Assembly (NCBI GenBank): GCA_949283695.1
Contig: CASDTX010000052.1
Coordinates: 27,710-91,709, forward strand
Reading direction: 5' to 3'
Length of the DNA stretch: 64,000 bases
Origin: an uncultured Eubacteriales bacterium
GTDB taxonomy: Bacteria > Bacillota > Clostridia > Lachnospirales > Lachnospiraceae
Both the position numbers and the translations under genes were made by a program. The notes beneath the pieces are model-generated. The model saw only the letters and a list, made by a program, of their open reading frames with translations, made no database searches and was not told the DNA's origin. The first letter of the stretch is position 1; each line of letters begins with the position of its first letter. Positions 1 through 64,000 of this stretch are shown in pieces.

Positions 1-1259
1 GCCGAGATATCCTGGACTTCTTTTAACAGTCTGCCGAAGCGGTCCTTCACCGTCTCCTCCGGCACCTGGTCTTCCATGACAGCTGCCGGAGTACCGGTGC
101 GCTTGGAATAAATAAATGTAAAGGCACTGTCATAACGGACGGTCCTTACTACATCCAGCGTCTCCTGAAAGTCTTCTTCCGTCTCCCCGGGGAAGCCTAC
201 GATAATATCTGTGGTCAGAGAAATATCCGGCATAGCATTCTTGATACGCCTAACCAGATCGAGATAGCCCTCTTTCGTATAACGGCGGTTCATCTTCTCC
301 AGAATCCTTGTGCTTCCCGACTGCACCGGCAGATGCAGGTGGCGGCAGATCTTCTTTGACTCTGCCATAACCCGGATCAACTCGTCGGAGAGATCCTTGG
401 GATGAGAGGTCATGAACCGGATGCGTTCCAGTCCGTCAATCTTCTCAATCTCCTGCAGAAGCTGGGCAAAGGTCATCGGATGCTCCAGCGTCTTCCCGTA
501 AGAATTCACATTCTGTCCCAAGAGCATAACTTCCACTACGCCGTCAGCCGTCAGCCGTTCAATCTCACGGATAATTGCCTTCGGATCCCGGCTTCGTTCT
601 CTCCCGCGTACATAAGGGACGATGCAATAGCTGCAGAAATTATTGCAGCCGAACATAATATTGACGCCGGATTTGAAGGGATATTTTCTCTCCACAGGCA
701 GGTCTTCTACGATCTTATCCGTGTCCTTCCAGATATCGATCACCGTGCGCCCGGATTCCATTCTTGTAACGAGAAGCTCCGCAAATTTATAGATATTGTG
801 CGTGCCAAAGATCAGATCGACAAAAGGATAACTCTTCTTTAACTTCTCGACCACTTCCGGCTCCTGCATCATACAGCCGCACAGGGCGATCATCATATGA
901 GGATTTCGCTTCTTCATGCGGCCGAGTTGTCCCAGGCGGCCGTATACGCGCTGATTCGCATTCTCCCGCACGGTACAGGTATTATAGATCACGAAGTCTG
1001 CTTTCTCTTCTTCCGGCTCCTCACGATATCCGACCCGTTCCAGGATTCCCGCCAGTTTCTCAGAATCTCTGGCGTTCATCTGACATCCGAATGTTGTCAC
1101 GCAGAAGGTAAGCGGCCGTCCCGCTTCTTCCGTGAGCTTCGCCAGATTCTCAGCGGCTCTCTCCATAAAATAATACTGTCTTTCCGGCTCAGAAGCCGGG
1201 ACAGGATCTGAAATATCATTTGTTCGATCGTACACGAATTTATTATCTGAGTTCATCAT
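1..1259 (-). CDS. miaB: tRNA-2-methylthio-N6-dimethylallyladenosine synthase MiaB (partial, C-terminus outside window)
   Basis: This radical-SAM methylthiotransferase adds a methylthio group to i6A37 of tRNAs that read UNN codons. About 419 residues are present. They include the N-terminal MTTase domain with its cluster cysteines (TFGCQMNARDSE, then LCGCMMQEPE) and the radical-SAM CxxxCxxC motif in GCNNFCSYC, followed by YVRGRERSR. The C-terminal TRAM domain would lie beyond base 1. Two consecutive ATG codons (1259 and 1256) could both start translation, and no strong ribosome site separates them. The gene lies 30 nt downstream of the DUF4250 gene on the same strand, so it is probably the distal gene of that unit. 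The family call is secure. Confidence 0.95.
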   Translation of the reverse strand, partial: MMNSDNKFVYDRTNDISDPVPASEPERQYYFMERAAENLAKLTEEAGRPLTFCVTTFGCQMNARDSEKLAGILERVGYREEPEEEKADFVIYNTCTVRENANQRVYGRLGQLGRMKKRNPHMMIALCGCMMQEPEVVEKLKKSYPFVDLIFGTHNIYKFAELLVTRMESGRTVIDIWKDTDKIVEDLPVERKYPFKSGVNIMFGCNNFCSYCIVPYVRGRERSRDPKAIIREIERLTADGVVEVMLLGQNVNSYGKTLEHPMTFAQLLQEIEKIDGLERIRFMTSHPKDLSDELIRVMAESKKICRHLHLPVQSGSTRILEKMNRRYTKEGYLDLVRRIKNAMPDISLTTDIIVGFPGETEEDFQETLDVVRTVRYDSAFTFIYSKRTGTPAAVMEDQVPEETVKDRFGRLLKEVQDIS

Positions 1260-1289
1260 TCCATGCTCACTTTCTGTATTTCGTATGAA

Positions 1290-1472
1290 TCATATGAACT
1301 GATTTCTTCCTGCATCGTATGTATAATCAATCATGCCCAGCTTCTGTGTCAGTTCGCAGGCATCGATCTGCATGTCATCGCAGAGAGCTTCCAAAGAAGG
1401 ATAGAAATCCCGCAGTTTGGTATTAATGACCCCAAGAAGTATTACCGGGTCTCCCGGAAGTCCTGAAAGCAT
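1290..1472 (-). CDS. DUF4250 domain-containing small protein
   Basis: This 60-residue cytoplasmic protein matches the DUF4250 pattern: a DPVILLGVINTKLRDFYPSL stretch, then a conserved acidic CDDMQID segment and a Y-D-x-x-x-NQF end. The function is unknown. The start at 1472 is fixed by a strong AAGGAG placed 9 nt upstream, inside the last codons of the cyclo-ligase gene, so the two reading frames overlap by 31 bp and are translationally adjacent. miaB follows 30 nt downstream. The C-terminal half of the family is predicted helical, perhaps HTH-like, but nothing here proves DNA binding. Confidence 0.8.
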   Translation of the reverse strand: MLSGLPGDPVILLGVINTKLRDFYPSLEALCDDMQIDACELTQKLGMIDYTYDAGRNQFI

Positions 1473-2065
1473 TTGATCAGCTCCTTTTCTGTAATTATGA
1501 TGTCCGGGCGGATATCGTGGGGATCCGCCGGAATGTGGTCTGTACATTGGGCCGCGAAAGCCAGTGCGGCTCTTAGGCACTGCGGGCAGTCCGCGAGGTA
1601 GGTATCGTAATATCCCCCGCCGTAGCCGAGCCGGTTCCCTTCCCGGTCGAAAGCGGCTCCCGGCATAATGACCAGGCATGTCTCATCCGGTTTCGGTGCC
1701 TGCGTACACCATGGCCCGGGTTCTGGGATCGACCAGGTCCCGGGGCGCAGGTCCTCCATGCTGCGCAGATAGAAGAACTCCATCTTCCGCTTCCCCATGA
1801 CCCGGGGGACTGCAGTCGGTTTGCCCTGTCTCAGAGACTCTGTCAGGATCTCCCCAGTTCCGGCTTCTTCCCGGAAAGCGGCGTAGCAGTAGATCCTTCC
1901 GGCAGTTTGATAGAGCTCTGTCTCAAACAGGCGCTGCGCGATCTGTCTCTCTGCCTGTCTGCGTGCTTCTTCTGGGATATTCTTGCGGATTTGGAGAAAC
2001 TGTCTGCGCAGCCGGTCTTTTGTCACTGATTTAATTTCCAATGTTCTTCCCGTATTTTTCACCAA
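1442..2065 (-). CDS. 5-formyltetrahydrofolate cyclo-ligase
   Basis: This enzyme (MTHFS, YgfA/YqgN type) converts 5-formyl-THF plus ATP to 5,10-methenyl-THF, recycling one-carbon folate in the cytoplasm. The 207-residue product has the usual length. It carries the family signature GNRLGYGGGYYD near residue 142 and the N-terminal KxxLRxxxLxxRxxI-like helix. The annotated start overlaps the end of the DUF896 gene by 35 bp. A GTG codon 14 codons further in is an alternative start, because many homologues begin about there. The DUF4250 gene overlaps its 3' end, which suggests a polycistronic unit DUF896-MTHFS-DUF4250-miaB. Confidence 0.9.
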   Translation of the reverse strand: MVKNTGRTLEIKSVTKDRLRRQFLQIRKNIPEEARRQAERQIAQRLFETELYQTAGRIYCYAAFREEAGTGEILTESLRQGKPTAVPRVMGKRKMEFFYLRSMEDLRPGTWSIPEPGPWCTQAPKPDETCLVIMPGAAFDREGNRLGYGGGYYDTYLADCPQCLRAALAFAAQCTDHIPADPHDIRPDIIITEKELIKCFQDFRETR

Positions 2066-2252
2066 GATTTACCACGGTTCCATCTTGCTGTTCGATGTCG
2101 ATCTGATTCAGCTGGCTCTTAAGATTCGCCCGCACAGCTCCCAGATACTCTGCACGGAGGATCTTCTGCTCTTTCTTCTCTGCTTCGGTAAGCCCTTCCG
2201 CTTTTGATTTTCTGTATAATTCATTGATTCGTTTTATCTTCTGCGCGTCCAT
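2031..2252 (-). CDS. DUF896 domain-containing protein (YnzC family)
   Basis: This 73-residue protein is of the UPF0291/DUF896 family. The N-terminal helical hairpin KIKRINELYRKSKAEGLTEA is typical, as are the following EKKEQKILRAEYL segment and a basic LKSQLN. Bacillus YnzC folds as a two-helix bundle, and family members are linked to the SOS/cell-division locus there, but the molecular role is not established. The start at 2252 is chosen because AAAGGAAT lies just upstream. An in-frame ATG 18 bp earlier would put that ribosome site inside the gene. It appears to be the first gene of the unit leading to miaB. Confidence 0.85.
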   Translation of the reverse strand: MDAQKIKRINELYRKSKAEGLTEAEKKEQKILRAEYLGAVRANLKSQLNQIDIEQQDGTVVNLGEKYGKNIGN

Positions 2253-2318
2253 TGCGATTCCTTTCTTCATTCCTTTTTCGGGCTATTATACACTATTTCC
2301 TCTGCTTCGTCCAGAACT

Positions 2319-2400
2319 CTGAGCGCCTGTTCATGAGCAGTTACAGTTCACAGGAGCGCAGCCGCAATGAGCACGTGAGTGCGTCTTTGCGCTGCACCGG
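2319..2400. repeat. Degenerate copy of dispersed GCGGC/GCCGC repeat
   Basis: The intergenic gap between the DUF896 gene and the BofC-like gene contains CTGAGCGCCTGTTCATGAGC, followed by a GCGCAGCCGCAATGAGCACG...GTGCGTCTTTGCG segment. The same order of words is found in the tandem units at 34255-34574, and part of it at 24990-25042. It is not coding on either strand. Confidence 0.55.
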
Positions 2401-2402
2401 CG

Positions 2403-2783
2403 CTAGCTCGAATAATTCTCCAGGAAAGCATAGAGGTCATCTGCTGTCTGAATATATTTCCCTTCTGCCACTTCCTGCTGGAGCTCTTCCGGCAGGTCTG
2501 TCAGAGGGATCTCCGTCAGCTCATAGATGGTTTTCTGATCCTTCAGATACACCACTACAAATCCCTGCAGTTCGCACAGATAGAAGCCTTCTTCCTCTGC
2601 GTCTTCTTTCACTGCCTCCCCTTCTGCGGCGATGCTCTCCGATCCCGCGAACTCTCCGGAAAGTTCCTCCTGCGCCATCTGCCGGTCAATGGCCCGGTGA
2701 TAGGTATACTGATAGCCGGCGGTCAGCAGGATGCCCGCGGCCAGAAAGAATGCAAAAAAGCCGATAATGTATCTGGGTTTCAT
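2403..2783 (-). CDS. Membrane-anchored BofC C-terminal-domain-like protein
   Basis: The 126-residue product has a basic start followed by a single hydrophobic segment (about residues 5-25), an acidic linker rich in Glu and Ala, and a C-terminal domain beginning GFYLCELQGFVVVYLKDQKT. That domain resembles the C-terminal domain of BofC, the forespore regulator of the SpoIVB checkpoint in Bacillus. Most of the protein should be outside the membrane. The start at 2783 is set by AAGGAG 9 nt upstream; an in-frame GTG 9 bp earlier would be too close to that site. The domain call rests on the FYLxxxxGxVxVY pattern only, and a sporulation role is inference. Confidence 0.6.
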   Translation of the reverse strand: MKPRYIIGFFAFFLAAGILLTAGYQYTYHRAIDRQMAQEELSGEFAGSESIAAEGEAVKEDAEEEGFYLCELQGFVVVYLKDQKTIYELTEIPLTDLPEELQQEVAEGKYIQTADDLYAFLENYSS

Positions 2784-2847
2784 AGTCTCCACTCCTTTTT
2801 CCTACATTATTGGCTTTTTTCGATCTTTTATTCAGGTTGAAACAGGT

Positions 2848-4545
2848 TTACTCTTCTTCCTCCTGATTTTGCGGCATGAGATGCAGTTTCCGGCAGTATC
2901 TGAGAAGCCGGACGCCCATCGGAAGCGCCAGGATATCATCCTCGGAAAGCGCGCCGATCTTAAGCACCACCACAACATAGACGGGGATGGCTGCCAGAAT
3001 TGCTGCGCACACAGGGAACCAGCGCCCGCCGATGACGGCATTCAGTCCAAGATAAACCAAAAGTGCAACAACGCCCATGACAGCTGAGGCGATCAGAGGC
3101 TTTACAAAGGTATCCCCTATATTCAGTTTGAATCCGCAGACTTTATGTACTTTCCGCTGATCAAGCCAGCACATGCACATCGAGAAAACGATATTTCCCG
3201 CAGCCAGCGCGTACACATTCATCTTGAATACGGTCATCATAATCACGAAAGCCACCAGATGGATCCCCAGAGCAATCGCTGCGTTCTTGGCCGGACTTGA
3301 GATATAATTCAGTCCGTGCAGGATGGAATTGAGGATGGAAGCCCAGGCATAGAGCACCACCACTACGGATCCAAGCATCAGCAGATATGCAGGCGTCTTG
3401 CTCGCGTCGTTATAAAGCAGTACCATGAGAGGCGACGCCAGAACAAGGAAGCCGACCCCGCAAGGGATTGTGATTACCATGGTCAGGCGGAGTGTCTGGT
3501 CAATCTTATCGTGAACCAGTTTCTTTGATCCGTTTGCAACCGCTGCTGTCAGACTCGGAACCACAGAAGCACAGAGCGCGGTCGGGATCGAGAGAGGCAC
3601 ATTTACCAGGGTGTCGTATTTTCCGGAATAGATTCCCTGCAGAGCCATGTATTCTTCTTCTACGTAGCCCTGCGCTTCCATAATGTGATTGAAAATCGTC
3701 AGATCCAGGATCTGATTGATATTATAGATCGCTGTGCTGAACAGGATCGGAACAGCCGTAAATACAAGCACTTTCAGGATATGGCTGTAGCTTTCCTGCT
3801 TCCTGGAACGGTCGGTTCTGTACTGCCGGCGCATCGTTCCCTTATACGCCCAGAGCACAAAGAACAGGAAAAACAGCGCAATCAGGGCTCCCAGAACCGT
3901 CCCCAGTGTAGCGCCGGCAGCGCCGTAAGCCGGGCCCAGCAGTTCTTCGCCGGCCTTCTCACCTGCACTGGTCCCCAGATCTACAAAGATACTTGCGCCC
4001 ACAATACTGATCACCGCGCGGATCAGCTGTTCAATGATCTGGGAAACCGCGGTCGGCATCATGCTGCCCAGCCCCTGGAAATATCCCCGGATCACTGCCA
4101 TGATGGCCACGATAAAGAGACCGGGGGCAAGCATCTTCAGCGCATAGACGCTCAACGGAGACTTCATAGCATAAACGGAAATCGCATCCGCTCCGAAGAA
4201 GATCGCAGCCGTTACAGCCAGTCCCACGACAACAGCGAAGACCATGGAACAGGCAAATACACGCAGGGCATTACGCTTCTGTCCGACTGCCATCTTGGCT
4301 GAAACCAGCTTCGATACAGCCGTCGGAAGGCTTAAGGATGACACCATCAGTGCCATGGCGTAGATCTGGTATGCATATCCATAGAATCCGTTTCCCGCGT
4401 CTCCCAGTATATTGGCCAGAGGGATCCTGTATACGACTCCAATGACTTTCGTCAAGACTGTTGCAGCCGCAAGGATCGCGCCCTGGGCGATAAAATCATC
4501 ATTCTGGGCAGGCGCCGTCTGTCTCTTCCGTATCTCTTCTGCCAT
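2848..4545 (-). CDS. Polysaccharide/lipid II flippase-like MOP exporter (SpoVB/MurJ-type)
   Basis: This is a 565-residue integral membrane protein with about 14 hydrophobic segments, in the oligosaccharide flippase (MOP) superfamily. The first domain has AQGAILAAATVLTKVIGVVY followed by RIPLANILGDAGNGFYGYAY, the typical opening of SpoVB/Wzx-like proteins of clostridia. It probably moves lipid-linked cell-wall or spore-cortex precursors across the membrane. A GGAGG 8 nt before the ATG at 4545 decides the start; an in-frame TTG 15 bp earlier overlaps that site. It is followed closely by the BofC-like gene. Which member (SpoVB, YtgP, MurJ) cannot be decided by eye. Confidence 0.85.
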   Translation of the reverse strand: MAEEIRKRQTAPAQNDDFIAQGAILAAATVLTKVIGVVYRIPLANILGDAGNGFYGYAYQIYAMALMVSSLSLPTAVSKLVSAKMAVGQKRNALRVFACSMVFAVVVGLAVTAAIFFGADAISVYAMKSPLSVYALKMLAPGLFIVAIMAVIRGYFQGLGSMMPTAVSQIIEQLIRAVISIVGASIFVDLGTSAGEKAGEELLGPAYGAAGATLGTVLGALIALFFLFFVLWAYKGTMRRQYRTDRSRKQESYSHILKVLVFTAVPILFSTAIYNINQILDLTIFNHIMEAQGYVEEEYMALQGIYSGKYDTLVNVPLSIPTALCASVVPSLTAAVANGSKKLVHDKIDQTLRLTMVITIPCGVGFLVLASPLMVLLYNDASKTPAYLLMLGSVVVVLYAWASILNSILHGLNYISSPAKNAAIALGIHLVAFVIMMTVFKMNVYALAAGNIVFSMCMCWLDQRKVHKVCGFKLNIGDTFVKPLIASAVMGVVALLVYLGLNAVIGGRWFPVCAAILAAIPVYVVVVLKIGALSEDDILALPMGVRLLRYCRKLHLMPQNQEEEE

Positions 4546-4563
4546 AAATATTTCCTCCAAAAT

Positions 4564-5079
4564 TCATTCCGTTCCATCTGCTGTCTGGCGCAGAATCCCG
4601 GTTCTGTCCATAATCACACGCTGCCGTTCCTCCATCACAGTTCTCTCGTCATCCTCCATATGATCATACCCCATAAGATGGAGCATGCTGTGCGCAATGA
4701 GAAACGCGTATTCTCTCCGCGGAGAATGGCCGTATTCTTCTGCCTGCGAGAGAACCCGGTCCTTCGAGAGCACAATGTCACCCAGAATCAGTTCCCCTGT
4801 TTCCGGATTGAAAGCATCTCCCGTCTCCTCCAGCCCGGAGAAATCAGCAGGCCTCTCATAGGCTGTCATCGGGAATGACAGCACGTCCGTCGCCCGGTCG
4901 ATCTGCCGGTATTCCAGGTTCATTTTATGGATCTCCTCATCAGACGTAAGCAGAAGATTGACCTCTGCCTCATATGGACAGTTCTCACACTCCAGAGCTG
5001 CCTCGATGACAAGTTCTGCCACTTCTTTTACATCAAAGGGAAGTTCTGTGGTTCCCTCTTCTTCTATAAACAGACTCAT
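4564..5079 (-). CDS. ybeY: rRNA maturation RNase YbeY
   Basis: This metal-dependent endoribonuclease is needed for 16S rRNA 3'-end processing and ribosome quality control. The 171-residue protein shows the zinc-binding signature HSMLHLMGYDH near residue 130 and the upstream NLEYRQIDRATDVLSFP motif. The start at 5079 has AAGGAG 9 nt upstream and overlaps the phoH stop codon by 4 bp (ATGA), so the two are translationally coupled. The order yqfC-yqfD-phoH-ybeY is classic for Firmicutes. Confidence 0.95.
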   Translation of the reverse strand: MSLFIEEEGTTELPFDVKEVAELVIEAALECENCPYEAEVNLLLTSDEEIHKMNLEYRQIDRATDVLSFPMTAYERPADFSGLEETGDAFNPETGELILGDIVLSKDRVLSQAEEYGHSPRREYAFLIAHSMLHLMGYDHMEDDERTVMEERQRVIMDRTGILRQTADGTE

Positions 5080-6083
5080 GGATTTCTCCTTCTGGCGCCC
5101 TTGGTCCGTCCGGCGCTCTTCTTCTCAGATTTCTTCTCGTACTCTTCATAGGCTTTGACGATCCGCTGGACCAGAGGATGCCGGACCACATCTTTGCTGG
5201 TCAGGGTGCAGATACTGATGCCTTCCAGTTCTTTGACGACTTTCACAGCTACATCCAGTCCGGAGACTGCACCTGCGGGCAGGTCTTTCTGCGTGGAGTC
5301 TCCGGTAATGACGACCTTGGAACCGAAGCCGATCCTGGTCAGGAACATCTTCATCTGAGCCGGCGTCGTATTCTGCGCTTCATCGAGGATGATAAATGCA
5401 TTGTCGAGCGTACGGCCTCTCATATAGGCAAGCGGAGCCACTTCGATCAGTCCTTTCTCAGAATTCTTAAGAAAGCTCTCCGCACCCATGATCTGATAGA
5501 GTGCGTCATAAAGGGGCCTCAGATAGGGATCGATCTTACTCTGCAGGTCTCCCGGCAGAAATCCCAGCTTCTCTCCCGCTTCAATCGCGGGCCGGGTCAG
5601 AATGATCCGTCCGACTTCCCCGCGTTTAAACGCCGTGATCGCCATTGCCATGGCGAGATAGGTCTTTCCTGTTCCGGCAGGGCCGAGACCGAAAGTGATC
5701 ATATCCTTCCGGATCGCATCTACATACTTTTTCTGCCCCAGGGTCTTAGGCTTGATCGGTTTCCCCTGCAGTGTATGACAGATCAGTTCCTTATCAATCT
5801 CCACGATTCCTTCTTCCTGATCCTCAAACACAAGAGAAATCGCGTAATCCACGTTCTGCTCTGTGATGGTATTTCCACGCCTGGAGAGCTCCAGAAGCTG
5901 GGTCAGTACCCGGAGCGCCTTCTGCGCCGCCGCGTTCTCACCTACGATCTTCGTGTTCCCGTCCCTGGCGATCAGCGTAATACGGAAGGTTCTCTCCAGT
6001 TTTTTCGCATAAGCATCAAACTGGCCGAACACATTTGCCTCGTGTTCAGCCGGTATCTCAATGATCAGTTCCGACAGACTCAT
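5076..6083 (-). CDS. PhoH family P-loop ATPase
   Basis: This 335-residue cytoplasmic protein has an N-terminal KH-like region and a C-terminal PhoH ATPase domain. The Walker A motif GPAGTGKT is at residues 134-141. The Walker B motif FIILDEAQN is followed by VITGDSTQKDLP, a helicase-like motif. It probably works with YbeY in RNA metabolism, as inferred from their conserved linkage. The ATG at 6083 is preceded by AAGGAAAG and is preferred over a TTG 18 bp earlier. Its start lies inside the end of yqfD (26-bp overlap). Confidence 0.93.
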   Translation of the reverse strand: MSLSELIIEIPAEHEANVFGQFDAYAKKLERTFRITLIARDGNTKIVGENAAAQKALRVLTQLLELSRRGNTITEQNVDYAISLVFEDQEEGIVEIDKELICHTLQGKPIKPKTLGQKKYVDAIRKDMITFGLGPAGTGKTYLAMAMAITAFKRGEVGRIILTRPAIEAGEKLGFLPGDLQSKIDPYLRPLYDALYQIMGAESFLKNSEKGLIEVAPLAYMRGRTLDNAFIILDEAQNTTPAQMKMFLTRIGFGSKVVITGDSTQKDLPAGAVSGLDVAVKVVKELEGISICTLTSKDVVRHPLVQRIVKAYEEYEKKSEKKSAGRTKGARRRNP

Positions 6084-7314
6084 CTGTTTCTTTCCTTTCA
6101 ATGGTCAAGATTTCCGTGTCCGCCTCTTCCGTAATCCGCTCATTGAGCCAGAGCGTGCCGGAAGCGGCGGCAGATGTTTCATCCACATGTATTTTAACAT
6201 CATTTTTGCGGATTTGAATACCTTTTTCCTCCAAATCTTCACAAAACCGCTGAAAATTCAGGCTCAGCTTCTCCTGGATCTCTTCCTCCGTATAGGCGGT
6301 TTCCTCAAACGAATAGGACCTTGCGGTTTTCTTTCCGAAGGACACCGGCAGATAAAAATTCTCCCCCAGCTTAAGCGGCGTCTCTTGTACCGAGATCTCG
6401 CTGTGCTCGTAAGAGCTGCGGATACTGCCGACGGATATCTTCCATCCCGCAAGATTGAGAAAGAGCTGAGCTTTCTTTTTCCCGTCATAGACCTTCTTCT
6501 GCCAGCTCAGAGGCATCGTATCCGAATAGGTCAGCTGAGTATCCGCAAAAACATCCGCGTCGGACTGCTGATACTGATAGCCGATGACCTCCTGGCTGTC
6601 GTTGATCACATCAACGCGCCCTAAGACAAGAATATCCCCTTTTTTCACCTGGTCGCCCACATGCACCTGAGGAACGCCGGACCGGGTTACAATCTCTGTG
6701 ATCACCCCGTCTTTCGAGGCGATCAGATCGGTCGGCGTCTCTTCAGCGGAGACATCCGTCTCCTCTTCGCGAAAGGTATCCTCGTTTTCTTTGATCTGGA
6801 TTTTGAGCCGGCTTCCGTCTATGGAGGCTGAAACCCAAACGATATCATTATATGCCTTTCGGATGTCTTTTACAATACCCGGACAGTCAACGCTGCTTTT
6901 CGCCATTCCTGCCTTCACGCCGCCGGAGGCCAGGAATTCCGCCAGTGTCTCATCCGGCCAGCGCCGATTGCCCTCAAAATGAATGTCCCAGATGAACAGA
7001 GAATACACCTTCAGAAGTATGATACAGAAAAGAATCCCGGCGAAGAACAGCTTTCTCTTCCTGTAGCGGGCCAGAAAAAAAGGAAATCCTGCCCGGTCAC
7101 ACAGCACGGCTCTTACATGACTCTTTTTCACCAGAGGCTTCAGTTTCCGAAAATCAGCTACACTCAGATACATCTCATATCCGTTCCCCACAGGCTTCAG
7201 TCCCCAGATATAAATCTGATGGAAAGAACACAGATTGAGAAATCGTTCCGGAGAATAGCCTGTGATACGGATTTTCACATAGCCTTTCAGGTATCGGATG
7301 AATAAACGGATCAC
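6058..7314 (-). CDS. yqfD: Sporulation protein YqfD
   Basis: The 418-residue protein belongs to the YqfD family required for mid-sporulation (stage IV) in Bacillus. It has a cytoplasmic N-terminal region starting IRYLKGYVKIRITGYSPERF, one membrane segment at about residues 87-107, and a long extracytoplasmic part with a GDQVKKGDILVLGRVD stretch resembling a beta-barrel sandwich. The start is GTG with GGAGGAAGG upstream, and it overlaps the yqfC stop by 4 bp, so translation is probably coupled. Confidence 0.92.
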   Translation of the reverse strand: MIRLFIRYLKGYVKIRITGYSPERFLNLCSFHQIYIWGLKPVGNGYEMYLSVADFRKLKPLVKKSHVRAVLCDRAGFPFFLARYRKRKLFFAGILFCIILLKVYSLFIWDIHFEGNRRWPDETLAEFLASGGVKAGMAKSSVDCPGIVKDIRKAYNDIVWVSASIDGSRLKIQIKENEDTFREEETDVSAEETPTDLIASKDGVITEIVTRSGVPQVHVGDQVKKGDILVLGRVDVINDSQEVIGYQYQQSDADVFADTQLTYSDTMPLSWQKKVYDGKKKAQLFLNLAGWKISVGSIRSSYEHSEISVQETPLKLGENFYLPVSFGKKTARSYSFEETAYTEEEIQEKLSLNFQRFCEDLEEKGIQIRKNDVKIHVDETSAAASGTLWLNERITEEADTEILTIERKETDESVGTDH

Positions 7315-7613
7315 TCTGCCTTCCTCCCGTCGATAAATTCCATGGTGTCGATCTTCCCCGTGATCTTCATCTCATCATTGGTATAATACTCCACCTGAAG
7401 GCGCTGCCCGGTCAGCCGGAGCTGCCCGCCTTTGATCCAGATCCGGACCAGATTTTCGGTATATTCTGCAATTCCCCGGTAGTTCTCGATACAGGCTTCA
7501 AAATTCCCAAGCACCGTGATGACTGCAGCGCCCATCACCACATCCTTCGGCATACTTGCAGCCGATATAAGCTTCTCCCTTAACTGTCCACTTTCCATAT
7601 AAAAATGCCACAC
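7311..7613 (-). CDS. yqfC: Sporulation protein YqfC
   Basis: This is a small YqfC-family protein (95 or 100 residues) with MPKDVVMGAAVITVLGNFEA and ENYRGIAEYTENLVRI, the conserved core. It is encoded just ahead of yqfD as in other endospore formers. The start is uncertain. A GTG at 7613 has AAAAGG 5 nt upstream. An ATG at 7598 gives the more usual N-terminus but has no ribosome site. Both fall at a terminator-like hairpin (7599-7646), the GTG being inside its 3' arm. Confidence 0.88.
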   Translation of the reverse strand: MWHFYMESGQLREKLISAASMPKDVVMGAAVITVLGNFEACIENYRGIAEYTENLVRIWIKGGQLRLTGQRLQVEYYTNDEMKITGKIDTMEFIDGRKAE

Positions 7614-7646
7614 ATACGCCTTTTATAAAAAGTATATGTGCGGCAT
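7599..7646 (-). terminator. Hairpin plus T-run between the Dabb gene and yqfC
   Basis: On the minus strand, ATGCCGCACATA pairs with TATGTGTGGCAT (one mismatch) across an 18-nt loop, and TTTTTAT follows immediately. It is placed as the terminator of the Dabb gene, which stops at 7665. Its T-run touches the ATG of yqfC, so it could also act as a leader element of the sporulation operon. Confidence 0.6.
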
Positions 7647-7664
7647 ATTCCGTCCTATTCATGT

Positions 7665-7973
7665 TCAGGCATTGGTTTCGTAATCCAGGCAGGCCCTCTC
7701 TGTCACAAAGGGGCGGACATAGGTGTCTGCCACGGCCACATGGGCCGGATGCGAGCCATAGACTGCAATATCTCCGGCCTTCTCCAGTGTACTCACAAGC
7801 GCTATATCGTGAGTGCTGGATGGGATCGGCTCTTCTACAAACTCCAGAGACAGAAGTCCGGGCACCTGTCCCACAAGACCTGTCAGATGCTCCTTCATTG
7901 CTGCTTTGAGCTCCGGCTTCTGCTCCTCTGCGATTTCGGGTTTGAATTTCCACATTACAATATGATATACCAT
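7665..7973 (-). CDS. Dabb (stress-responsive A/B barrel) family protein
   Basis: This 102-residue protein opens with VYHIVMWKFKP, the typical first strand of the dimeric alpha-beta barrel Dabb family. It later has the diagnostic SEFVEEP-like strand (LSLEFVEEPIPSSTHDIALV) and a YGSHPAHVAVADTYVRPF motif. Family members include small heat- or salt-responsive proteins and some cyclases; the substrate here is unknown. The start at 7973 is fixed by AGGAGG 7 nt upstream. It is probably monocistronic, because a hairpin terminator follows. Confidence 0.88.
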   Translation of the reverse strand: MVYHIVMWKFKPEIAEEQKPELKAAMKEHLTGLVGQVPGLLSLEFVEEPIPSSTHDIALVSTLEKAGDIAVYGSHPAHVAVADTYVRPFVTERACLDYETNA

Positions 7974-8058
7974 TGCGAATCCTCCTGCTGTTCTTGTATT
8001 CATTTTGAGTTCATTATAATCAGAATGGGCGGGAATCACAAGTACTTTCTGCCCGGGT

Positions 8059-9690
8059 TTATGCGTGACTGCCGCTGTGTTCGTCTGTGTGATTGATCAG
8101 CAGCCGGTCGCCCGGTTTCAGCAGCGTACTTCCGTCTGGTATCAGATAGTCCTGTCCGCGCTGCACCAGGATAATCAGACTGCCCGGCTGATGGGGCAGA
8201 TCTGCCAGCGTCATCTCTGAAGCACGGTCATTCTTTTCCACGATCTTTTCGGACAGGTATAATTCCGGCATTCCTTCGCACTCCAGGGCACACATTACGA
8301 GGATATCCCCAGGTTCCAGGCAGGTGTCTCCCTTAGGGATCATCCGCTCGTCCCCGCGCTGCAGATCAACCAGGATAGACCCCGGCGGCAGAACCAGCTC
8401 CGCCACATGCATACCACACCAGGGGTGCTCTTCCTCAATCCGGAACTGAATGAAGTTGACAGGCGTCTCATCCACATAGTCCGTAAATGTCTTCAGTACA
8501 TCGCCTTCCTCATCAATCATATCCAGGCGCTTGGCAACCGCCGGAAGCAGCGTGCCCTGAAATGCAATCGAGAACAGGACCACCACAAACGCGATATGAA
8601 ACAGATCGTTCTCCATGGCTGCCGGACTGAGCACAGTCATAATTGCGAATACGACAGATGCGGCTCCTCTGAGGCCGGAAAATGAGATCAGGATCCGCCT
8701 CGCCAAACTTCCTCCGAACGGCGCCATAAGAAGGAAAACGGACAGCGGACGGATCACAAACGTCAATGCAAGGGCAATGGCCAGAGCCGGCAGAAGTACC
8801 TTCAGCATCTGTCCGGGGAAGGAAAGGAGCCCCAGCAGGAAGAAAAGCACGGCCTGCATGATCCCGGTCACTCCGTCGAAAAACGGGACCAGCGTCATCC
8901 GCTCAGGAAGTTTCGAATTCCCGAGAATCATTCCCGCGATATAGACGCTTAAGAACCCGTTCCCGCCCAATATGGACGGCGCGGCGTACCCCAGCAGGGC
9001 GACGGATACGACGAAGAGCGTTTCCGTCCCGGATGTGTCGAATCTGCGCTTCAGCATCAGCCACCGCACGGCCCCTCCGATTCCAAATCCGAATAGAATC
9101 CCGAGAAGAATCTGCTTCACCAGCAGCCCGGCCACAGCAGTTGGCGTAATCCCTGTCTCCATAGCAGACAGAAGCACCACGGTCAGCATATAAGCAAAAG
9201 GGTCGTTTGAACCGCTCTCCACTTCCAGGATCGGCGCCGCGTTCTCCTTTAAGGCCAGCTTCCGGGATCGCAGAATCGAGAACACCGACGCCGCGTCTGT
9301 AGAGCTGAGCAGAGCGCCGCAGAGCAGCCCTTCCAGTATGCCCATTCCGAGAGCATAGTAACAAAACAGTCCGGTCAGCAGTGCCGTGACCATCGTCCCT
9401 GCGCTGGACAGCAGAATGGATACCCCTGCCACCGGACGCGCGGCACTCCAATTCGTACCGAATCCACCGTAAAACATAATGAAGACAAGCGCGGTGGTGC
9501 TGACCTGTTCGGCGAATCCGTAGTCTTCAAACGGAATCTTAAACAGGCCGTCTGACCCGAACAGCATTCCGAGCAGGATAAACGCCAGCAGCGCCGGAAT
9601 CCCAAGCCGGCCGGACACTCTCTTAAGAAGTGTGCAGGCCAGCAGAATGACCGAGATAAATAAAAGCAGCGATGTAAGTGTAAAAAGCAC
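8059..9690 (-). CDS. Potassium/proton antiporter with RCK C-terminal domain (CPA1, NhaP2/CvrA type)
   Basis: The 543-residue product has a membrane part of about 12-13 segments (residues 1-390), typical of CPA1 cation/H+ antiporters, with LLSSTDAASVFSILRSRKL near residue 130. It ends in an RCK_C/TrkA-C-like cytoplasmic domain (about residues 410-540) with two GDxLxM/GDRLLI strands, which usually bind a regulatory ligand. It likely exports K+ or Na+ in exchange for protons. The start is GTG, set by AGGAGGG 8 nt upstream. It lies 50 nt behind the C39 peptidase gene and is probably co-transcribed with it. Confidence 0.88.
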   Translation of the reverse strand: MLFTLTSLLLFISVILLACTLLKRVSGRLGIPALLAFILLGMLFGSDGLFKIPFEDYGFAEQVSTTALVFIMFYGGFGTNWSAARPVAGVSILLSSAGTMVTALLTGLFCYYALGMGILEGLLCGALLSSTDAASVFSILRSRKLALKENAAPILEVESGSNDPFAYMLTVVLLSAMETGITPTAVAGLLVKQILLGILFGFGIGGAVRWLMLKRRFDTSGTETLFVVSVALLGYAAPSILGGNGFLSVYIAGMILGNSKLPERMTLVPFFDGVTGIMQAVLFFLLGLLSFPGQMLKVLLPALAIALALTFVIRPLSVFLLMAPFGGSLARRILISFSGLRGAASVVFAIMTVLSPAAMENDLFHIAFVVVLFSIAFQGTLLPAVAKRLDMIDEEGDVLKTFTDYVDETPVNFIQFRIEEEHPWCGMHVAELVLPPGSILVDLQRGDERMIPKGDTCLEPGDILVMCALECEGMPELYLSEKIVEKNDRASEMTLADLPHQPGSLIILVQRGQDYLIPDGSTLLKPGDRLLINHTDEHSGSHA

Positions 9691-9740
9691 TTATGTACCC
9701 TCCTGTTCTAAGTTTTTCGATTTTTTCTTTCCGGATATGC

Positions 9741-10598
9741 TCAGTTGTCTGCGCCGGGATCTGCATCCAGAATCACACAGCGGTTTCCGCGGGAGACAAA
9801 TACCGATTCAAACTGTGTCCGGCTGTATTCTGTCTGGCCGGTAATCGGATCCGCAATCACGACAGTATGCGGACTGTAGCCGATGAGAACTGCTCCGTGA
9901 TCCCATGTTCCCCAGTCTACGTAACTTCCGTCCTCAGTATACCAGCCGTCCTCCACCGTTCGGTCCAGCATCTCAATGGTGCACCATACCACAACCGGAA
10001 TATCTTCACTGACCAGACGGTACAGTTCATCCGGCCCGGCACCGGTAAGATCTGCCGCCCGGACAGAACTTCCGCAGTCTTGCAGAAACGCGTTGGCCGC
10101 GGTGACAATTGCGCCGGTCCCGCAGGCGATGCCCTCTTCCGTGGTCGGATCCCCGATAAAATACTGGTTCAGGTCATTCCCGTATCTGCGGCCGCCCTCA
10201 CCGTAATAGATCCCCGTGGAATACAGGGTCGGCAGATACTGTACCGCCATCTCCACCTTGTCTGCCGGGAACTCATAATAATTCAGCACCATCGTCATCG
10301 CAGTAATCTCGCAGCCGGTGGGCAGTTCCGGCATCTGATTGATCAGAGGAAATGGATCAATGGTATAGGTATCCGGCATTTCATCAGAGGAGGCCGCAGC
10401 CGCAGCTATTTCTGAATCCGTCTTCTTCTCTGCCGCTTCCGGGTCTGTCTCCAGGAAGTCTGCTTCTATCTGAGCCTCCCCGGATATATCGCCATACCCG
10501 CATCCGCTCAGCAGAAGGACCAGACCAGTCCATACAGCAAGGATTCCGGTATGGGATCTCCTGTTTCTGTCTTTCGTATTTTTCCTGATTGCTCTTAT
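9741..10598 (-). CDS. C39-type cysteine peptidase lipoprotein, apparent ATA start
   Basis: The frame encodes a 285-residue lipoprotein. It has a basic n-region, a hydrophobic stretch GILAVWTGLVLLLSGC with the lipobox Cys at residue 33, a Glu/Ala linker, and then a peptidase_C39_2 domain. That domain has PTGCEITAMTMVLNYY (active Cys near residue 96), WDHGAVLIGYSPHTVVIADP (His) and Asp. It should be anchored outside the cell. No ATG, GTG or TTG precedes the signal peptide. Instead an ATA at 10598 lies exactly 8 nt after GGAGG (10607-10611). The first ATG (10379) would remove the signal peptide and has no ribosome site. Either ATA is used, or the start codon has mutated. Confidence 0.75.
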   Translation of the reverse strand: MRAIRKNTKDRNRRSHTGILAVWTGLVLLLSGCGYGDISGEAQIEADFLETDPEAAEKKTDSEIAAAAASSDEMPDTYTIDPFPLINQMPELPTGCEITAMTMVLNYYEFPADKVEMAVQYLPTLYSTGIYYGEGGRRYGNDLNQYFIGDPTTEEGIACGTGAIVTAANAFLQDCGSSVRAADLTGAGPDELYRLVSEDIPVVVWCTIEMLDRTVEDGWYTEDGSYVDWGTWDHGAVLIGYSPHTVVIADPITGQTEYSRTQFESVFVSRGNRCVILDADPGADN

Positions 10599-10626
10599 GT
10601 TCTTCGCCTCCGAATCTTCTTGATCC

Positions 10627-10671
10627 TAAAAAGGGAAGCACCTGCTTCTCAAGCCTGTGCTTCCCCCTTTG
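10627..10671 (-). terminator. Rho-independent terminator
   Basis: On the minus strand GGGGGAAGCAC pairs with GTGCTTCCC and TTTTT follows. It sits about 20 nt after the stop of the 39-residue peptide gene and just upstream of the C39 lipoprotein gene. Confidence 0.85.
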
Positions 10672-10692
10672 TAAAGCCTGCTTCTGTATGGG

Positions 10693-10812
10693 TTACTCAT
10701 TCTTATCGGTCACTCTGTCAGTGAAATCCTTCCACGCTCTGCCTTTGAGCAAGGTTAAAACCACGATGCCTGCTATGGCTGACAGAAAAAGCAAGAATCC
10801 GACAACATCCAT
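10693..10812 (-). CDS. Unrecognised 39-residue single-pass membrane peptide
   Basis: A short frame encodes a product that starts MDVVGFLLFLSAIAGIVVLT, one hydrophobic helix (about residues 2-22), then a charged tail KGRAWKDFTDRVTDKNE. It has a strong GGGAGG ribosome site 7 nt before the ATG and a good terminator directly downstream, which together argue for real expression. No family is recognised. The topology suggests a small membrane-associated regulator or subunit, but no function is claimed. Confidence 0.7.
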   Translation of the reverse strand: MDVVGFLLFLSAIAGIVVLTLLKGRAWKDFTDRVTDKNE

Positions 10813-10955
10813 ATGCTCACCTCCCGAGACAAAACGCTTTCCTGCTTCATCGTCTATGTTCTGGCTCCATTATAGCACTAATTTGCCCGCCGTGACAATC
10901 TTTTCTTCTCTCGCATCTTTTCTGCAGATTTTCTTCTCTCGCAGGTTATTACTGT

Positions 10956-13900
10956 TTACAGTAGCGCCATTTTCAGATAAATGCGGCAGTTCTGGTGGTT
11001 AAAATCATATTTCAACGCCTTTTTAAAATGTTTCGCAGCTTCTTGTTTCTCGCCGGTCCCAAGATTCGCCAGTCCCATCAGATAATAACAGTGTGCCTGA
11101 TTCTTCCGGGTCATGTCATCTTCAAAGATCAGGAAATCTGGCAGAGATACCGCGAAGAAATCATTCTTTGCCTGATCGTATACGTGTCTTTCTCCGTAAT
11201 CCATCAGTTTGTTAAAACATGCGTGGGCCGCTTTTGTATCTCCCAGCTCCTGTTTCGCGAGACCTTTATAGAAGATCATGTCCGCAGGCTGATCGTAATA
11301 ATACATTACGCCTGCCGGTTCGTCGTCTCCAAGGGCTGCCTTTTCAAAACATACAGATGCCTCCTCCGCATGCCCCAGCGCCTTTCTCACCACGCCAAGA
11401 TAGTACCAGATATTGTTGTCTTTCGTTCCCTCCAGTCTTCCTTCTCCAAGATTCATCGGATATTCCAGGGCTTTTTCCAGGAGCTCTTCTGCCCTGGCCA
11501 GATGGGCTGTTTTCTGTTCGGAACTTACGGCAGCAAGCGTCTGATCCGACTGTTCCGCGGATGAGCATTCTGCTGCGGATGCATCGATTTCTGCTTTCGC
11601 CATCTCTGTCAATGCGATCTTATACTGCCCGGAGATCCGCCCCTCAGCGCCCTCCCACGGCCGGAACACATGGGACATAATCGTCTCGTATGCCGTCTGG
11701 TGCTTTCCGGTCAGGTTGTATAAAGTAGCGAGCTCCAGCATGGCGTCATCTCGTTCTCTGACAATGTCAATCCGTTCCTCATAATGTTTCAGGCGTTCTT
11801 CAAATGCTGTACCGGTTTTCTTATAGAGCTGATCCAGTTCCAGAAATACCCGGGAATCTGTCGGGTCGAGAGCGAATGCTTTTTCCATGTATGCCACGGC
11901 TTTCTGCGGATCATTCTGCTTATTATAATACGCAAGGGAAAGATTCCTGTGTACTGTGGGATAAGTATCGTCCAGTTCTGCAGACCGCTCCCATAATTCT
12001 GTGGCTGTCTGGAACTGAAGCTTATCATAATATAGATTGCCCAGGTAATAATAGGCTTTCGCCCCGTCTGGATTCGTCTTGACCGCATCTTCCAAAACTG
12101 CGATATCTTCCAGTTTATTGGGAAAACAGTATGCGGGTGACCTTCTTTCTGCTTCCAGGTATGCTTCCAGTCCTTTTTCGGAGAATCCGGCCTTCCTGAG
12201 ATAGTATCCCTCGTAGTATTTCAGCATCGGCTGTTCTTTCACACACTGTCTGAGAACCGCTGCCGCTTCTTCGTATGACTTTGATTCAGCGTAATCTCTT
12301 GCAGTCTGCAGATAGCTCTCATGGAAGCCGCGAGTCAATGTATTCATCCGATCAAGGATCTGGCGGGATTTCTCTCCGGCTGCAAGGAACGACGCTTCCA
12401 TCATGGAGAGATAATCGAACGGATCGATGGTCAGATTCTCTTTGATCCACTGTTCTGCTGCTTCTTTCTGTCCCAGTTTCCTTAAGATCAGTGCTTTCAG
12501 GCCGCGTGCTTTCACATTATGCATATTCTTGACAAGCCCTTTCTCCACCAGTTCCAGGGCAGACACAAAGTGCTTCTTCCCTGCTTCGATTGCCGCGAGA
12601 TAGTAGAAAGACATCTCCTGCTGCTCACTGCTCCATGTGGCCTTATAGAAGGCGTCGTAGGCTTCATCTTCCCGTCCCTGATAGTACAGGGCAAGGCCAA
12701 GATCATAGTAAGCTTCACTGTTATAAGGATTCGGACTTCTCCATGTAAGGCGGCGGACAGCAGTGCGGAAGTGGGTTTCTGCTTCCTGGAATTGCCCTCT
12801 GCGCAGAAGCAGAATTCCGTAGGCTGTATTGATGCGGCTGTCTTCCGGGTCTCTTTTGAGGCCTTCCAGATAATAGGGATCCGGAAGATAGGTGGCGTGC
12901 CGGTGCTGTTCGATATGCTGGCCGGTCAGAAGCAGTTCTTCGTTGGTCATAATCTCTTCCGGGTCTTTCGCTGCTTCTGCCGGTTTCCCAATCTCCGGAA
13001 TCTCCTCTGCTTCCGGCTGGTATTCTACGAGCCGTTCTCCGTCTGAAGAAACGGAAACACAGAAGTCCTGCAGATGCTCGATCTCTGCCGGGATCTCTTT
13101 CTCGTAAATATCTGTGGGAGACAGCAGTGTTGTCTCGCAGAAAATTTCCTGACCGTTTTTCGTCACGGTGATAACCGCGTTCTCGTATCTTTCCGTCCCG
13201 TACACGGTTACATGAAGTCCCGTTTCTGTCTGCTCCGCTCCGAGCGCTGCATGGATCGTCGCATTTTTGACAGCGCCGACTTTCTTATAAGGCATAAAAT
13301 ACTGCTTGAATACTTTTTCTTCAAAAGGTTTCAGCCATGTGAAATCCGGCTGGTTCTCTGTATACACCCCGGTCATCAGCTCAATATACGGGCCGTCCTC
13401 ATCGGTTAAGTTTCGGTCCCATGCCTTTCCGAATTCCCCGCAGCCCCAGGTCCACTGCTTCTTGCCCGGTGAATAATGATGATCCGCCACGTGAAGCAGC
13501 CCGGCTTCCTTCTGATAGTCATATCCGCCCATAAAATCATATCCGGATGTCTCTGCCATATAAGAAGTCGGAACCGGTATGTTTTTGTATCGTGAGATAT
13601 CTACGCCTTCACTGTAGTCATGTTTATAATAGACGCCCTTCGCAATCGGAAACCTGGATACAGCCCTCTTGCCATGATCATATACGGTATGTACATCCGG
13701 CGGGAAGATGGACTGGGTATGATCATTGACCGGTACTGCCGGATTCGCCCACCAGAGAAACGTCTGCGGCAGTGCTGTCCGGTTGTAGAGCTGACCGCGG
13801 ATCTCTATATATGCTTTCCCCGGGTAGAGGGTGAAAGAAGCAATGCCTTTCGTTCCGTACATCTGATCCACATCGTTGACCAGGAGGGTTTTGCTTCCGT

Positions 13901-14318
13901 CTGCGTGCTCAGTGATCTGATGATCTACCGGCATATAAGTCGTCGGTCTGTGGTGCTGCGGCCAGTTGAATTCGATCCCGCCGGAGATCCACGGCCCTGC
14001 AAGCCCCACCAGCGCAGGCTTAATCACATGGTTATAATAGACGAAATCATAGTCGTTTGTTTTATCGTAAGCTCTCTGGATCCGGGCGCCCAGTTCTGGG
14101 AGGATCATCACTTTCAGATATTCATTTTCCATCCAAACAGCATGCCATATTTTATCCTTCTTCTCATGGCTGATCTTCTCTGTCGTAGGGTACGGGTAAA
14201 GCTTTCCCGAACTCCCCTGATACACTCTTTTCTCCAGAAACATCGGATTCTTATCCGGTTCCCCCACTTCATATGTAGGGATAACCACCGCTTCTTCCCA
14301 GATCTTTACTGCCTCCAT
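10956..14318 (-). CDS. DUF5107 and TPR-repeat protein, probably carbohydrate-related
   Basis: The 1120-residue product has no signal peptide. Residues about 1-370 form the DUF5107 domain, a galactose-mutarotase-like beta-sandwich (MILPELGARIQRAYD, AGPWISGGIEFNWPQHHRPT, and a Trp-rich LWWANPAVP). A linker follows. Then a long array of TPR-like helical pairs fills about residues 480-1120 (YYDLGLALYYQGREDEAYDA, AYYYLGNLYYDKLQFQTATE and others). A good AGGAGG site supports the ATG at 14318. It is divergent from an AraC regulator, and next to a sugar importer, which fits a role in glycan handling. A catalytic function is possible but not shown. Confidence 0.85.
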   Translation of the reverse strand: MEAVKIWEEAVVIPTYEVGEPDKNPMFLEKRVYQGSSGKLYPYPTTEKISHEKKDKIWHAVWMENEYLKVMILPELGARIQRAYDKTNDYDFVYYNHVIKPALVGLAGPWISGGIEFNWPQHHRPTTYMPVDHQITEHADGSKTLLVNDVDQMYGTKGIASFTLYPGKAYIEIRGQLYNRTALPQTFLWWANPAVPVNDHTQSIFPPDVHTVYDHGKRAVSRFPIAKGVYYKHDYSEGVDISRYKNIPVPTSYMAETSGYDFMGGYDYQKEAGLLHVADHHYSPGKKQWTWGCGEFGKAWDRNLTDEDGPYIELMTGVYTENQPDFTWLKPFEEKVFKQYFMPYKKVGAVKNATIHAALGAEQTETGLHVTVYGTERYENAVITVTKNGQEIFCETTLLSPTDIYEKEIPAEIEHLQDFCVSVSSDGERLVEYQPEAEEIPEIGKPAEAAKDPEEIMTNEELLLTGQHIEQHRHATYLPDPYYLEGLKRDPEDSRINTAYGILLLRRGQFQEAETHFRTAVRRLTWRSPNPYNSEAYYDLGLALYYQGREDEAYDAFYKATWSSEQQEMSFYYLAAIEAGKKHFVSALELVEKGLVKNMHNVKARGLKALILRKLGQKEAAEQWIKENLTIDPFDYLSMMEASFLAAGEKSRQILDRMNTLTRGFHESYLQTARDYAESKSYEEAAAVLRQCVKEQPMLKYYEGYYLRKAGFSEKGLEAYLEAERRSPAYCFPNKLEDIAVLEDAVKTNPDGAKAYYYLGNLYYDKLQFQTATELWERSAELDDTYPTVHRNLSLAYYNKQNDPQKAVAYMEKAFALDPTDSRVFLELDQLYKKTGTAFEERLKHYEERIDIVRERDDAMLELATLYNLTGKHQTAYETIMSHVFRPWEGAEGRISGQYKIALTEMAKAEIDASAAECSSAEQSDQTLAAVSSEQKTAHLARAEELLEKALEYPMNLGEGRLEGTKDNNIWYYLGVVRKALGHAEEASVCFEKAALGDDEPAGVMYYYDQPADMIFYKGLAKQELGDTKAAHACFNKLMDYGERHVYDQAKNDFFAVSLPDFLIFEDDMTRKNQAHCYYLMGLANLGTGEKQEAAKHFKKALKYDFNHQNCRIYLKMALL

Positions 14319-14421
14319 TTTCTTTCCTCCTGTTAATATTTATTGTTCTCTTTACCTCAGACGCTTTCTGCGTTGATAGCTACATTTTACAATGTATATT
14401 TTGGTTATTCACTATTTTGAC

Positions 14422-14450
14422 TTGCGCTTTTATTTATATTTTTTGCGCTT
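14422..14450. promoter_or_regulatory. Candidate AraC-type operator: direct repeats 21 bp apart
   Basis: TTGCGCTT occurs at 14422-14429 and again at 14443-14450, in the same orientation and exactly two helical turns apart. The site lies in the divergent intergenic region between the DUF5107 gene and the AraC gene. This is the usual layout of half-sites for an AraC-family regulator. Confidence 0.45.
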
Positions 14451-14521
14451 GTAATCTGATTCTGAGACGGGTAAAATATCTGTAGCAGAAACGAAATGTG
14501 ATTTGTGAAGGCGGTGTGATT

Positions 14522-15373
14522 ATGAAATCCTGTGAAAAATTTATTTCTTTGGATTCGAACTATTTTGTCTATCTTCCCAGCGCTGTGGCGCAGAAGACAT
14601 TTTTCTATCCGATCTGTACCGGCGAGTTTATCTACGAGCCCGGGTATATGCTGAAGAGAGATGCCTATGACAGCTTCCTTCTGATGTATATTCAGAAAGG
14701 CCAGCTCACTCTGGAATACGAAAATAAAAAAACGACAGTAACAGAAGGAAACTTCGTCCTGCTTGACTGCTACAGACCTCATGTCTACTACTCGGATACC
14801 GGATGGGAAAGCCTCTGGTTCCACTTTGACGGTCCGGCAGCCCGTGCTCATTATGAATTAATCACTTCCCAGCTTGGACAGGTCTTTTCCCTCTCAAAGC
14901 CCTATCTGGTGCTTGACAAAATGACTGCCCTGTACCGGACTTTCCTCTATGGAGAACGTATCAAAGAACCATTGCTCTCCAAGATGATTACGGATATTCT
15001 GACCGCGCTTCTGCTCTATACTGCTTCCAGTCCTGCTGCGGTTAATTATGCAAATATAATGGAAGAGATTGTATCTTACATTCACGAGCATTATACGGAA
15101 GATATCTCAATACAGCAGCTTGCTGATCGTGCGATGTTAAGTCAATATCATTTTATCCGGGTCTTTAAGAGAGAGACCTGCTTCACCCCTCATGAATACA
15201 TCCGGAATATTCGCATCAGCACGGCCAAATATATGCTGAAGACGACCCACATGTCTGTAAAAGACATCTGTTTCAGCACCGGATTTTCTAATGTCAGCGT
15301 GTTTTGTACCGCATTTAAGAAAAAGACCGGCCTCACGCCGGCGGAATACAGAAATTCTGTCTCCGCTCTGTGA
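14522..15373 (+). CDS. AraC family transcriptional regulator with cupin-like sensor domain
   Basis: The 283-residue protein has an N-terminal AraC ligand-binding (cupin-like) domain (YMLKRDAYDSFLLMYIQKGQ, later CYRPHVYYSDTGWESLWFHF). The C-terminal pair of HTH motifs begins EYISVYIHEHYTEDISIQQLA-like and ends DICFSTGFSNVSVFCTAFKK, then the signature GLTPAEYR. It is probably sugar-responsive. Its divergent position suggests that it controls the DUF5107 gene and perhaps the convergent importer. The ATG at 14522 follows AAGGCGGTG; an ATG 24 bp earlier lacks a ribosome site. Confidence 0.92.
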   Translation: MKSCEKFISLDSNYFVYLPSAVAQKTFFYPICTGEFIYEPGYMLKRDAYDSFLLMYIQKGQLTLEYENKKTTVTEGNFVLLDCYRPHVYYSDTGWESLWFHFDGPAARAHYELITSQLGQVFSLSKPYLVLDKMTALYRTFLYGERIKEPLLSKMITDILTALLLYTASSPAAVNYANIMEEIVSYIHEHYTEDISIQQLADRAMLSQYHFIRVFKRETCFTPHEYIRNIRISTAKYMLKTTHMSVKDICFSTGFSNVSVFCTAFKKKTGLTPAEYRNSVSAL

Positions 15374-15392
15374 GCCGGTCTTTCCGGTTCCT
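15372..15392 (+). terminator. Short hairpin after the AraC gene
   Basis: GAGCCGG pairs with CCGGTTC around TCTTT, directly after the stop codon, and is followed by a T-rich run. It lies in the 31-bp gap between convergent genes. Confidence 0.45.
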
Positions 15393-15404
15393 TGTTTGAT
15401 TCTT

Positions 15405-16232
15405 TTATTCTTTCACCGCACCTCCGGCCAGTGACGAGATAATCAAATCCTGTGCCGCCACAAAGAAGATGATGAATGGGATTGCAACCAGAATTGATCC
15501 GGATGCAAAGACGGTAAACATATTCTTTTTCTCTGAGACGAAGGAAAACAGTCCCAGTGCAAGTGTCTGCATTTCCGATGACCGCAGTACCATCTTGGGA
15601 AAGATGTAATCCATCCAGGGAGCCGCAAAGCTGGAGATTGCAGTGAATACAAGGATTGGCTTTGTTACCGGCATCACGATGGTAGAGAAGATTCGCCAGT
15701 GGCCTGCGCCGTCGATTCTCGCCGCTTCATCCAGAGATCTCGGCACCGTGTCCACATAGGTCTTAACCATCCACGTATTATATGGGATGTTTCCTGCCAC
15801 GTAGACAAGGATCAGACCCCACAGGGTGTCCAGGGCATTGATTCGCAGAAGGATCACATAGATGGCCACCATTCCCACGAAAGACGGGAAGATCTGCAGG
15901 ATCAGCATAGCCATCAGCATCCCTTTCTTAATCCGGAATTGAAATCTGGAAAATATATATGCGGACAGTGCGGCGATGGAGACGGTCAGTATCATCGTTC
16001 CCACTGCAATGATCAGGGTATTCATGAACCATCTCGGATAATCCGTACGTGTAAACAAGTACTCAAAATGCTCCAGTGTGAATCCGTTTTTAAACGGAAC
16101 CACATCCAGTGTGGCAATCGAGGATCCCGGAGCGAAGGCGCCGCTTACCACATAAATCAGGGGATAGAGCACCCACAGTGAAATCAGCACGAGAAATACA
16201 ACTGCGAAAATCCCCATAAATTTCTTTTTCAT
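15405..16232 (-). CDS. Carbohydrate ABC transporter permease (MalG type)
   Basis: This 275-residue inner-membrane permease has six predicted helices. The EAA motif that docks to the ATPase appears as RSLDEAARIDGAGHWRIFSTIVMPVTKP. It pairs with the MalF-type permease, whose stop overlaps its start (TAATG). No ATPase gene is found nearby, so a shared MsmX/MsiK-like ATPase elsewhere in the genome probably energises the importer. The closest family is maltose/oligosaccharide permeases, though the sugar is unknown. Confidence 0.92.
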   Translation of the reverse strand: MKKKFMGIFAVVFLVLISLWVLYPLIYVVSGAFAPGSSIATLDVVPFKNGFTLEHFEYLFTRTDYPRWFMNTLIIAVGTMILTVSIAALSAYIFSRFQFRIKKGMLMAMLILQIFPSFVGMVAIYVILLRINALDTLWGLILVYVAGNIPYNTWMVKTYVDTVPRSLDEAARIDGAGHWRIFSTIVMPVTKPILVFTAISSFAAPWMDYIFPKMVLRSSEMQTLALGLFSFVSEKKNMFTVFASGSILVAIPFIIFFVAAQDLIISSLAGGAVKE

Positions 16233-17518
16233 TACAGTTCGCCCTCCTTATATGCTTTTGTTCTCCTGAAATTCCATATCGCAAACGGTGCGATAAATAC
16301 AAAGATCAGAACCGCGATCACGGATGCGTAATTATACTTCAGCGCATTCATGGTCAAATTATAGATCCATGTCACAAGAATATCTGTGCCTCCCGCGTTC
16401 GTGGTCGTTGAATCCGCCACATAAGGCATTCCCTGTGTGAGAAAATAAATTGCGCCAAAGTTGTTGATATTGGAGGTGAATCCCATAATCAGAAGAGGCA
16501 TGGTCTGATAAAGCACCAGAGGAAGCGTAATCCTTTTGACGATCTGAGCAGAGCTTGCGCCGTCGATCTTTGCCGCCTCGAATACATCTTCCGATATGGA
16601 AGTCATCGTCCCCGTCACCAGCAGCATATAGTAGGGGAATCCGCCCCACAGGTTGATCAGCACGCAGGTAAATTTCGCCAGCGTTGGATCGCTCAGCCAG
16701 GGAATGGTCTGATGCAGCGTTCGGTTGACGATGCCGAAAGACCCATTGAGCAGGTTCGCCCATACAAGCATGCTGACCACCGACGGAACAGCATACGGGA
16801 GAATGAACAAGGTCCTGAATACTCGTTTGAATCGGATCTTTGCTTCTTTGAGCACAACCGCAAGCAGCAGGCCAACGGAAAAACAAATAATGGTTGCTGA
16901 GAAGGCCCAGATCAATGTCCATAATGCAACCCGTCCGAAGGCAGCCGTCCATGTCGTATCTCCTCCGAACAGTGTTACGAAATTATCAAGACCGACCCAG
17001 TCTACCGTACTGTTCGGCGGGATGTGCTCCGGAGAAGAATAGTTCGTAAATGCCACACACGCCGAAAATACCAGCGGCGTCAGTACAAAAAACACAACAA
17101 GAAGTACCGCCGGCGCCATTCCGACCACAGGGAAGGTCTTGCCGGACATGTTTCTTTTTCTTTTCAAAGTCCCCCACAGACAATACTGGCGATATTCTTC
17201 CTGGGCATTCTTCACAGACATAAAATACAGAATGAGGAAGATTGCTATGATCATAATAACCAGAATTCCGTCGATCAGCATAAAAACGGAGTTGCTTCTT
17301 TCTTTGACCGGGAGATCCGGCTGAGGAGAACCGAGAGTGACAAGATTGATCAGTTTCGTTATAATCGCAGGGATGCTGCACAAAAACAAAATCTCGATAA
17401 AAGCATAAGCAGCTCCTTTTATATATTGCTTCAGATAGAGAATATGTCCCATTCCCATAAACAGGATTGATGCAAGCGTGATCTTTCCCTTTGAGCTTCC
17501 GTCCCGTTCTAGTTTCAT
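16232..17518 (-). CDS. Carbohydrate ABC transporter permease (MalF type)
   Basis: This 428-residue permease has an extended N-terminal region with two or three extra membrane segments (about residues 15-130) before the usual six. The EAA loop reads EDVFEAAKIDGASSAQIVKRITLPL. The start at 17518 is chosen because GAGGTG lies 8 nt upstream; a longer frame begins 75 bp earlier without a ribosome site. It is second in the SBP-MalF-MalG operon. Confidence 0.92.
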   Translation of the reverse strand: MKLERDGSSKGKITLASILFMGMGHILYLKQYIKGAAYAFIEILFLCSIPAIITKLINLVTLGSPQPDLPVKERSNSVFMLIDGILVIMIIAIFLILYFMSVKNAQEEYRQYCLWGTLKRKRNMSGKTFPVVGMAPAVLLVVFFVLTPLVFSACVAFTNYSSPEHIPPNSTVDWVGLDNFVTLFGGDTTWTAAFGRVALWTLIWAFSATIICFSVGLLLAVVLKEAKIRFKRVFRTLFILPYAVPSVVSMLVWANLLNGSFGIVNRTLHQTIPWLSDPTLAKFTCVLINLWGGFPYYMLLVTGTMTSISEDVFEAAKIDGASSAQIVKRITLPLVLYQTMPLLIMGFTSNINNFGAIYFLTQGMPYVADSTTTNAGGTDILVTWIYNLTMNALKYNYASVIAVLIFVFIAPFAIWNFRRTKAYKEGEL

Positions 17519-17541
17519 TTTATACACCTCGCTTAAAGAAA

Positions 17542-17579
17542 GGCTGCTGAGTTGGTTCAGCAATACCAAATCAGCAGCC
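17542..17579 (-). promoter_or_regulatory. Stem-loop between the binding-protein and permease genes
   Basis: GGCTGCTGA and TCAGCAGCC form a 9-bp stem in the 86-bp gap after the solute-binding protein gene. There is no T-run. Such intercistronic stems commonly stabilise the upstream mRNA, so the binding protein is made in excess over the permeases. Confidence 0.6.
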
Positions 17580-17604
17580 GTCAGCATGTTCAAGATCGTC
17601 TCTC

Positions 17605-18864
17605 TTATTCAGCCAGGATCGCTTTCTCTGCCGCATCCAGTTCTTTCTTCACGTCTGCGCCGTCCCAGATATTTGCGGTCGCTGCATCCATAGGCTCCCA
17701 ATAATCGTTCATCTTTGCGATTGCGGGAGTCGGTGCCGCGTATTCGAGCTGCTTCAGGAAGCCTTCTACATAATCTGCCTCCACTTCCGTATTTACGGAC
17801 GGAAGTGCCCCGGTCAGCTCAAATCTGAGTTCCTGCATCTCATCCGAGATCAGGAATAAGCCAAATGCCGCCGCTTCATTCGGATAGTCAGAATATGCCG
17901 ATACGACCATATCTCTGGCGCTGGACATGGAGGCCGGAGGTGTATCTGTGCCTTCCAGACAGGGAACTGTCGTCACGCCGAAGTCGATTCCCGCATCCTG
18001 GAAGTTTGCGACATTCCATAGTCCTGTCACATACATTGCGGCTGTTCCGCTCATAAAAGCTCCGTCGCACTGTGATACTGCAAGATCTGCGGCCGGGACG
18101 TCAAGGATCTCTCTGAGTTCCTGAAATTCTGTCATTCCTTCCACCGCGGCCTCAGTATTAACATTCGGTGACGCCGGGTCGTCTCCGTTGGGACCGAATG
18201 CATAGTTCCCGTCTTTACTAATAAACATATATGCATAATAGATAGCCGGATTCATCATAAATCCATGTTTGTCCGGATTTTCTTTGTTGAAAGTTCTGCA
18301 CCACTCTTTCAGTTCTTCAAATGTCGCAGGAATTTCATTATCTCCGATCAGGTCTTTATTATAAAACAGCGCATAGGTATCAGCAGAGATCGGATATCCG
18401 TACATCGTCCCGTCCAGAGTAATGGCCGAAGCACAGGAAGCCAGGAGCTGCTCGTTTACGTACTCTTCGTTCTGAGTCGGAAGGATATGTCCGCTCTGAA
18501 CCAGCTGTCCGACTGCATTGCTCGGTGTGGCAAAGAGATCCGGTCCTACTCCGGCCGGCCCGTCCAGAGCGATCTGTCCGGGAGAGTCGCCAAGTTCCAC
18601 ATTCACATACTCGATCTTAATGTTCGGAAACATCTCCGTGAATTTCTCCCCTGCCTGAATGATAAATTCATCCGCTCCGGCAGTAGATTCCCATACAGTG
18701 AGTTCGATTTCTTCATCAGTCAGTTCGATCCCTTCATAGGTCTGTCCGCCGCCGGAAGAGTTTCCGCTGCCTTCTTTGGAATCTTCACCGTTTCCGCCGC
18801 ATCCGGTAAGCACTGTTCCAAGCATTGCGCCGCACAAAAGTACACTCAATAGTTTTTTCTTCAT
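17605..18864 (-). CDS. Extracellular sugar-binding lipoprotein (MalE type)
   Basis: The 419-residue solute-binding protein begins MKKKLLSVLLCGAMLGTVLT followed by the lipobox Cys in LTGCGG, so it is a surface lipoprotein. The mature part has the family-1 binding protein pattern (ELTVWESTAGADEFIIQAGE, DLFATPSNAVGQLVQSG, YGYPISADTYALFYNKD). It is the first gene of the importer operon, with an AAGGAGG site and a good promoter upstream. The substrate is probably an oligosaccharide. Confidence 0.93.
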   Translation of the reverse strand: MKKKLLSVLLCGAMLGTVLTGCGGNGEDSKEGSGNSSGGGQTYEGIELTDEEIELTVWESTAGADEFIIQAGEKFTEMFPNIKIEYVNVELGDSPGQIALDGPAGVGPDLFATPSNAVGQLVQSGHILPTQNEEYVNEQLLASCASAITLDGTMYGYPISADTYALFYNKDLIGDNEIPATFEELKEWCRTFNKENPDKHGFMMNPAIYYAYMFISKDGNYAFGPNGDDPASPNVNTEAAVEGMTEFQELREILDVPAADLAVSQCDGAFMSGTAAMYVTGLWNVANFQDAGIDFGVTTVPCLEGTDTPPASMSSARDMVVSAYSDYPNEAAAFGLFLISDEMQELRFELTGALPSVNTEVEADYVEGFLKQLEYAAPTPAIAKMNDYWEPMDAATANIWDGADVKKELDAAEKAILAE

Positions 18865-18913
18865 CTTTTTCCTCCTTGAAGTTCATTTATTTGTCGGAAT
18901 TGACTATGTTTGA

Positions 18914-18942
18914 ATCATATCACGCGTACTTTTTGGGCACAA
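18914..18942 (-). promoter_or_regulatory. Promoter of the sugar importer operon
   Basis: On the minus strand, TTGTGC (-35) and TATGAT (-10) are separated by 17 bp, about 50 bp upstream of the binding-protein gene. Confidence 0.6.
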
Positions 18943-18989
18943 TTTTCTCAATTGCTATGTTGTTTATAAAAATTGCTTGCAGCTTTCAC

Positions 18990-19859
18990 TTAATCTGTAT
19001 CCTGTTCTCCCCACATTTTTCTATATTCTGTCGGGCTTAACTTTCGATACTTGCGGAATACTCTGCTGAAATATAGCTGGTCTTCAAACCCGCACATTGC
19101 GGCGATCTCTTTCACTGTCAGGTTCGTATACCGCAGAAATTCACAGGCCTTCTCCAAACGGATATTCATCAGATACTCTTTCGGGGCAGCCCCTGCAGCC
19201 TCCCGGAAGATCTGTATGAAGCGGCTGACCGAAAGACCGCTGTTTTCCGCCAGCTCTTTTATCATAATTTTTTTTTGATAATTCAGGTTCATATAGTTGA
19301 TAGACGTACCGACACACTCACTGATTTCAGGCTCATTTCTGCCTGCGCGGCTTGCGAGAAGTTCAGATACCTTATAAAGCAGCTGCTGCATCAGGATCGC
19401 CGTATGGATCTCATAATGTGCTGTCTTCTTCATGACAGCGCTGATCATTGACTCGAAGGTAACTGGCAGCCACCGATCCGCGCCAATGTCCAGGATCTCT
19501 CCCGTGGGGATCTCCAGATCGTCCAAAAGGGCGTTTACACCATATCCTGAGAAACAGACCCAGTAGCATTTTGTACATATATTTCGAATCTGTCCGTAAA
19601 ATTGCTCCTCGCCCGGGCGATAGAGATACGCCGTCCCGGCAGCAGCCTCCTGTTCCTCCGCGCCAAACCGTACCATAGAACGGCCCGTATGGGTGTAAAT
19701 CAAAAGGAAATCCTTTCTCCCCCGCTTTCTCTGGGTAATGCAGTAGTCCTCTTCTTCCAGCTGATAGCTGCCGACGCAGTTGACCTGCATGTACTCCTGG
19801 TCCACGTTCATTCTGCTGACTTCATCGTCCTTATACCGGTAAGCCGAATAGTAGATCAT
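18990..19859 (-). CDS. AraC family transcriptional regulator
   Basis: This 289-residue protein has an N-terminal AraC-binding/cupin-like domain (CITQRKRGRKDFLLIYTHTG, YLYRPGEEQFYGQI) and two C-terminal HTH motifs. The motifs are MIKELAENSGLSVSRFIQIF and VKEIAAMCGFEDQLYFSRVF, followed by RKLSPTEYRKMW. The start at 19859 is set by GGAGGG 6 nt upstream. It lies between the importer operon and the divergent GH35 gene and probably controls one or both. Confidence 0.92.
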   Translation of the reverse strand: MIYYSAYRYKDDEVSRMNVDQEYMQVNCVGSYQLEEEDYCITQRKRGRKDFLLIYTHTGRSMVRFGAEEQEAAAGTAYLYRPGEEQFYGQIRNICTKCYWVCFSGYGVNALLDDLEIPTGEILDIGADRWLPVTFESMISAVMKKTAHYEIHTAILMQQLLYKVSELLASRAGRNEPEISECVGTSINYMNLNYQKKIMIKELAENSGLSVSRFIQIFREAAGAAPKEYLMNIRLEKACEFLRYTNLTVKEIAAMCGFEDQLYFSRVFRKYRKLSPTEYRKMWGEQDTD

Positions 19860-19997
19860 CCTGACCCTCCTTCCAAACCCTTTTTTCATATATTATCATT
19901 TTGTCCATAGATTTGCGAATTTTATTTATATCTTTTTCTGCAGGATTTTTTTATACTCGATTTACAAACTATGAGAAAGAGAAAGGAAAGAACTGAC

Positions 19998-22289
19998 ATG
20001 CCAAACGAAATTAACCTCAGAGATTTTCAGAAGAAAACCTATCATTCCCTTGGGAATCATTTCCAGGGCAATCATCCGGACGGCAGCGTATTATCTTTTA
20101 CCAATTATTACATGGAGGTCAACGGCCGGCCCTTCTACGGCGTCAGCGGAGAATTTCACTTCTCCCGATGCGACGAGTGCCGCTGGGAAGATGAGATCAT
20201 CAAAATGAAAATGTGCGGCATCAATATCATTGCAACGTATGTATTCTGGATTCACCACGAAGAGGAAGAAGGTGTCTTTGATTTTTCCGGAAGCAAGAAC
20301 CTGCGGAAGTTCATACAGCTCTGCGGGAAGCATCAGATGTATGTGATCCTCCGAATCGGTCCTTTTGACCACGGAGAGGTAAGAAACGGCGGGCTTCCAG
20401 ACTGGCTCTATGGGAAATCCTTTGAAGTAAGAAAGCTGAGCGACGGCTTTCTCTTCTATACCAGACGGCTGTATGAGAACGTTGCCGGCCAGATCAAAGG
20501 GCTCCTGTACAAGGACGGCGGGCCCATCATCGCCACCCAGATCGATAACGAATACATGCATTCCTCCGCGGTATGGGAGATCACAACCGGGATTTCCGAC
20601 GAATGGATCTTTGGCGGCGACGAAGGGGAGAACTACATGCTCACGCTCCGCGATCTGGCGAAAGAATGCGGCATCGAAACCCCGTTCTACACCTGTACAG
20701 GCTGGGGCGGCGCCATCACTCCGGATGAGATGATGCCCCTCTGGGGCGGATATGCGTACCGTCCCTGGCTCTTTTATACTGCACGGGGCGAGCACCCTGT
20801 CACAGAAGAATATATTTATCAGGATTACCACAATAACGATGCAGTGGTGACCAGTGATTTCAAGCCGGCCTACCTGCCGGAAGACCGGCCTTACGCCTGC
20901 TGTGAGATGGGCGGAGGTATGACATGTACTTACTATTACCGGTTTATCATTCCTTTTAAAAGTGTGGATGCCATGGCAAATATTAAAATGGCTTCCGGCT
21001 GTAATTTCCTGGGATACTATGTGTTTCAGGGAGGCACGAATCCGAAAGGCAGGCACGGAATCTTCATGAACGAGGCACAGACGCCGAAGATTTCCTATGA
21101 CTATCAGGCGGCACTGGGCGAATTCGGGCAGATCCGGGAATCCTACCAGCGCTTAAAAGCACTCCACTATTTCGCCCGTACCTTCGGAGAGAACTTCTGT
21201 GAAATGCAGACTGTTCTTCCGGAAGGAGCCTCCCTGATAGATCCGAAGGATCTGGACACTCTTCGGTATGCGGTCCGCACAGACGGGAAACGGGGATTTC
21301 TCTTTCTGAATAACTTCCAGGATCATGCAGCTACGAAAGTGAAAACCAACGAGACCGTCACCCTGCATATGGATCAGGAGGATCTCACATTCTCCGGCAT
21401 CAGTCTGGCAGCGGATGAGAACTGTGTTCTCCCCTTCCACATGGATCTCGCGGGAATCGATCTCATTACGGCGACCGCGCAGCCGATCACTGCAGTGCAG
21501 GACGGAAAGCAGACGTTTGTGTTCTTGAAGCCTGACGGGATGGACGCTGTATTTCATTTCGAGGACGGCACAGTCACAGATCAGGGCGGCGCTGTGTACT
21601 GCTGCACTTCCCGGGACGCCGCAGAAGCATTCCGGGTGAGGAAGCCCGCCCCGTCCGGCCGGTCAGAAGAAGATCTGTCTGTGGAAATCCTCTGCCTTGA
21701 CCGAACGCTTGCGAACCAGATGTATCTTCTCTCGGACGGAACGCTTCTCTTTGCCGAGGGCGCTGTTATGGAAGATGAGAATGGGATTCGGCTGGAGTCC
21801 GTCACTTCGGAAAACAGAATCCTTTCCTTCCCCAAAGGAAGGACCCGCCTGTCGTACGCTCAGCCGGTTTCCGGAACAGCGGAAGATCTGTTTGACGTGT
21901 GGACAGCAAATGCGGATCATAAGGAGATCCCGGTTACAGTGAAGCAGACAGCTGCTTCTAAATATGAGGTTTCCATTCCGGAACACTTTATGGATGGGCT
22001 GAAGGACGCTCTGCTGCAGATCGACTATAACGGAGATATCGGCTGTGCATTCATTGACGGAGACATGATCCATGACAATTTCTGCAATCAAGATACATGG
22101 GAAATCGGACTTCGCACCTTTGCAGACAGGCTGAAAGAGACTCCTCTCACACTCTCCATCGCCCCGCTGCGGGAAGGCGTGAATGTCAATGTAGAATCTG
22201 CCATGGCCGCAAGAATGGAGAGCGCGGAAGCATATATCGCCGAGCTGAAAGGCGTGAAACTATGCCCGGTGTATGAACTGAAGCTGTAG
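19998..22289 (+). CDS. GH35 family beta-galactosidase
   Basis: This 763-residue hydrolase has no signal peptide, so it is cytoplasmic. The GH35 TIM barrel occupies about residues 30-390. Probable acid/base is Glu185 in IATQIDNEY and probable nucleophile is Glu303 in CCEMGGGM. GPFDHGEVRNGGLPDWL is the conserved loop 4 region. Beta-sandwich domains follow. It would release terminal beta-galactose from imported oligosaccharides. AAAGGAAAG before the ATG at 19998 decides the start. It is divergent from the AraC regulator and next to the importer, so they likely form one locus. Confidence 0.92.
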   Translation: MPNEINLRDFQKKTYHSLGNHFQGNHPDGSVLSFTNYYMEVNGRPFYGVSGEFHFSRCDECRWEDEIIKMKMCGINIIATYVFWIHHEEEEGVFDFSGSKNLRKFIQLCGKHQMYVILRIGPFDHGEVRNGGLPDWLYGKSFEVRKLSDGFLFYTRRLYENVAGQIKGLLYKDGGPIIATQIDNEYMHSSAVWEITTGISDEWIFGGDEGENYMLTLRDLAKECGIETPFYTCTGWGGAITPDEMMPLWGGYAYRPWLFYTARGEHPVTEEYIYQDYHNNDAVVTSDFKPAYLPEDRPYACCEMGGGMTCTYYYRFIIPFKSVDAMANIKMASGCNFLGYYVFQGGTNPKGRHGIFMNEAQTPKISYDYQAALGEFGQIRESYQRLKALHYFARTFGENFCEMQTVLPEGASLIDPKDLDTLRYAVRTDGKRGFLFLNNFQDHAATKVKTNETVTLHMDQEDLTFSGISLAADENCVLPFHMDLAGIDLITATAQPITAVQDGKQTFVFLKPDGMDAVFHFEDGTVTDQGGAVYCCTSRDAAEAFRVRKPAPSGRSEEDLSVEILCLDRTLANQMYLLSDGTLLFAEGAVMEDENGIRLESVTSENRILSFPKGRTRLSYAQPVSGTAEDLFDVWTANADHKEIPVTVKQTAASKYEVSIPEHFMDGLKDALLQIDYNGDIGCAFIDGDMIHDNFCNQDTWEIGLRTFADRLKETPLTLSIAPLREGVNVNVESAMAARMESAEAYIAELKGVKLCPVYELKL

Positions 22290-22388
22290 GCCGGACTCCG
22301 ATAGAATCCGCGGAAAAATCGCCGAAATTACGCGGGGTGAGGCGTGCTGCCTCTTGTACACCGACGCGAATAAATTATAAGAAGAATA

Positions 22389-22436
22389 CTGCCCTCTGCA
22401 CACAAAGGACTGCGGACCATTGTGTACAGAGGGCAG
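22389..22436. terminator. Bidirectional terminator between GH35 and azlD
   Basis: CTGCCCTCTG pairs with CAGAGGGCAG, with further pairing of CACAA with TTGTG inside. It is in the 151-bp gap between the convergent genes. Confidence 0.65.
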
Positions 22437-22440
22437 ACTG

Positions 22441-22767
22441 TCAGAATACAAGCTGCACAAGAAGCATATAACATACCGTTCCTCCGGCAATCGACAGGAG
22501 CATCTGCCGTTTCCACAGATGCAGGCCGATCACCAGAAGAATGGAGATCAGTTCCGGAATTCCGTGGCTGCCGGCAAAAAGGGTTACGTCTTTCAGGCAG
22601 TAGATAACCAGCAGGCCGAACACTGCAGAGGGAAGCACTTTCCCCAGATAGCGGATATAGTTCGGCGTCTGCTTTCCGGCCGGAAATATAAGGAATGGGA
22701 GGAACCGTGTAACCATGGTTCCCAATACGACCATGGCAATCGTGATCAGTTGTTGTATCAGTGTCAT
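22441..22767 (-). CDS. azlD: AzlD-type branched-chain amino acid exporter subunit
   Basis: This 108-residue membrane protein has four hydrophobic segments and the AzlD start pattern ([20 protein letters not shown], then [20 protein letters not shown]). With AzlC it forms an exporter for branched-chain amino acids or analogues such as azaleucine. Its ATG overlaps the azlC stop by 4 bp, so translation is coupled. Confidence 0.9.
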
Positions 22768-23483
22768 TCTGTCACTCCTCCTTTCTCAAGCGGACCTCTC
22801 ATCAGAGTCAAAACGATCAGGATCGAAAGCATGGACGGAATGATAAAGTTGTCTGCTCCAAACGCGATCAGACAGAGCAGAGACAGTCCCAGCCCGATCA
22901 GAGCGCTTCTGTGATCCTTCTCTTTGAGCCATTGTTCCAGGAAAATCACCACGAACATGGCTGTCATTACAAACTCAAGTCCCTCCGTATTAAAATGGAT
23001 CAGAGATCCGAAGATCCCTCCCAGTGTAGCGCCTGAAAACCAGTAGAAATGGTTCAGAAGCGTGACGAAGAACATAAACCAGCCCCGGTCTACATCCTCC
23101 GGGATATCGGCGGTATAATTGATGGAAAAGGATTCATCGCACATGCCGAAGATCAGATAGATCCTTTTCCATCCAAGCCCGCGGAACTTGTCCAGCATGG
23201 AAATCCCATAGAACAAATGCCTGGCATTGATCATCAGTGTCATGGCAAACGCCTGCAGGGGGGTAAATGCTCCCAGCAGCATATTGACAGTTACAAACTC
23301 GATCGATCCGGCGAAGATCGTAAGACTCATCAGCATGGGATACCAGAAGCTGAAGCCTGAGACATTCATATAGATCCCATAGGTAAGACCGAGAAACCAG
23401 AAACCGGCGAAGATCGGTATTGTGTAGGGAAAGGCGGCGGTAAACGCTCTCTTTAATGTTGTTCTTTTCGATTCAGACTGCAT
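22764..23483 (-). CDS. azlC: AzlC-type branched-chain amino acid exporter subunit
   Basis: This 239-residue integral membrane protein is of the AzlC family. It shows [20 protein letters not shown] near the N-terminus, [20 protein letters not shown], and [15 protein letters not shown]. The start at 23483 has AAGGAGAG 8 nt upstream and is preferred over an ATG 30 bp earlier. It is the first gene of the azlCD pair. Confidence 0.92.
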
Positions 23484-23615
23484 TGGTTTACTCTCCTTAA
23501 AATAACATTGCATTTTTTGCCCGCGTTTTATCCTTCGGTTCTCTTCCTGCAGCAGCGCGGGCCATCTGCAGATACATGTTCTTCTATCCTGTTCATGAAA
23601 CAGCGGAAGGATGTA

Positions 23616-24764
23616 CTAGCAGCCAAATAGCTCCTTCGCCTGCCGCATATTGTCCATAATCGGCACCTGGAACGGGCATCGGGTCTCACAGGCTCCGCAT
23701 CGAATGCACTCGCCTGCGTGATGTTCCAGGACTGCATAATGCTCCCGCACAGTCTCCGGAATCTGTTTCTGAGCTTTCGCAAGATTGAGGAACTTGGTCA
23801 CAGATGCCACGTCGATCTTCTTCGGACAGGGGGCACAGTGGCTGCAGTACATACAGTGGCCTTCCCAGCTGATATTCGGGAAAGACGCGAAAGCAGGCGC
23901 ATAGTCCTTCTCTGCTTCTGAGGCGTCTTCATAGGCGATACTTTCCCTGAGCTGTTCGACACTGTGCGCGCCTGAGAGGACTGTGGCCACGGCCGGACGG
24001 GTCAGGGCATAATGCAGGCACTGGACGGCAGTCAGCGCTTTGCCCGCAGGCGACAGGTTCTCATCCAGCAGATCGCCTCCTCCGAATGCCTTCATTACAG
24101 TCACGCCTACGCCCAGCCGCTGACAGGTCTCGTAGAGTGCCTGCCGCTCCGGGTTCATGTTCACCAGATGTTTCTCATAATTCTTCTCAGCCCAAAGCTC
24201 CTCCACATCTTCACTTGCAGGCTGCAGATCATAACATGGATTGACGCTGAACATGAGTACTTCGATCTCCCCGCTTCGGACCGCTTCCAAAGCTGCCTCC
24301 GGATTGTGGCTGCTCAGCCCGATATGACGGATGGTACCCTGCTCCTTCAATTCTTTCACATAGGCAAGCACCGGACCGTTCTTGATCTCCTCCCAGTCCT
24401 TCAGAGAATCTACATAATGAATCATTCCGATATCTATGTAGTCTGTCCGAAGCAGAGAGAGCATTTCCTGCATGCCTTCCTTCACTTCTTCGATCTCTCT
24501 TGTACGCTTATACTGCCCGTCCTTCCACACCGAACAGACATGGGACTGTATGAGAAAGCGTTCCCGTCTCCCCTGAAGCGCCTCGCCTACATGTGCGCGC
24601 ACTACTGGATCCGACGCATAAAGGTCAAAATAATTGATCCCTTGGTTCTGTGCTTCATCCAGAAGCCTCTTGGTATTCCGGTACTCATCTTCAGAGAAGC
24701 CCTCACATCCGAGCCCGATCTCACTGACCAGCAGTCCGGTATTTCCTAATTCACGGTATTTCAT
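23616..24764 (-). CDS. Aldo/keto reductase with C-terminal 4Fe-4S ferredoxin domain
   Basis: This 382-residue oxidoreductase has an AKR TIM barrel (residues about 1-275) and a ferredoxin-like tail with CMYCSHCAPCP and CIRCGACETRCP, which could bind two 4Fe-4S clusters. The barrel has FDLYASDP (Asp and Tyr of the catalytic set) and GMIHYVDS (His). At the place of the catalytic lysine it reads FLIQSHV, so that lysine seems to be glutamine. Such Fe-S AKRs are common in anaerobes and their substrates are mostly unknown. A GGAGG site sets the start at 24764. Confidence 0.88.
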   Translation of the reverse strand: MKYRELGNTGLLVSEIGLGCEGFSEDEYRNTKRLLDEAQNQGINYFDLYASDPVVRAHVGEALQGRRERFLIQSHVCSVWKDGQYKRTREIEEVKEGMQEMLSLLRTDYIDIGMIHYVDSLKDWEEIKNGPVLAYVKELKEQGTIRHIGLSSHNPEAALEAVRSGEIEVLMFSVNPCYDLQPASEDVEELWAEKNYEKHLVNMNPERQALYETCQRLGVGVTVMKAFGGGDLLDENLSPAGKALTAVQCLHYALTRPAVATVLSGAHSVEQLRESIAYEDASEAEKDYAPAFASFPNISWEGHCMYCSHCAPCPKKIDVASVTKFLNLAKAQKQIPETVREHYAVLEHHAGECIRCGACETRCPFQVPIMDNMRQAKELFGC

Positions 24765-24783
24765 AATTTCATTTCCTCCCATC

Positions 24784-24810
24784 TATTCCCACGAGCAACG
24801 AGCCAAGCGG
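24784..24810 (-). repeat. Leader copy of the CCGCTTGGC...GGGAATA word
   Basis: On the minus strand, CCGCTTGGCTCGTTGCTCGT and then GGGAATA lie just upstream of the aldo/keto reductase ribosome site. The same word, with two or three changes, follows the palindrome in front of the RpiR gene at about 62876-62902 and has the same orientation relative to its gene. The rest of the 24765-25110 interval, apart from the repeat at 24990, shows no gene. Confidence 0.5.
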
Positions 24811-24989
24811 GCACGTTTGCATCGCGGTATTTGACTGATGCAGCATGACGCTGTACAGATTCGTATACGACGTTCCGATTTTTGCCGTTTACAGCTATTA
24901 TATCTGCCATTCCGTCAGGACGTAAGGCAAAAAGACCGTCTGCTCCTTATGCAGGCAGCGTCGGTGGACAAGGGGCAATACGGCCGATG

Positions 24990-25042
24990 ACGAGCAAAGA
25001 AGCGGCGCAGCCGCAGTTAGCACGTCAGTGCGGCTTTGCGAA
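24990..25042. repeat. Dispersed GCGGC/GCCGC repeat copy
   Basis: GACGAGCAAAGAAGCGGCGC, then AGCCGCAGTTAGCACG and AGTGCGGCTTTGCGAAT, match the second half of the tandem units at 34255-34574 almost word for word. The element can fold into a GCGGC hairpin. It is in the non-coding gap between the aldo/keto reductase and MATE genes. Confidence 0.7.
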
Positions 25043-25111
25043 TAGCAGTATGACTGTGTACCTGTTCAAAATGATGCATGAATACGCGAAAATTTTTGTT
25101 CAAATCTCCCT

Positions 25112-25140
25112 TTGAAATCTGCCCGGATATTCCCTATAAT
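25112..25140 (+). promoter_or_regulatory. Promoter of the MATE operon
   Basis: TTGAAA (25112-25117) and TATAAT (25135-25140) are separated by 17 bp. Transcription would start about 25147, immediately before the leader hairpin. Confidence 0.75.
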
Positions 25141-25149
25141 ACAATCATG

Positions 25150-25205
25150 ACGTGTAGCACTCATGCGTAATTCCAGTTGCGTATGTGCTGCACGTTCTTT
25201 TTTTT
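25150..25205 (+). terminator. Terminator-type attenuator in the MATE gene leader
   Basis: ACGTGTAGCAC (25150-25160) pairs with GTGCTGCACGT (25185-25195). ATGCG and CGTAT extend the stem, and a TCTTTTTTTT run follows. The structure lies between the promoter and the ribosome site GGAGG (25211) of the MATE gene, so it should stop transcription unless something prevents it from folding. Confidence 0.75.
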
Positions 25206-25222
25206 GACAGGAGGCGAATCCA

Positions 25223-26629
25223 ATGGAACATTCAAACCAATTTCTTGGAACGGAGCGCATCGGAAAACTGATGACAACATATGCCGTTCCCTGCATCATC
25301 TCACTTCTGGTCGGCGCCCTTTATAATATTGTTGATCAGATTTTTATTGCAAATGCCAGCTATCTCGGCTCTTACGGGAATGCTGCGAATACCGTAGTAT
25401 TTCCCCTAACAGTGGTGGCCCTGGCGATTGCGGTTATGATTGGAGATGGCTGCTGTGCATTTGTCAGCATCAGTCTTGGGAAAGATGAAACAGAATCTGC
25501 CAGACGAAGCGTGGGCAATTCGATTCTTATGAGCATTGCGAGCAGTCTGATTATCACCGCACTGTATCTGCTCTTCCAGACACAGATCATCTCCATGTTC
25601 GGAGGTACAGTCAACGAAGAAACTTTCCGTTATTCACAGGAGTATTTCTTCTACATCAGTCTGGGAATTCCCTTTTATATGTTCGGACAGTCTATGAACC
25701 CGGTGATCCGTGCCGACGGAAGCCCAAGGTTCGCGATGGCTTCCACTCTGGCCGGGGCAGCCGCCAACATCATCCTGGATCCCATTTTCATTTTTCTGTT
25801 CAAATGGGGGATGATGGGAGCCGCTGTCGCTACGGTGATCGGGCAGATCATCACGGCGGCTTTGGCTGTCTGGTATATTCTGCACATGAAAATCATGAAG
25901 CCATGCAGGCATGATTTCCGTATTGACCTGAAAGTATGCGGCAGGACTCTGCTTCTCGGCATTACCAGTTTTCTCTCCCAGATCTCCCTGGTTGCCTCTA
26001 TGGCAGCTGTCAACAACATGCTGCGTAAATATGGGGCGGCAGATGCGGTTTTCGGACAGGCACAGTATGCCCAGATTCCGATGGCAGTGGTGGGGATCGT
26101 GATGAAATTTTTCCAGATCGTTATCTCCATTGTTGTGGGTATGGCCGCCGGATGCATCCCTGTTGTAGGATTCAATATCGGAGCCGGGAAAAAAGCTCGT
26201 GTAAAAGAATTATTCACAAGACTCCTCATTGCAGAAGCACTGGTTGGAGCTGCGGGATTTCTTCTGGCAGTGTTCTGCCCCCGGCAGCTGATCGCCGTTT
26301 TCGGTGCGGCAAATGAGAGTATATATTATACGGAATTTGCGGTCAAGGCATTTCGGACCTATCTGTGTCTGATCATTCTTGCCTGCGTCAACAAGGCCTG
26401 CTTCATCTTCCTGCAGGCGATGGGAAAGGCGGCTGAATCCACGATACTGTCTATGATTCGTGAAGTGGTCTTCGGTGTGGGATTTGCACTTCTGCTCCCC
26501 ATATTCCTGGGACTGGACGGAGTCCTCTTCTCCATGCCGGTATCCGATCTTCTGACCTTTATCGTGGCTGTAGTTCTGATCCGCCGCACTTACAGCGAAT
26601 TGAATGAGAAAGGAGCATCACCAGTATGA
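25223..26629 (+). CDS. MATE family efflux transporter
   Basis: This 468-residue protein has 12 predicted helices in two MatE halves. Its start, GTERIGKLMTTYAVPCIISL followed by LVGALYNIVDQIFIAN, is typical of the MepA/NorM-like clostridial branch. It probably exports drugs or metabolites by Na+ or H+ antiport. A GACAGGAGG ribosome site precedes the ATG. The next gene overlaps by 4 bp. The leader carries a terminator hairpin, which suggests regulation by attenuation. Confidence 0.92.
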   Translation: MEHSNQFLGTERIGKLMTTYAVPCIISLLVGALYNIVDQIFIANASYLGSYGNAANTVVFPLTVVALAIAVMIGDGCCAFVSISLGKDETESARRSVGNSILMSIASSLIITALYLLFQTQIISMFGGTVNEETFRYSQEYFFYISLGIPFYMFGQSMNPVIRADGSPRFAMASTLAGAAANIILDPIFIFLFKWGMMGAAVATVIGQIITAALAVWYILHMKIMKPCRHDFRIDLKVCGRTLLLGITSFLSQISLVASMAAVNNMLRKYGAADAVFGQAQYAQIPMAVVGIVMKFFQIVISIVVGMAAGCIPVVGFNIGAGKKARVKELFTRLLIAEALVGAAGFLLAVFCPRQLIAVFGAANESIYYTEFAVKAFRTYLCLIILACVNKACFIFLQAMGKAAESTILSMIREVVFGVGFALLLPIFLGLDGVLFSMPVSDLLTFIVAVVLIRRTYSELNEKGASPV

Positions 26630-27204
26630 AACACCGCATTATTACCATCAGCCGTGAATTCGGAAGCGGCGGACGCACGATCGGGAGAGAAACTGCAAAG
26701 CAGTTAGGCATCCCGTGTTATGACAGCGAATTGATTCAAAAGACTGCACAAGAAAGCGGATTTGAAGAATCCTATATCATAAACGCTGACGAATCCACTT
26801 CTGGGGGCTTTATCGGCTCTGCGTTCTCTACACGGGCGTTCGGTCCTACAGCCGAAGATTATCTCTGGGAGGCGCAGCGCAAAGTGATTCTTGAACTGGC
26901 GGAGAAAGGTCCCTGCGTGATTGTGGGGCGCTGTGCAGACTCGATCCTCCGCGAGAAAGCGGACTGCCTGACCGTGTTTATTCACGCGGATCTGAAATAC
27001 CGGGCCGACCGCATCGTGAAAGTATACGGAGAACGGCAGGAATCCCCGGAACAGCGCATCAGGGAGAAAGACAAACGGCGTGCCGCATATCACCGGTTTT
27101 ACACAGATATGAAATGGGGATATGCGAAGAATTATCAGATCTGTCTGGACAGCGGAAACCTTGGAATCAATCAATGTGTAAACATATTAAAGATACTGTA
27201 TTAA
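26626..27204 (+). CDS. Cytidylate kinase-like family protein
   Basis: This 192-residue P-loop kinase-like protein begins HRIITISREFGSGGRTIGRE, the glycine-rich nucleotide loop of the Cytidylate_kin2 family, and later has GPCVIVGRCADSILR and KYRADRI. Members are related to CMP kinase, but the true substrate is unknown. It is translationally coupled to the MATE gene (ATGA overlap), an arrangement common in clostridia. Confidence 0.85.
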   Translation: MKHRIITISREFGSGGRTIGRETAKQLGIPCYDSELIQKTAQESGFEESYIINADESTSGGFIGSAFSTRAFGPTAEDYLWEAQRKVILELAEKGPCVIVGRCADSILREKADCLTVFIHADLKYRADRIVKVYGERQESPEQRIREKDKRRAAYHRFYTDMKWGYAKNYQICLDSGNLGINQCVNILKILY

Positions 27205-27280
27205 GCAGTCAGACAGCAGCGGATGAGAAACTATTTATAGAGAATTCCTATAAGTCATTTTTTCTTATTTTTTTTACTGA

Positions 27281-27310
27281 TTGGACGCTCCGGATGACTC
27301 ACGGTAAAAT
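27281..27310 (+). promoter_or_regulatory. Candidate promoter of the activase/DCC reductase operon
   Basis: TTGGAC and TAAAAT are spaced 18 bp apart, 35 nt upstream of the activase start. Confidence 0.45.
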
Positions 27311-27344
27311 ATGATCGTATAGATGAATTATCAGAGGTCAGATC

Positions 27345-28112
27345 ATGCATTATATTGGAATTGATATCGGATCAACAGCAGCAAAAGTTGTTGTAAGGGG
27401 CGACACAGAACTGGAATTTGTGATGCCCACAGGCTGGAGCGGCAAGGAAACCGCAGGCATCATCAAAGAGCGGCTGCTTGAAAGGGGAATTGATGTGGCA
27501 GACAGCGCGTCAAAGGTTGTGGCCACAGGTTACGGCCGTGTAGCCGTTGACTATGCGGACAAAGTAATCACAGAGATCACCTGTCACGGAAGAGGCGGCA
27601 GAGAGATGGGCGGGGAAAACTGTGCGGTCATCGATGTGGGCGGACAGGATACGAAGGTCATCCTTCTCTCCCGGGGGATGGTGCAGGATTTCCTTATGAA
27701 TGACAAATGCTCTGCAGGAACAGGAAAGTTTCTTGAAATCATGGCAAACCGTCTGGGCGTAACGCTCACGGAGCTTTTTGATCTGGCGTCGGCCGGGCAG
27801 GTCCTTCCGATCAGTTCGCTCTGCACCGTATTCGCAGAATCCGAAGTGATCAGCTATATCGGTGAGGGCCGCAGGCGGGAAGATATTGCTGCCGGAGTGG
27901 TAGATTCCGTCGCCGCCAAGGTGGCCCAGCTCGCCTTAAGGAAGGATCTTCCCGAGCAGATCATTCTCACCGGAGGCTTAAGCGGCAGCACCTATTTCGC
28001 CGAATGCCTGAGCGGTAAGGTGGGGAAACCTGTAACCCCAACAGAGTACGGCACGTATGCAGGGGCCCTTGGAGCCGCCCTGCTTGCAAAAGAAAAACTA
28101 TCTCAAAAATAA
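27345..28112 (+). CDS. ATP-dependent activase of the BadF/HgdC family (YjiL type)
   Basis: This 255-residue ASKHA-fold ATPase has YIGIDIGSTAAKVVV (phosphate 1), AVIDVGGQDTKVI (phosphate 2) and a NDKCSAGTGKFLE motif whose Cys, with SSLCTVFAESEV, holds the bridging 4Fe-4S cluster of the homodimer. Such archerases inject low-potential electrons into a partner 2-hydroxyacyl-CoA dehydratase or double-cubane reductase. The partner gene is 14 nt downstream. Confidence 0.93.
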   Translation: MHYIGIDIGSTAAKVVVRGDTELEFVMPTGWSGKETAGIIKERLLERGIDVADSASKVVATGYGRVAVDYADKVITEITCHGRGGREMGGENCAVIDVGGQDTKVILLSRGMVQDFLMNDKCSAGTGKFLEIMANRLGVTLTELFDLASAGQVLPISSLCTVFAESEVISYIGEGRRREDIAAGVVDSVAAKVAQLALRKDLPEQIILTGGLSGSTYFAECLSGKVGKPVTPTEYGTYAGALGAALLAKEKLSQK

Positions 28113-28126
28113 GAAAGGGACGAAGT

Positions 28127-29278
28127 ATGGAATTAATTAAAGATCTACCGGAAGTATTTGAAGAATTTGCAGAGCAGAGAAAGAATTCCTTTCTCGGTGT
28201 GAAGAAACTAAAGGAACAGGGGGTGCCCGTAGTCGGCGCGTACTGTACCTACTTCCCGCAGGAAATCGCCATGGCCATGGGCGCAGCGACGGTCGGCCTG
28301 TGCTCTACGTCAGACGAAACCATTCAGGATGCGGAGAAAGAATTACCCAAAAATCTCTGTCCGCTGATCAAGTCCAGCTACGGATTCGCCCGCACAGATA
28401 AATGTCCGTTCTTCTACTTTTCCGATGTGGTTGTCGGCGAGACAACCTGTGACGGAAAGAAAAAGATGTACGAATACATGGCAGAATTCAAGGATGTATT
28501 CCTCATGGAACTGCCAAACACGCAGGGCGAGGCAGCGTTACAGCTCTGGAGAAGTGAGATGATCCGTTTCCGTGAATATCTGGAAAAGAAGTTTGACGTT
28601 ACGATCACAGAAGACCAGATCCGCGAAGCGATCAAGGTCAATAACGCAGGCAGACGTTCTCTGAAGAAACTGTACGAGGTTATGCAGAATGATCCCGCTC
28701 CGATCACCGGACATGATTTATTCAAGGTGCTTTATGGAAGTACATTTAAGTTCAACCGCAGGGAAATCCCTGCGGAAGTAGACGCTCTTGTTGAGAAAAT
28801 CAATAAGAAATATGCAGAGGGCAAGATGCTCAAGAAAATGCCCCGCATTCTGATCACCGGATGTCCCATCGGCGGTGCCACAGAGAAAGTGATCCGCGCG
28901 GTGGAGGACAATGGCGCTGTGGTTGTCACATACGAAAACTGTTCAGGGGCCAAATCGATTGACAAGCTGGTAGATGAGGATAATCCGGATGTATACGATG
29001 CTCTGGCGAAACGCTACCTGAACATCGGATGTTCCGTCATGACTCCCAACCCCAACAGATTAGAACTCCTGGGACGCCTCATCGACGAATATAAGGTAGA
29101 CGGCGTCGTGGAGATGACGCTCCAGGCATGCCATACCTATAATGTTGAATCTTTCGGCATCCGCAAATTCGTCAACGAAGAAAAACACATCCCTTACATT
29201 AGCGTAGAAACCGATTACTCTCAGGCTGATATCGGCCAGCTGAATACAAGGATCGCGGCGTTTATAGAGATGCTGTAG
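28127..29278 (+). CDS. Double-cubane-cluster anaerobic reductase (2-hydroxyacyl-CoA dehydratase D family, YjiM type)
   Basis: This 383-residue protein is of the HGD-D family. Cysteines at AYCTYFPQE, GLCSTSDE, LCPLIKSSYG, KCPFFYFSD, TTCDGKKKM, ITGCPIGG, ENCSGAK and ACHTYNVE fit a double-cubane [8Fe-9S] cofactor site. A true 2-hydroxyacyl-CoA dehydratase needs two subunits, but only one gene is present with the activase, which is the layout of DCCP reductases. Its natural substrate is unknown. A bidirectional terminator follows. Confidence 0.88.
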   Translation: MELIKDLPEVFEEFAEQRKNSFLGVKKLKEQGVPVVGAYCTYFPQEIAMAMGAATVGLCSTSDETIQDAEKELPKNLCPLIKSSYGFARTDKCPFFYFSDVVVGETTCDGKKKMYEYMAEFKDVFLMELPNTQGEAALQLWRSEMIRFREYLEKKFDVTITEDQIREAIKVNNAGRRSLKKLYEVMQNDPAPITGHDLFKVLYGSTFKFNRREIPAEVDALVEKINKKYAEGKMLKKMPRILITGCPIGGATEKVIRAVEDNGAVVVTYENCSGAKSIDKLVDEDNPDVYDALAKRYLNIGCSVMTPNPNRLELLGRLIDEYKVDGVVEMTLQACHTYNVESFGIRKFVNEEKHIPYISVETDYSQADIGQLNTRIAAFIEML

Positions 29279-29287
29279 AAAAGTAAG

Positions 29288-29340
29288 AAAATGAATCTTT
29301 GTTATACGGATAAACAGCTGTATAACAAAGATTCATTTTT
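29288..29340. terminator. Bidirectional terminator
   Basis: AAAATGAATCTTTGTTATAC and GTATAACAAAGATTCATTTT form a perfect 20-bp stem around a 13-nt loop, with A- and T-runs on both sides, between two convergent genes. Confidence 0.9.
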
Positions 29341-29396
29341 CAGTTCCTTTATCTGTTCTTTCACCTGTTTCCTTTCGGGTAGGGATAAATACTGGC

Positions 29397-29972
29397 TCAG
29401 CCCAGAACCCATAAGAAGAATATTGAAATGATCAAAGTGATCACGGCTGCTCCGGCTGCGCATAAGATTTTCTGGTATACCCGCTTGCCCTCTTCTCTTG
29501 CTTTTTCAATCTCAGTCAGATTTTTCCCTTCTGTAAACGCAAGGATTTCCTTATAAGTCTGAATATTCAGCGCCTTTTTCTTGCGTTCTACGAGAATACT
29601 TACATACAATGCCGCGATGAAGATCACAGCCCAGATTCCAATCCCAATCCAGGAAAGAAAATGTACCAGTGGAATCGGTGTAAGGGCGGTTGCCGCCAAA
29701 AGCACGGTAAAAATAATACTTAAGCGTCCAAACTGTTCCTGATCGTTTTTGTTGATTTGTTGTTTCATTTCCTCTACGTCTCCTTTTATTAATTGATCTA
29801 AAGAGACTTCGAAGACTTCGCTGAGCAAGACAAGACTTTTTACATCCGGATAGCTTTTGTCATTCTCCCAATTTGAAATTGTCTGCCTGGAAACGAAGAC
29901 TCTGTCAGCCAGTGCTTCCTGAGATAATGTCTTTTCATTCCGATATTTTTTAATCTGTTTTCCTAGTTCCAT
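29397..29972 (-). CDS. XRE-type HTH regulator with C-terminal membrane segments
   Basis: The 191-residue protein starts with an HTH_3 domain (GKQIKKYRNEKTLSQEALAD, SRQTISNWENDKSYPDVKSL; residues 1-65). Two hydrophobic segments follow (about 80-125) and one more near the C-terminus (about 170-190). Such membrane-tethered XRE proteins are frequent in Firmicutes and act as local regulators. GGAGAGGG precedes the ATG. A TGTCAAA-N4-TTTGACA palindrome at 30067-30084 upstream may be its operator. Confidence 0.88.
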   Translation of the reverse strand: MELGKQIKKYRNEKTLSQEALADRVFVSRQTISNWENDKSYPDVKSLVLLSEVFEVSLDQLIKGDVEEMKQQINKNDQEQFGRLSIIFTVLLAATALTPIPLVHFLSWIGIGIWAVIFIAALYVSILVERKKKALNIQTYKEILAFTEGKNLTEIEKAREEGKRVYQKILCAAGAAVITLIISIFFLWVLG

Positions 29973-30066
29973 CTTCCCTCTCCTTGTGATTCAGATCGTA
30001 ATCGGTCCGCAGAGGATCCGTCTATCAAAGGGCTTTGCCATCCCTGTTTTTTCGCTCTTTTCAAGC

Positions 30067-30084
30067 TGTCAAATGTCTTTGACA
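30067..30084. promoter_or_regulatory. Candidate operator palindrome TGTCAAA-N4-TTTGACA
   Basis: Perfect 7-bp arms lie about 95 bp upstream of the XRE gene on its 5' side. No clear promoter was identified with it. The rest of the 150-bp gap appears empty. Confidence 0.4.
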
Positions 30085-30125
30085 AGGCAGTTTTACGCTG
30101 TTTTTGCGCATGCTTATTTCCACAG

Positions 30126-30536
30126 TCAGGGAATCTCAAAGACTGCTTCCTTTACTCTGCCGTCTGTCCCATATGTCACGAGAAGATACTCCTCCCCGCC
30201 CAGCTGCCACACATCCTGGTCTTCGCCGGATGTATCATCCGGTTCGCCCCAGACGCTGATCAGCTGACTGCGGTGGTATCCTTCCAGTTCTTTAAGCTCG
30301 TCCGCTTCCAGGGATGATAAAGCCGGCAGATTGTCTTCATGCTTCGTGTGGCGGTACATATAGAGCCATCCCTGCCATGCAACAACGAGGATGATCAGGA
30401 TTATCACAGTATTTCTGATCACATTTTTTAGTTTTATCCTCCCGTGTAAGATCCCGTATACGAGATATACAAGACCCGCCAGAAGGATCAACATAATTAT
30501 TGGAGCAATCATATATAAGATTCCCACAACAGTCAT
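30126..30536 (-). CDS. Unrecognised membrane protein with C-terminal BamE-like stretch
   Basis: The 136-residue protein has two hydrophobic segments (about residues 1-30 and 40-60) and a soluble C-terminal half containing LEGYHRSQLISVWGEPDDTS and VWQLGGEEYLLVTYGTDGRV. That layout resembles the SmpA/BamE-like fold, in which a GxPxxxxxxxxxWxY pattern follows a helix. No firm family is recognised. The start at 30536 is chosen because GGAGGAG lies just upstream; an in-frame GTG 18 bp earlier contains that site. Confidence 0.65.
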   Translation of the reverse strand: MTVVGILYMIAPIIMLILLAGLVYLVYGILHGRIKLKNVIRNTVIILIILVVAWQGWLYMYRHTKHEDNLPALSSLEADELKELEGYHRSQLISVWGEPDDTSGEDQDVWQLGGEEYLLVTYGTDGRVKEAVFEIP

Positions 30537-30660
30537 AATAACACTCCTCCGCACATGTTCAAAATCGAAGCTTTCCCTTTACTCTTGCATTGTAGCATAC
30601 CGGATAACTGCTGTAAATTACAGGAAAAGAAATGGCAGACCCGAAAGCCTGCCTCAATCT

Positions 30661-30891
30661 TTATGCCGCCGTTGCATAATCCAGAATAAAAATTTTACTT
30701 GCAATTTTTTCAATGCTATCTAAAATGCCGTCGATTTTTTCAGCAACAACACTATTTAAAAATTCTTCTCCGCACTGTTCACACTTCAAACATGGCATGT
30801 TTTCAATGATTACATAGCAATTATTTAATTGTGCAAAATATGTTGTCTTTGCTGGTTTCATCTCTCCAACCTTGCAACTCATACACCTCAT
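30661..30891 (-). CDS. YgiT-type zinc finger protein (MqsA-like antitoxin fragment family)
   Basis: This 76-residue protein has two CxxC pairs (MRCMSCKVG and MPCLKCEQCGEEFLN), the zinc finger of the YgiT/MqsA family. The C-terminal HTH of MqsA is absent; a helix VAEKIDGILDSIEKIASKIF ends the protein. Such short forms usually accompany a DUF4258 or MqsR-like toxin. None is seen here: the gap upstream holds only a promoter. AAGGAG decides the start at 30891. Confidence 0.8.
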   Translation of the reverse strand: MRCMSCKVGEMKPAKTTYFAQLNNCYVIIENMPCLKCEQCGEEFLNSVVAEKIDGILDSIEKIASKIFILDYATAA

Positions 30892-30943
30892 TTTGACCGC
30901 TCCTTTCTTTCGCGTTATTGTAAGTTCTTTCATCCTTACAATT

Positions 30944-30972
30944 ATAATATACATTATTTTAATCCTTTTCAA
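30944..30972 (-). promoter_or_regulatory. Promoter of the YgiT-type gene
   Basis: TTGAAA and TATTAT on the minus strand, 17 bp apart, about 55 bp upstream of the coding start. Confidence 0.55.
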
Positions 30973-31049
30973 GACTGTTACATTATAAATAATGTACAAA
31001 TATCATGCTTCAAATTTACAAAAAAGGAGCTCAAAAATATGATATAGTC

Positions 31050-31084
31050 AGGGCAGACACTTAAGAAATGTAGTGCCTGCCCTG
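31050..31084. terminator. Stem-loop after the GH3 gene
   Basis: CAGGGCAG and CTGCCCTG, with inner pairing of CACTT and AGTG, form a hairpin about 25 bp after the GH3 stop. The T-run on the minus strand is weak. Confidence 0.5.
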
Positions 31085-31106
31085 TTCAAAAACGTTTTTT
31101 ATTCTC

Positions 31107-34100
31107 TTATTTTTTCTCTTTTCCTAATGAAACTACCGCGTTCAGTACGCACAGTACCAGTCCGGCAATTCCAAGCGGGATTCCCATGCCGAAGTAATCT
31201 TCTCCTGCCAGCAGGCAGACCGCCAGACCGCCTCCGAAGATGATCACGCTGCAGATTCCTGACAGGACTGCGCTTAATGTCTTCTTCCGGTCAGTTCCTT
31301 TCACTGCGTCCATCGTGGCAAATGCAGCGCCAAGCAGTGCGATGAGTGCGAATACGACATCAATGGCATATACACCGATCTGCCACAGCGGTGTGATCTG
31401 TACGATCTTGCTGCTGCTTGAGAGTCCGTTCATGGCGTTGGTCCTTGTGATGGCGAAAACAATATTCTTTGCTGCCCTCTGCATCGATGTCACGATCGTG
31501 TCGTTCATATCCGCGTCGCTTAATTTCCACAGTTCTGTATCCGTATTCAGCCAGAGATCTGTTCCTGCCGCCAGTCCGGCTCTCAGGTCTTCATAAGCGA
31601 ACACTTCAAAAGATGCCTGGTCTGTAATTGCGAGGCCTTCAAATCCCCACTCATTACGCAGGGTTTCTGTCATCAGGCCGTAGTGGGCGCCTGTCCATTT
31701 CGAGCCAATGCGGTTCATGCTGACCATAGCTGCATGGGCATCCGCCTCCCGGACCGTGATCTCGAAGGGCTTCAGATACAAGTCTCTTGTACTCTGCTCA
31801 TTTGCGAATATGGACACGCCCATACGGTTCGTCTCCTGGTCATTGAGTGCGAAATGCTTAATATAGACCAGGACGCCCTTCTCTTGCGCGCCGCGGACCA
31901 CTGCCGCGCCCATTTTTCCGGACAGTTGGCTGTCCTCGGAATAATATTCAAAGTTACGTCCACTGTAAGGGGTACGGTGGATGTTCATCGCCGGAGCATA
32001 CCATCCTGTCACTCCAAGGTCAATGCTGTCCTCACCGATACAGCGTCCCATCTCTTCTGCCAGCTCGTCGTTCCAAGTGGCCGCAAGCACGATCTCCGGC
32101 GGGTAGGATGTCCCGTTCTCACCGCCTACCAGGGTGCTGGAGATTCCTGCCGGGCCGTCCTTATCCTGTGTGGACGGAAGCTGGATGGAATCAACGCCCA
32201 TTGTGGCATATCCTCCGACGCGCACCAGATTGTCCAGCTCTTCCACGCTCATCTGGCTGATCAATGTATCCCACATCGGATCATCATAATCCATCTCCAT
32301 CATCATTGCTGCCGTCAGCTCGCCTGTACTCTCATCAACCGTGCCTGTGACCGGCGCTTCTTCTGCCGTATCCTCTACCGTCGGGATCTCCAGCGCTGCC
32401 ACGAACTCCTCCGGTGCTGTCCACGCGCCGTCCGCGTAGGTCGCCGGCCAGGTGCCGCTCCAGTCGCTCCGGCTCAGATAGACATGCTCGGTATCGTAAG
32501 TATTGATATTCACATCCTCATACTGATTCACGATCTCATATCCTGTCTCCTGGGAGACTGCATATGTGGCATTGTCCTGCTCCGCAACCGTAACCTTCGC
32601 CGTCAGATCTGCACTGCCGTCGGCATCCATTCCGTCCGCTGTGGTAAATCCTTTTGCCGTAAGCACGTTATTTACCGCGTCGTGGGCGTCTGTTCCCACT
32701 GTAAAGTAATAATCCCCTGCGTCTAAAATGTACGTTCCCTGCCCGTACGCATCGTAGACTTTCATCACTTCTTTCGGGATCTCTACGGATACTGTTTCAG
32801 AAGCTCCTGCTTCCAAAGTATCTGTCTTTGCATAACCAACCAGCTCGACCGCTGATTTTTCAATCTGATTTTCACGGTCATAATCCGTATACGGAGACTG
32901 CATGTAGATCTCCACCGCGTGCTTGCCGGATGCGTCTCCGGTATTAGTCACTGTAACTTCTGCGGTGTAGTGATCGTCTTCTTCACTGAGGCTGAAATCC
33001 GAGTATGCGAATTCCGTATAAGACAGTCCATATCCAAAGGGATACTGCACGGTTCCGGTATAATTATAGTTGGCTGCGTCTTCATTTCCCAGGACCACAT
33101 CCTCATACCTTGTCTCATAATACCGGTATCCCACATAAATACCCTCGCTGTAGACCATATATGTATTGCCGAACATGACCTGGCTGTTGGTGATGGCATA
33201 GCTTCCGAAGTTCGCCATCGCCGGGGCGCTGAGACTGTCATAAGCGTAAGTATCTGTCAGTCTGCCTGATGGTGATACTGCACCGCTTAAGAGCTCGCCT
33301 ACGGCTTCCGCTCCCGTCTCGCCCAGAGCGCCGATCCAGAGCACGGCGTCAACATCTGTGTTCGTGATCTCTCCCAGCTCCATGGGGTTCTGCGTGTTCA
33401 GAAGAACAACAACATTTTCGAAATTGCGGCACGCAAGATTAATCAGTTCCATCTCATTTTTATCCGGCTCCAGATAGTAAGAACCGGTATCCAGAGGCGT
33501 ACTCTGTAGATCCGAGCTCTCCCCGCCGCTTCGTCCCAGCACGACGATCGCCGCGTCACTGTACTCTTCGAAACTGTCGATCACCTCATCCGTAAACTCT
33601 GAGACCGGAACCTCATTGACACCGAAGACACCCTGGCCGTACGCATCAGGCACAGTCTTGCGGTAGCTGCTTCCTGCCCCTTCGGTATAGAATTCATATA
33701 CCGTATCATTGGTCAGATAACCTGCTTCCTGAATCCCGCTGTACAGGTCGATGGCTGTGGACGTATCCACAGAACCGGCTCCGCCTCCGCCATAGACGGG
33801 ATCCACGCTGTCCTGCCCCAGGATCGTGATCTTCGCCGCATCCGTCAGAGGCAGGGTCCCGTTGTTTTCCAGCAGGACTGCACCTTCCGCTTCGATCTGC
33901 TTTCCGATCTCCTTCAGATGAGCGTTCCTCTCATCCTCACCGGAGTAATCCGAGGTGAAATGCTCTGTCACCTCATCTTCTGCTTCAACAATTTTCTGAT
34001 TCGGCATATTCAGATAAACCGAGATCAGGTTCGCGTAGCGTGATGCCATGAAGTTCGCCAGTATCAGCGCCACTGCTGTGGCTGCCACGACGATCCAGGC

Positions 34101-34139
34101 AAATACTGCACGCAGGATCCGTTTTTTCTTTGCATCCAT
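31107..34139 (-). CDS. Membrane-anchored, circularly permuted GH3 glycoside hydrolase
   Basis: The 1010-residue protein starts with a membrane anchor (residues 8-30). The GH3 C-terminal alpha/beta domain comes first (GAVLLENNGTLPLTDAAKIT, later YPFGYGLSYTEF) with its Fn3 domain. Only then comes the catalytic barrel (PAGISSTL, NIHRTPYSGRNFEYYSEDS, YIKHFALNDQETNRMG). The likely nucleophile is Asp840 in GLAITDQ. Two or three more membrane helices end the protein. It probably acts at the outer membrane face on beta-glucosides or xylosides. An AAGGAGG site precedes the ATG. Confidence 0.9.
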   Translation of the reverse strand: MDAKKKRILRAVFAWIVVAATAVALILANFMASRYANLISVYLNMPNQKIVEAEDEVTEHFTSDYSGEDERNAHLKEIGKQIEAEGAVLLENNGTLPLTDAAKITILGQDSVDPVYGGGGAGSVDTSTAIDLYSGIQEAGYLTNDTVYEFYTEGAGSSYRKTVPDAYGQGVFGVNEVPVSEFTDEVIDSFEEYSDAAIVVLGRSGGESSDLQSTPLDTGSYYLEPDKNEMELINLACRNFENVVVLLNTQNPMELGEITNTDVDAVLWIGALGETGAEAVGELLSGAVSPSGRLTDTYAYDSLSAPAMANFGSYAITNSQVMFGNTYMVYSEGIYVGYRYYETRYEDVVLGNEDAANYNYTGTVQYPFGYGLSYTEFAYSDFSLSEEDDHYTAEVTVTNTGDASGKHAVEIYMQSPYTDYDRENQIEKSAVELVGYAKTDTLEAGASETVSVEIPKEVMKVYDAYGQGTYILDAGDYYFTVGTDAHDAVNNVLTAKGFTTADGMDADGSADLTAKVTVAEQDNATYAVSQETGYEIVNQYEDVNINTYDTEHVYLSRSDWSGTWPATYADGAWTAPEEFVAALEIPTVEDTAEEAPVTGTVDESTGELTAAMMMEMDYDDPMWDTLISQMSVEELDNLVRVGGYATMGVDSIQLPSTQDKDGPAGISSTLVGGENGTSYPPEIVLAATWNDELAEEMGRCIGEDSIDLGVTGWYAPAMNIHRTPYSGRNFEYYSEDSQLSGKMGAAVVRGAQEKGVLVYIKHFALNDQETNRMGVSIFANEQSTRDLYLKPFEITVREADAHAAMVSMNRIGSKWTGAHYGLMTETLRNEWGFEGLAITDQASFEVFAYEDLRAGLAAGTDLWLNTDTELWKLSDADMNDTIVTSMQRAAKNIVFAITRTNAMNGLSSSSKIVQITPLWQIGVYAIDVVFALIALLGAAFATMDAVKGTDRKKTLSAVLSGICSVIIFGGGLAVCLLAGEDYFGMGIPLGIAGLVLCVLNAVVSLGKEKK

Positions 34140-34254
34140 AACTTGTTCCTCCTTAGCGTTCTTTTCTTTAACAAAACATTAACAAAAGAATCGCCAAGAA
34201 AAAAGAGGACCGGCAGAATCTGCGCGATCCACGGCAGAATCTGCACCCACAGTT

Positions 34255-34610
34255 CAGCCATGGATATAGAGCGAAGAGAAAAATATGCTTGCATATTTTT
34301 TCAAGCGATTATATCCATGAGCTGAGCGCCTGCCTATGAGCAAAGAAGCGGCGAAGCCGCAGTAAGCACGAAGTGCGGCTTTGCGAATGGCGCGTGCTGA
34401 ACTGCGATATTAAACAGCCATGGATATAGAGCGAAGAGAAAATATGCTTGCATATTTTTTCGAGCGATCATATCCATGGGCTGAGCGCCCGCTTATGAGT
34501 AAAACAGTGGCGTCAGCCACGATAAGCACGCAGTGCGGTTTTACGAATGGCGCGTGCTGAACTGTGATATTAAACAGCCATGGATAAAACGCGTGCTGAA
34601 CTGCGATATT
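34255..34610. repeat. Tandem 160-bp repeat, two full and one collapsed copy
   Basis: Units 34255-34414 and 34415-34574 are near-identical, and 34575-34610 is a third copy with its middle deleted. Each unit contains a long hairpin (CATGGATATA against TATATCCATG, with AAATATGC against GCATATTT inside) and a GCCGC hairpin. This fills the 483-bp gap between the GH3 gene and the histidine kinase; no gene is seen there. Relatives occur at 2319 and 24990. Confidence 0.85.
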
Positions 34611-34622
34611 ATCCTCTCCATC

Positions 34623-35963
34623 TTAACCCGCCGGGATCATAATCTGCAAAGTGAAGATACCATCTTCGGTATCGATACTGATATCTCCGCCGTAATTTTC
34701 CGCAATGAGCCTGACGCTCTTAAGGCCGAATCCGTGGCTGTATTTTCCTTTCTTCGATGTGAGCGGAAGCCCGTCCCGGATCTGCAGGTTACCTTCGTAA
34801 TAATTGCAGACCTGGATACTGACAAACGCGCCGCTCCGTCCGACATTCACTGTGATGACCCGCTTTCGCTCATCAGCCAGCTTCATCACACTCTCCACCG
34901 CGTTGTCCACCGCGTTTCCAAGCAGTACATAAAGATCCTGAGCCCGCATGAATCCGTCCGGCACATCTCCTGCCACACAGTCCAGCCTTATGCCTCTGTT
35001 TTCACAGTAGACCGTTCTCTCCGCAAGAACCGTGTTCAACTCCTCATAATCCGTCTGTACCATCCTCCGATAGGCCTCGATATCCCGCCGCGTCTCATCG
35101 ATAAACTGCTGCTTTTCCGCTCCGTCCGCCCGTTCCAGTGCATTAAGGATGTGTTTCATATCATGGCTCTTCCGGTTCACCGTCTCGATCAGTTCCTTCG
35201 ATATGGTGTAAAAGCGGGCGCTGTCGCTCTGCATCTGTTCCAGAACTGCTTTTTCCTTAGCGTCAAGATAAACCTTGCATATATTGTACTGGTTCGAAAG
35301 GATGAGTATGCAGAGCAGACAGTCTACCAGTGCTGCGTAATAGCGCAGTTTATCTGATGATTCAAAGATGTGCTGGCATGTAAATGTACTGACCATCAAT
35401 ACCACCAAGACAAAGAACTCGGTTGCTTTTCCTTTTGCACTGTTTCTCACAATGGTCCCTTCGCACAGAGCCAGTGCCCGGCTAAAGACCAGATAGATCA
35501 CAAAATAAAGAATGCAGCACACCAGCACGGACACTCCAATATAGAGGAAAAGCCATCTGCTCAAATCCTTCCATACTCCTTTTGCCAGAACTTCATGCGC
35601 GATCACATAGATCATATGCTGTGCGGTATATCCCGAGATCACGATATAGGCAGCGTCAGAAAATGTCACAAAAAAACAGTACTTTGACAGCAGCAGCGAC
35701 AACAGCACCAGAAGGAGATACCAGGAGACAACCACCCATTTTTGCAGCACGCCGGGTACATATCCGGCAAGTCCCAGCACTATAAAATAGAACTGGGCAC
35801 ATACTCCCAATACGGCAGCGCAGACGGTGATTCTGCCGGCTAATCCTGTTTTCGCTTTTGCAAAGGGAAACAAAAGGATCAGCTCCGCCGCATATAACTC
35901 CCACACAAACCGGAGTTCTTCAAATACCCCAACGGGAGTCAGGGCTGACATCACTTCCTTCAC
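34623..35963 (-). CDS. GHKL-type sensor histidine kinase (AgrC/ComD-like)
   Basis: This 446-residue protein has six or seven membrane helices (residues 1-230) and a cytoplasmic kinase part. The histidine box is KSHDMKHILNAL, the N-box LLGNAVDNAVESV and the G-box SHGFGLKSVRLIAEN, as in quorum- and peptide-sensing kinases. Start is GTG, set by GGAGG 9 nt upstream, overlapping the response regulator stop by 4 bp. No autoinducing-peptide gene is seen beside it, so the signal is open. Confidence 0.92.
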   Translation of the reverse strand: MKEVMSALTPVGVFEELRFVWELYAAELILLFPFAKAKTGLAGRITVCAAVLGVCAQFYFIVLGLAGYVPGVLQKWVVVSWYLLLVLLSLLLSKYCFFVTFSDAAYIVISGYTAQHMIYVIAHEVLAKGVWKDLSRWLFLYIGVSVLVCCILYFVIYLVFSRALALCEGTIVRNSAKGKATEFFVLVVLMVSTFTCQHIFESSDKLRYYAALVDCLLCILILSNQYNICKVYLDAKEKAVLEQMQSDSARFYTISKELIETVNRKSHDMKHILNALERADGAEKQQFIDETRRDIEAYRRMVQTDYEELNTVLAERTVYCENRGIRLDCVAGDVPDGFMRAQDLYVLLGNAVDNAVESVMKLADERKRVITVNVGRSGAFVSIQVCNYYEGNLQIRDGLPLTSKKGKYSHGFGLKSVRLIAENYGGDISIDTEDGIFTLQIMIPAG

Positions 35964-36670
35964 TGGCGCATTCCTCCCAGATATCTTGTATAACGGTTAA
36001 TAAACTCCTGCTTCTTCCCCCTGCTCATCTTCAGCACGGCTCCCGCCACAGTGACCTCATTTCTGCTGATCGCCTCCACATGGCGCAGGTTCACAAGATA
36101 ACTCTTATTACAGGACGCGAAGGAATATTTCCGCAGCAGCTCCTCTGCCCGCGACATGGATTCCCGTACCCGGTAGTCCCCGCTTTTCGCATGATAGGTC
36201 AGATTGTGCAGCATGGATTCCACATAATAGATATCCGACACATTGAGCGTAACGATTCCCCCTGCAACGTGAAGCACCACCTTCTCATCTCTGTTCCGCA
36301 GGATATAGCGCCTTGCCTTCTTCATCCTTAGGACAAAATCCTCATATGTAACCGGTTTGATCAGGTAGTCCAGCGCATCCACCGAATACCCCTCCAACAC
36401 GTAATGCCGCATATTTGTCACAAAGAGCAGGCATACATTTTCATCCGTTTCCCGGATCTTATGGGCTGCCTCCATCCCGTTGATCCCCGGCATATCAATA
36501 TCGAGGATCACCAGCTCCGGTTTGTTCTGTTCATAGGAACGCAGGAAAGACGCCGCGCTGTTTAATAGCGTGACGTCCATCTCTTCCTTGTTCTCTCTGC
36601 CGAAACGTTCCAGAGCATCCAGCAGAAGTTCCGCGTCCTCCCTTGTGTCATCGACTATGGTGACTTTCAT
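35960..36670 (-). CDS. LytTR family response regulator
   Basis: This 236-residue protein has a receiver domain with acidic pair VDD near residue 7 and phospho-Asp57 in LVILDIDMPG, followed by a LytTR DNA-binding domain (YYVESMLHNLTYH, KYSFASCNKSYLVNLRHVEA, PxxRGKKQEF-like end). It is paired with the downstream GHKL kinase. The start at 36670 follows CGGAGAG. It could control the GH3 gene two places downstream, but no operator was identified. Confidence 0.93.
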   Translation of the reverse strand: MKVTIVDDTREDAELLLDALERFGRENKEEMDVTLLNSAASFLRSYEQNKPELVILDIDMPGINGMEAAHKIRETDENVCLLFVTNMRHYVLEGYSVDALDYLIKPVTYEDFVLRMKKARRYILRNRDEKVVLHVAGGIVTLNVSDIYYVESMLHNLTYHAKSGDYRVRESMSRAEELLRKYSFASCNKSYLVNLRHVEAISRNEVTVAGAVLKMSRGKKQEFINRYTRYLGGMRQ

Positions 36671-36808
36671 GTTTCTCTCCGTTCCACCGGCCGGCAAGGG
36701 CCTGAATATTTTCTGTAAACAGTATAAACGGTCTGACACGATTTGACAATTCATGTTCTTCTTTTATAACATGCCTTGACTGCCTTAGCCTCTGGATTAC
36801 AACTTCGT

Positions 36809-37360
36809 TTAAGAATGATATAGGATCATATGCAGAACAGCAGTCTCTGCACCTGTATTTCTGTAAGAGTGAATCGTATCCCCTTTAAATCGGATGCTTT
36901 CTCCTTCCGCAACAGGAAAGCACTGCCTGTCGGCTATGATCTCAATCGTGCCGGTGAACACAGTGATAAATTCCGTCGTTCCCCGAAGATGGGGTTCTGA
37001 CTGCCAGTAACTTTCCGGCTCTAGTTCCAGATAATAGACTGCAAATCTGCGATTTTCATCATCCGGGAAAATGGGATAGTTTTTTACTTTGCCGTCATCT
37101 TCTGACAAAGGTTCTATTTCAGAGATTTTTACAATTTCATAGGGGGCCTTCGGCCGTACAGTCAGGGCGTCAAAAGGGACTTTCATGCCGTTGGACAATT
37201 TCCACAGGGTAGAAAGTGTAGGGTTGCCGTCGCCGCGTTCGACCTGCGCCAGCATACTCTTGCTGACTCCGCTTAATCTCGCCAGCTCTTCCATACTCAA
37301 ATTCCGTTCTTCCCGAAGTCGTCTGATATTTTTTGCAACAATTAAATTCATTGAATCCAA
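36809..37360 (-). CDS. XRE-cupin transcriptional regulator
   Basis: The 183-residue protein combines an HTH_3 domain (NIRRLREERNLSMEELARLS, AQVERGDGNPTLSTLWKLSN) with a C-terminal cupin (PHLRGTTEFITVFTGTIEII, ESIRFKGDTIHSYRNTG). It probably senses a small metabolite. The start is TTG at 37360, because GGAGG is 8 nt upstream of it; the ATG three codons later would be 17 nt away. It is divergent from lysE, and a 30-bp palindrome lies between them. Confidence 0.9.
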   Translation of the reverse strand: MDSMNLIVAKNIRRLREERNLSMEELARLSGVSKSMLAQVERGDGNPTLSTLWKLSNGMKVPFDALTVRPKAPYEIVKISEIEPLSEDDGKVKNYPIFPDDENRRFAVYYLELEPESYWQSEPHLRGTTEFITVFTGTIEIIADRQCFPVAEGESIRFKGDTIHSYRNTGAETAVLHMILYHS

Positions 37361-37383
37361 GAAACCGACCTCCTGTTATTGAC

Positions 37384-37413
37384 ATTATAATAATACAGAT
37401 GTATTATTATAAT
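37384..37413. promoter_or_regulatory. Perfect 30-bp palindrome, candidate XRE-cupin operator
   Basis: ATTATAATAATACA and its exact reverse complement surround a 2-bp centre, 23 bp upstream of the XRE-cupin start. The arms contain TATAAT-like words, so binding would cover a promoter. Confidence 0.6.
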
Positions 37414-37513
37414 ATACATATTCCAATATAATGTACTTTCTGATATTATATAATCTCAATTTCAGATTGTAAAGCATGGATTAAATCTAACGATTGATGC
37501 GACACATACAATA

Positions 37514-37557
37514 GCGTCAGTGTACAAGGGGCGTGTTTGCACCTTGTACACTGACGC
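37514..37557. repeat. Perfect 16-bp inverted repeat upstream of lysE
   Basis: GCGTCAGTGTACAAGG and CCTTGTACACTGACGC flank a 12-nt loop and end 20 nt before the lysE ATG. There is no T-run. A variant follows the gene at 38170-38233. Confidence 0.8.
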
Positions 37558-37576
37558 TGCAAAAGGAGGAAGCAAA

Positions 37577-38158
37577 ATGTTCCCTGTATCTGATTTTTTC
37601 ATCTATTGCTTTATTACAGCTTATACTCCGGGCGCGAATAATCTGCTGTCTATGAGTAATGCGGCACGTCTGGGTTTCCGGAAAAGTTTGAGATTCAATC
37701 TTGGAATTACAGCAGGCTTTTTCATTGTTATGTGTGTATGCACATTGTTCAGCTCTGTCCTGTATTCCGCACTTCCAAAAGTCAAATTTTTTATGCAGAT
37801 TTTCGGAGCTGCGTATATGTTGTACCTCGCATGGAAAATATGGAAGTCACATTCTGATTTCCAGATCGAACATGAAAAAGCCGCAGGTTTCTTTGCAGGA
37901 ATGATTTTACAGTTTATGAATCCGAAAATTTATATTTATGCCATCACTACAATGTCACTCTATATACTGCCTGTATTTCACTCCACAGTCTCGCTCATTG
38001 GATTTACGCTCGTATTGACTGTAGTAGGCGCTTCTGGATCATTCGTATGGGCATTGTTCGGCTCCATGTTCTGCAGATTTTTTGCCAGACATACGAAAGC
38101 AGTCAATCTTATTATGGCTTTATTATTGGTGTACTGCGCTGCCTCACTGTTTTTGTAA
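37577..38158 (+). CDS. LysE family amino-acid exporter
   Basis: This 193-residue membrane protein has six hydrophobic segments and the RhtB/LysE opening FFIYCFITAYTPGANNLLSM, followed by ARLGFRKSLRFNLGITAGFF. It probably exports an amino acid. The ATG at 37577 has AAAAGGAGG 8 nt upstream; a longer frame would start inside the upstream inverted repeat. Divergent pairing with the XRE-cupin gene suggests direct control by it. Confidence 0.9.
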   Translation: MFPVSDFFIYCFITAYTPGANNLLSMSNAARLGFRKSLRFNLGITAGFFIVMCVCTLFSSVLYSALPKVKFFMQIFGAAYMLYLAWKIWKSHSDFQIEHEKAAGFFAGMILQFMNPKIYIYAITTMSLYILPVFHSTVSLIGFTLVLTVVGASGSFVWALFGSMFCRFFARHTKAVNLIMALLLVYCAASLFL

Positions 38159-38169
38159 GTGGGGTGATA

Positions 38170-38260
38170 GCGTCAGTGTATAAGGAGCTTAAATTTATCC
38201 TTCATCGGCGTATTGCACCTTGTACACAGACGCTACCCTCTCTTTACAAGGACACACACG
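38170..38260. repeat. Inverted repeat related to 37514, followed by half of the 60685 palindrome
   Basis: GCGTCAGTGTATAAGG (38170-38185) pairs with CCTTGTACACAGACGC (38218-38233) with two differences from the copy before lysE. TACCCTCTCTTTACAAGGA then follows, identical to the left arm of the palindrome at 60685. It lies between the convergent lysE and GH78 genes and could serve as a terminator. Confidence 0.65.
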
Positions 38261-38293
38261 CCTCAATCCATGATATTTTCGGGATTTGCGGCG

Positions 38294-41005
38294 TTATCCT
38301 CTTTTCAGCATGGCATCTAACTCATCCAACATCGCTTCTGCCTGACTTCCGCCCATTCGGACTGCGATATCCCGCATCGGGATATTCCGCATCCGTTCCA
38401 GAATCGCCTTTGCCTTCGGTTCTGCCAGCAGCTCAGCAACCGTATTCCTGCTGGTCATTACCTGGTGCAGAGGCTTCGTAGTCCGGTAAGTATATGTATA
38501 GTGTCCTGCCTCCAAAACCTGCTCCTCTTCCTCGCTGAAAGGAAGCTTCAGCAAAGCAATGCACCCAAATGGCACCGTGGCCTCCACATGCAGATGCTCC
38601 GCATCTATTATGCGCCAGTGAACCTTCCACAGTCCGGCTGCACTCCGGTAGCTTGAGTCCAGCGTCTTAAGTTCCCATACGGGTGTCGGTTCTACCCGCG
38701 CTTTCACAAATCCAGGCTGCAATGGCTGCAGTCCGGCCAAATGCCGAAACATCCACTCTGCCACAGACCCATAGGCATAATGATTCAGACTATTCATTCC
38801 CGTGGAACTGAAGTGTCCATTCTCATCTAAACTGTTCCAGCGTTCCCAGATCGTAGTGGCTCCCATCTTCACTTCCCTCAGCCACCCTGGATATTCTTCA
38901 TTCAGTAAGAGTACTTCCGACAGATCCGACATGCCATGTTCCGAAAGCATATTGCAGAGAAGCGGAGTTCCTACAAATCCCGTGTCAAGATGATTGTGAT
39001 TGGAAGCCAGCTTTTTCCGAAGGTCAGCGGCAGTCTTTTCCGGATTCGCCAGACCGTGGCGAAGCGTCAGAAGAAGTCCTGTCTGAGTCGGTACAGCACA
39101 GCGCCCGCTCGGTGTAAAATACTCTTCCTTGATCCGCTTTTCCAGTTCTTCTGCCAAATTTCCATATTTGAAAGCTTCTTCTGAATATCCAAGCTCCTTC
39201 GCCGCCCGGGACAGAATCTGCGCACTATAGCGATAATAAATGTCTGCGATAAATCCCTCATCTGTAGCTCCCCTGCAGTTTCCTGGAGCGGAATTTATCT
39301 GATCCAGCGCCAGCCAGTCCCCGAAATGGAAGGCGTCCCGCCAGCCGCAGTCCTCACCGTCCACCTCCGATATATAATCCACCCAGGCTTTCATGGACGC
39401 AAACTGCTCTTCCAGAATCGTCGGATCCCCTGTAAATTGATACAAGATCCACGGAATGATCGTCGCGGCATCTCCCCACACAGACGAAGTGCCCTGTATT
39501 CCGCAGCTTGGCACCACATTTGGCACCTGTCCGTTTCTCTCTCGCTGTTCTGTTTCGATATCATGCAGATACTTGCGGTAGAAGGCATAGGCATCGGCAA
39601 GGAAACACGCCGTCGGTGCAAATACCTGGGCATCTCCTGTCCATCCCATTCGTTCATCCCTCTGCGGGCAGTCCGTGGGCACATCAATAAAGTTGTCCAG
39701 CCTGCTCCATTCGATATTGGAAATCAGCCGATTCACCAGATCATTTCCCGTCTCCAGGTAGCCGGTCCGTTCCATCTGGCTCGTATAACAAAGGGCAGTA
39801 AAGTCTTCGGGATCCGGATTTTCGATTCCGTCCACCTTCACATAACGGCCCCCGAAGAAGGTGAACCGAGGCCGCAGCGTAACACAAGTTCCATCAGAAA
39901 CATACACAAACTCTGCTTTGGCTGTGCGCAGATTTCCCCGGTAAAAACATCCGTCCTGAAGCTGCTCCCCAAACTGCAGCCGAAGTGTTGTTCCTTCCGG
40001 AATCTGTACCCTGTAGAGGAAACTGCCGGCCACATTCTGTCCCAGATCAAATACATTTTCCCCTGCCGGCGTATGGATAAGTACCGGCTTTCGCGTCATA
40101 TGAGCAATGACTGGGGGACTGTATCGTTCTGTCAGAGGAGCTTTGAGAAAGGTCTCTTGAGAACAAAGCATAGCCGGAACCGCGTCAGTTTCCGGCAGGG
40201 TAGCATCCCATTTTTCCCCGTCGTAAATATTGGAAAAGAGAATGCGGCTTTGTCTTACCGTCCAGCTCTCATCTGTGCCGACTGCGGATTCTGTTCCATC
40301 CTCATAGGTAAAACGCACTTCTGCAATCAGCTGAAACGTATCTCCAAAAAATCCTTTTGTTGATTTTTCGAATCCAAAACGCCCCTTGTACCATCCGTTT
40401 CCCAATGTGACTGCAAGGACGCCGCCGCTCCAGACTTCCTCTGTAATATCATAAGTTTGATACTGCAGCCAGCCATTATAATTATTACAGCCGGGGGCAA
40501 GATATTCCTCCCCGATCTTCCGCCCGTTTATTGCGGCTTCATACAGCCCCAGCCCGCAGATGTAGAGTCTTGCAGACTTCAGCTTTTTCGCAGGCTTCAG
40601 TTCCTTCTCAAAAACAGGATGACGTTCTTCCCCGCTTTTCTGATCCGGACAAGACAGACAGGTAATCCATCTGCCGGCCCACGGCTCCTCCATTTTCCCA
40701 GTCTCAAACCACTGGACAGGGCTTGTTGCTTCTTCTCCTGCGTCCGATCTCACTGTCACCGTCCAATAATATCTGGTACGCGGCAGCAGTGAAATGTCCG
40801 GTGTGCAGCCCAGCCCGGAGAGGCTGCTGTCAAATCCACTGTCCCACAACAGTTCTGACAGATCTTCTGCATCAGAGACAATTACCCGGCTTTCTGCCGC
40901 TCGTTTCCCTCTGCTGTCCTCCACACACCATGTAAACACAGGCTTTCGCATATGATACCCAAGAGGATGACGTATATGATTTGTGTAACAATTTGTTATT
41001 TTCAT
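38294..41005 (-). CDS. GH78 alpha-L-rhamnosidase with C-terminal helical module
   Basis: The 903-residue enzyme has no signal peptide. N-terminal beta domains (PVFTWCVEDSRG, GYEAxINGR-like LGLYEAAINGRKIGEEYLAP) precede the (alpha/alpha)6 barrel, which has the signature VPTDCPQRDERMGWTGDAQV carrying the catalytic acidic residues. It would remove alpha-L-rhamnose from glycosides in the cytoplasm. The last 54 residues, after the usual C-terminal beta domain, are a helical module (TVAELLAEPKAKAILERM) shared with two other hydrolases of this operon. Last gene of the operon; 49 nt after the GH3 gene. Confidence 0.92.
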   Translation of the reverse strand: MKITNCYTNHIRHPLGYHMRKPVFTWCVEDSRGKRAAESRVIVSDAEDLSELLWDSGFDSSLSGLGCTPDISLLPRTRYYWTVTVRSDAGEEATSPVQWFETGKMEEPWAGRWITCLSCPDQKSGEERHPVFEKELKPAKKLKSARLYICGLGLYEAAINGRKIGEEYLAPGCNNYNGWLQYQTYDITEEVWSGGVLAVTLGNGWYKGRFGFEKSTKGFFGDTFQLIAEVRFTYEDGTESAVGTDESWTVRQSRILFSNIYDGEKWDATLPETDAVPAMLCSQETFLKAPLTERYSPPVIAHMTRKPVLIHTPAGENVFDLGQNVAGSFLYRVQIPEGTTLRLQFGEQLQDGCFYRGNLRTAKAEFVYVSDGTCVTLRPRFTFFGGRYVKVDGIENPDPEDFTALCYTSQMERTGYLETGNDLVNRLISNIEWSRLDNFIDVPTDCPQRDERMGWTGDAQVFAPTACFLADAYAFYRKYLHDIETEQRERNGQVPNVVPSCGIQGTSSVWGDAATIIPWILYQFTGDPTILEEQFASMKAWVDYISEVDGEDCGWRDAFHFGDWLALDQINSAPGNCRGATDEGFIADIYYRYSAQILSRAAKELGYSEEAFKYGNLAEELEKRIKEEYFTPSGRCAVPTQTGLLLTLRHGLANPEKTAADLRKKLASNHNHLDTGFVGTPLLCNMLSEHGMSDLSEVLLLNEEYPGWLREVKMGATTIWERWNSLDENGHFSSTGMNSLNHYAYGSVAEWMFRHLAGLQPLQPGFVKARVEPTPVWELKTLDSSYRSAAGLWKVHWRIIDAEHLHVEATVPFGCIALLKLPFSEEEEQVLEAGHYTYTYRTTKPLHQVMTSRNTVAELLAEPKAKAILERMRNIPMRDIAVRMGGSQAEAMLDELDAMLKRG

Positions 41006-41054
41006 AATTTGCCCCGCTTTCCCCGCGCTTTTTCTTTCTTTTCGTATCTTTCTT

Positions 41055-43397
41055 TTATTCTTTGCCGCTCATTATCTCTGATTTTCTGTCATTCATTCTC
41101 TCAAACAGGGCCAGCCATTCTGTTTCCGGTATATCAGGCGCCATGCGCATCACTGTCTGCAGTGGTTCGGCCATCAGTCCCATGTGCTTCGGCATCAATT
41201 CCTTATACGGCATGGTTTCCTGTACTTTATCCATCCCCATGCGGCGGATGACCGCATTTACACCGGGCATCAATTGGTCCAGAAAAGCCTTTCCTTCCGG
41301 GTGCTCCAGCGCATCACAGACCGGAGTCATAATATTGTACTGTCTTCCTTTGGGAAGATACTCATCCTCTGCCTTCACTGGCCGTCGCAGCACAATGTCT
41401 TCTGCTGACAGTCCAATCTGTATCTCATAATCACCTCCTGCTACGCGCCAGCTGCGGGCCTCCTGATCCCAATAAGAAAATGCTCTTCTGTCAAGCTGAA
41501 ATGCTACGCATCTCCTCTCGCCGGGTCTCAGCTCCACTTTCTCAAACGCGCGCAGTTCCCGTACCGGGCGGCGAATTCCTGTATCTCCCAGAGAAGTTCC
41601 TACATAGAGCTGCACCAGCGCTTTCCCGGCGCGGTCCCCTGTGTTCTCCACGCAGACCGAAACAGTCAATTCTTCTCCAGCTTTATAGATACCTTCGCTG
41701 ACCGTGAGATCGCTGTAGGCGAAGGAAGTATAACTCAGTCCATGCCCGAATGGGAACAGCACCTCCATATTCTTAGAGACATAATAACGATAGCCCACGA
41801 ATACGCCCTCTTGATAGTCCACCCGGTCTCCCTCACCCGGCCAGAACAGATAGCTGGGATTATCTTCCAGACGCAGAGGAAAGCTCTCGGCCAGATGGCC
41901 GGAAGGGTTTACCGCTCCTGTCAGTACATCCCATATTGCTTCGCTTACTGCCTCCCCTCCAAGGTACACCTCCAGAATCGCGGCCGGCTGCTCTGCCCAT
42001 GGCATCTCTATAGCTCCGCCGTTCTCCAGTACGACCACTGTCCTCGGCTGGACTTTGCAGACTGCTTCAATCAGTTCATTCTGACACTCCGGCAGTTTCA
42101 TAGTCCAGCGGTCAAAGCCTTCTGATTCCATCACAGACGGTACCCCTGCAAAAATCACTGCAATCTCTGCATCTTTGGCAGCGGCGACTGCCTGTTTCAG
42201 TTTCGCGGGATCTCTTTGTACGTCAGATGCCGTTCCGTCATAATAGCGGACGTTCCCCAGGTCTGCTGTCACCTCCGGCAGAGACGGCACCCGCCAGGCA
42301 TTGACTCTGGAAGACCCGCTGCCCTGATATCGGGGCTCTTTCGCAAAAGGACCGATCATGGCGATATTTGCCTCTGATGACAGGGGAAGAATCGCATCCT
42401 TGTTTTTCAGAAGAACCATAGACTCCGCTGCCGCCCGTCTGGCCAGCGCATGGGCCTTCTGAAGCCGTTCGTCCTTCCGCGATTTCTCCTTCTCCTCCTG
42501 CTGGTTCCCGTTCTCTGCATATGCCTGTGTGCAGCGGAGAATGAGGCCCAATAATTCCTCACAGCGGGCATCCAGTTCCTCTTCCGCCAGCCGTTCTTCC
42601 CGCACTGCCTCCACCAGCTCAGAATCATGTGCCGCATCTCCCGGCATAGTCAGGGCGCAGCCGCCCTTTACGGCTGCTGTCCGGTTATGGACAGCAGCCC
42701 AGTCACTGACCACAGCCCCGTCAAACCCCCATTCCTCTCTCAAAAGCTTCTTCAGATACCGCTCGTTCTCCGTGGCATATACGCCGTCAATCTTGTTGTA
42801 GGCGGCCATGACAGACCAGGGCTTTGCCTCCTTCACCACTTGTTCAAAGGCGGCCGCATAAATTTCCCGCATGGTGCGCTCCTCCATATGAGAGCTCTCT
42901 GTGCGCCTGCGGCATTCCTGATTGTTAGCCACGAAGTGCTTCAGGCACACTCCGATCCCTTTCTTCTGGGCTGCCTTCACGAAAGCCGCCCCCAGAGTCC
43001 CCGATACAAGCGGATCTTCACTGTAATACTCAAAATTCCGTCCGCAGAGAGGGCTTCTTTTTATGTTGATTCCTGGGCCAAGGATGATCTGTACGTCTTC
43101 TGCCTTCCACTGTTCGGCCATACTTTCTGCGATTTCTGCTGCCAGATCTTTATCAAAGCTGCTGCCGACAGTACAGGCAGCGGGAAAACAGGTGGCAGGC
43201 AGACTCTCATTTGTTCCCATAAAATCCTGGCCTTCCATCTGCTTGCGCAGTCCATGGGGGCCATCTGTCAGCTCAATGGACGGAATCCCCAATCGTTCCA
43301 CTGCCTTGGTACGAAACGTACTTTCTCCGGAACAGAAAGCCGCCTTCTCTTCCAGTGTCATCTGCTTTATGATTTCTTTTGTATTCTTCTGTTCCAT
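41055..43397 (-). CDS. GH3 beta-glucosidase-type hydrolase, canonical order, with C-terminal helical module
   Basis: The 780-residue protein is cytoplasmic (no signal peptide) and has the normal domain order. The barrel (residues 1-300) contains ELTDGPHGLR, NIKRSPLCGRNFEYYSEDPL, CLKHFVANNQE and nucleophile Asp232 in AVVSDWAA. Then come the alpha/beta domain (ESMVLLKNKDAILPL), the Fn3 domain (FPFGHGLSYTSFAYSD), and a last 95-residue helical tail starting CDALEHPEGKAFLDQLMPG. It cleaves beta-linked glucose, xylose or similar; the specificity is not readable. Confidence 0.92.
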   Translation of the reverse strand: MEQKNTKEIIKQMTLEEKAAFCSGESTFRTKAVERLGIPSIELTDGPHGLRKQMEGQDFMGTNESLPATCFPAACTVGSSFDKDLAAEIAESMAEQWKAEDVQIILGPGINIKRSPLCGRNFEYYSEDPLVSGTLGAAFVKAAQKKGIGVCLKHFVANNQECRRRTESSHMEERTMREIYAAAFEQVVKEAKPWSVMAAYNKIDGVYATENERYLKKLLREEWGFDGAVVSDWAAVHNRTAAVKGGCALTMPGDAAHDSELVEAVREERLAEEELDARCEELLGLILRCTQAYAENGNQQEEKEKSRKDERLQKAHALARRAAAESMVLLKNKDAILPLSSEANIAMIGPFAKEPRYQGSGSSRVNAWRVPSLPEVTADLGNVRYYDGTASDVQRDPAKLKQAVAAAKDAEIAVIFAGVPSVMESEGFDRWTMKLPECQNELIEAVCKVQPRTVVVLENGGAIEMPWAEQPAAILEVYLGGEAVSEAIWDVLTGAVNPSGHLAESFPLRLEDNPSYLFWPGEGDRVDYQEGVFVGYRYYVSKNMEVLFPFGHGLSYTSFAYSDLTVSEGIYKAGEELTVSVCVENTGDRAGKALVQLYVGTSLGDTGIRRPVRELRAFEKVELRPGERRCVAFQLDRRAFSYWDQEARSWRVAGGDYEIQIGLSAEDIVLRRPVKAEDEYLPKGRQYNIMTPVCDALEHPEGKAFLDQLMPGVNAVIRRMGMDKVQETMPYKELMPKHMGLMAEPLQTVMRMAPDIPETEWLALFERMNDRKSEIMSGKE

Positions 43398-43447
43398 ACA
43401 CTGCCTGCCTTTCTTCTGTCCGCCCCCCTGTTCTGATACTGGCCCGG

Positions 43448-46400
43448 TTACTCATAATCTTCTGTTCTCCACTCATCTTTCCACTCGATCCGTACCTTCT
43501 CTCCATCGAACTGAAGCGGCAGCCACACATAATCCGCTGCGGAGGTATCGGCACTTTCCAGCATGGGGCTTTCTACTACCAGACTGCGTTCCTCCGGGGC
43601 TGCCTGATATTTCTCCGGTTCATACCTGGACGCAATGACACGCTCGATCGCGTCTGCCCGCTTTGCATCCACAGGATATCCCGGTACCCAGCGGTCCGCT
43701 ATGGCAATATACAGATCCTTTTTGCCAGGTACCTGGAATACCTGGGATATCTGGCTGTTAAAGGAGGCATTTGTAATGTCATCTACATGCGGATTGTCTG
43801 TGCTTACAAATGGTTCCGTCCATGCATCCGATACGGCAGAATCGCTCTTGTTTGGAATGTACCCTGTCATTCCGGAGGTCAGCATATATTTTTTCCCGCC
43901 CCGTTCAAAGAGTGTGATGCCTTCTCTGCAAAACGGCGGATGCAGATTTTCATATTGTTTTGATACTTTCTTCTCCACCGCGAGATAATCGTCCGTCAGC
44001 TCCATTCCCACAACCCCTGCATGGTCTGCATCCATAAACAGGTAGCATTTTCCGCTTTCTTTATCCTTGACCAGATCGAAGTCTCCCACCTTCATGCCGA
44101 AGGGGCGGTAGCCTTCCTTTACGACTCGGTAGGGCCCCATAAATGCATCTGCTTCCAGGATCAGGAAACAAGCCTCCTCGCCGGACTGCTTGATCCAGCA
44201 TACATATTTCCCGGCCGCGTCACATTTGACGATATGCGGGCGGTCCACATGTTTTTCCGGATACAGCCCTGCTTTCGGATTCTCGAGATCAGGCCGGATG
44301 ATCAGCCCTAAGTCTTCCCAGTTATACAGATCCGCAGATCGGTAAGCGCGGATTCCCCATGTCCAGACCGGGCATTCCCCATCTGTGCGGTCCTTGTTTT
44401 CTCCGTACCAGTAGTAGACCCCGTCTTCGTACAGTACCGCTCCCGCGTGGGCCTGAATCCGCTTCCCCTCGGTATCCCGCCATACCTGCCCCGGATGGAA
44501 GGCAGTCAGTCTCACGCCTGGAATGAGGTTCGCTGCTTCCGCTGTCAAAGGCTGATCCTCTGTATAACAGCCTTCGTCTTCTCCATACAGTTCCAGTGCC
44601 TGAAGTGCCTGTTCCAGTTCTTGCGCTGTTTTCTCCGCTATCGCCCCTTTAGAAAAGGCAATGAGCTGACTGAGGGAAAATCCCAGGATTGCTGACTGTC
44701 CTTCTATTTTGGAACGCATTCCCGGCAGATAGCGGTCGAACAATTGTCGGCTCTCCTCATGTGCGAAAATCCGGCTCAAGCGGGACTCTGTGGAAAGCGC
44801 AATCCTCCGGCGAGGCTCTTCTTTCTTTGGCTTTTCGAATTGCTGCAGGGCTGCATTCAGCTGTCTGATCTGCTCCGGAGGAACTGTGTCACCTGCCTGC
44901 TTTAACAGACTTTCCAGCGACATCCCCGCCATCATCTTCTGCAGAGCTGCGTTCTGGTTCGCTGCCTTTGCAACATCTCCCCGGCTTGCGGTCACTTTTT
45001 CCATCATTCTGGTGATGATGGCTCCGGTTCCGGGATGGGCTGTCAGCTCTCCCATGGTATCACGGATAGAATAATATCCTTCTTTGAAATCCTCTTTGTC
45101 AAACCAGTTTGCGACATCTCCTTTCCTGCCGAAACAATAGGATGGATCCGGCTGAGCCGTCTTCTGAATGACAATCTGATCTCTGCATTCGCCGGCATCT
45201 GCGGTGATCTCATGGCTTCCCGTCAGCGGGATTTCAAACCGGAACACCTGATTTCCCGTTTTTGTCTCTGCTGCTGTTCCGTCTACGCTCAATGTGACAG
45301 AAGGCTGGTTGGAGTACACTTTGATTTCTGTTCTGTCCTCTGCCCGATTTTGATATCTGCTTCCGCAGATGTGGACAAAAGGTTCTTTGCTCCAGTATGC
45401 TTTGTAAAGATAGAATGCGTCTTTCTTGATCTTCCGGTCAAAGGTCACAAGCCCTTTCTGGTTGATTCCATTCTTTCCTCCCTCATCGCGTCCGTCTGCC
45501 GCAAAGTCAAACATGTTCCAGACATGAGTTGCCCACAGGTAAGGGCGCTCCTTTATCATCTCTAGGATATGTTCATGGTACACACACTGATAGCTCTCCG
45601 TATAGTCTCCTTTCTCCGGTGCGCTGCTCTGAAACTGGGGATTGGCGTCTGCCCCGTATTCGGAAAAGCCGATTGCCCGATCAGGATACATCGTATGATA
45701 GTTATCAAAGAATTCTTCATTTTGCTGAAGCTCCCCCAGATACCACCCATAATACAGGTTGTAGCTGTTGAGATCGGGAATGGTAAGGAGCTCATTCTCA
45801 GGCTCCAGCATAAACACATTGGCCATGGCGGTAGGCCGGGTCTTGTCCAGACGATGACACAGGTCATTGAGCAGACGGTGATTCTCAAGCAGATCCTCCG
45901 GATCCTCCACCGGACTGGCTGTAATCTCGTTCGAAAGTCCCCAGCACACAATGGAAGGATGATTATAATTCTGAAGGATCAGTTCTTTCATCTGAGACAG
46001 TGTGTTGTCCCTTCCCTGCGGCATATGCTGCGTGATATAAGGGATCTCCGCCCATACGATCATCCCAGTCTCATCGCACAAGTCATAGAATTCTTGCGCA
46101 TGCTGATAATGAGCCAGCCGGATCGTATTGGCGCCCATCTCCCGGATGATCGCCAGATCCTCCTGGTGTTCCGCGATTGTAAGGGCATTTCCCAAGCCTT
46201 CTCTGTCCTGATGGCGGCTAACGCCTCGGAGGGGATAGGAGATTCCATTCAGCAGAAAGCCTTTCTCCGGATCCATTTGAAACTTTCGGCAGCCGAAACG
46301 TGTCTCAACCCGGTCCCCACTGTCCAGAACAGCCTCTGCCATATAGAGATAGGGATTTTCCACACCATTCCATAAATGTACCCCCGGGATGGATATGGTT

Positions 46401-47089
46401 ACCGTGGCAGAGCCGTCTTTTATAACCGCCGTCTCTTCTCCGATGGTTTCCTGGCAATCATGTTCTTCACTTACTTCCATCAAATCTGTCCCTGCTTTTT
46501 TCCCTCGTACACCCTGCTCTTTGATTCCTATGGTTACAGTATGCCCTTCTGCACCTTCTGCATAGACTGTAACCTCTGTCCTGGCGTTCTCCAGCGAATC
46601 ATCCAGTTCCGGTGTCACCCGGATTCCACCAGACCCAAAATATCCCAGCGCAAAGTGCGCTTCGGGAACAATAATCAGCCGTACTTCCCGGTAGAGTCCT
46701 CCGTAGAAGGTAAAGTCTGCTTTCTGAGGATAAACCTTTGTATTCTCACTGTTATCCACTGTCACCGAGAGACTGTCCCTGCCCGTCAGGAAGTCGGTCA
46801 GGTCCGCCCGGAAGGTAGAGTAACCTCCTTCATGACATGCGATCTTCTGCCCATTCAGATACACAGCCGCACTCATTGCTGCACCGGTGATCTCCAGCCA
46901 TACACGGCTCCCATCTGTTGGACGCGGAATCTCCAGGTCATGGGTATAGCTACAGGTGCCTCTATAGTAATCATTTCCGCCGTCCTGCCCGTCCACATTG
47001 TTCCAGGTATGGGGCAGGGAAACTGTTTCCACATTGCCTTTTGTCTTCTCAAAGAGCCAGTTCTCTTTCAAAGGTATTACCTTACGCAT
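43448..47089 (-). CDS. GH2-GH43 fusion glycoside hydrolase with two helical modules as linker
   Basis: The 1213-residue protein has a GH2 part (residues 1-650): jelly-roll DYYRGTCSYTHDL, GVSRHQDREGLG, acid/base Glu388 in CWGLSNEIT and nucleophile Glu477 in GFSEYGAD. Two helical modules follow (about 671-752 and 764-835). Then comes a GH43-type five-bladed propeller (855-1190) opening IQAHAGAVLYEDGVYYWYGE, a pattern found in GH43 galactanase-like subgroups. It would pair beta-galactosidase-type and arabinosidase/galactanase-type activities in one cytoplasmic chain. AAAGGAG sets the start at 47089. It overlaps the upstream GH3 gene by 8 bp. Confidence 0.9.
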   Translation of the reverse strand: MRKVIPLKENWLFEKTKGNVETVSLPHTWNNVDGQDGGNDYYRGTCSYTHDLEIPRPTDGSRVWLEITGAAMSAAVYLNGQKIACHEGGYSTFRADLTDFLTGRDSLSVTVDNSENTKVYPQKADFTFYGGLYREVRLIIVPEAHFALGYFGSGGIRVTPELDDSLENARTEVTVYAEGAEGHTVTIGIKEQGVRGKKAGTDLMEVSEEHDCQETIGEETAVIKDGSATVTISIPGVHLWNGVENPYLYMAEAVLDSGDRVETRFGCRKFQMDPEKGFLLNGISYPLRGVSRHQDREGLGNALTIAEHQEDLAIIREMGANTIRLAHYQHAQEFYDLCDETGMIVWAEIPYITQHMPQGRDNTLSQMKELILQNYNHPSIVCWGLSNEITASPVEDPEDLLENHRLLNDLCHRLDKTRPTAMANVFMLEPENELLTIPDLNSYNLYYGWYLGELQQNEEFFDNYHTMYPDRAIGFSEYGADANPQFQSSAPEKGDYTESYQCVYHEHILEMIKERPYLWATHVWNMFDFAADGRDEGGKNGINQKGLVTFDRKIKKDAFYLYKAYWSKEPFVHICGSRYQNRAEDRTEIKVYSNQPSVTLSVDGTAAETKTGNQVFRFEIPLTGSHEITADAGECRDQIVIQKTAQPDPSYCFGRKGDVANWFDKEDFKEGYYSIRDTMGELTAHPGTGAIITRMMEKVTASRGDVAKAANQNAALQKMMAGMSLESLLKQAGDTVPPEQIRQLNAALQQFEKPKKEEPRRRIALSTESRLSRIFAHEESRQLFDRYLPGMRSKIEGQSAILGFSLSQLIAFSKGAIAEKTAQELEQALQALELYGEDEGCYTEDQPLTAEAANLIPGVRLTAFHPGQVWRDTEGKRIQAHAGAVLYEDGVYYWYGENKDRTDGECPVWTWGIRAYRSADLYNWEDLGLIIRPDLENPKAGLYPEKHVDRPHIVKCDAAGKYVCWIKQSGEEACFLILEADAFMGPYRVVKEGYRPFGMKVGDFDLVKDKESGKCYLFMDADHAGVVGMELTDDYLAVEKKVSKQYENLHPPFCREGITLFERGGKKYMLTSGMTGYIPNKSDSAVSDAWTEPFVSTDNPHVDDITNASFNSQISQVFQVPGKKDLYIAIADRWVPGYPVDAKRADAIERVIASRYEPEKYQAAPEERSLVVESPMLESADTSAADYVWLPLQFDGEKVRIEWKDEWRTEDYE

Positions 47090-49589
47090 TATCTCCACTC
47101 CTTTTATTTCTATCTTGCTGAACGGACTCCGTCCGTGCCTTTAACATAATCCGCAGCACTCTGGCGGCACTCTTTCTCACGCACGTCTCCGATATCTTTC
47201 CTTCGTGCATCGCGTTTCTGATCTCTTCCGCCTCCTCTGCTGCCCCCGGCATAACGAGATCATTTCCTGCGGGAGCACATTGCACAGCATCTGCCGCCGA
47301 GGCATTACAGCTGCCCCAGTCCGTCATTACCAGACCCTGATAGCCCCACTCGCACCGCAGGATATTCGTAAGCAGATCATGACTGTTGGGAGTATAGACA
47401 TGGTTGATCATATTATATGAGCTCATCACGCCATGCGGCTGTGATTCCTTTACAGCATACTCAAATCCTCGCAGATGAATCTCCCGCAGAGCCCGCTCAC
47501 TTACGTTGCTGCTGCTGTGATTGCGGTTATCTTCGGCATCATTGCAGGCAAAGTGCTTGATCACAGTACCAAGTCCTTCTGTCGACTGGACACCCCGGGT
47601 GACAGCAGCCGCACACAGTCCGGACAGGAGAGGATCTTCACTGTAATATTCAAAATTCCTGCCGCCCAGGGGATTCCGGTGAATATTCATTCCCGGCGCA
47701 AGCCATAGTGTAATGCCGAACGCCTCCATCTCTTTTGCCGTCCCTTTCCCGATCTCCTCCAGCAGTTCCAGATTCCAGGACTGAGCCAGCAGCATCTCCA
47801 CCGGCCAGGCAGTGGCATAGCGGTACACAATCTTTCCGCCCGCCGGAATCATCCGGGCAGCATAGGCTTTCATCATCCCCCAGTTGTAACGTTCTGGGAT
47901 GACGGCGACGGCAAATTTCCCGCCGCCCATATATTTCACTTTATTGGCAATATTGATTCCCGCCGGTCCGTCAGACATCACCACATTCCGAATGCCATCT
48001 GCAAGAAGAGCCGTTGTAGTCTTCCCTCCTGCTCCAGATATCTCAAGGGTGCCCTCCGGCGGATTCTGGAGATCACCGCCCCGAAGGAACTCCGCCCATT
48101 TGTCCGGGCCGAGCCTGTCTAAAATCGCTTTCTCTTCCTCTGTTTCGATGAATTCTGGTTCCCGATAGTCCACTGTCTGTGCCGCAACTGCTGTATCGTC
48201 CAGCAGAAGAACCGGGATATCCCAGCTGCTTTCTGCGCCGTTTGATCCTGCCTTCAGCGGAGCAAATGTCTCCAACCGGTCCACCGGCGTACACTGATTG
48301 GCGCACTGCTGTGTGACGATATCCCCCTCAAGCCTGATAACAGCTGCGGGCTCTGTATTTCGGGAAGAATTACCAACTCTTATGATGTAATCGCCCTGCT
48401 CCAGTATCCAGGCGGCTGTCTCTTCAGCATAAGAAGCCATTCGGCTTACATCGAATTGAATTGAAACCACTTCGCTTTCTCCCGGTGCAAGGAGCTTCGT
48501 TTTTGCAAATCCTGCCAGACTCTGGTATTCCTTAGCGAGTTTCCCCTGAGGCGCAGATGCGTACACCTGCACAACCTCTCTGCCCGCATACTGATTTCCC
48601 GTGTTCGTCACACAGACAGAGAGCCTGATTTCGTCTCCTTCCAGAGCTGCTTCCAGGCACTTCATCTGAAAGGTTGTATAAGACAAACCATATCCGAACG
48701 GATACCGGACCTCCTTCTGAAAGCTGTCATAATAGCGGTAACCCACATAGATACCCTCATGGTAATATTCATTATCCAGATCTCCGTTCATATAGGAAAA
48801 ACCTTCCCCAAAAGGAACATCCTCATAATGCTGCATTACCGTGGAAGCAAGTTTGCCGGAGAAGTTCACCTTGCCGGAGAGAAGATTCGCCAGAGCATTT
48901 CCCCCTTCTTCTCCGCCCTGCACATAGTTTACCACTGCATCGATACCGGGAATTTCTTCCACAAAACTCATATCCACCCCACCTCCGATATTGATAACCA
49001 CGATGGTATGTTTATAAGCCGCGCCTACTTTCGTGAGATGATCCCGCTCTATATCAGTAAGAAGATAATCCCCCGGTTCAAGTCTCCGGTCGTTTCCTTC
49101 TCCCGCCTGACGCATCAAAACGTAGACACAAGACTCCGTATCGCTCGTTTCAATATCCTCGTCGGCAATCATCCGGCCGCTGGGATAACGGTACACATAA
49201 GAATGGGCTTTCGGGATGATTTCCATAGGATTGGTCATTCCTTTGATCTGTTCTTCTACCATAGCCACATATGCCTGATAGGTTTCTTCATACTCCCGGT
49301 CATAATCGTCAAGCCAGGCTCTGGTGGTAATTTCATAGCCCGCATTTCGCAGGCCTTCCTCTATAGTCACTGAATAACGCTCTTCAACACTCCCGCTTCC
49401 AAGACCGCCTTTAACTGTTTTCCTGGCACCCATCCCATAGAGTGCCAGTTTGCCGGGACAGATTGGAAGTGCTCCGTCATTTTTCAACAGAACGATGGAC
49501 TCCTCCGCCGCCTGGCGTGCAAGCGTCCGGTTGGCAAGTTCTAATTCCGTTTCTTTCTCCCCGAGATTTCCATATAATTTTTCTTCCAC
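47082..49589 (-). CDS. Circularly permuted GH3 glycoside hydrolase (cytoplasmic)
   Basis: The 835-residue protein begins with the GH3 C-terminal alpha/beta domain (ARQAAEESIVLLKNDGALPI) and Fn3 domain (YPFGYGLSYTTFQMKCLE). The barrel comes second (SDGPAGINI, NIHRNPLGGRNFEYYSEDPL, VIKHFACNDAEDNRNH), with nucleophile Asp757 in GLVMTDWG. There is no signal peptide or membrane helix. Start is GTG with AAAGGG upstream. It is second in the operon, 6 nt after the GPH symporter gene. The substrate is probably a beta-glucoside or beta-xyloside. Confidence 0.9.
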   Translation of the reverse strand: MEEKLYGNLGEKETELELANRTLARQAAEESIVLLKNDGALPICPGKLALYGMGARKTVKGGLGSGSVEERYSVTIEEGLRNAGYEITTRAWLDDYDREYEETYQAYVAMVEEQIKGMTNPMEIIPKAHSYVYRYPSGRMIADEDIETSDTESCVYVLMRQAGEGNDRRLEPGDYLLTDIERDHLTKVGAAYKHTIVVINIGGGVDMSFVEEIPGIDAVVNYVQGGEEGGNALANLLSGKVNFSGKLASTVMQHYEDVPFGEGFSYMNGDLDNEYYHEGIYVGYRYYDSFQKEVRYPFGYGLSYTTFQMKCLEAALEGDEIRLSVCVTNTGNQYAGREVVQVYASAPQGKLAKEYQSLAGFAKTKLLAPGESEVVSIQFDVSRMASYAEETAAWILEQGDYIIRVGNSSRNTEPAAVIRLEGDIVTQQCANQCTPVDRLETFAPLKAGSNGAESSWDIPVLLLDDTAVAAQTVDYREPEFIETEEEKAILDRLGPDKWAEFLRGGDLQNPPEGTLEISGAGGKTTTALLADGIRNVVMSDGPAGINIANKVKYMGGGKFAVAVIPERYNWGMMKAYAARMIPAGGKIVYRYATAWPVEMLLAQSWNLELLEEIGKGTAKEMEAFGITLWLAPGMNIHRNPLGGRNFEYYSEDPLLSGLCAAAVTRGVQSTEGLGTVIKHFACNDAEDNRNHSSSNVSERALREIHLRGFEYAVKESQPHGVMSSYNMINHVYTPNSHDLLTNILRCEWGYQGLVMTDWGSCNASAADAVQCAPAGNDLVMPGAAEEAEEIRNAMHEGKISETCVRKSAARVLRIMLKARTESVQQDRNKRSGDNA

Positions 49590-49595
49590 AGATAC

Positions 49596-51374
49596 TTACC
49601 CTTTCTTTGCACGTTTTGCTGCCTTTGCTTCCGCTTTGGCTTTCCTTGCAGCACGCTTTTCTAAAACTTTCTGATTCTCTGTTTCAAAATCAAGCCCCTT
49701 CTTTGCACAGGCTTCTTTCAGCTCTCTGATGCGGTTTTCCTCCGCAATCCTCTCCTGCTCTTCAATCTCCCTGCGCTCCTGCTCTTCTGCAGGTATGTAT
49801 TCAATTCCCTTTTCAGCACATTCCGCAACCTTGCGCTCCTGAAGTTCCTTTGAGACCTCAGACAGATGTTTCTCCAGATTGAAGAAAAAGCAGAATACCA
49901 TAAAGATGATAAGTCCGATCAAAATGTATGTTCCCTGATAAGCAATGTTGATCCATCCCGCCGCCGCTGCAGGCTGATCCGCGTACAGAGCGATCCCGGA
50001 TGCATCGGTACCGATCTGGACCGGCTGGATATAACCGGTTATCATAAGTCCAAGGTTAAACAGCCCCTGGGCAATCCCTACCGCAAACATCATACCGGCA
50101 CTGTACACGCCGCCGGAGAGGCCGTCGCAGCGAACTTTAGATTTCCACTCCACATGGTCAATCACATCCCCCAGAAAACTGGGCATTGTATAATTGAAAA
50201 ACAGAGAACCGATACCGCCCAGTGCCGTTCCGATATAGATCATCATCCGGCTGCCCGGATTCAGAAAAGCGACTACCGATCCGACTGCAGTCAAAGTACC
50301 GCCCACCCAGATGCACCGGGTACGGCCCCACTTCTTCACCAGCGGAAGCAGGAGCAGGATGCCGGGGCCCATCGGGGAAAGAGCAATCATCTGGAACGCC
50401 GCCTGAAGAGACGCTGCCTGGCCGTAAGCATTGCCCTGAAGCACCCATCCGGAATAATAGATCAAAGAAATATTCCGCATATTCGACAATATATTGGTGA
50501 CGAAAATAACCAGGACAAAGATCAGCCAGTATTTATCAGAAAGACATGCTTTTGCCTGCTTCAGAAGGGAGGCCTCCGTATGGATCTCCACCTCTTCTGC
50601 GCCGCCCACAATCCCGGTCTGTCCGCGGCGTTCTTCTGTGACACGTTCCCGGGTATAGAAGTACTGAACAAATGTACAGCATAAGCCCAGAATTCCGAAG
50701 ATTGTCATGCTGACCAGATATCCTTTCGCATTGTCGCCATGGAAAGCAGCACAGACAGCCGACAGAATCGTAGGGAACAAGATGGAAACCACGCCTGTAC
50801 CTACTTGGCCCACGATAGTGGCAGCCAGCGACAGGTTCTTGCGCTGGCGGACATTGCGGGTCGACACTGCCGGCATTAATTCTTTGCTCACATTCCACAT
50901 GGTGTATGCCACAGAATAATAGAGATTAAACATTACCACAACCCATATTGCCTGATACAGCGGTCTCTGGAACGGCATCCAGAACAGCAGGGCAATACAG
51001 ATCACAATAATCGGCGCTGAAATAATCAGCCACGGTCTTACCTTCCCTTGCTTACACACAGTAGAATCAATAATCTTGCTCATAATCAGATTCGTGACAG
51101 CGTCGATCATCTTCGAGGCCAGCGGGAACGTCACCATAAAAAGTCCCATCCATGCGATCTTGTCAGATGTGAATCCCAGCACATCCGTGAGATACTGATT
51201 AAAATAACTGTTGACGATGGAACTGGTCATCATCATTCCCCATACACCCAGGACATATCCCAGCCACATTTCCTTACGTGTAGTGTTGGCGGAGTTGATG
51301 TGGGAATCCCACCGGGAGCTGGTGAAAGCGTTCGCTAATAATCCCCTCTTTTTAGAAACGATATTTGTTTCCAT
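49596..51374 (-). CDS. GPH-family sugar/glycoside:cation symporter with long charged tail
   Basis: This 592-residue transporter is of the MelB/GPH major-facilitator type, with 12 helices between about residues 30 and 500 (EMWLGYVLGVWGMMMTSSIV, and the loop GKVRPWLIISAPI typical of GPH). A hydrophilic tail of about 100 residues follows, rich in Glu, Lys and Ala, ending KAEAKAAKRAKKG. It probably imports the glycosides that the downstream cytoplasmic hydrolases cut. AGGAGG decides the start at 51374. First gene of the 13-kb operon. Confidence 0.92.
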   Translation of the reverse strand: METNIVSKKRGLLANAFTSSRWDSHINSANTTRKEMWLGYVLGVWGMMMTSSIVNSYFNQYLTDVLGFTSDKIAWMGLFMVTFPLASKMIDAVTNLIMSKIIDSTVCKQGKVRPWLIISAPIIVICIALLFWMPFQRPLYQAIWVVVMFNLYYSVAYTMWNVSKELMPAVSTRNVRQRKNLSLAATIVGQVGTGVVSILFPTILSAVCAAFHGDNAKGYLVSMTIFGILGLCCTFVQYFYTRERVTEERRGQTGIVGGAEEVEIHTEASLLKQAKACLSDKYWLIFVLVIFVTNILSNMRNISLIYYSGWVLQGNAYGQAASLQAAFQMIALSPMGPGILLLLPLVKKWGRTRCIWVGGTLTAVGSVVAFLNPGSRMMIYIGTALGGIGSLFFNYTMPSFLGDVIDHVEWKSKVRCDGLSGGVYSAGMMFAVGIAQGLFNLGLMITGYIQPVQIGTDASGIALYADQPAAAAGWINIAYQGTYILIGLIIFMVFCFFFNLEKHLSEVSKELQERKVAECAEKGIEYIPAEEQERREIEEQERIAEENRIRELKEACAKKGLDFETENQKVLEKRAARKAKAEAKAAKRAKKG

Positions 51375-51462
51375 ATTCTTCCTCCTTTTGTGAAAATTGT
51401 ATAAAAGAAATATCATGTAAACCAATTGTGTCAGATAAAATAGACTTTGTATAGAGATAATC

Positions 51463-51527
51463 TTGCAAAAGCGGACACAAATCTGCTGACTTTAATAAAG
51501 AAAACAGATTTGTGTCCGCTTTTGCAA
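51463..51527. promoter_or_regulatory. Perfect 23-bp inverted repeat between the AraC and GPH genes
   Basis: TTGCAAAAGCGGACACAAAT plus CTG, and the exact reverse complement, surround a 19-nt loop. It is just after the AraC stop and about 90 bp before the operon's first gene. No clear T-run follows on the minus strand, so it may be an operator or an RNA barrier rather than a simple terminator. Confidence 0.65.
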
Positions 51528-51531
51528 AATA

Positions 51532-52770
51532 TTATTCTTCTATATGATGCTGACCTCTGGATTTTGCTCTGTATTCTGCAGGTCCTGCGCCCACGAACTG
51601 CTGAAATACTCTGGCCATATGGCTGCGTCCATAAAAGCCAAGCCTTACCGCGATATCCTGAACCGAATCCTCCGTAGTCTCCAGCAGAAGCCGGGCCCTT
51701 GCCATCCGGACGCTCTTGATATATGCATTAATACTGATCCCTGTCTCCTGCTTAAATTTATGACTGAGAGAGGATTCACTGTATCCTGCATGAGCCGCCA
51801 GTTCCGCGATCGTCAGTTTTTCTCCTATGTGATTTTCAATATAGTCCATACAGTCTTGTATTTTCCGGGAGATTCCCGGACTGCGCCTCTGGTTATGGAC
51901 GCGCCGGATAAATTCTTCGTACATTGTATGGGTAATATGCGGGATTTCTGAAAGATGTCTGCAGTTTTCTATCTGCTGAATATAAGAATCGCCTACCGTA
52001 TAAGCCAGTTCCGGAGTCAGCCCGCCCTCAATTGCAGCTCGGGTACAAAGAGAGACAAATGTCTGTCCGGAAATCTTGGCCTGACGCAGATGACCGTTTC
52101 CCTGAATCGGTACTCCTTTGCTGATAGTTGTTGCCTGATCCAGAGCTGACTTGTAATTCATATCACCGTTGCGAACCATACCTAACAGGGTCTGCTCCGC
52201 CATCCAGGTACGATACCGATCCCGGGGGCTGTCTTTCTCTGAATGTATAGTTCCCTGCATAATCTGATAGGTGACATCACTTGTATGGATCTCCTCCAGA
52301 GTAACGCAGTAATATAGCATTGCCAGATCCTTGCAGAATTCGGTGATAGGAACTGTCGGCAGAACCTGCAGATGCTCCGCGACCATCCTTGGATATGTCG
52401 ATGCCCATTCATGACCTATCCTGCGCAGTGCAGTTTCATAAATTTCCTGTCCAAGATCGTTCAGTTCTTTGCGGGAACATTCCACACTCATAGCAGGTCC
52501 GATGACATAGAAGTGTCCGCTCTGCCAGTCAGGGACAATCCCCCACAGGATGCCGGCGTCCGCGCCGGCCAGAAGCGCCCGGCAGCCATTCTCCAGACTT
52601 TCCCGGATCTTTGGCATATAATCATTTTTCGTCAGGAGTACATCATAAAACCGCTGCTCCGGGCAGCTGCTTTTCAGCACCTGCCACTGTGCATCATATT
52701 CCCAGCAGAAAAGAACGTATTTGCAGTTTATCATGCCCTGAAATAATTCCATTCGTTGGTAAAGCTCCAT
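51532..52770 (-). CDS. AraC family regulator (YesN-like C-terminal HTH)
   Basis: The 412-residue protein has an N-terminal sensor region of about 300 residues without an obvious membrane segment and a C-terminal AraC HTH pair (LTIAELAAHAGYSESSLSHK, DIAVRLGFYGRSHMARVFQQ, then VGAGPAEYR). It likely activates the GPH-GH operon located directly downstream. The start at 52770 follows GGAGGTGGC; an in-frame GTG 18 bp earlier contains that site. It lies 14 nt after the TetR gene and is probably co-transcribed. Confidence 0.88.
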   Translation of the reverse strand: MELYQRMELFQGMINCKYVLFCWEYDAQWQVLKSSCPEQRFYDVLLTKNDYMPKIRESLENGCRALLAGADAGILWGIVPDWQSGHFYVIGPAMSVECSRKELNDLGQEIYETALRRIGHEWASTYPRMVAEHLQVLPTVPITEFCKDLAMLYYCVTLEEIHTSDVTYQIMQGTIHSEKDSPRDRYRTWMAEQTLLGMVRNGDMNYKSALDQATTISKGVPIQGNGHLRQAKISGQTFVSLCTRAAIEGGLTPELAYTVGDSYIQQIENCRHLSEIPHITHTMYEEFIRRVHNQRRSPGISRKIQDCMDYIENHIGEKLTIAELAAHAGYSESSLSHKFKQETGISINAYIKSVRMARARLLLETTEDSVQDIAVRLGFYGRSHMARVFQQFVGAGPAEYRAKSRGQHHIEE

Positions 52771-52784
52771 TCCCGCCACCTCCG

Positions 52785-53339
52785 TCACTCCAATACAGAT
52801 ACCGCTCCCTCATTCAGCCGAAGCAGCAGATCGATTACCGTCTCTTTTGATTCCTGCATGCCGCCTCTGATCCATCCGAACAGAATCCCCCCGCTTCCCT
52901 TGGCCAGGTATTGATAGACCAGCTCTCGCTGTGCAGCTGTCAGATCAGGGAATTTTCTTTGGAATCGCGGAAATACAGTCTGATAGCAGCGTCGGAAGAT
53001 CTTTGCCGGGAAGTCCGGATCTCCATGCTCTGATGCAAGAATCAGATAAAGATCCCCCTGTATACTCATTTCCGTCAGCGCCATATCCAGATAATCATCC
53101 ATTCTGGGAAGCGCAGGCTGCAGGCTTACCGCCAGCTTGTCCAGAATCTCTTCCTCCATTTTCTCCAGCACATCCAGAGAATCCCGGTAATGCTTATAGA
53201 AAGTAGAACGATTAATCCGGCTCATCTCGCAGATCTCCTTCACTGTGATCCGGCTCACCGGTTTATTCTGCAGAAGCTTCAGAAAACTTTCTCGGATTGC
53301 TTTTCTTGTCCCGATTACACGGGCATCTGTAATATTCAT
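52785..53339 (-). CDS. TetR/AcrR family regulator
   Basis: This 184-residue protein has a TetR N-terminal HTH (ITVKEICEMSRINRSTFYKHYRDSLD-like region near residues 30-60) and a C-terminal helical domain ending FGWIRGGMQESKETVIDLLL, as in DhaS-like TetR_C_7 proteins. It is divergent from the second GPH symporter gene and may repress it. The ATG has AGGAGAAG upstream. Confidence 0.9.
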   Translation of the reverse strand: MNITDARVIGTRKAIRESFLKLLQNKPVSRITVKEICEMSRINRSTFYKHYRDSLDVLEKMEEEILDKLAVSLQPALPRMDDYLDMALTEMSIQGDLYLILASEHGDPDFPAKIFRRCYQTVFPRFQRKFPDLTAAQRELVYQYLAKGSGGILFGWIRGGMQESKETVIDLLLRLNEGAVSVLE

Positions 53340-53403
53340 ATTCTTCTCCTGAGATAAACAACACTTGTGTCTTGATTGATGGTTGCATGCCTATTCTGCT
53401 TTC

Positions 53404-53431
53404 ATTATAATAAATCTCAAAAGATAGTCAA
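53404..53431 (-). promoter_or_regulatory. Promoter of the TetR-AraC genes
   Basis: On the minus strand TTGACT and TATAAT are separated by 16 bp, about 65 bp upstream of the TetR start. Confidence 0.6.
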
Positions 53432-53483
53432 CATATATTGATTATCAGTTCCGGCATATGGAAGTGGGGAAAAAGGAGGTTCT

Positions 53484-54857
53484 ATGAAACGAGACATCTT
53501 AGATCATAAAATGTTCAATTCGCTGATTCGCTCGGATAAGGTAGTTCCTGCCGAACGCTGGCTCGGATATTTCCTCGGACCGTTCAGTGTCGTACTCTTA
53601 AACAGTATCCTGAACAACTACCTGAATGTCTATTATACGGATATTGCCGGTTTAGGCGGTCTTTGGGACGGATGGTTTCTGAGTGTATTTCCCATTGTAG
53701 TAAAAGTGCTTGATGCACTGACCTTTCTTCTGATGGGTCTGCTTGTCGATCGCTTTCACTCCCGGCAGGGGAAAGCCCGCCCCTGGATTCTGCTCTCTGC
53801 TCCTTTGTTGGTCATCAGTATGATTCTGCTCTTTACCATTCCCACCGGAAATGCCATGATAACCGCATTATGGATTTTCTTAAGCTACAATCTTTTCTAC
53901 TCTGTTGCCTATACTGCTTACAATACCTGCCATACCTTGATGGTTCCTCTTTCTACGAAGAACCCGCAGGAGCGCAGCCGTCTGTCCGTTCTGACGAACT
54001 CCCAGGGCATGCTGTCAGGTATGATCGTAGCTGTTCTATTCCCGACCTTTATCGTCCCTGGCATAGGGATCGTCCGCGGCAGGTGGATCGCTGTCATGAC
54101 TTTCATTGCTCTGGCAGCACTTCCTTTTATCCTGATGGAATACTATTTCACCAGAGAACGTGTCACTGAGAACAGTGGGAAGAAACCCAGCCGTTCCCTT
54201 CGCGAACAGCTTTCCCTGTGCCTGAAAAGCAGACGCTGGAAAGTATTCATGATTTACCTGATCCTGATCCATCTGACCTCATGTCTCTCCCAGAGTGCCA
54301 CTTTTTACTATTGTAACTGGGTTCTTGGTTCCTACAATGACGGTTACACGCAGGCGCTCTATTTCGTGATCGGAAACGGCGCTCTTGGACCGGGTGTATT
54401 TCTGTGCCGTCCGATTTGTAAGAAACTGGGACGCGAAAATGCGATGGCCGCGGGATTCGTTCTGGCGGCAGTCGGAACAGCAGTCTGCCTGCTGAACCCG
54501 CACAATCTGATCCAGGTTTTGATCGGACAGGTGATCAAATCTGTCGGGCTGATCCCCTCCACTTACATGGTCACTGCTATGCTGGGAGATGCCATGGACG
54601 ACGTAGAGACGCGAACGGGCATCCGGTGTGATGGATTCTCTTCCTCTGTCTATAATGTAATTTTCACCCTTTCCACAGGCGCTGCCCTGTGCATCCTGAA
54701 CTTCGGACTGATGCAGTGCGGCTATGCAGCTCCGTCTGCCGGTGCTATTCTCGTCCAAAACAGCACTGTACAGGCATTCCTTACCTTTGCCGCCATTGGC
54801 TGTCAGACGCTGGTGTATCCTTTTGCCGCTGTCCTGCTGAAAATAGGAGAAACATAA
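53484..54857 (+). CDS. Second GPH-family sugar:cation symporter
   Basis: This 457-residue transporter has 12 predicted helices and the GPH features AERWLGYFLGPFSVVLLNSI, SRQGKARPWILLSAPLL and YNLFYSVAYTAYNTCH. It lacks the long charged tail of the first symporter. It stands alone and is divergent from the TetR gene. AAAGGAGG precedes the ATG. It probably imports a related glycoside or the released sugar. Confidence 0.92.
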   Translation: MKRDILDHKMFNSLIRSDKVVPAERWLGYFLGPFSVVLLNSILNNYLNVYYTDIAGLGGLWDGWFLSVFPIVVKVLDALTFLLMGLLVDRFHSRQGKARPWILLSAPLLVISMILLFTIPTGNAMITALWIFLSYNLFYSVAYTAYNTCHTLMVPLSTKNPQERSRLSVLTNSQGMLSGMIVAVLFPTFIVPGIGIVRGRWIAVMTFIALAALPFILMEYYFTRERVTENSGKKPSRSLREQLSLCLKSRRWKVFMIYLILIHLTSCLSQSATFYYCNWVLGSYNDGYTQALYFVIGNGALGPGVFLCRPICKKLGRENAMAAGFVLAAVGTAVCLLNPHNLIQVLIGQVIKSVGLIPSTYMVTAMLGDAMDDVETRTGIRCDGFSSSVYNVIFTLSTGAALCILNFGLMQCGYAAPSAGAILVQNSTVQAFLTFAAIGCQTLVYPFAAVLLKIGET

Positions 54858-54860
54858 TTC

Positions 54861-54879
54861 GCCCGTATTAATTACGGGC
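54861..54879 (+). terminator. Short hairpin after the second GPH gene
   Basis: GCCCGTA and TACGGGC pair around TTAAT four bases after the stop codon. No T-run follows. Confidence 0.4.
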
Positions 54880-54936
54880 AGGCCAATGAATCCCTCTCAT
54901 CGCTGACAGCTGAATCGTGCTTTTTCAGTTTTCCAG

Positions 54937-55332
54937 TTATTGGTCATCATAAGATGTCAGCTTGTTCACAGTATCATACATGATTGCCAGACACTTTTTA
55001 AATTCTTCTTCAGAAACAGTATAAAAATCATCTCCCGGATATCTTGCGTCAAAGTAAAAGTCCGTCAAATACGCCAGTCCAATCGTGTCAAGCTGAAATT
55101 CGGGATGGATCTCATTTAGCTTTGCTGCAATCTTCTTCATGTTATGTTTCCGCAGCAGGTCGACGATATCCTCTTCTACCATTAATTTATCAAGATAACC
55201 TTTTAAGTACTTTTCAGCTACCTGCTGGCATTGTACTGCAAGCTGATTATAAAAACAGCTTCCTGTACTCAGAACACTTTCCAGATATTCAAGATCATTT
55301 TGAGCAATATCTATATACGAATTTTTGATCAT
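54937..55332 (-). CDS. HEPN domain protein (putative toxin of an MNT-HEPN pair)
   Basis: The 131-residue all-helical protein has AQNDLEYLESVLSTGSCFYN and QLAVQCQQVAEKYLKGYLDK, the first two helices of HEPN domains, and LLRKHNMKKIAAKL, where the HEPN catalytic Arg/His segment would lie. HEPN proteins are often RNases. Its start overlaps the nucleotidyltransferase stop by 4 bp. Confidence 0.88.
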   Translation of the reverse strand: MIKNSYIDIAQNDLEYLESVLSTGSCFYNQLAVQCQQVAEKYLKGYLDKLMVEEDIVDLLRKHNMKKIAAKLNEIHPEFQLDTIGLAYLTDFYFDARYPGDDFYTVSEEEFKKCLAIMYDTVNKLTSYDDQ

Positions 55333-55697
55333 TCTTCCACCTCCAATATCAGTTTCCTATCACGTTCCAATTCTTTCTTGAACACAGACTGTTCTTTCTT
55401 TGCCTCCTTATTTGTATAAACAACATCCGTACGTACTCCGTCAATATCCTCATCAAGTGTCCACCGTATATCCGCGGCAAGCTCACGGTCTGTCATCCGT
55501 TTTTCTGTAACAATTAGGAGATCGATATCACTTGTGCTTCTCACCTCTCCACGTGCCGCACTTCCAAAGAGATATATTTCCCGAAGACCCGGGAGCGGCT
55601 TTTGTAAAATATATTGAAGGTCGTGCTCGATCTTTCTGACAAATCTACCGGGAAGATGACGGTATTGTTCTGTATAAATTTTCACTGTTCCCTGCAT
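55329..55697 (-). CDS. MNT-type nucleotidyltransferase (putative antitoxin of MNT-HEPN pair)
   Basis: This 122-residue protein has the minimal nucleotidyltransferase signature GSAARGEVRSTSDIDLLIV (GSx10DxD) at about residues 45-63 and a third acidic strand GVRTDVVY. In characterised pairs MntA adds AMP groups to the HEPN toxin and disarms it. AGGAGGG decides the start at 55697; an upstream frame extension lacks a site. Confidence 0.88.
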   Translation of the reverse strand: MQGTVKIYTEQYRHLPGRFVRKIEHDLQYILQKPLPGLREIYLFGSAARGEVRSTSDIDLLIVTEKRMTDRELAADIRWTLDEDIDGVRTDVVYTNKEAKKEQSVFKKELERDRKLILEVEE

Positions 55698-55882
55698 CTT
55701 ATGCCCTCCTGTCATTACATGTATTGTGATTTCCATACCATATTCGAGAATCAAGTGTCATTTGATTCTTGTGTCCACGGATATTATAGCATAAGCACTG
55801 GAAAGGCAACACTGCGAAAACACTTTTTAAGAATGTTCCGTCAACATAGGCGGCAGGATCTGTTCTGATCACTGCCGCCTCA

Positions 55883-57127
55883 TCATTCCTCTTCGTATCG
55901 TTTCACCAGCAACACCGCATTATGTCCGCCGAACCCAAAGGAATTGCTCATGGCATAGCGCACCGGCTTTTCGGTGGGTCTGCCGATCGTATAATCCAGG
56001 TCACATTCTTCGTCCACTGCGCTGGTTCCCATGGTCTGGTGGATGAAGCCCTCTTCTATCGTTTTCACGCATGTAATAAATTCTACCGCGCCCGCGGCTC
56101 CCAGCATATGTCCGACCATGGATTTTGTAGAGTTGATGGAAATGGCTCTTGCCGCCTCTTCGCCGAATGCCCGTTTGATGGCGCGGGTTTCAAAGAGATC
56201 ATTATGGTGTGTGCTTGTTCCATGAGCATTGATATAATCCACATCCGCCGGCTTGATCCCCGCCTCGCTCATTGCCAGCTCCATTGCCTTCGCGGCGCCG
56301 CTGCCGTCTTCCGCGGGGGAGGTGATGTGGTACGCATCCGCCGTGGAACCGTATCCTGCTACTTCGCCGTAGATCTTTGCCCCGCGCGATAGGGCGTGTT
56401 CCAGTTCCTCCAGAATGACCACTCCTGCCCCCTCGCCCAGTACGAATCCATTTCTGTCTTTATCAAAAGGAATGGATGCCCGCATCGGGTCTTCTGTTGT
56501 TGACAGCGCAGTCAGAGCCGTAAATCCTGCCACCGCTGTGGGGCAGATACAGCCTTCGGTTCCTCCCGCCGCTATGATATCCGCGTCGCCGTACTGGATC
56601 GCGCGGAAAGCATCCCCGATGCAGTTCGTTCCCGTGGCGCAGGCAGTGACCACGTCCGTACATTTCCCCTTAAATCCAAGCTGGATGGACACATTTCCCG
56701 CCGCCATGTTTGAGATCAGCAGGGGAACAGTCAGAGGATTCACCTTTGCGGGCCCTTTCTTTAAGATCTTCTCATACTCCTTTTCCACGGTCTGGATGCT
56801 TCCCACTCCGCAGCCGATGATCACGCCCGCGCGGAACGGATCTTCCTTCTCTATCTCAATTCCGGCGTCTTCCACCGCTTCTTTCGCCGCCGCGACCGCG
56901 TACTGGGAGAAAGGCTCCATCCGTTTCGAGGATTTAAAATCCATATGTTCCTTTGCCACGAAGCCCTTGACTTCCGCCGCGTTTTTCACTTTATAATCCG
57001 AGGTGTCGAACCGGGTGATCGGTCCGATCCCCACTCTGCCTTCCCGGATCCCTGCCCAGAAATCTCTGACATTATTGCCAATGGGCGTAACTGCGCCCAG
57101 TCCTGTCACTACAACTCTTCGCTTCAT
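55883..57127 (-). CDS. fabF: Beta-ketoacyl-ACP synthase II (FabF)
   Basis: This 414-residue condensing enzyme elongates fatty acids. Active Cys163 is in TACATGTNCIG. The two histidines are in INAHGTSTHHND and SMVGHMLGAAGA. MKRRVVVTGLGAVTPIGNNV is the normal start. It overlaps the HAD gene by 4 bp. No other fab gene is nearby, so it may be an accessory copy or serve a specialised acyl product. Confidence 0.94.
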   Translation of the reverse strand: MKRRVVVTGLGAVTPIGNNVRDFWAGIREGRVGIGPITRFDTSDYKVKNAAEVKGFVAKEHMDFKSSKRMEPFSQYAVAAAKEAVEDAGIEIEKEDPFRAGVIIGCGVGSIQTVEKEYEKILKKGPAKVNPLTVPLLISNMAAGNVSIQLGFKGKCTDVVTACATGTNCIGDAFRAIQYGDADIIAAGGTEGCICPTAVAGFTALTALSTTEDPMRASIPFDKDRNGFVLGEGAGVVILEELEHALSRGAKIYGEVAGYGSTADAYHITSPAEDGSGAAKAMELAMSEAGIKPADVDYINAHGTSTHHNDLFETRAIKRAFGEEAARAISINSTKSMVGHMLGAAGAVEFITCVKTIEEGFIHQTMGTSAVDEECDLDYTIGRPTEKPVRYAMSNSFGFGGHNAVLLVKRYEEE

Positions 57128-57795
57128 TCGCTCTTCTCCTCTATAATCGCTTCCAGTTCAGAGAAATCCTGAATGCTTGTCACTCCGTCCGGAACCGGCG
57201 CGCCATCCCTGTTCAGCCAGATGCCGGTGATCCCCGCCTCGCCGGGACAGCGGACGTCACTATCGAAAGAGTCCCCCACATGGATCACATCCTCCGGCCC
57301 AAGCCCTGTCTGTTCCAGTGCGTAGAGAAAGATTTCTTTCCTTGGTTTTGAGTATTTCGCCTGTTCACTGGTGAAAATGCCTGCCGGATGCAGCCCTTGC
57401 AGTTTCACATTTTCAGATACATATTTATCGTCGCTGTTGGTCACAAAGTAAACCGGCAGCTGCACATTTTCCAGGAACTTGCGGGCATCCTCGTAAACCG
57501 GCGTGGTGCACCAGTGCTCTTCCATCCGGGACAGAAGCTCTCCCGCGTCCTCCGGACAATGGTAATGCTCCAGAAGTTCCTGAAAGCCCTCCAGCGCCAC
57601 ATCATTCTGCGTGCGGAAATTTGCTCCGTTTGCCTCTTCCAGCTTTCCCCTGTACAGCTTCCACCAGTAGCGGAAGACCTCCTCCGGCGTCTTCGCATCG
57701 CTGTTCTTGTAGATCCTCTTTACGACCTCTACCGAAATCGGTCCGTTCTCATATGTCACTGTCCCATAGTAATCCATAAAAATTGCTTTTATCAC
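57124..57795 (-). CDS. HAD family hydrolase
   Basis: The 223-residue protein has HAD motif I in FMDYYGTVT, motif II-like PVYFVTNSDD, and motif IV in VIHVGDSFDSDVRCPGEAGI. It dephosphorylates a small metabolite, substrate unknown. The start is read as GTG at 57795, because AAGGAG lies 8 nt upstream. An ATG at 57834 has only a weak site. It lies between the EFR1 ferredoxin gene and fabF, probably in one operon. Confidence 0.87.
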   Translation of the reverse strand: MIKAIFMDYYGTVTYENGPISVEVVKRIYKNSDAKTPEEVFRYWWKLYRGKLEEANGANFRTQNDVALEGFQELLEHYHCPEDAGELLSRMEEHWCTTPVYEDARKFLENVQLPVYFVTNSDDKYVSENVKLQGLHPAGIFTSEQAKYSKPRKEIFLYALEQTGLGPEDVIHVGDSFDSDVRCPGEAGITGIWLNRDGAPVPDGVTSIQDFSELEAIIEEKSE

Positions 57796-57848
57796 AATCT
57801 GATCTCCTTCTGCTGATATTATTGCGCTCTTCATGGTCTCTCTGCGCT

Positions 57849-58613
57849 CTATAAAAAGAATTCGTTTTCCCTGCGCACCGTTTTCAGCGCTCCCAGTTTC
57901 TCCTCCATCGCCTGCTGCAAAGGCGGCGGCAAGATGCGGGCATGTTCCAGACAGGCGGCGGTACATGCCATACATAAGATGCATTTTTCTGTATCTGTTG
58001 CCACAGCATTGCCATTGACAGAAATCGCCCCTGTCGGGCAGCTCTTCTCACATTTCCCGCAGCCGGTACAGGAGGGAAGGGAAATCGGCGCCGCCGGCAT
58101 GTTCATCCCTACTTTGTAAGGAAAATTTCCCGGCACCTTTACCTGTCCTTCTGGATTCTTGCCCATTTTATCCAGTACCATGCGGGCGAAATCAAGGATT
58201 TCCTTCTCATCTGCATCGTCCGGTCTACCCTTCCCTACTTCCGGCGCCATGGAGTGCTGCGCGATCAGCGCCGCTGACGCCGTCACCTGGAATCCTTGTT
58301 CCTCAACAGTCCGGTTCAGCTCCAGAAGAGCATCCTCATAAGCCCGGTTCCCGTAAACAGCGAGCGTCACGGTTCTTGTTCCACTACCATTCAGCCTGCG
58401 GATACTTTCTGTCACCACGCCCGGGATCCGCCCGCCGAAAACCGGTGCGGCAAAGACAGCCAGATCACTGTCCGGCTGTTCCGGCTCATTTTCCCTGTCG
58501 CAGAGATTATACCCCTTCACATTCTCCGCGATCCCATTACAGAAGATCATCCCCGCCTTCTTCGTTCCCCCTGTGGGGCTGAAATAATAAAATTGTACTG
58601 TGTTCAGCATCAT
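57849..58613 (-). CDS. EFR1 family flavodoxin/ferredoxin fusion
   Basis: The 254-residue protein has an N-terminal flavodoxin-like domain (VQFYYFSPTGGTKKAG, AVFAAPVFGGRIP, VYGNRAYEDALLEL) and a C-terminal 2[4Fe-4S] ferredoxin domain (CTGCGKCEKSCPTGAI, CILCMACTAACLEHAR). It likely transfers electrons in an anaerobic pathway. AGGAGGG precedes two adjacent ATGs. First gene of the EFR1-HAD-FabF operon, with a good promoter. Confidence 0.9.
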   Translation of the reverse strand: MMLNTVQFYYFSPTGGTKKAGMIFCNGIAENVKGYNLCDRENEPEQPDSDLAVFAAPVFGGRIPGVVTESIRRLNGSGTRTVTLAVYGNRAYEDALLELNRTVEEQGFQVTASAALIAQHSMAPEVGKGRPDDADEKEILDFARMVLDKMGKNPEGQVKVPGNFPYKVGMNMPAAPISLPSCTGCGKCEKSCPTGAISVNGNAVATDTEKCILCMACTAACLEHARILPPPLQQAMEEKLGALKTVRRENEFFL

Positions 58614-58640
58614 TGTCCCTCCTATTATCGTAAGCTTTTC

Positions 58641-58663
58641 GTTGTAAATCTAAATTTTACAAT
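58641..58663. promoter_or_regulatory. Candidate Rrf2-type operator GTTGTA-N11-TACAAT
   Basis: This near-palindrome overlaps the predicted transcription start of the EFR1 operon. The same spacing occurs in front of the Rrf2 gene (62317-62339). Confidence 0.5.
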
Positions 58664-58664
58664 A

Positions 58665-58693
58665 AGTATACTCTTCGTCTGCTGCATTGTCAA
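58665..58693 (-). promoter_or_regulatory. Promoter of the EFR1 operon
   Basis: TTGACA and TATACT on the minus strand, exactly 17 bp apart, about 50 bp before the EFR1 start. Confidence 0.75.
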
Positions 58694-58728
58694 TATTTGC
58701 AGTGCTTTTCAGATGGAGGAAGAAAAAA

Positions 58729-58762
58729 AGAAGACTGTCCCCCGCCATGGGAACAGTCTTCT
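58729..58762 (-). terminator. Rho-independent terminator of the isomerase gene
   Basis: On the minus strand AGAAGACTGTTCCC and a matching right arm form a stem followed by seven T. It is about 80 bp beyond the stop of the sugar isomerase gene. Confidence 0.85.
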
Positions 58763-58844
58763 GATCGATTCAGTCATATCTAAATAATTTAAAATCTGCT
58801 CCATTATCAATCAAATCATCTTTCTATTGCTCCAGTTCAAGAAA

Positions 58845-59633
58845 CTAGGGGTACAGGTTTCTCATATCATCCAATTGTTTTGCTTTTTGATATGCACAAA
58901 CTAAAAATTCCTGAATAGATAAATCCTCATAATCCCAGTTCATAGGCTCCAACGTTGTCGCGCCTTGATAGCCAGTGAGCGTTATCTTCCTGATGATATC
59001 TTCCCAGTCAATATTGCCATCAAATGGAAGCTGATGCTGATTATACTTTCCGCCATTGTCATGCAAATGCAACGCCATTAATCGTTTTCCGTACTTATTC
59101 AGCAAATCAATATCAGAAGCATAGTTTTGATGATGACAGCTGTCATAACAGAAGCCTACAAATTTAGACTGAAATGTATTTAACACCCGATACAAATTAT
59201 TTATATTTGTTACATTTTCAAAGGCGATCTGAATTTCTTTATCTTCCGCCCTGTGAATAATCTTCTCCAACCTTTTTAACCCCAATTCATTAACCGGATA
59301 TTGATCATCAGGCAAATGAATCACCATTGTGGGGATCTGAAAGGCGACGCAGTCTTCTACACACTGAAGATATGTTTGGCAGACGCTTTCCCCATTCAAA
59401 TCATTTAATGATAAATAATTCTGTTCATGAACTGGCGCGTGCATATTCTCTATTTCTAATCCAGCTTTTTTTGCCAAACGGACACCCTCTTTGTATCCTG
59501 CGCCTCTTCCAAACTTGTCACTCCACCATAACATCACACACTCAAATCCAACCAGTTTTATTAACCTGTATCTTTCTTCAAAAGGCACATCAAAACTACC
59601 ACCATACCCGAAACAATCATAGATTCCAACCAT
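58845..59633 (-). CDS. Sugar phosphate isomerase/epimerase (AP endonuclease family 2 fold)
   Basis: The 262-residue TIM-barrel protein has metal-ligand positions typical of the family: ENMHAPVHEQ, IAFENVTN (Glu), FCYDSCHHQN (Asp, His), LMALHLHDNGGKYNQH and TLEPMNW (Glu). It interconverts keto sugars or acts on a cyclitol; the substrate is not readable. AAAGGAG precedes the ATG. It is a single-gene unit with its own terminator. Confidence 0.88.
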   Translation of the reverse strand: MVGIYDCFGYGGSFDVPFEERYRLIKLVGFECVMLWWSDKFGRGAGYKEGVRLAKKAGLEIENMHAPVHEQNYLSLNDLNGESVCQTYLQCVEDCVAFQIPTMVIHLPDDQYPVNELGLKRLEKIIHRAEDKEIQIAFENVTNINNLYRVLNTFQSKFVGFCYDSCHHQNYASDIDLLNKYGKRLMALHLHDNGGKYNQHQLPFDGNIDWEDIIRKITLTGYQGATTLEPMNWDYEDLSIQEFLVCAYQKAKQLDDMRNLYP

Positions 59634-59692
59634 AGCCAGACTCCTTTATACAACCATAATTTTCAATTCATACCCAGAATATACACCCATGT

Positions 59693-60625
59693 TTAGAATA
59701 TACCTGGCAGTATCTTTGCCAGGAAAAATCCGGCTCCAAACGATACTGAATTTGCCACAAATGAATAAGTTACATAATACCAATTCTTCTGCTTTTCCGA
59801 CACTTTTTTCAGGAACTTGCAATACAGACCGGCCTCCACCGCAAAGACGACAATTTCAAGAAGGGCATAAAACACTGTGAATGCCAACGGCCCGGATTTA
59901 TAGTTAATAATATTGAGCAGCAGATTTAAGATGATTTGCGTGATGAAGTTGATAATCGCCAGAATTAGTAATTGCTTCTTTTTCCGGAAACCGAAGAGCA
60001 CCGCAACAATCATTTCAATTACAATAGTAAGGGCAATCCGAGCTGCCAGCGACAACATTTCCTGCCGGGAATTATAAGATCGGCAGACATCGATCCGCTC
60101 GTTAGTACTCAGGTCTTCATTATATTCCGCTGAGCCGATGTTCACGCCTTCCATATCCACGGTATAATAGGTATCGAAGGCATAGCGCTCATAAATTCCG
60201 CTGGATACAAAGGTTTCCGTTTCCGGATAATAAAGAAGAATCTTAAAACTGGACGGCGGATAATAGGTCCACGCAATTTCTTTGGTTTCGCTCACTGTCC
60301 AGCCTTCCTGTAAAAAGTAATAACCATCCGGATCTTTATAGTTGACAAATGCTTCCCATACCTCACGGACAAGGTAGTTGGAATACGGGTATTCTTCGTA
60401 TGTCCGGGCATTTTCTTCCCTTCCATCCCAAACACTTGCCGGGCCGGTGGACTCCCTTTCGGAAAGCAAAGTGCCATAGCACAACGCATCACCCATATTT
60501 TCAAACTGGATCCGGACAGACTCCTTCGGCCCTATATCGGCATTTGCCGTAACCGGAAGCGCTATGGCTGCCATTACTGCACACAGCAGAGTAACAAAGA
60601 TTTGATTGTGCTTTCTTTTCCCCAT
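59693..60625 (-). CDS. Unrecognised membrane protein with exported domain
   Basis: This protein of about 310 residues has an N-terminal signal-like segment (IFVTLLCAVMAAIALPVTAN), an extracytoplasmic domain of about 170 residues with many aromatic residues, and four hydrophobic segments in the last 120 residues. It resembles conserved but unnamed Lachnospiraceae proteins. The start is uncertain: ATG 60625 or 60640. A further ATG at 60664 coincides with the predicted transcription start and is unlikely. Confidence 0.7.
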   Translation of the reverse strand: MGKRKHNQIFVTLLCAVMAAIALPVTANADIGPKESVRIQFENMGDALCYGTLLSERESTGPASVWDGREENARTYEEYPYSNYLVREVWEAFVNYKDPDGYYFLQEGWTVSETKEIAWTYYPPSSFKILLYYPETETFVSSGIYERYAFDTYYTVDMEGVNIGSAEYNEDLSTNERIDVCRSYNSRQEMLSLAARIALTIVIEMIVAVLFGFRKKKQLLILAIINFITQIILNLLLNIINYKSGPLAFTVFYALLEIVVFAVEAGLYCKFLKKVSEKQKNWYYVTYSFVANSVSFGAGFFLAKILPGIF

Positions 60626-60670
60626 TTGAATACCCCACATCAATCCCAACTTGTCGATTTGCATGCTTCT

Positions 60671-60700
60671 ATTATAGTCTGCCCTACCCTCTCTTTACAA
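60671..60700 (-). promoter_or_regulatory. Promoter of the unrecognised membrane protein gene
   Basis: TTGTAA and TATAAT on the minus strand, 18 bp apart. The -35 box is inside the left arm of the 60685-60731 palindrome. Confidence 0.55.
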
Positions 60701-60731
60701 GGACCGTGTGTGCTCTTGTAAAGAGAGGGTA
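60685..60731. repeat. Perfect 17-bp inverted repeat
   Basis: TACCCTCTCTTTACAAG and its exact reverse complement flank a 13-nt loop. The left arm plus GGA also occurs at 38234. It may terminate the DUF2798 gene and act as an operator for the next promoter. Confidence 0.75.
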
Positions 60732-60764
60732 TCATTTGTTCTACAAGAAATTCCCGGGCAAGAT

Positions 60765-61316
60765 TCAGTCGGGTGTGTTTCTGAACAGCCGCCTGAAAAT
60801 AGTCCTGATCAATGGCTGGATAAAGAACAGCTGTGAAAAGAAGGCGAACGGGAAATTGTAACATACCAGCTGCAGCCAGTTTGCCAATAACGTAAATATG
60901 TTAAATGTCTGATATGGATACGGATAATAAAAAAGCGCAGCTAAAAAGCTCATTGCAGGGCATATGATCCCTACGGTTGCGGAAATGATCGCTGTTTCAA
61001 ACATCACGGGATGTGTATCTCTTGGATCAAATACTTTACAGGTCAGTTTGAATGACCAGGGGCTTCCGATAGAAAGCTCGAGCGCATATGCGCAAATAAA
61101 TTCTACAAGGACAACCGACCAGATCGGAAGATTCGTTCCGAACATCGGAACCCCTCCCATGCTTCTGACAGCGTCAAGGACGCCTGTGCAGCCGGGTACA
61201 TTTGAGATAAATGTGCTTCCATGGATCACATAAATACTGTAAAAGATGTAAGCATGTACAGTTACGATTACGGTGAGAAGCGCAAAAATGGCTCTCTGAA
61301 ATTGATTTTTTGGCAT
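60765..61316 (-). CDS. DUF2798 domain-containing membrane protein
   Basis: The 183-residue protein has four hydrophobic segments in two similar halves, each ending in an aromatic-rich helix (FALLTVIVTVHAYIFYSIYV; FPFAFFSQLFFIQPLIRTIF). This is the DUF2798 pattern. The function is unknown. The start at 61316 follows GAGGG; a longer frame upstream overlaps the APH gene and has no ribosome site. Confidence 0.75.
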   Translation of the reverse strand: MPKNQFQRAIFALLTVIVTVHAYIFYSIYVIHGSTFISNVPGCTGVLDAVRSMGGVPMFGTNLPIWSVVLVEFICAYALELSIGSPWSFKLTCKVFDPRDTHPVMFETAIISATVGIICPAMSFLAALFYYPYPYQTFNIFTLLANWLQLVCYNFPFAFFSQLFFIQPLIRTIFRRLFRNTPD

Positions 61317-61410
61317 TTTTCCCTCTTTCCAGACAAAAAAGCGGCGCCCCGGCTGTGCCCTGATCGAAGACAAAACAAATGTGCAAAATGCACAATTAGC
61401 ACTCCTCCAT

Positions 61411-62199
61411 CTAAAACAATTCATCCAATAAAATATAATATCGTATCTTATCCCAATCAGGAGTAATTCCAAGTTTATTGAAAAAAGTATCTACATCAAG
61501 TTTTTTCCGAACTTTTCCGCCATACTTGCCATCTAAATTATCGGTCAAGCTTCGATAATAAAGTGCAATATCCTGATATTTGTCTGCAACACACATTTTC
61601 CCTAGATCAATAAATCCTGATATTTTATTTTCTGTAAGGAAAATGTTTGGGAGACAAAAATCTCCATGCGAAAGAACCAATTCCTCCTGCGGACGATTTT
61701 CTATCAGCCAGCTTAATAACTCCTTGGGATTTTCAAATCCACCTTCGCCAAAAGTATCTGGCTGTACATTTTCCATATCAACCAGATCATGCTCCACACG
61801 ATATGCTGCCATGTCCATTTTTTTATCAAGATTCATTCTGCCCGGACAATCTGTTATATCCACTTCCCACAACATATGCATTGCCTTTGAAAGCAGCTCA
61901 ATTAATAATTCCGGGGTATCCATATAGAAATCGTCACATGCCATGGTGCCGCTCATTCTCGACATAAGCAAATAACTTTTGCCGCAATACGTTTCATATG
62001 CGATCACCTCAGGTACCGGCAGTTTCCCATGGAGCCATTTCATCATCCTATATTCATTCTCAGATTCTTCATCCGCACTTTGTACTTTAAGAACCTTATC
62101 TGAAAACAAATAAACGGAACTGTCTGACATCCCAATATTATCCACAGCGTAGATTTCGCTTTCTATCCGTTTTCGTATACTGTTTGGTATCTGTATCAT
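61411..62199 (-). CDS. APH(3')-like aminoglycoside O-phosphotransferase family protein
   Basis: The 262-residue protein has the kinase-like fold of APH enzymes. The catalytic loop is VLSHGDFCLPNIFL, the metal-binding segment GFIDLGKMCVADKYQDIALY, and the end DKIRYYILLDELF is close to that of APH(3')-III-type enzymes. It may phosphorylate kanamycin-like drugs, but many chromosomal homologues have other or no drug substrates. AAAGGAG precedes the ATG. No mobile element is seen beside it. Confidence 0.85.
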   Translation of the reverse strand: MIQIPNSIRKRIESEIYAVDNIGMSDSSVYLFSDKVLKVQSADEESENEYRMMKWLHGKLPVPEVIAYETYCGKSYLLMSRMSGTMACDDFYMDTPELLIELLSKAMHMLWEVDITDCPGRMNLDKKMDMAAYRVEHDLVDMENVQPDTFGEGGFENPKELLSWLIENRPQEELVLSHGDFCLPNIFLTENKISGFIDLGKMCVADKYQDIALYYRSLTDNLDGKYGGKVRKKLDVDTFFNKLGITPDWDKIRYYILLDELF

Positions 62200-62316
62200 T
62201 GTGCCATCTCTCCTTTTTGATGTCCTTTGCAGTATAGCATATAAAATCTGTTTTCTCTACCACACCTCTAAGCCACCATACCTCTAACCTACTCGCAAAA
62301 AGCGCACTGCTCGCTT

Positions 62317-62339
62317 GTTGTATTATCAATATTTACAAC
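62317..62339. promoter_or_regulatory. Candidate Rrf2 operator GTTGTA-N11-TACAAC
   Basis: This palindrome overlaps the -35 box of the Rrf2 promoter, which suggests self-repression. Confidence 0.5.
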
Positions 62340-62360
62340 ATTTTTCAGATGCGGTACAAT
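62332..62360 (+). promoter_or_regulatory. Promoter of the Rrf2 gene
   Basis: TTTACA and TACAAT are 17 bp apart, about 40 bp before the coding start. Confidence 0.6.
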
Positions 62361-62402
62361 AAAACCAGTTCATCCGCACTCTGTGTGCAAAGGGAGGTTC
62401 TG

Positions 62403-62831
62403 ATGAGACTTAACACGAAGTGCTCTATTGCACTGCACTGTCTGATTTTTATATCTGAATACGAAAAGAAAGCGAAAGTGACCAGTGAACTGCTGGCAAA
62501 GAGTACCGGGTGCAACGCCGCCGCGATCCGCAGCATCCTCAACGCCCTGCAGAAGGCTGACATCATCTCTATAATGCGGGGCGTTGGAGGCGCGCACTTA
62601 AACCGTGACCCGAAGGAACTTACGATCTGGGACGTATATTACGCACTGGAGCCGGACGGACTGAAGCATTTTATCGGGCTTCATCCCAAGCCAAACGATA
62701 AATGCCCCATCGGGAAACGGATCGAATCTGTGCTGGAGAAGCCCTATGACGAGATTGGCGCAGCGGTAAAGAAAACGATGGAGACGATCACGTTACAGCA
62801 ACTGTTGGATGATTATCACAGCAGGGATTAA
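62403..62831 (+). CDS. Rrf2 family transcriptional regulator
   Basis: This 142-residue winged-helix protein begins MRLNTKCSIALHCLIFISEY and has TSELLAKSTGCNAAAIRSIL followed by MRGVGGAHL, the Rrf2 wing. The three clustered cysteines of IscR are absent (only Cys at STGCN and NDKCPIG remain), so it is YwnA-like rather than an Fe-S sensor of the IscR kind. GGGAGG precedes the ATG at 62403. The upstream region matches part of the EFR1 promoter region. Confidence 0.9.
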   Translation: MRLNTKCSIALHCLIFISEYEKKAKVTSELLAKSTGCNAAAIRSILNALQKADIISIMRGVGGAHLNRDPKELTIWDVYYALEPDGLKHFIGLHPKPNDKCPIGKRIESVLEKPYDEIGAAVKKTMETITLQQLLDDYHSRD

Positions 62832-62852
62832 GTCAAAGACCTTCGTAACTGT

Positions 62853-62902
62853 CGCCAAGCGGACATGCAGGCATGTCCGCTTGGCGCGTTGCTCGCGGGA
62901 AT
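62853..62902. repeat. Perfect 16-bp palindrome followed by CCGCTTGGC...GGGAATA word
   Basis: CGCCAAGCGGACATGC, AG, then its exact reverse complement (62853-62886). The right arm runs into GCGTTGCTCGCGGGAATA, shared with 24784-24810. It sits between the Rrf2 and RpiR genes. Confidence 0.75.
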
Positions 62903-62946
62903 AAAACAGTAGACAAAACGACCATTATATTGAGAAGGAGTTCTAT

Positions 62947-63816
62947 ATGCTGATCCAGAAATTGCGGGAACAGACGGATTTTACCCCCACGGAAAAGACA
63001 TTGGCGGACTATATCCTGGCAAATATCGAACATTTCGGGAATCCGACCGTCGCCGGGCTTGCGGCCGCCAGTTATACGAGCAAGGCAGCTGTCTTACGGT
63101 TATGTAAAAAGCTTGATTTTGCTTCCTACAGTGAGTTCAGAAATGCCCTTGCGCAGGAAATTGAATCACTGATCCGCTTTGATCTGCTGCTGAGCAAAGA
63201 GCCGTTCAATGAAAGGACGACCCAGAAGGAGATCGTAGAGAAGATCCCCATCCTCTATGACAAAATCCTGACAGAAATCCGTTCCGCTCTTGACCTGCGG
63301 GTGATCAACCGCATCGTACAGCGGATCTCCTCTTCCCATATCGTGGATATCTATGGGAACGGGATCACCCATACCATCGCGGCAACCGCGGCGTTCAAGC
63401 TTGCGACGCTGGGGATCGACTGTAATGTCCACAGCGGTCTGAACGAGCATCATGCCGTCTTCAACGCCGGTCAGAAAGACCGTACGGCACTGCTCTTCTC
63501 ACTGACCGGCGGCAACAAAGCCATTGCGAAGACAGCGGAATATCTGAGGAAGAACAAAATATACACCATCGGGATCGGAGGGGACTATTACCAGACACTG
63601 AAGGAGCAGTGTTCCGAATATATCCTCCTCCCTAAAAATCAGGACCTGCTCGGCATGGAGATCATGTCCCCTGTCATTGCCTGCAATTATGTGCTGGATA
63701 TATTATTTACGGCACTGCTTGTCAAAAATTACCGCAGGCATGTGGAAACAGCCGCACAGGTACAGAACATTTCCATCAGTGAATTGGAACAATGGTCTCA
63801 ATATAAAGCAAAATAA
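62947..63816 (+). CDS. MurR/RpiR family regulator
   Basis: This 289-residue protein has an N-terminal HTH_6 domain (LIQKLREQTDFTPTEKTLAD, TVAGLAAASYTSKAAVLRLC) and a C-terminal SIS domain (HIVDIYGNGITHTIAATAAF, ALLFSLTGGNKAIAKTAEYL) that binds phosphosugars. GAAGGAG precedes the ATG. It may control the gene that starts just beyond the window. A terminator follows it. Confidence 0.93.
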   Translation: MLIQKLREQTDFTPTEKTLADYILANIEHFGNPTVAGLAAASYTSKAAVLRLCKKLDFASYSEFRNALAQEIESLIRFDLLLSKEPFNERTTQKEIVEKIPILYDKILTEIRSALDLRVINRIVQRISSSHIVDIYGNGITHTIAATAAFKLATLGIDCNVHSGLNEHHAVFNAGQKDRTALLFSLTGGNKAIAKTAEYLRKNKIYTIGIGGDYYQTLKEQCSEYILLPKNQDLLGMEIMSPVIACNYVLDILFTALLVKNYRRHVETAAQVQNISISELEQWSQYKAK

Positions 63817-63836
63817 TCCGGATAATCTGAACCTTC

Positions 63837-63867
63837 GGAACAGCCTGCGCCCAGGCTGTTCCTTTTT
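63837..63867 (+). terminator. Rho-independent terminator of the RpiR gene
   Basis: GGAACAGCCTG pairs with CAGGCTGTTCC around a 4-nt loop and five T follow. Confidence 0.9.
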
Positions 63868-63877
63868 GTACAAGGAA

Positions 63878-63900
63878 AACCACGCGATAGTCGCGTGGTT
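63878..63900. other. Small perfect hairpin
   Basis: AACCACGCGA and TCGCGTGGTT pair around TAG. No role is assigned. Confidence 0.4.
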
Positions 63901-63936
63901 CAATAGAAGCTTTAGCGATGTATTCAGATATAAAAA

Positions 63937-63997
63937 CTCCTAATGTGTATAATAAAAACGTGACCTGCCAGTTACGTAAATAAAAACACATTAGGAG
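63937..63997 (+). promoter_or_regulatory. Inverted repeat covering the Shine-Dalgarno of the next gene
   Basis: CTCCTAATGTGT (63937-63948) is the exact reverse complement of ACACATTAGGAG (63986-63997), which contains the ribosome site AGGAGG. An inner CGTGAC/GTTACG stem lies between. TATAAT at 63948-63953 overlaps the left arm, so it could instead be an operator. The gene itself is outside the window. Confidence 0.5.
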
Positions 63998-64000
63998 GCC

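What the first reader, a model, noticed from the sequence alone, without database searches (positions are those of the whole stretch)
38294..45079. A short helical module shared by three unrelated glycoside hydrolases of one operon
Seen: the GH78 C-terminus (38294-38458), the GH3 C-terminus (41055-41342) and two stretches in the GH2-GH43 linker (44834-45079, 44585-44800) share one pattern. It is a short polar lead, then LxxLxxHPxxxxxLxxxMPG-like residues (TVAELLAEPKAKAILERM; CDALEHPEGKAFLDQLMPG; DTMGELTAHPGTGAIITRM; SRLSRIFAHEESRQLFDRYL), often followed by a GxSLxxL helix and a LxxxLxxL helix. The host enzymes have unrelated folds, so the module must have been added separately. Known: I do not recognise a named domain. 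Inference: it could hold the cytoplasmic enzymes together or bind a common partner or glycan, a kind of intracellular glycosidase complex.
Basis: partly seen in the sequence, partly recalled or inferred. Interest (0 to 1): 0.75.

Follow-up and report, generated by a model that had tools for sequence, protein, structure and literature searches.

The report
Shuffled helical domain on cytoplasmic glycosidases
Three different sugar-cleaving enzymes in one gut-bacterial operon carry the same small helical domain, which recurs on many other intracellular enzymes and matches the unresolved tail of drug-reactivating gut beta-glucuronidases.

Summary
In detail: one ~55-90 residue helical module sits at the C-termini of the window's GH78 and GH3 enzymes and twice in the GH2-GH43 linker. 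The four window segments alone do not prove it. Tail profiles gathered separately for each host do: 5 of 6 pairs score 94-98%, and models of both linker copies match the C-terminal domain of two solved GH3 enzymes, CtBglB and PSTG1. The linker has two copies because two genes fused: in 17 of 80 loci GH2 ends in one module and the next gene, GH43, begins with another. The module is appended: related GH2 and GH78 enzymes lack it. It also occurs on GH13, esterases, SDRs, a STAS-kinase and as proteins of 70-90 residues. By sequence it is the mobile C-terminal domain of R. hominis 3 beta-glucuronidase (7kgz); removing such a domain lowers activity (PMC9377255, PMC8748916, passages). I found no Pfam family for it; the fold resembles DUF1858. 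Mechanism is inferred: a tethered cover over the host's active-site mouth is slightly favoured over a docking module holding enzymes together.

The parts
43448..47098 (-). GH2-GH43 fusion protein, 1216 aa
   Evidence: Pfam Glyco_hydro_2_N, _2, _2_C and Glyco_hydro_43
44837..45073 (-). module a, C-terminal module of the GH2 half
   Evidence: profile hit (seed contains it) and AlphaFold model, pLDDT 81.1, pTM 0.65; same place after the GH2 core as 7kgz residues 653-731
44594..44797 (-). module b, N-terminal module of the GH43 half
   Evidence: same module at the N-terminus of separate GH43 genes; AlphaFold model from 15 b-type rows, pLDDT 86.6, pTM 0.74
44798..44836 (-). short charged linker between modules a and b, where the two ancestral genes are joined
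   Evidence: unfused neighbours have a GH2 stop and GH43 start here
41055..43397 (-). GH3 enzyme, 780 aa, ordinary domain order
   Evidence: Pfam Glyco_hydro_3, Glyco_hydro_3_C, Fn3-like
41094..41339 (-). module at the GH3 C-terminus, elongated form
   Evidence: profile hit; tails of 12 related GH3 align with the GH2 and GH78 tails
38294..41005 (-). GH78 enzyme, 903 aa
   Evidence: Pfam Bac_rhamnosid family of domains
38300..38458 (-). module at the GH78 C-terminus, shortened form lacking the middle segment
   Evidence: weak on its own (E 0.02-0.03); longer copies in the closest GH78 relatives at the same place

Best explanation
Identity (shown): a mobile accessory domain of about 65-90 residues, all helical, that evolution has attached to either end of many apparently cytoplasmic enzymes of glycoside and small-molecule catabolism; the GH2 copy is the C-terminal domain of the FMN-binding type of beta-glucuronidase. 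Mechanism (inferred): a tethered helical cover on a flexible linker that folds back beside the mouth of its host's active site and helps hold the aglycone or leaving-group side of the substrate. This raises turnover of bulky glycosides without being needed for the chemistry. The two linker copies come from fusion of a GH2 gene ending in one module to a GH43 gene beginning with another.
For: Homology. Fold. Appended, not intrinsic. Fusion: 17 of 80 loci have GH2-module then module-GH43 as separate genes, all 17 downstream genes matching the window's GH43 part; in 14 of 17 the GH43 frame continues the GH2 frame after stop codon(s). Cover role: a stop after residue 644 of R. hominis 2 GUS lowered specific activity on mycophenolate glucuronide eightfold, and AlphaFold models there put the domain outside the active site as a possible 'gate' (PMC9377255, passages). 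The C-terminal domain of R. hominis 3 GUS (7KGZ) is needed for efficient triclosan-glucuronide processing and these domains are mobile in crystals (PMC8748916, passages). PSTG, taken to be the PSTG1 of 8j9f, hydrolyses sesaminol triglucoside (PMC3622683, passages). The best conserved columns are mostly hydrophobic or proline, with no invariant polar residue in 133 sequences.
Against: The gate role rests on deletions in two GH2 enzymes only; I saw nothing measured for GH3, GH78, GH43, GH13, esterase or SDR hosts. A cover must fit its host's active site, yet the module sits at either terminus of unrelated folds, and it exists as separate 70-90 residue proteins. I could not read coordinates, so its position on CtBglB or PSTG1 is unknown to me. 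It is also on CtBglB, a cellodextrin enzyme from recall, so bulky aglycones are not the whole story.
Confidence: 0.45

Rival explanations
1. The module is a docking domain: modules pair with each other, or with a common partner, to assemble subunits or different enzymes of one pathway in the cytoplasm.
For: GH2-GH43 fusion puts two modules side by side, and the unfused genes are adjacent. Among 60 module hits (E up to about 0.1) in 18 genus genomes, 16 pairs lie within 10 kb where 0.71 are expected at random. Module-bearing GH78 have another module gene within 1.4-10 kb in 16 of 31 cases against 19 of 71 for GH78 without it, p = 0.023. Separate module proteins follow SDR genes (L135, L200), and one SDR has a module at each end. 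PSTG is a tetramer (PMC3622683).
Against: Related genomes make the 16 of 31 test non-independent, and glycosidase genes cluster anyway. 49 of 57 class-level genomes with a hit have one detected match, although the profile misses some. In the GH2 crystals these domains are mobile and unresolved, so they form no ordered contact there (PMC8748916, passages). No direct interaction data.
Confidence: 0.33
2. The module binds a shared small molecule or cofactor (for example FMN or an aromatic aglycone) and hands it to the host enzyme.
For: Hosts beyond glycosidases are small-molecule enzymes: SDRs and esterases. The GH2 relatives bind FMN (PMC8748916, passages).
Against: No conserved polar or aromatic site apart from the leading Y/F. 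FMN is seen in the R. hominis 3 structure, about 30 A from the active site, although such C-terminal domains are unresolved (PMC8748916, passages), so FMN need not sit in the module.
Confidence: 0.12
3. The four segments are unrelated amphipathic helices that look alike by composition.
For: The four window sequences alone are not significantly related; the GH3-GH43 profile pair scores only 14%.
Against: Separately gathered profiles, shuffles and two models agree.
Confidence: 0.03

Closest known systems
C-terminal domain (CTD) of FMN-binding gut beta-glucuronidases: 7kgz (R. hominis 3); 6mvf, 6mvg, 6mvh (FMN-binding by recall); also 8ges, 8get (named beta-galactosidase)
   Same: Same module by sequence: 7kgz residues 653-731 E 3.5e-17, 6mvf 5e-9, 6mvg 1.1e-6, 8ges 3.8e-6, 6mvh 4.2e-6, 8get 1.3e-5
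   Different: Described, in the passages I read, only for beta-glucuronidases, as a mobile domain of ~150 residues; those passages do not link it to other enzyme families
C-terminal domain of GH3 beta-glucosidases CtBglB (7ms2, 674-750) and PSTG1 (8j9f, 9lql, 675-753)
   Different: Attached to GH3 only; my searches found no paper that names it
DUF1858 (PF08984; structures 2k53, 2k5e)
   Different: Profile-profile score only 58-71% for the whole module set and mostly over the first helix; CxxC in 1 of 133 module sequences; no Pfam match
Dockerin-cohesin modules of cellulosomes (recalled)
   Same: Small helical accessory module carried by unrelated glycoside hydrolases
   Different: Hosts look cytoplasmic here; calcium loops and cohesin-like partners were not looked for

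Membership tests
CTD of FMN-binding GUS | sequence match to the CTD of solved FMN-binding GUS | tested here: met
   A3 profile: 8 distinct PDB sequences above noise, all named beta-glucuronidase, beta-galactosidase or beta-glucosidase; next hit E 0.16
CTD of FMN-binding GUS | position directly after the GH2 core | tested here: met
   module a follows the GH2 core in the window and in 18 of the best 30 genus GH2 loci, window included
CTD of FMN-binding GUS | host binds FMN | not tested
   FMN-site residues of the GH2 core were not compared
GH3 C-terminal domain of CtBglB/PSTG1 | same fold | tested here: met
DUF1858 (PF08984) | Pfam match | tested here: not met
   no DUF1858 hit for 30 module sequences at E up to 5 nor for 5 small proteins at E up to 1
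DUF1858 (PF08984) | CxxC motif | tested here: not met
   1 of 133 non-redundant module sequences has any CxxC
DUF1858-like fold | fold similarity | tested here: inconclusive
ordinary part of GH2 or GH78 | present in all members | tested here: not met
   4 GH2 at 53% identity end one residue after query position 665 without it; 13 GH78 of 28-37% identity lack it

The most novel reading that the evidence does not exclude
A portable docking domain that organises cytoplasmic glycoside catabolism in gut Clostridia and relatives: modules on GH2, GH3, GH13, GH43, GH78, esterases and SDRs associate with each other and with stand-alone module proteins, giving an intracellular counterpart of the cellulosome.
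Probability: 0.18. Interest if true: 0.88.

Novelty: new variant of a known kind. Interest (0 to 1): 0.62.

Why it matters
It turns a mobile, unresolved tail of the gut enzymes that reactivate mycophenolate and triclosan glucuronides into one instance of a widespread domain with solved structures on other hosts (7ms2, 8j9f, 9lql). That makes the open question of what the tail does testable on well-behaved enzymes. It also gives annotators a domain for which I found no Pfam model and that marks clade-specific, apparently cytoplasmic versions of at least five glycoside hydrolase families.

Tried and rejected
Window sequences alone: not significant; told above. DUF1858 membership: rejected on the Pfam and CxxC tests; a fold relation stays open. 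GlyA1, a permuted rumen GH3 with an unresolved C-terminal domain whose removal lowers activity 2-18.4 fold (PMC5104943, passages): that domain is modelled there as a beta-sandwich, so I do not count it as this module. The hits other than the window, L003, L005 and L012 look like chance. The weak hits to model positions 34-60 in ~820 aa frames turned out, where looked at, to be GH3 enzymes with a longer variant tail. A model of a and b together was dropped because the aligner laid b rows onto the a half. First count of module neighbours (16 of 29 against 13 of 53, p 0.008) had left out the 20 lowest GH78 rows and two weak module hits; the full count (16 of 31 against 19 of 71, p 0.023) is the one to use; the own genome is left out of both. 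(GH2 tails): five pairs 93.5-97.6%, GH3-GH43 14%, best of 20 shuffles 0.2-34.7%; one search repeats it with GH2 tails found by the GH2 catalytic domain. Rows dropped: L340 (contig end) and L301 (tail of 24 aa) as too short, GH78 under 40% and GH3 under 47% identity, and the window rows (15 and 12 tails used); 13 of 30 GH2 loci (window; 11 with tails of 0-10 aa; L435 at 29% identity), 17 used. One GH43 row (L218) was cut at an inner methionine and lacks its first residues. In one search the shuffle control of GH2-GH78 reached 99.7%; searches show this is over 5-17 columns (1 of 20 and 3 of 200 shuffles). In one search the groups had been found with a shared profile, so it is not the fair test; there 27 of 28 pairs exceeded 90%, GH13-esterase 42%. 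In one search, 1 of 135 hosts shows a hydrophobic N-terminus, but that frame (L222) has no methionine in its first 80 residues, and no matched control set was run. Literature searches for the domain; the library lacks most subscription papers, and the primary FMN-GUS paper (10.1016/j.jmb.2019.01.013, recalled) is not held.

Full report
WHAT IS THERE. The window holds a minus-strand run of glycosidase genes: a permuted GH3 (47082-49589), a GH2-GH43 fusion (43448-47098), a GH3 (41055-43397) and a GH78 (38294-41005); domains by Pfam. The four segments named in the finding are at the stated places. None matches a Pfam family (three chance hits at E 0.05-0.22 for two of the segments, none for the other two).

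IS IT ONE MODULE? From the window alone the case is weak: a GH2-only profile of 39 sequences (window and its nearest relative left out) finds its own copy at E 6e-40 but nothing significant elsewhere, and single tails reach 45%, 8% and 7%. A seed of the four segments and three finds was then searched in 58 genus genomes; broader seeds in 295 genomes of the order (55 with a hit at E 0.01), 391 of the class (57 at 0.001) and 398 of the phylum (11 at 0.001), own genome included each time and draws overlapping. To remove circularity I collected GH78, GH3 and GH2 tails by their catalytic domains, with or without the module, and GH43 starts by gene position in loci noticed through the module. Five of six profile pairs score 94.1-97.6% with E from 1e-7 to 5e-12 over 64-86 columns; GH3-GH43 scores 14%. 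For the five pairs, no shuffle among 150-200 with at least 30 aligned columns passes 1.1%; for GH2-GH78 1 of 20 and 3 of 200 shuffles print 99.7% over 5-17 columns, an hhalign end effect as I read it. An earlier run with another GH2 set agrees.

APPENDED, NOT INTRINSIC. Of the best 30 genus loci found by the GH2 catalytic domain 18 have the module; four GH2 at 53% identity end one residue after query position 665, about ten residues before it. Of 30 GH78 loci 16 have it: every one of at least 41% identity except one cut by a contig end, and none of the 13 at 28-37%. Of 30 GH3 loci 25 have it. The window's own genes are among these counts.

WHY TWO COPIES IN THE LINKER. In 17 of the 80 named loci (the best 80 of 229 relatives) the GH2 gene ends with a module and the next gene, a separate GH43, begins with one. 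All 17 downstream genes match the window's GH43 part; of the six given to Pfam, five match Glyco_hydro_43 and one, cut by its contig, does not. In 14 of 17 the GH43 frame continues the GH2 frame after stop codon(s), and in 16 of 17 its start lies within about a dozen bases of the GH2 stop. The window and its nearest relative (Candidatus Eisenbergiella merdavium, L215, 88% in the module) have the two joined.

OTHER HOSTS. GH13 with the module in front (L137, L139, L182, L121; Alpha-amylase domain), BD-FAE-type esterases (L065, L115, L118, L122; L209), SDRs with the module in front (L212) or at both ends (L206), a STAS-APH protein (L107/L214), a GH3 fragment with the module in front of GH3_C (L211), and frames of 70-91 residues that are little else. 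Two of the latter follow an SDR gene next to a GcvT-like gene (L135, L200). Non-redundant copies at 90% in the loci held: GH2 82 (fusion copies included), GH3 38, GH78 28, GH43 9, GH13 6, esterases 6, SDR 3, STAS-APH 1, small frames 16 (some are gene fragments), unassigned 2.

LOCATION. Of 135 distinct hosts with a complete 5' end, one shows a strong hydrophobic N-terminus and that frame has no methionine in its first 80 residues. The window's GH3 with a hydrophobic N-terminus (31107-34139) gave no module hit.

WHAT IS PUBLISHED. Passages of PMC8748916: the structure of R. hominis 3 GUS is 7KGZ, a dimer; its C-terminal domain is important for triclosan glucuronide; C-terminal domains of this class 'remained mobile and unresolved'. 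[quoted passage not shown] hominis 2 GUS lowers specific activity eightfold. Passages of PMC3622683: PSTG hydrolyses sesaminol triglucoside and is a tetramer. None of the passages read connects these domains.

HOW IT MAY WORK. Shown here: one module, many hosts, appended, a solved fold on GH3. Published: an activity loss on deletion in GH2. Inferred: a tethered cover near the active site (0.45), or a docking domain (0.33), or ligand binding (0.12). For docking: 16 pairs of module hits within 10 kb against 0.71 expected, and 16 of 31 module GH78 against 19 of 71 others with another module gene within 1.4-10 kb (p 0.023, genomes related). Against docking as the general function: 49 of 57 class genomes with a hit have one match. 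The best conserved columns are the leading Y/F, P14, M43, M47 and L72, with no invariant polar residue in 133 sequences.

NOVELTY. The domain is in the PDB and part of it is in print, but I found no Pfam or NCBIfam model for it, and my searches found no paper that unites the copies. I rate it a new variant of a known kind: an unnamed, widely shuffled accessory domain.

Noticed in passing
window 47082-49589 and 31107-34139: Two GH3 genes with permuted order (GH3_C and Fn3-like before GH3_N), as described for GlyA1 (PMC5104943, passages); the second has a hydrophobic N-terminus. Neither gave a module hit.
   Followed up: partly
L135 (G053) 1937-5284 and L200 (G412) 1633-5098: A repeated gene order: protein without Pfam match, GcvT-like protein, SDR, then a stand-alone module protein in a 74-81 aa frame.
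   Followed up: partly
L198 4698-4913 and L203 4712-4921: Stand-alone module proteins lie near a two-gene flavoprotein pair (DHODB-type electron transfer subunit and Fer4_20/Pyr_redox protein; for L203, by eye for L198) in two genomes.
   Followed up: no
L107 172-1698, L214 3761-5287 (same gene): A STAS plus APH-type kinase protein with the module at its C-terminus, far from any glycosidase role.
   Followed up: no
L310, L311 and L313-L324 (GH3 genes of the genus): A GH3 subgroup with a tail of about 148-164 aa in which the module follows an extra conserved stretch (TNRMPSYYSG or a near form, then GELTVNDAICQMYYAKS).
   Followed up: no
G000:C25:359575-360646 (own genome, L194): A GH3 frame with an in-frame TGA before a module remnant of 51 aa; possibly a decayed gene.
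   Followed up: no
window 27345-29278: Two genes that look like a 2-hydroxyacyl-CoA dehydratase activator and subunit (recalled from sequence, not searched).
   Followed up: no
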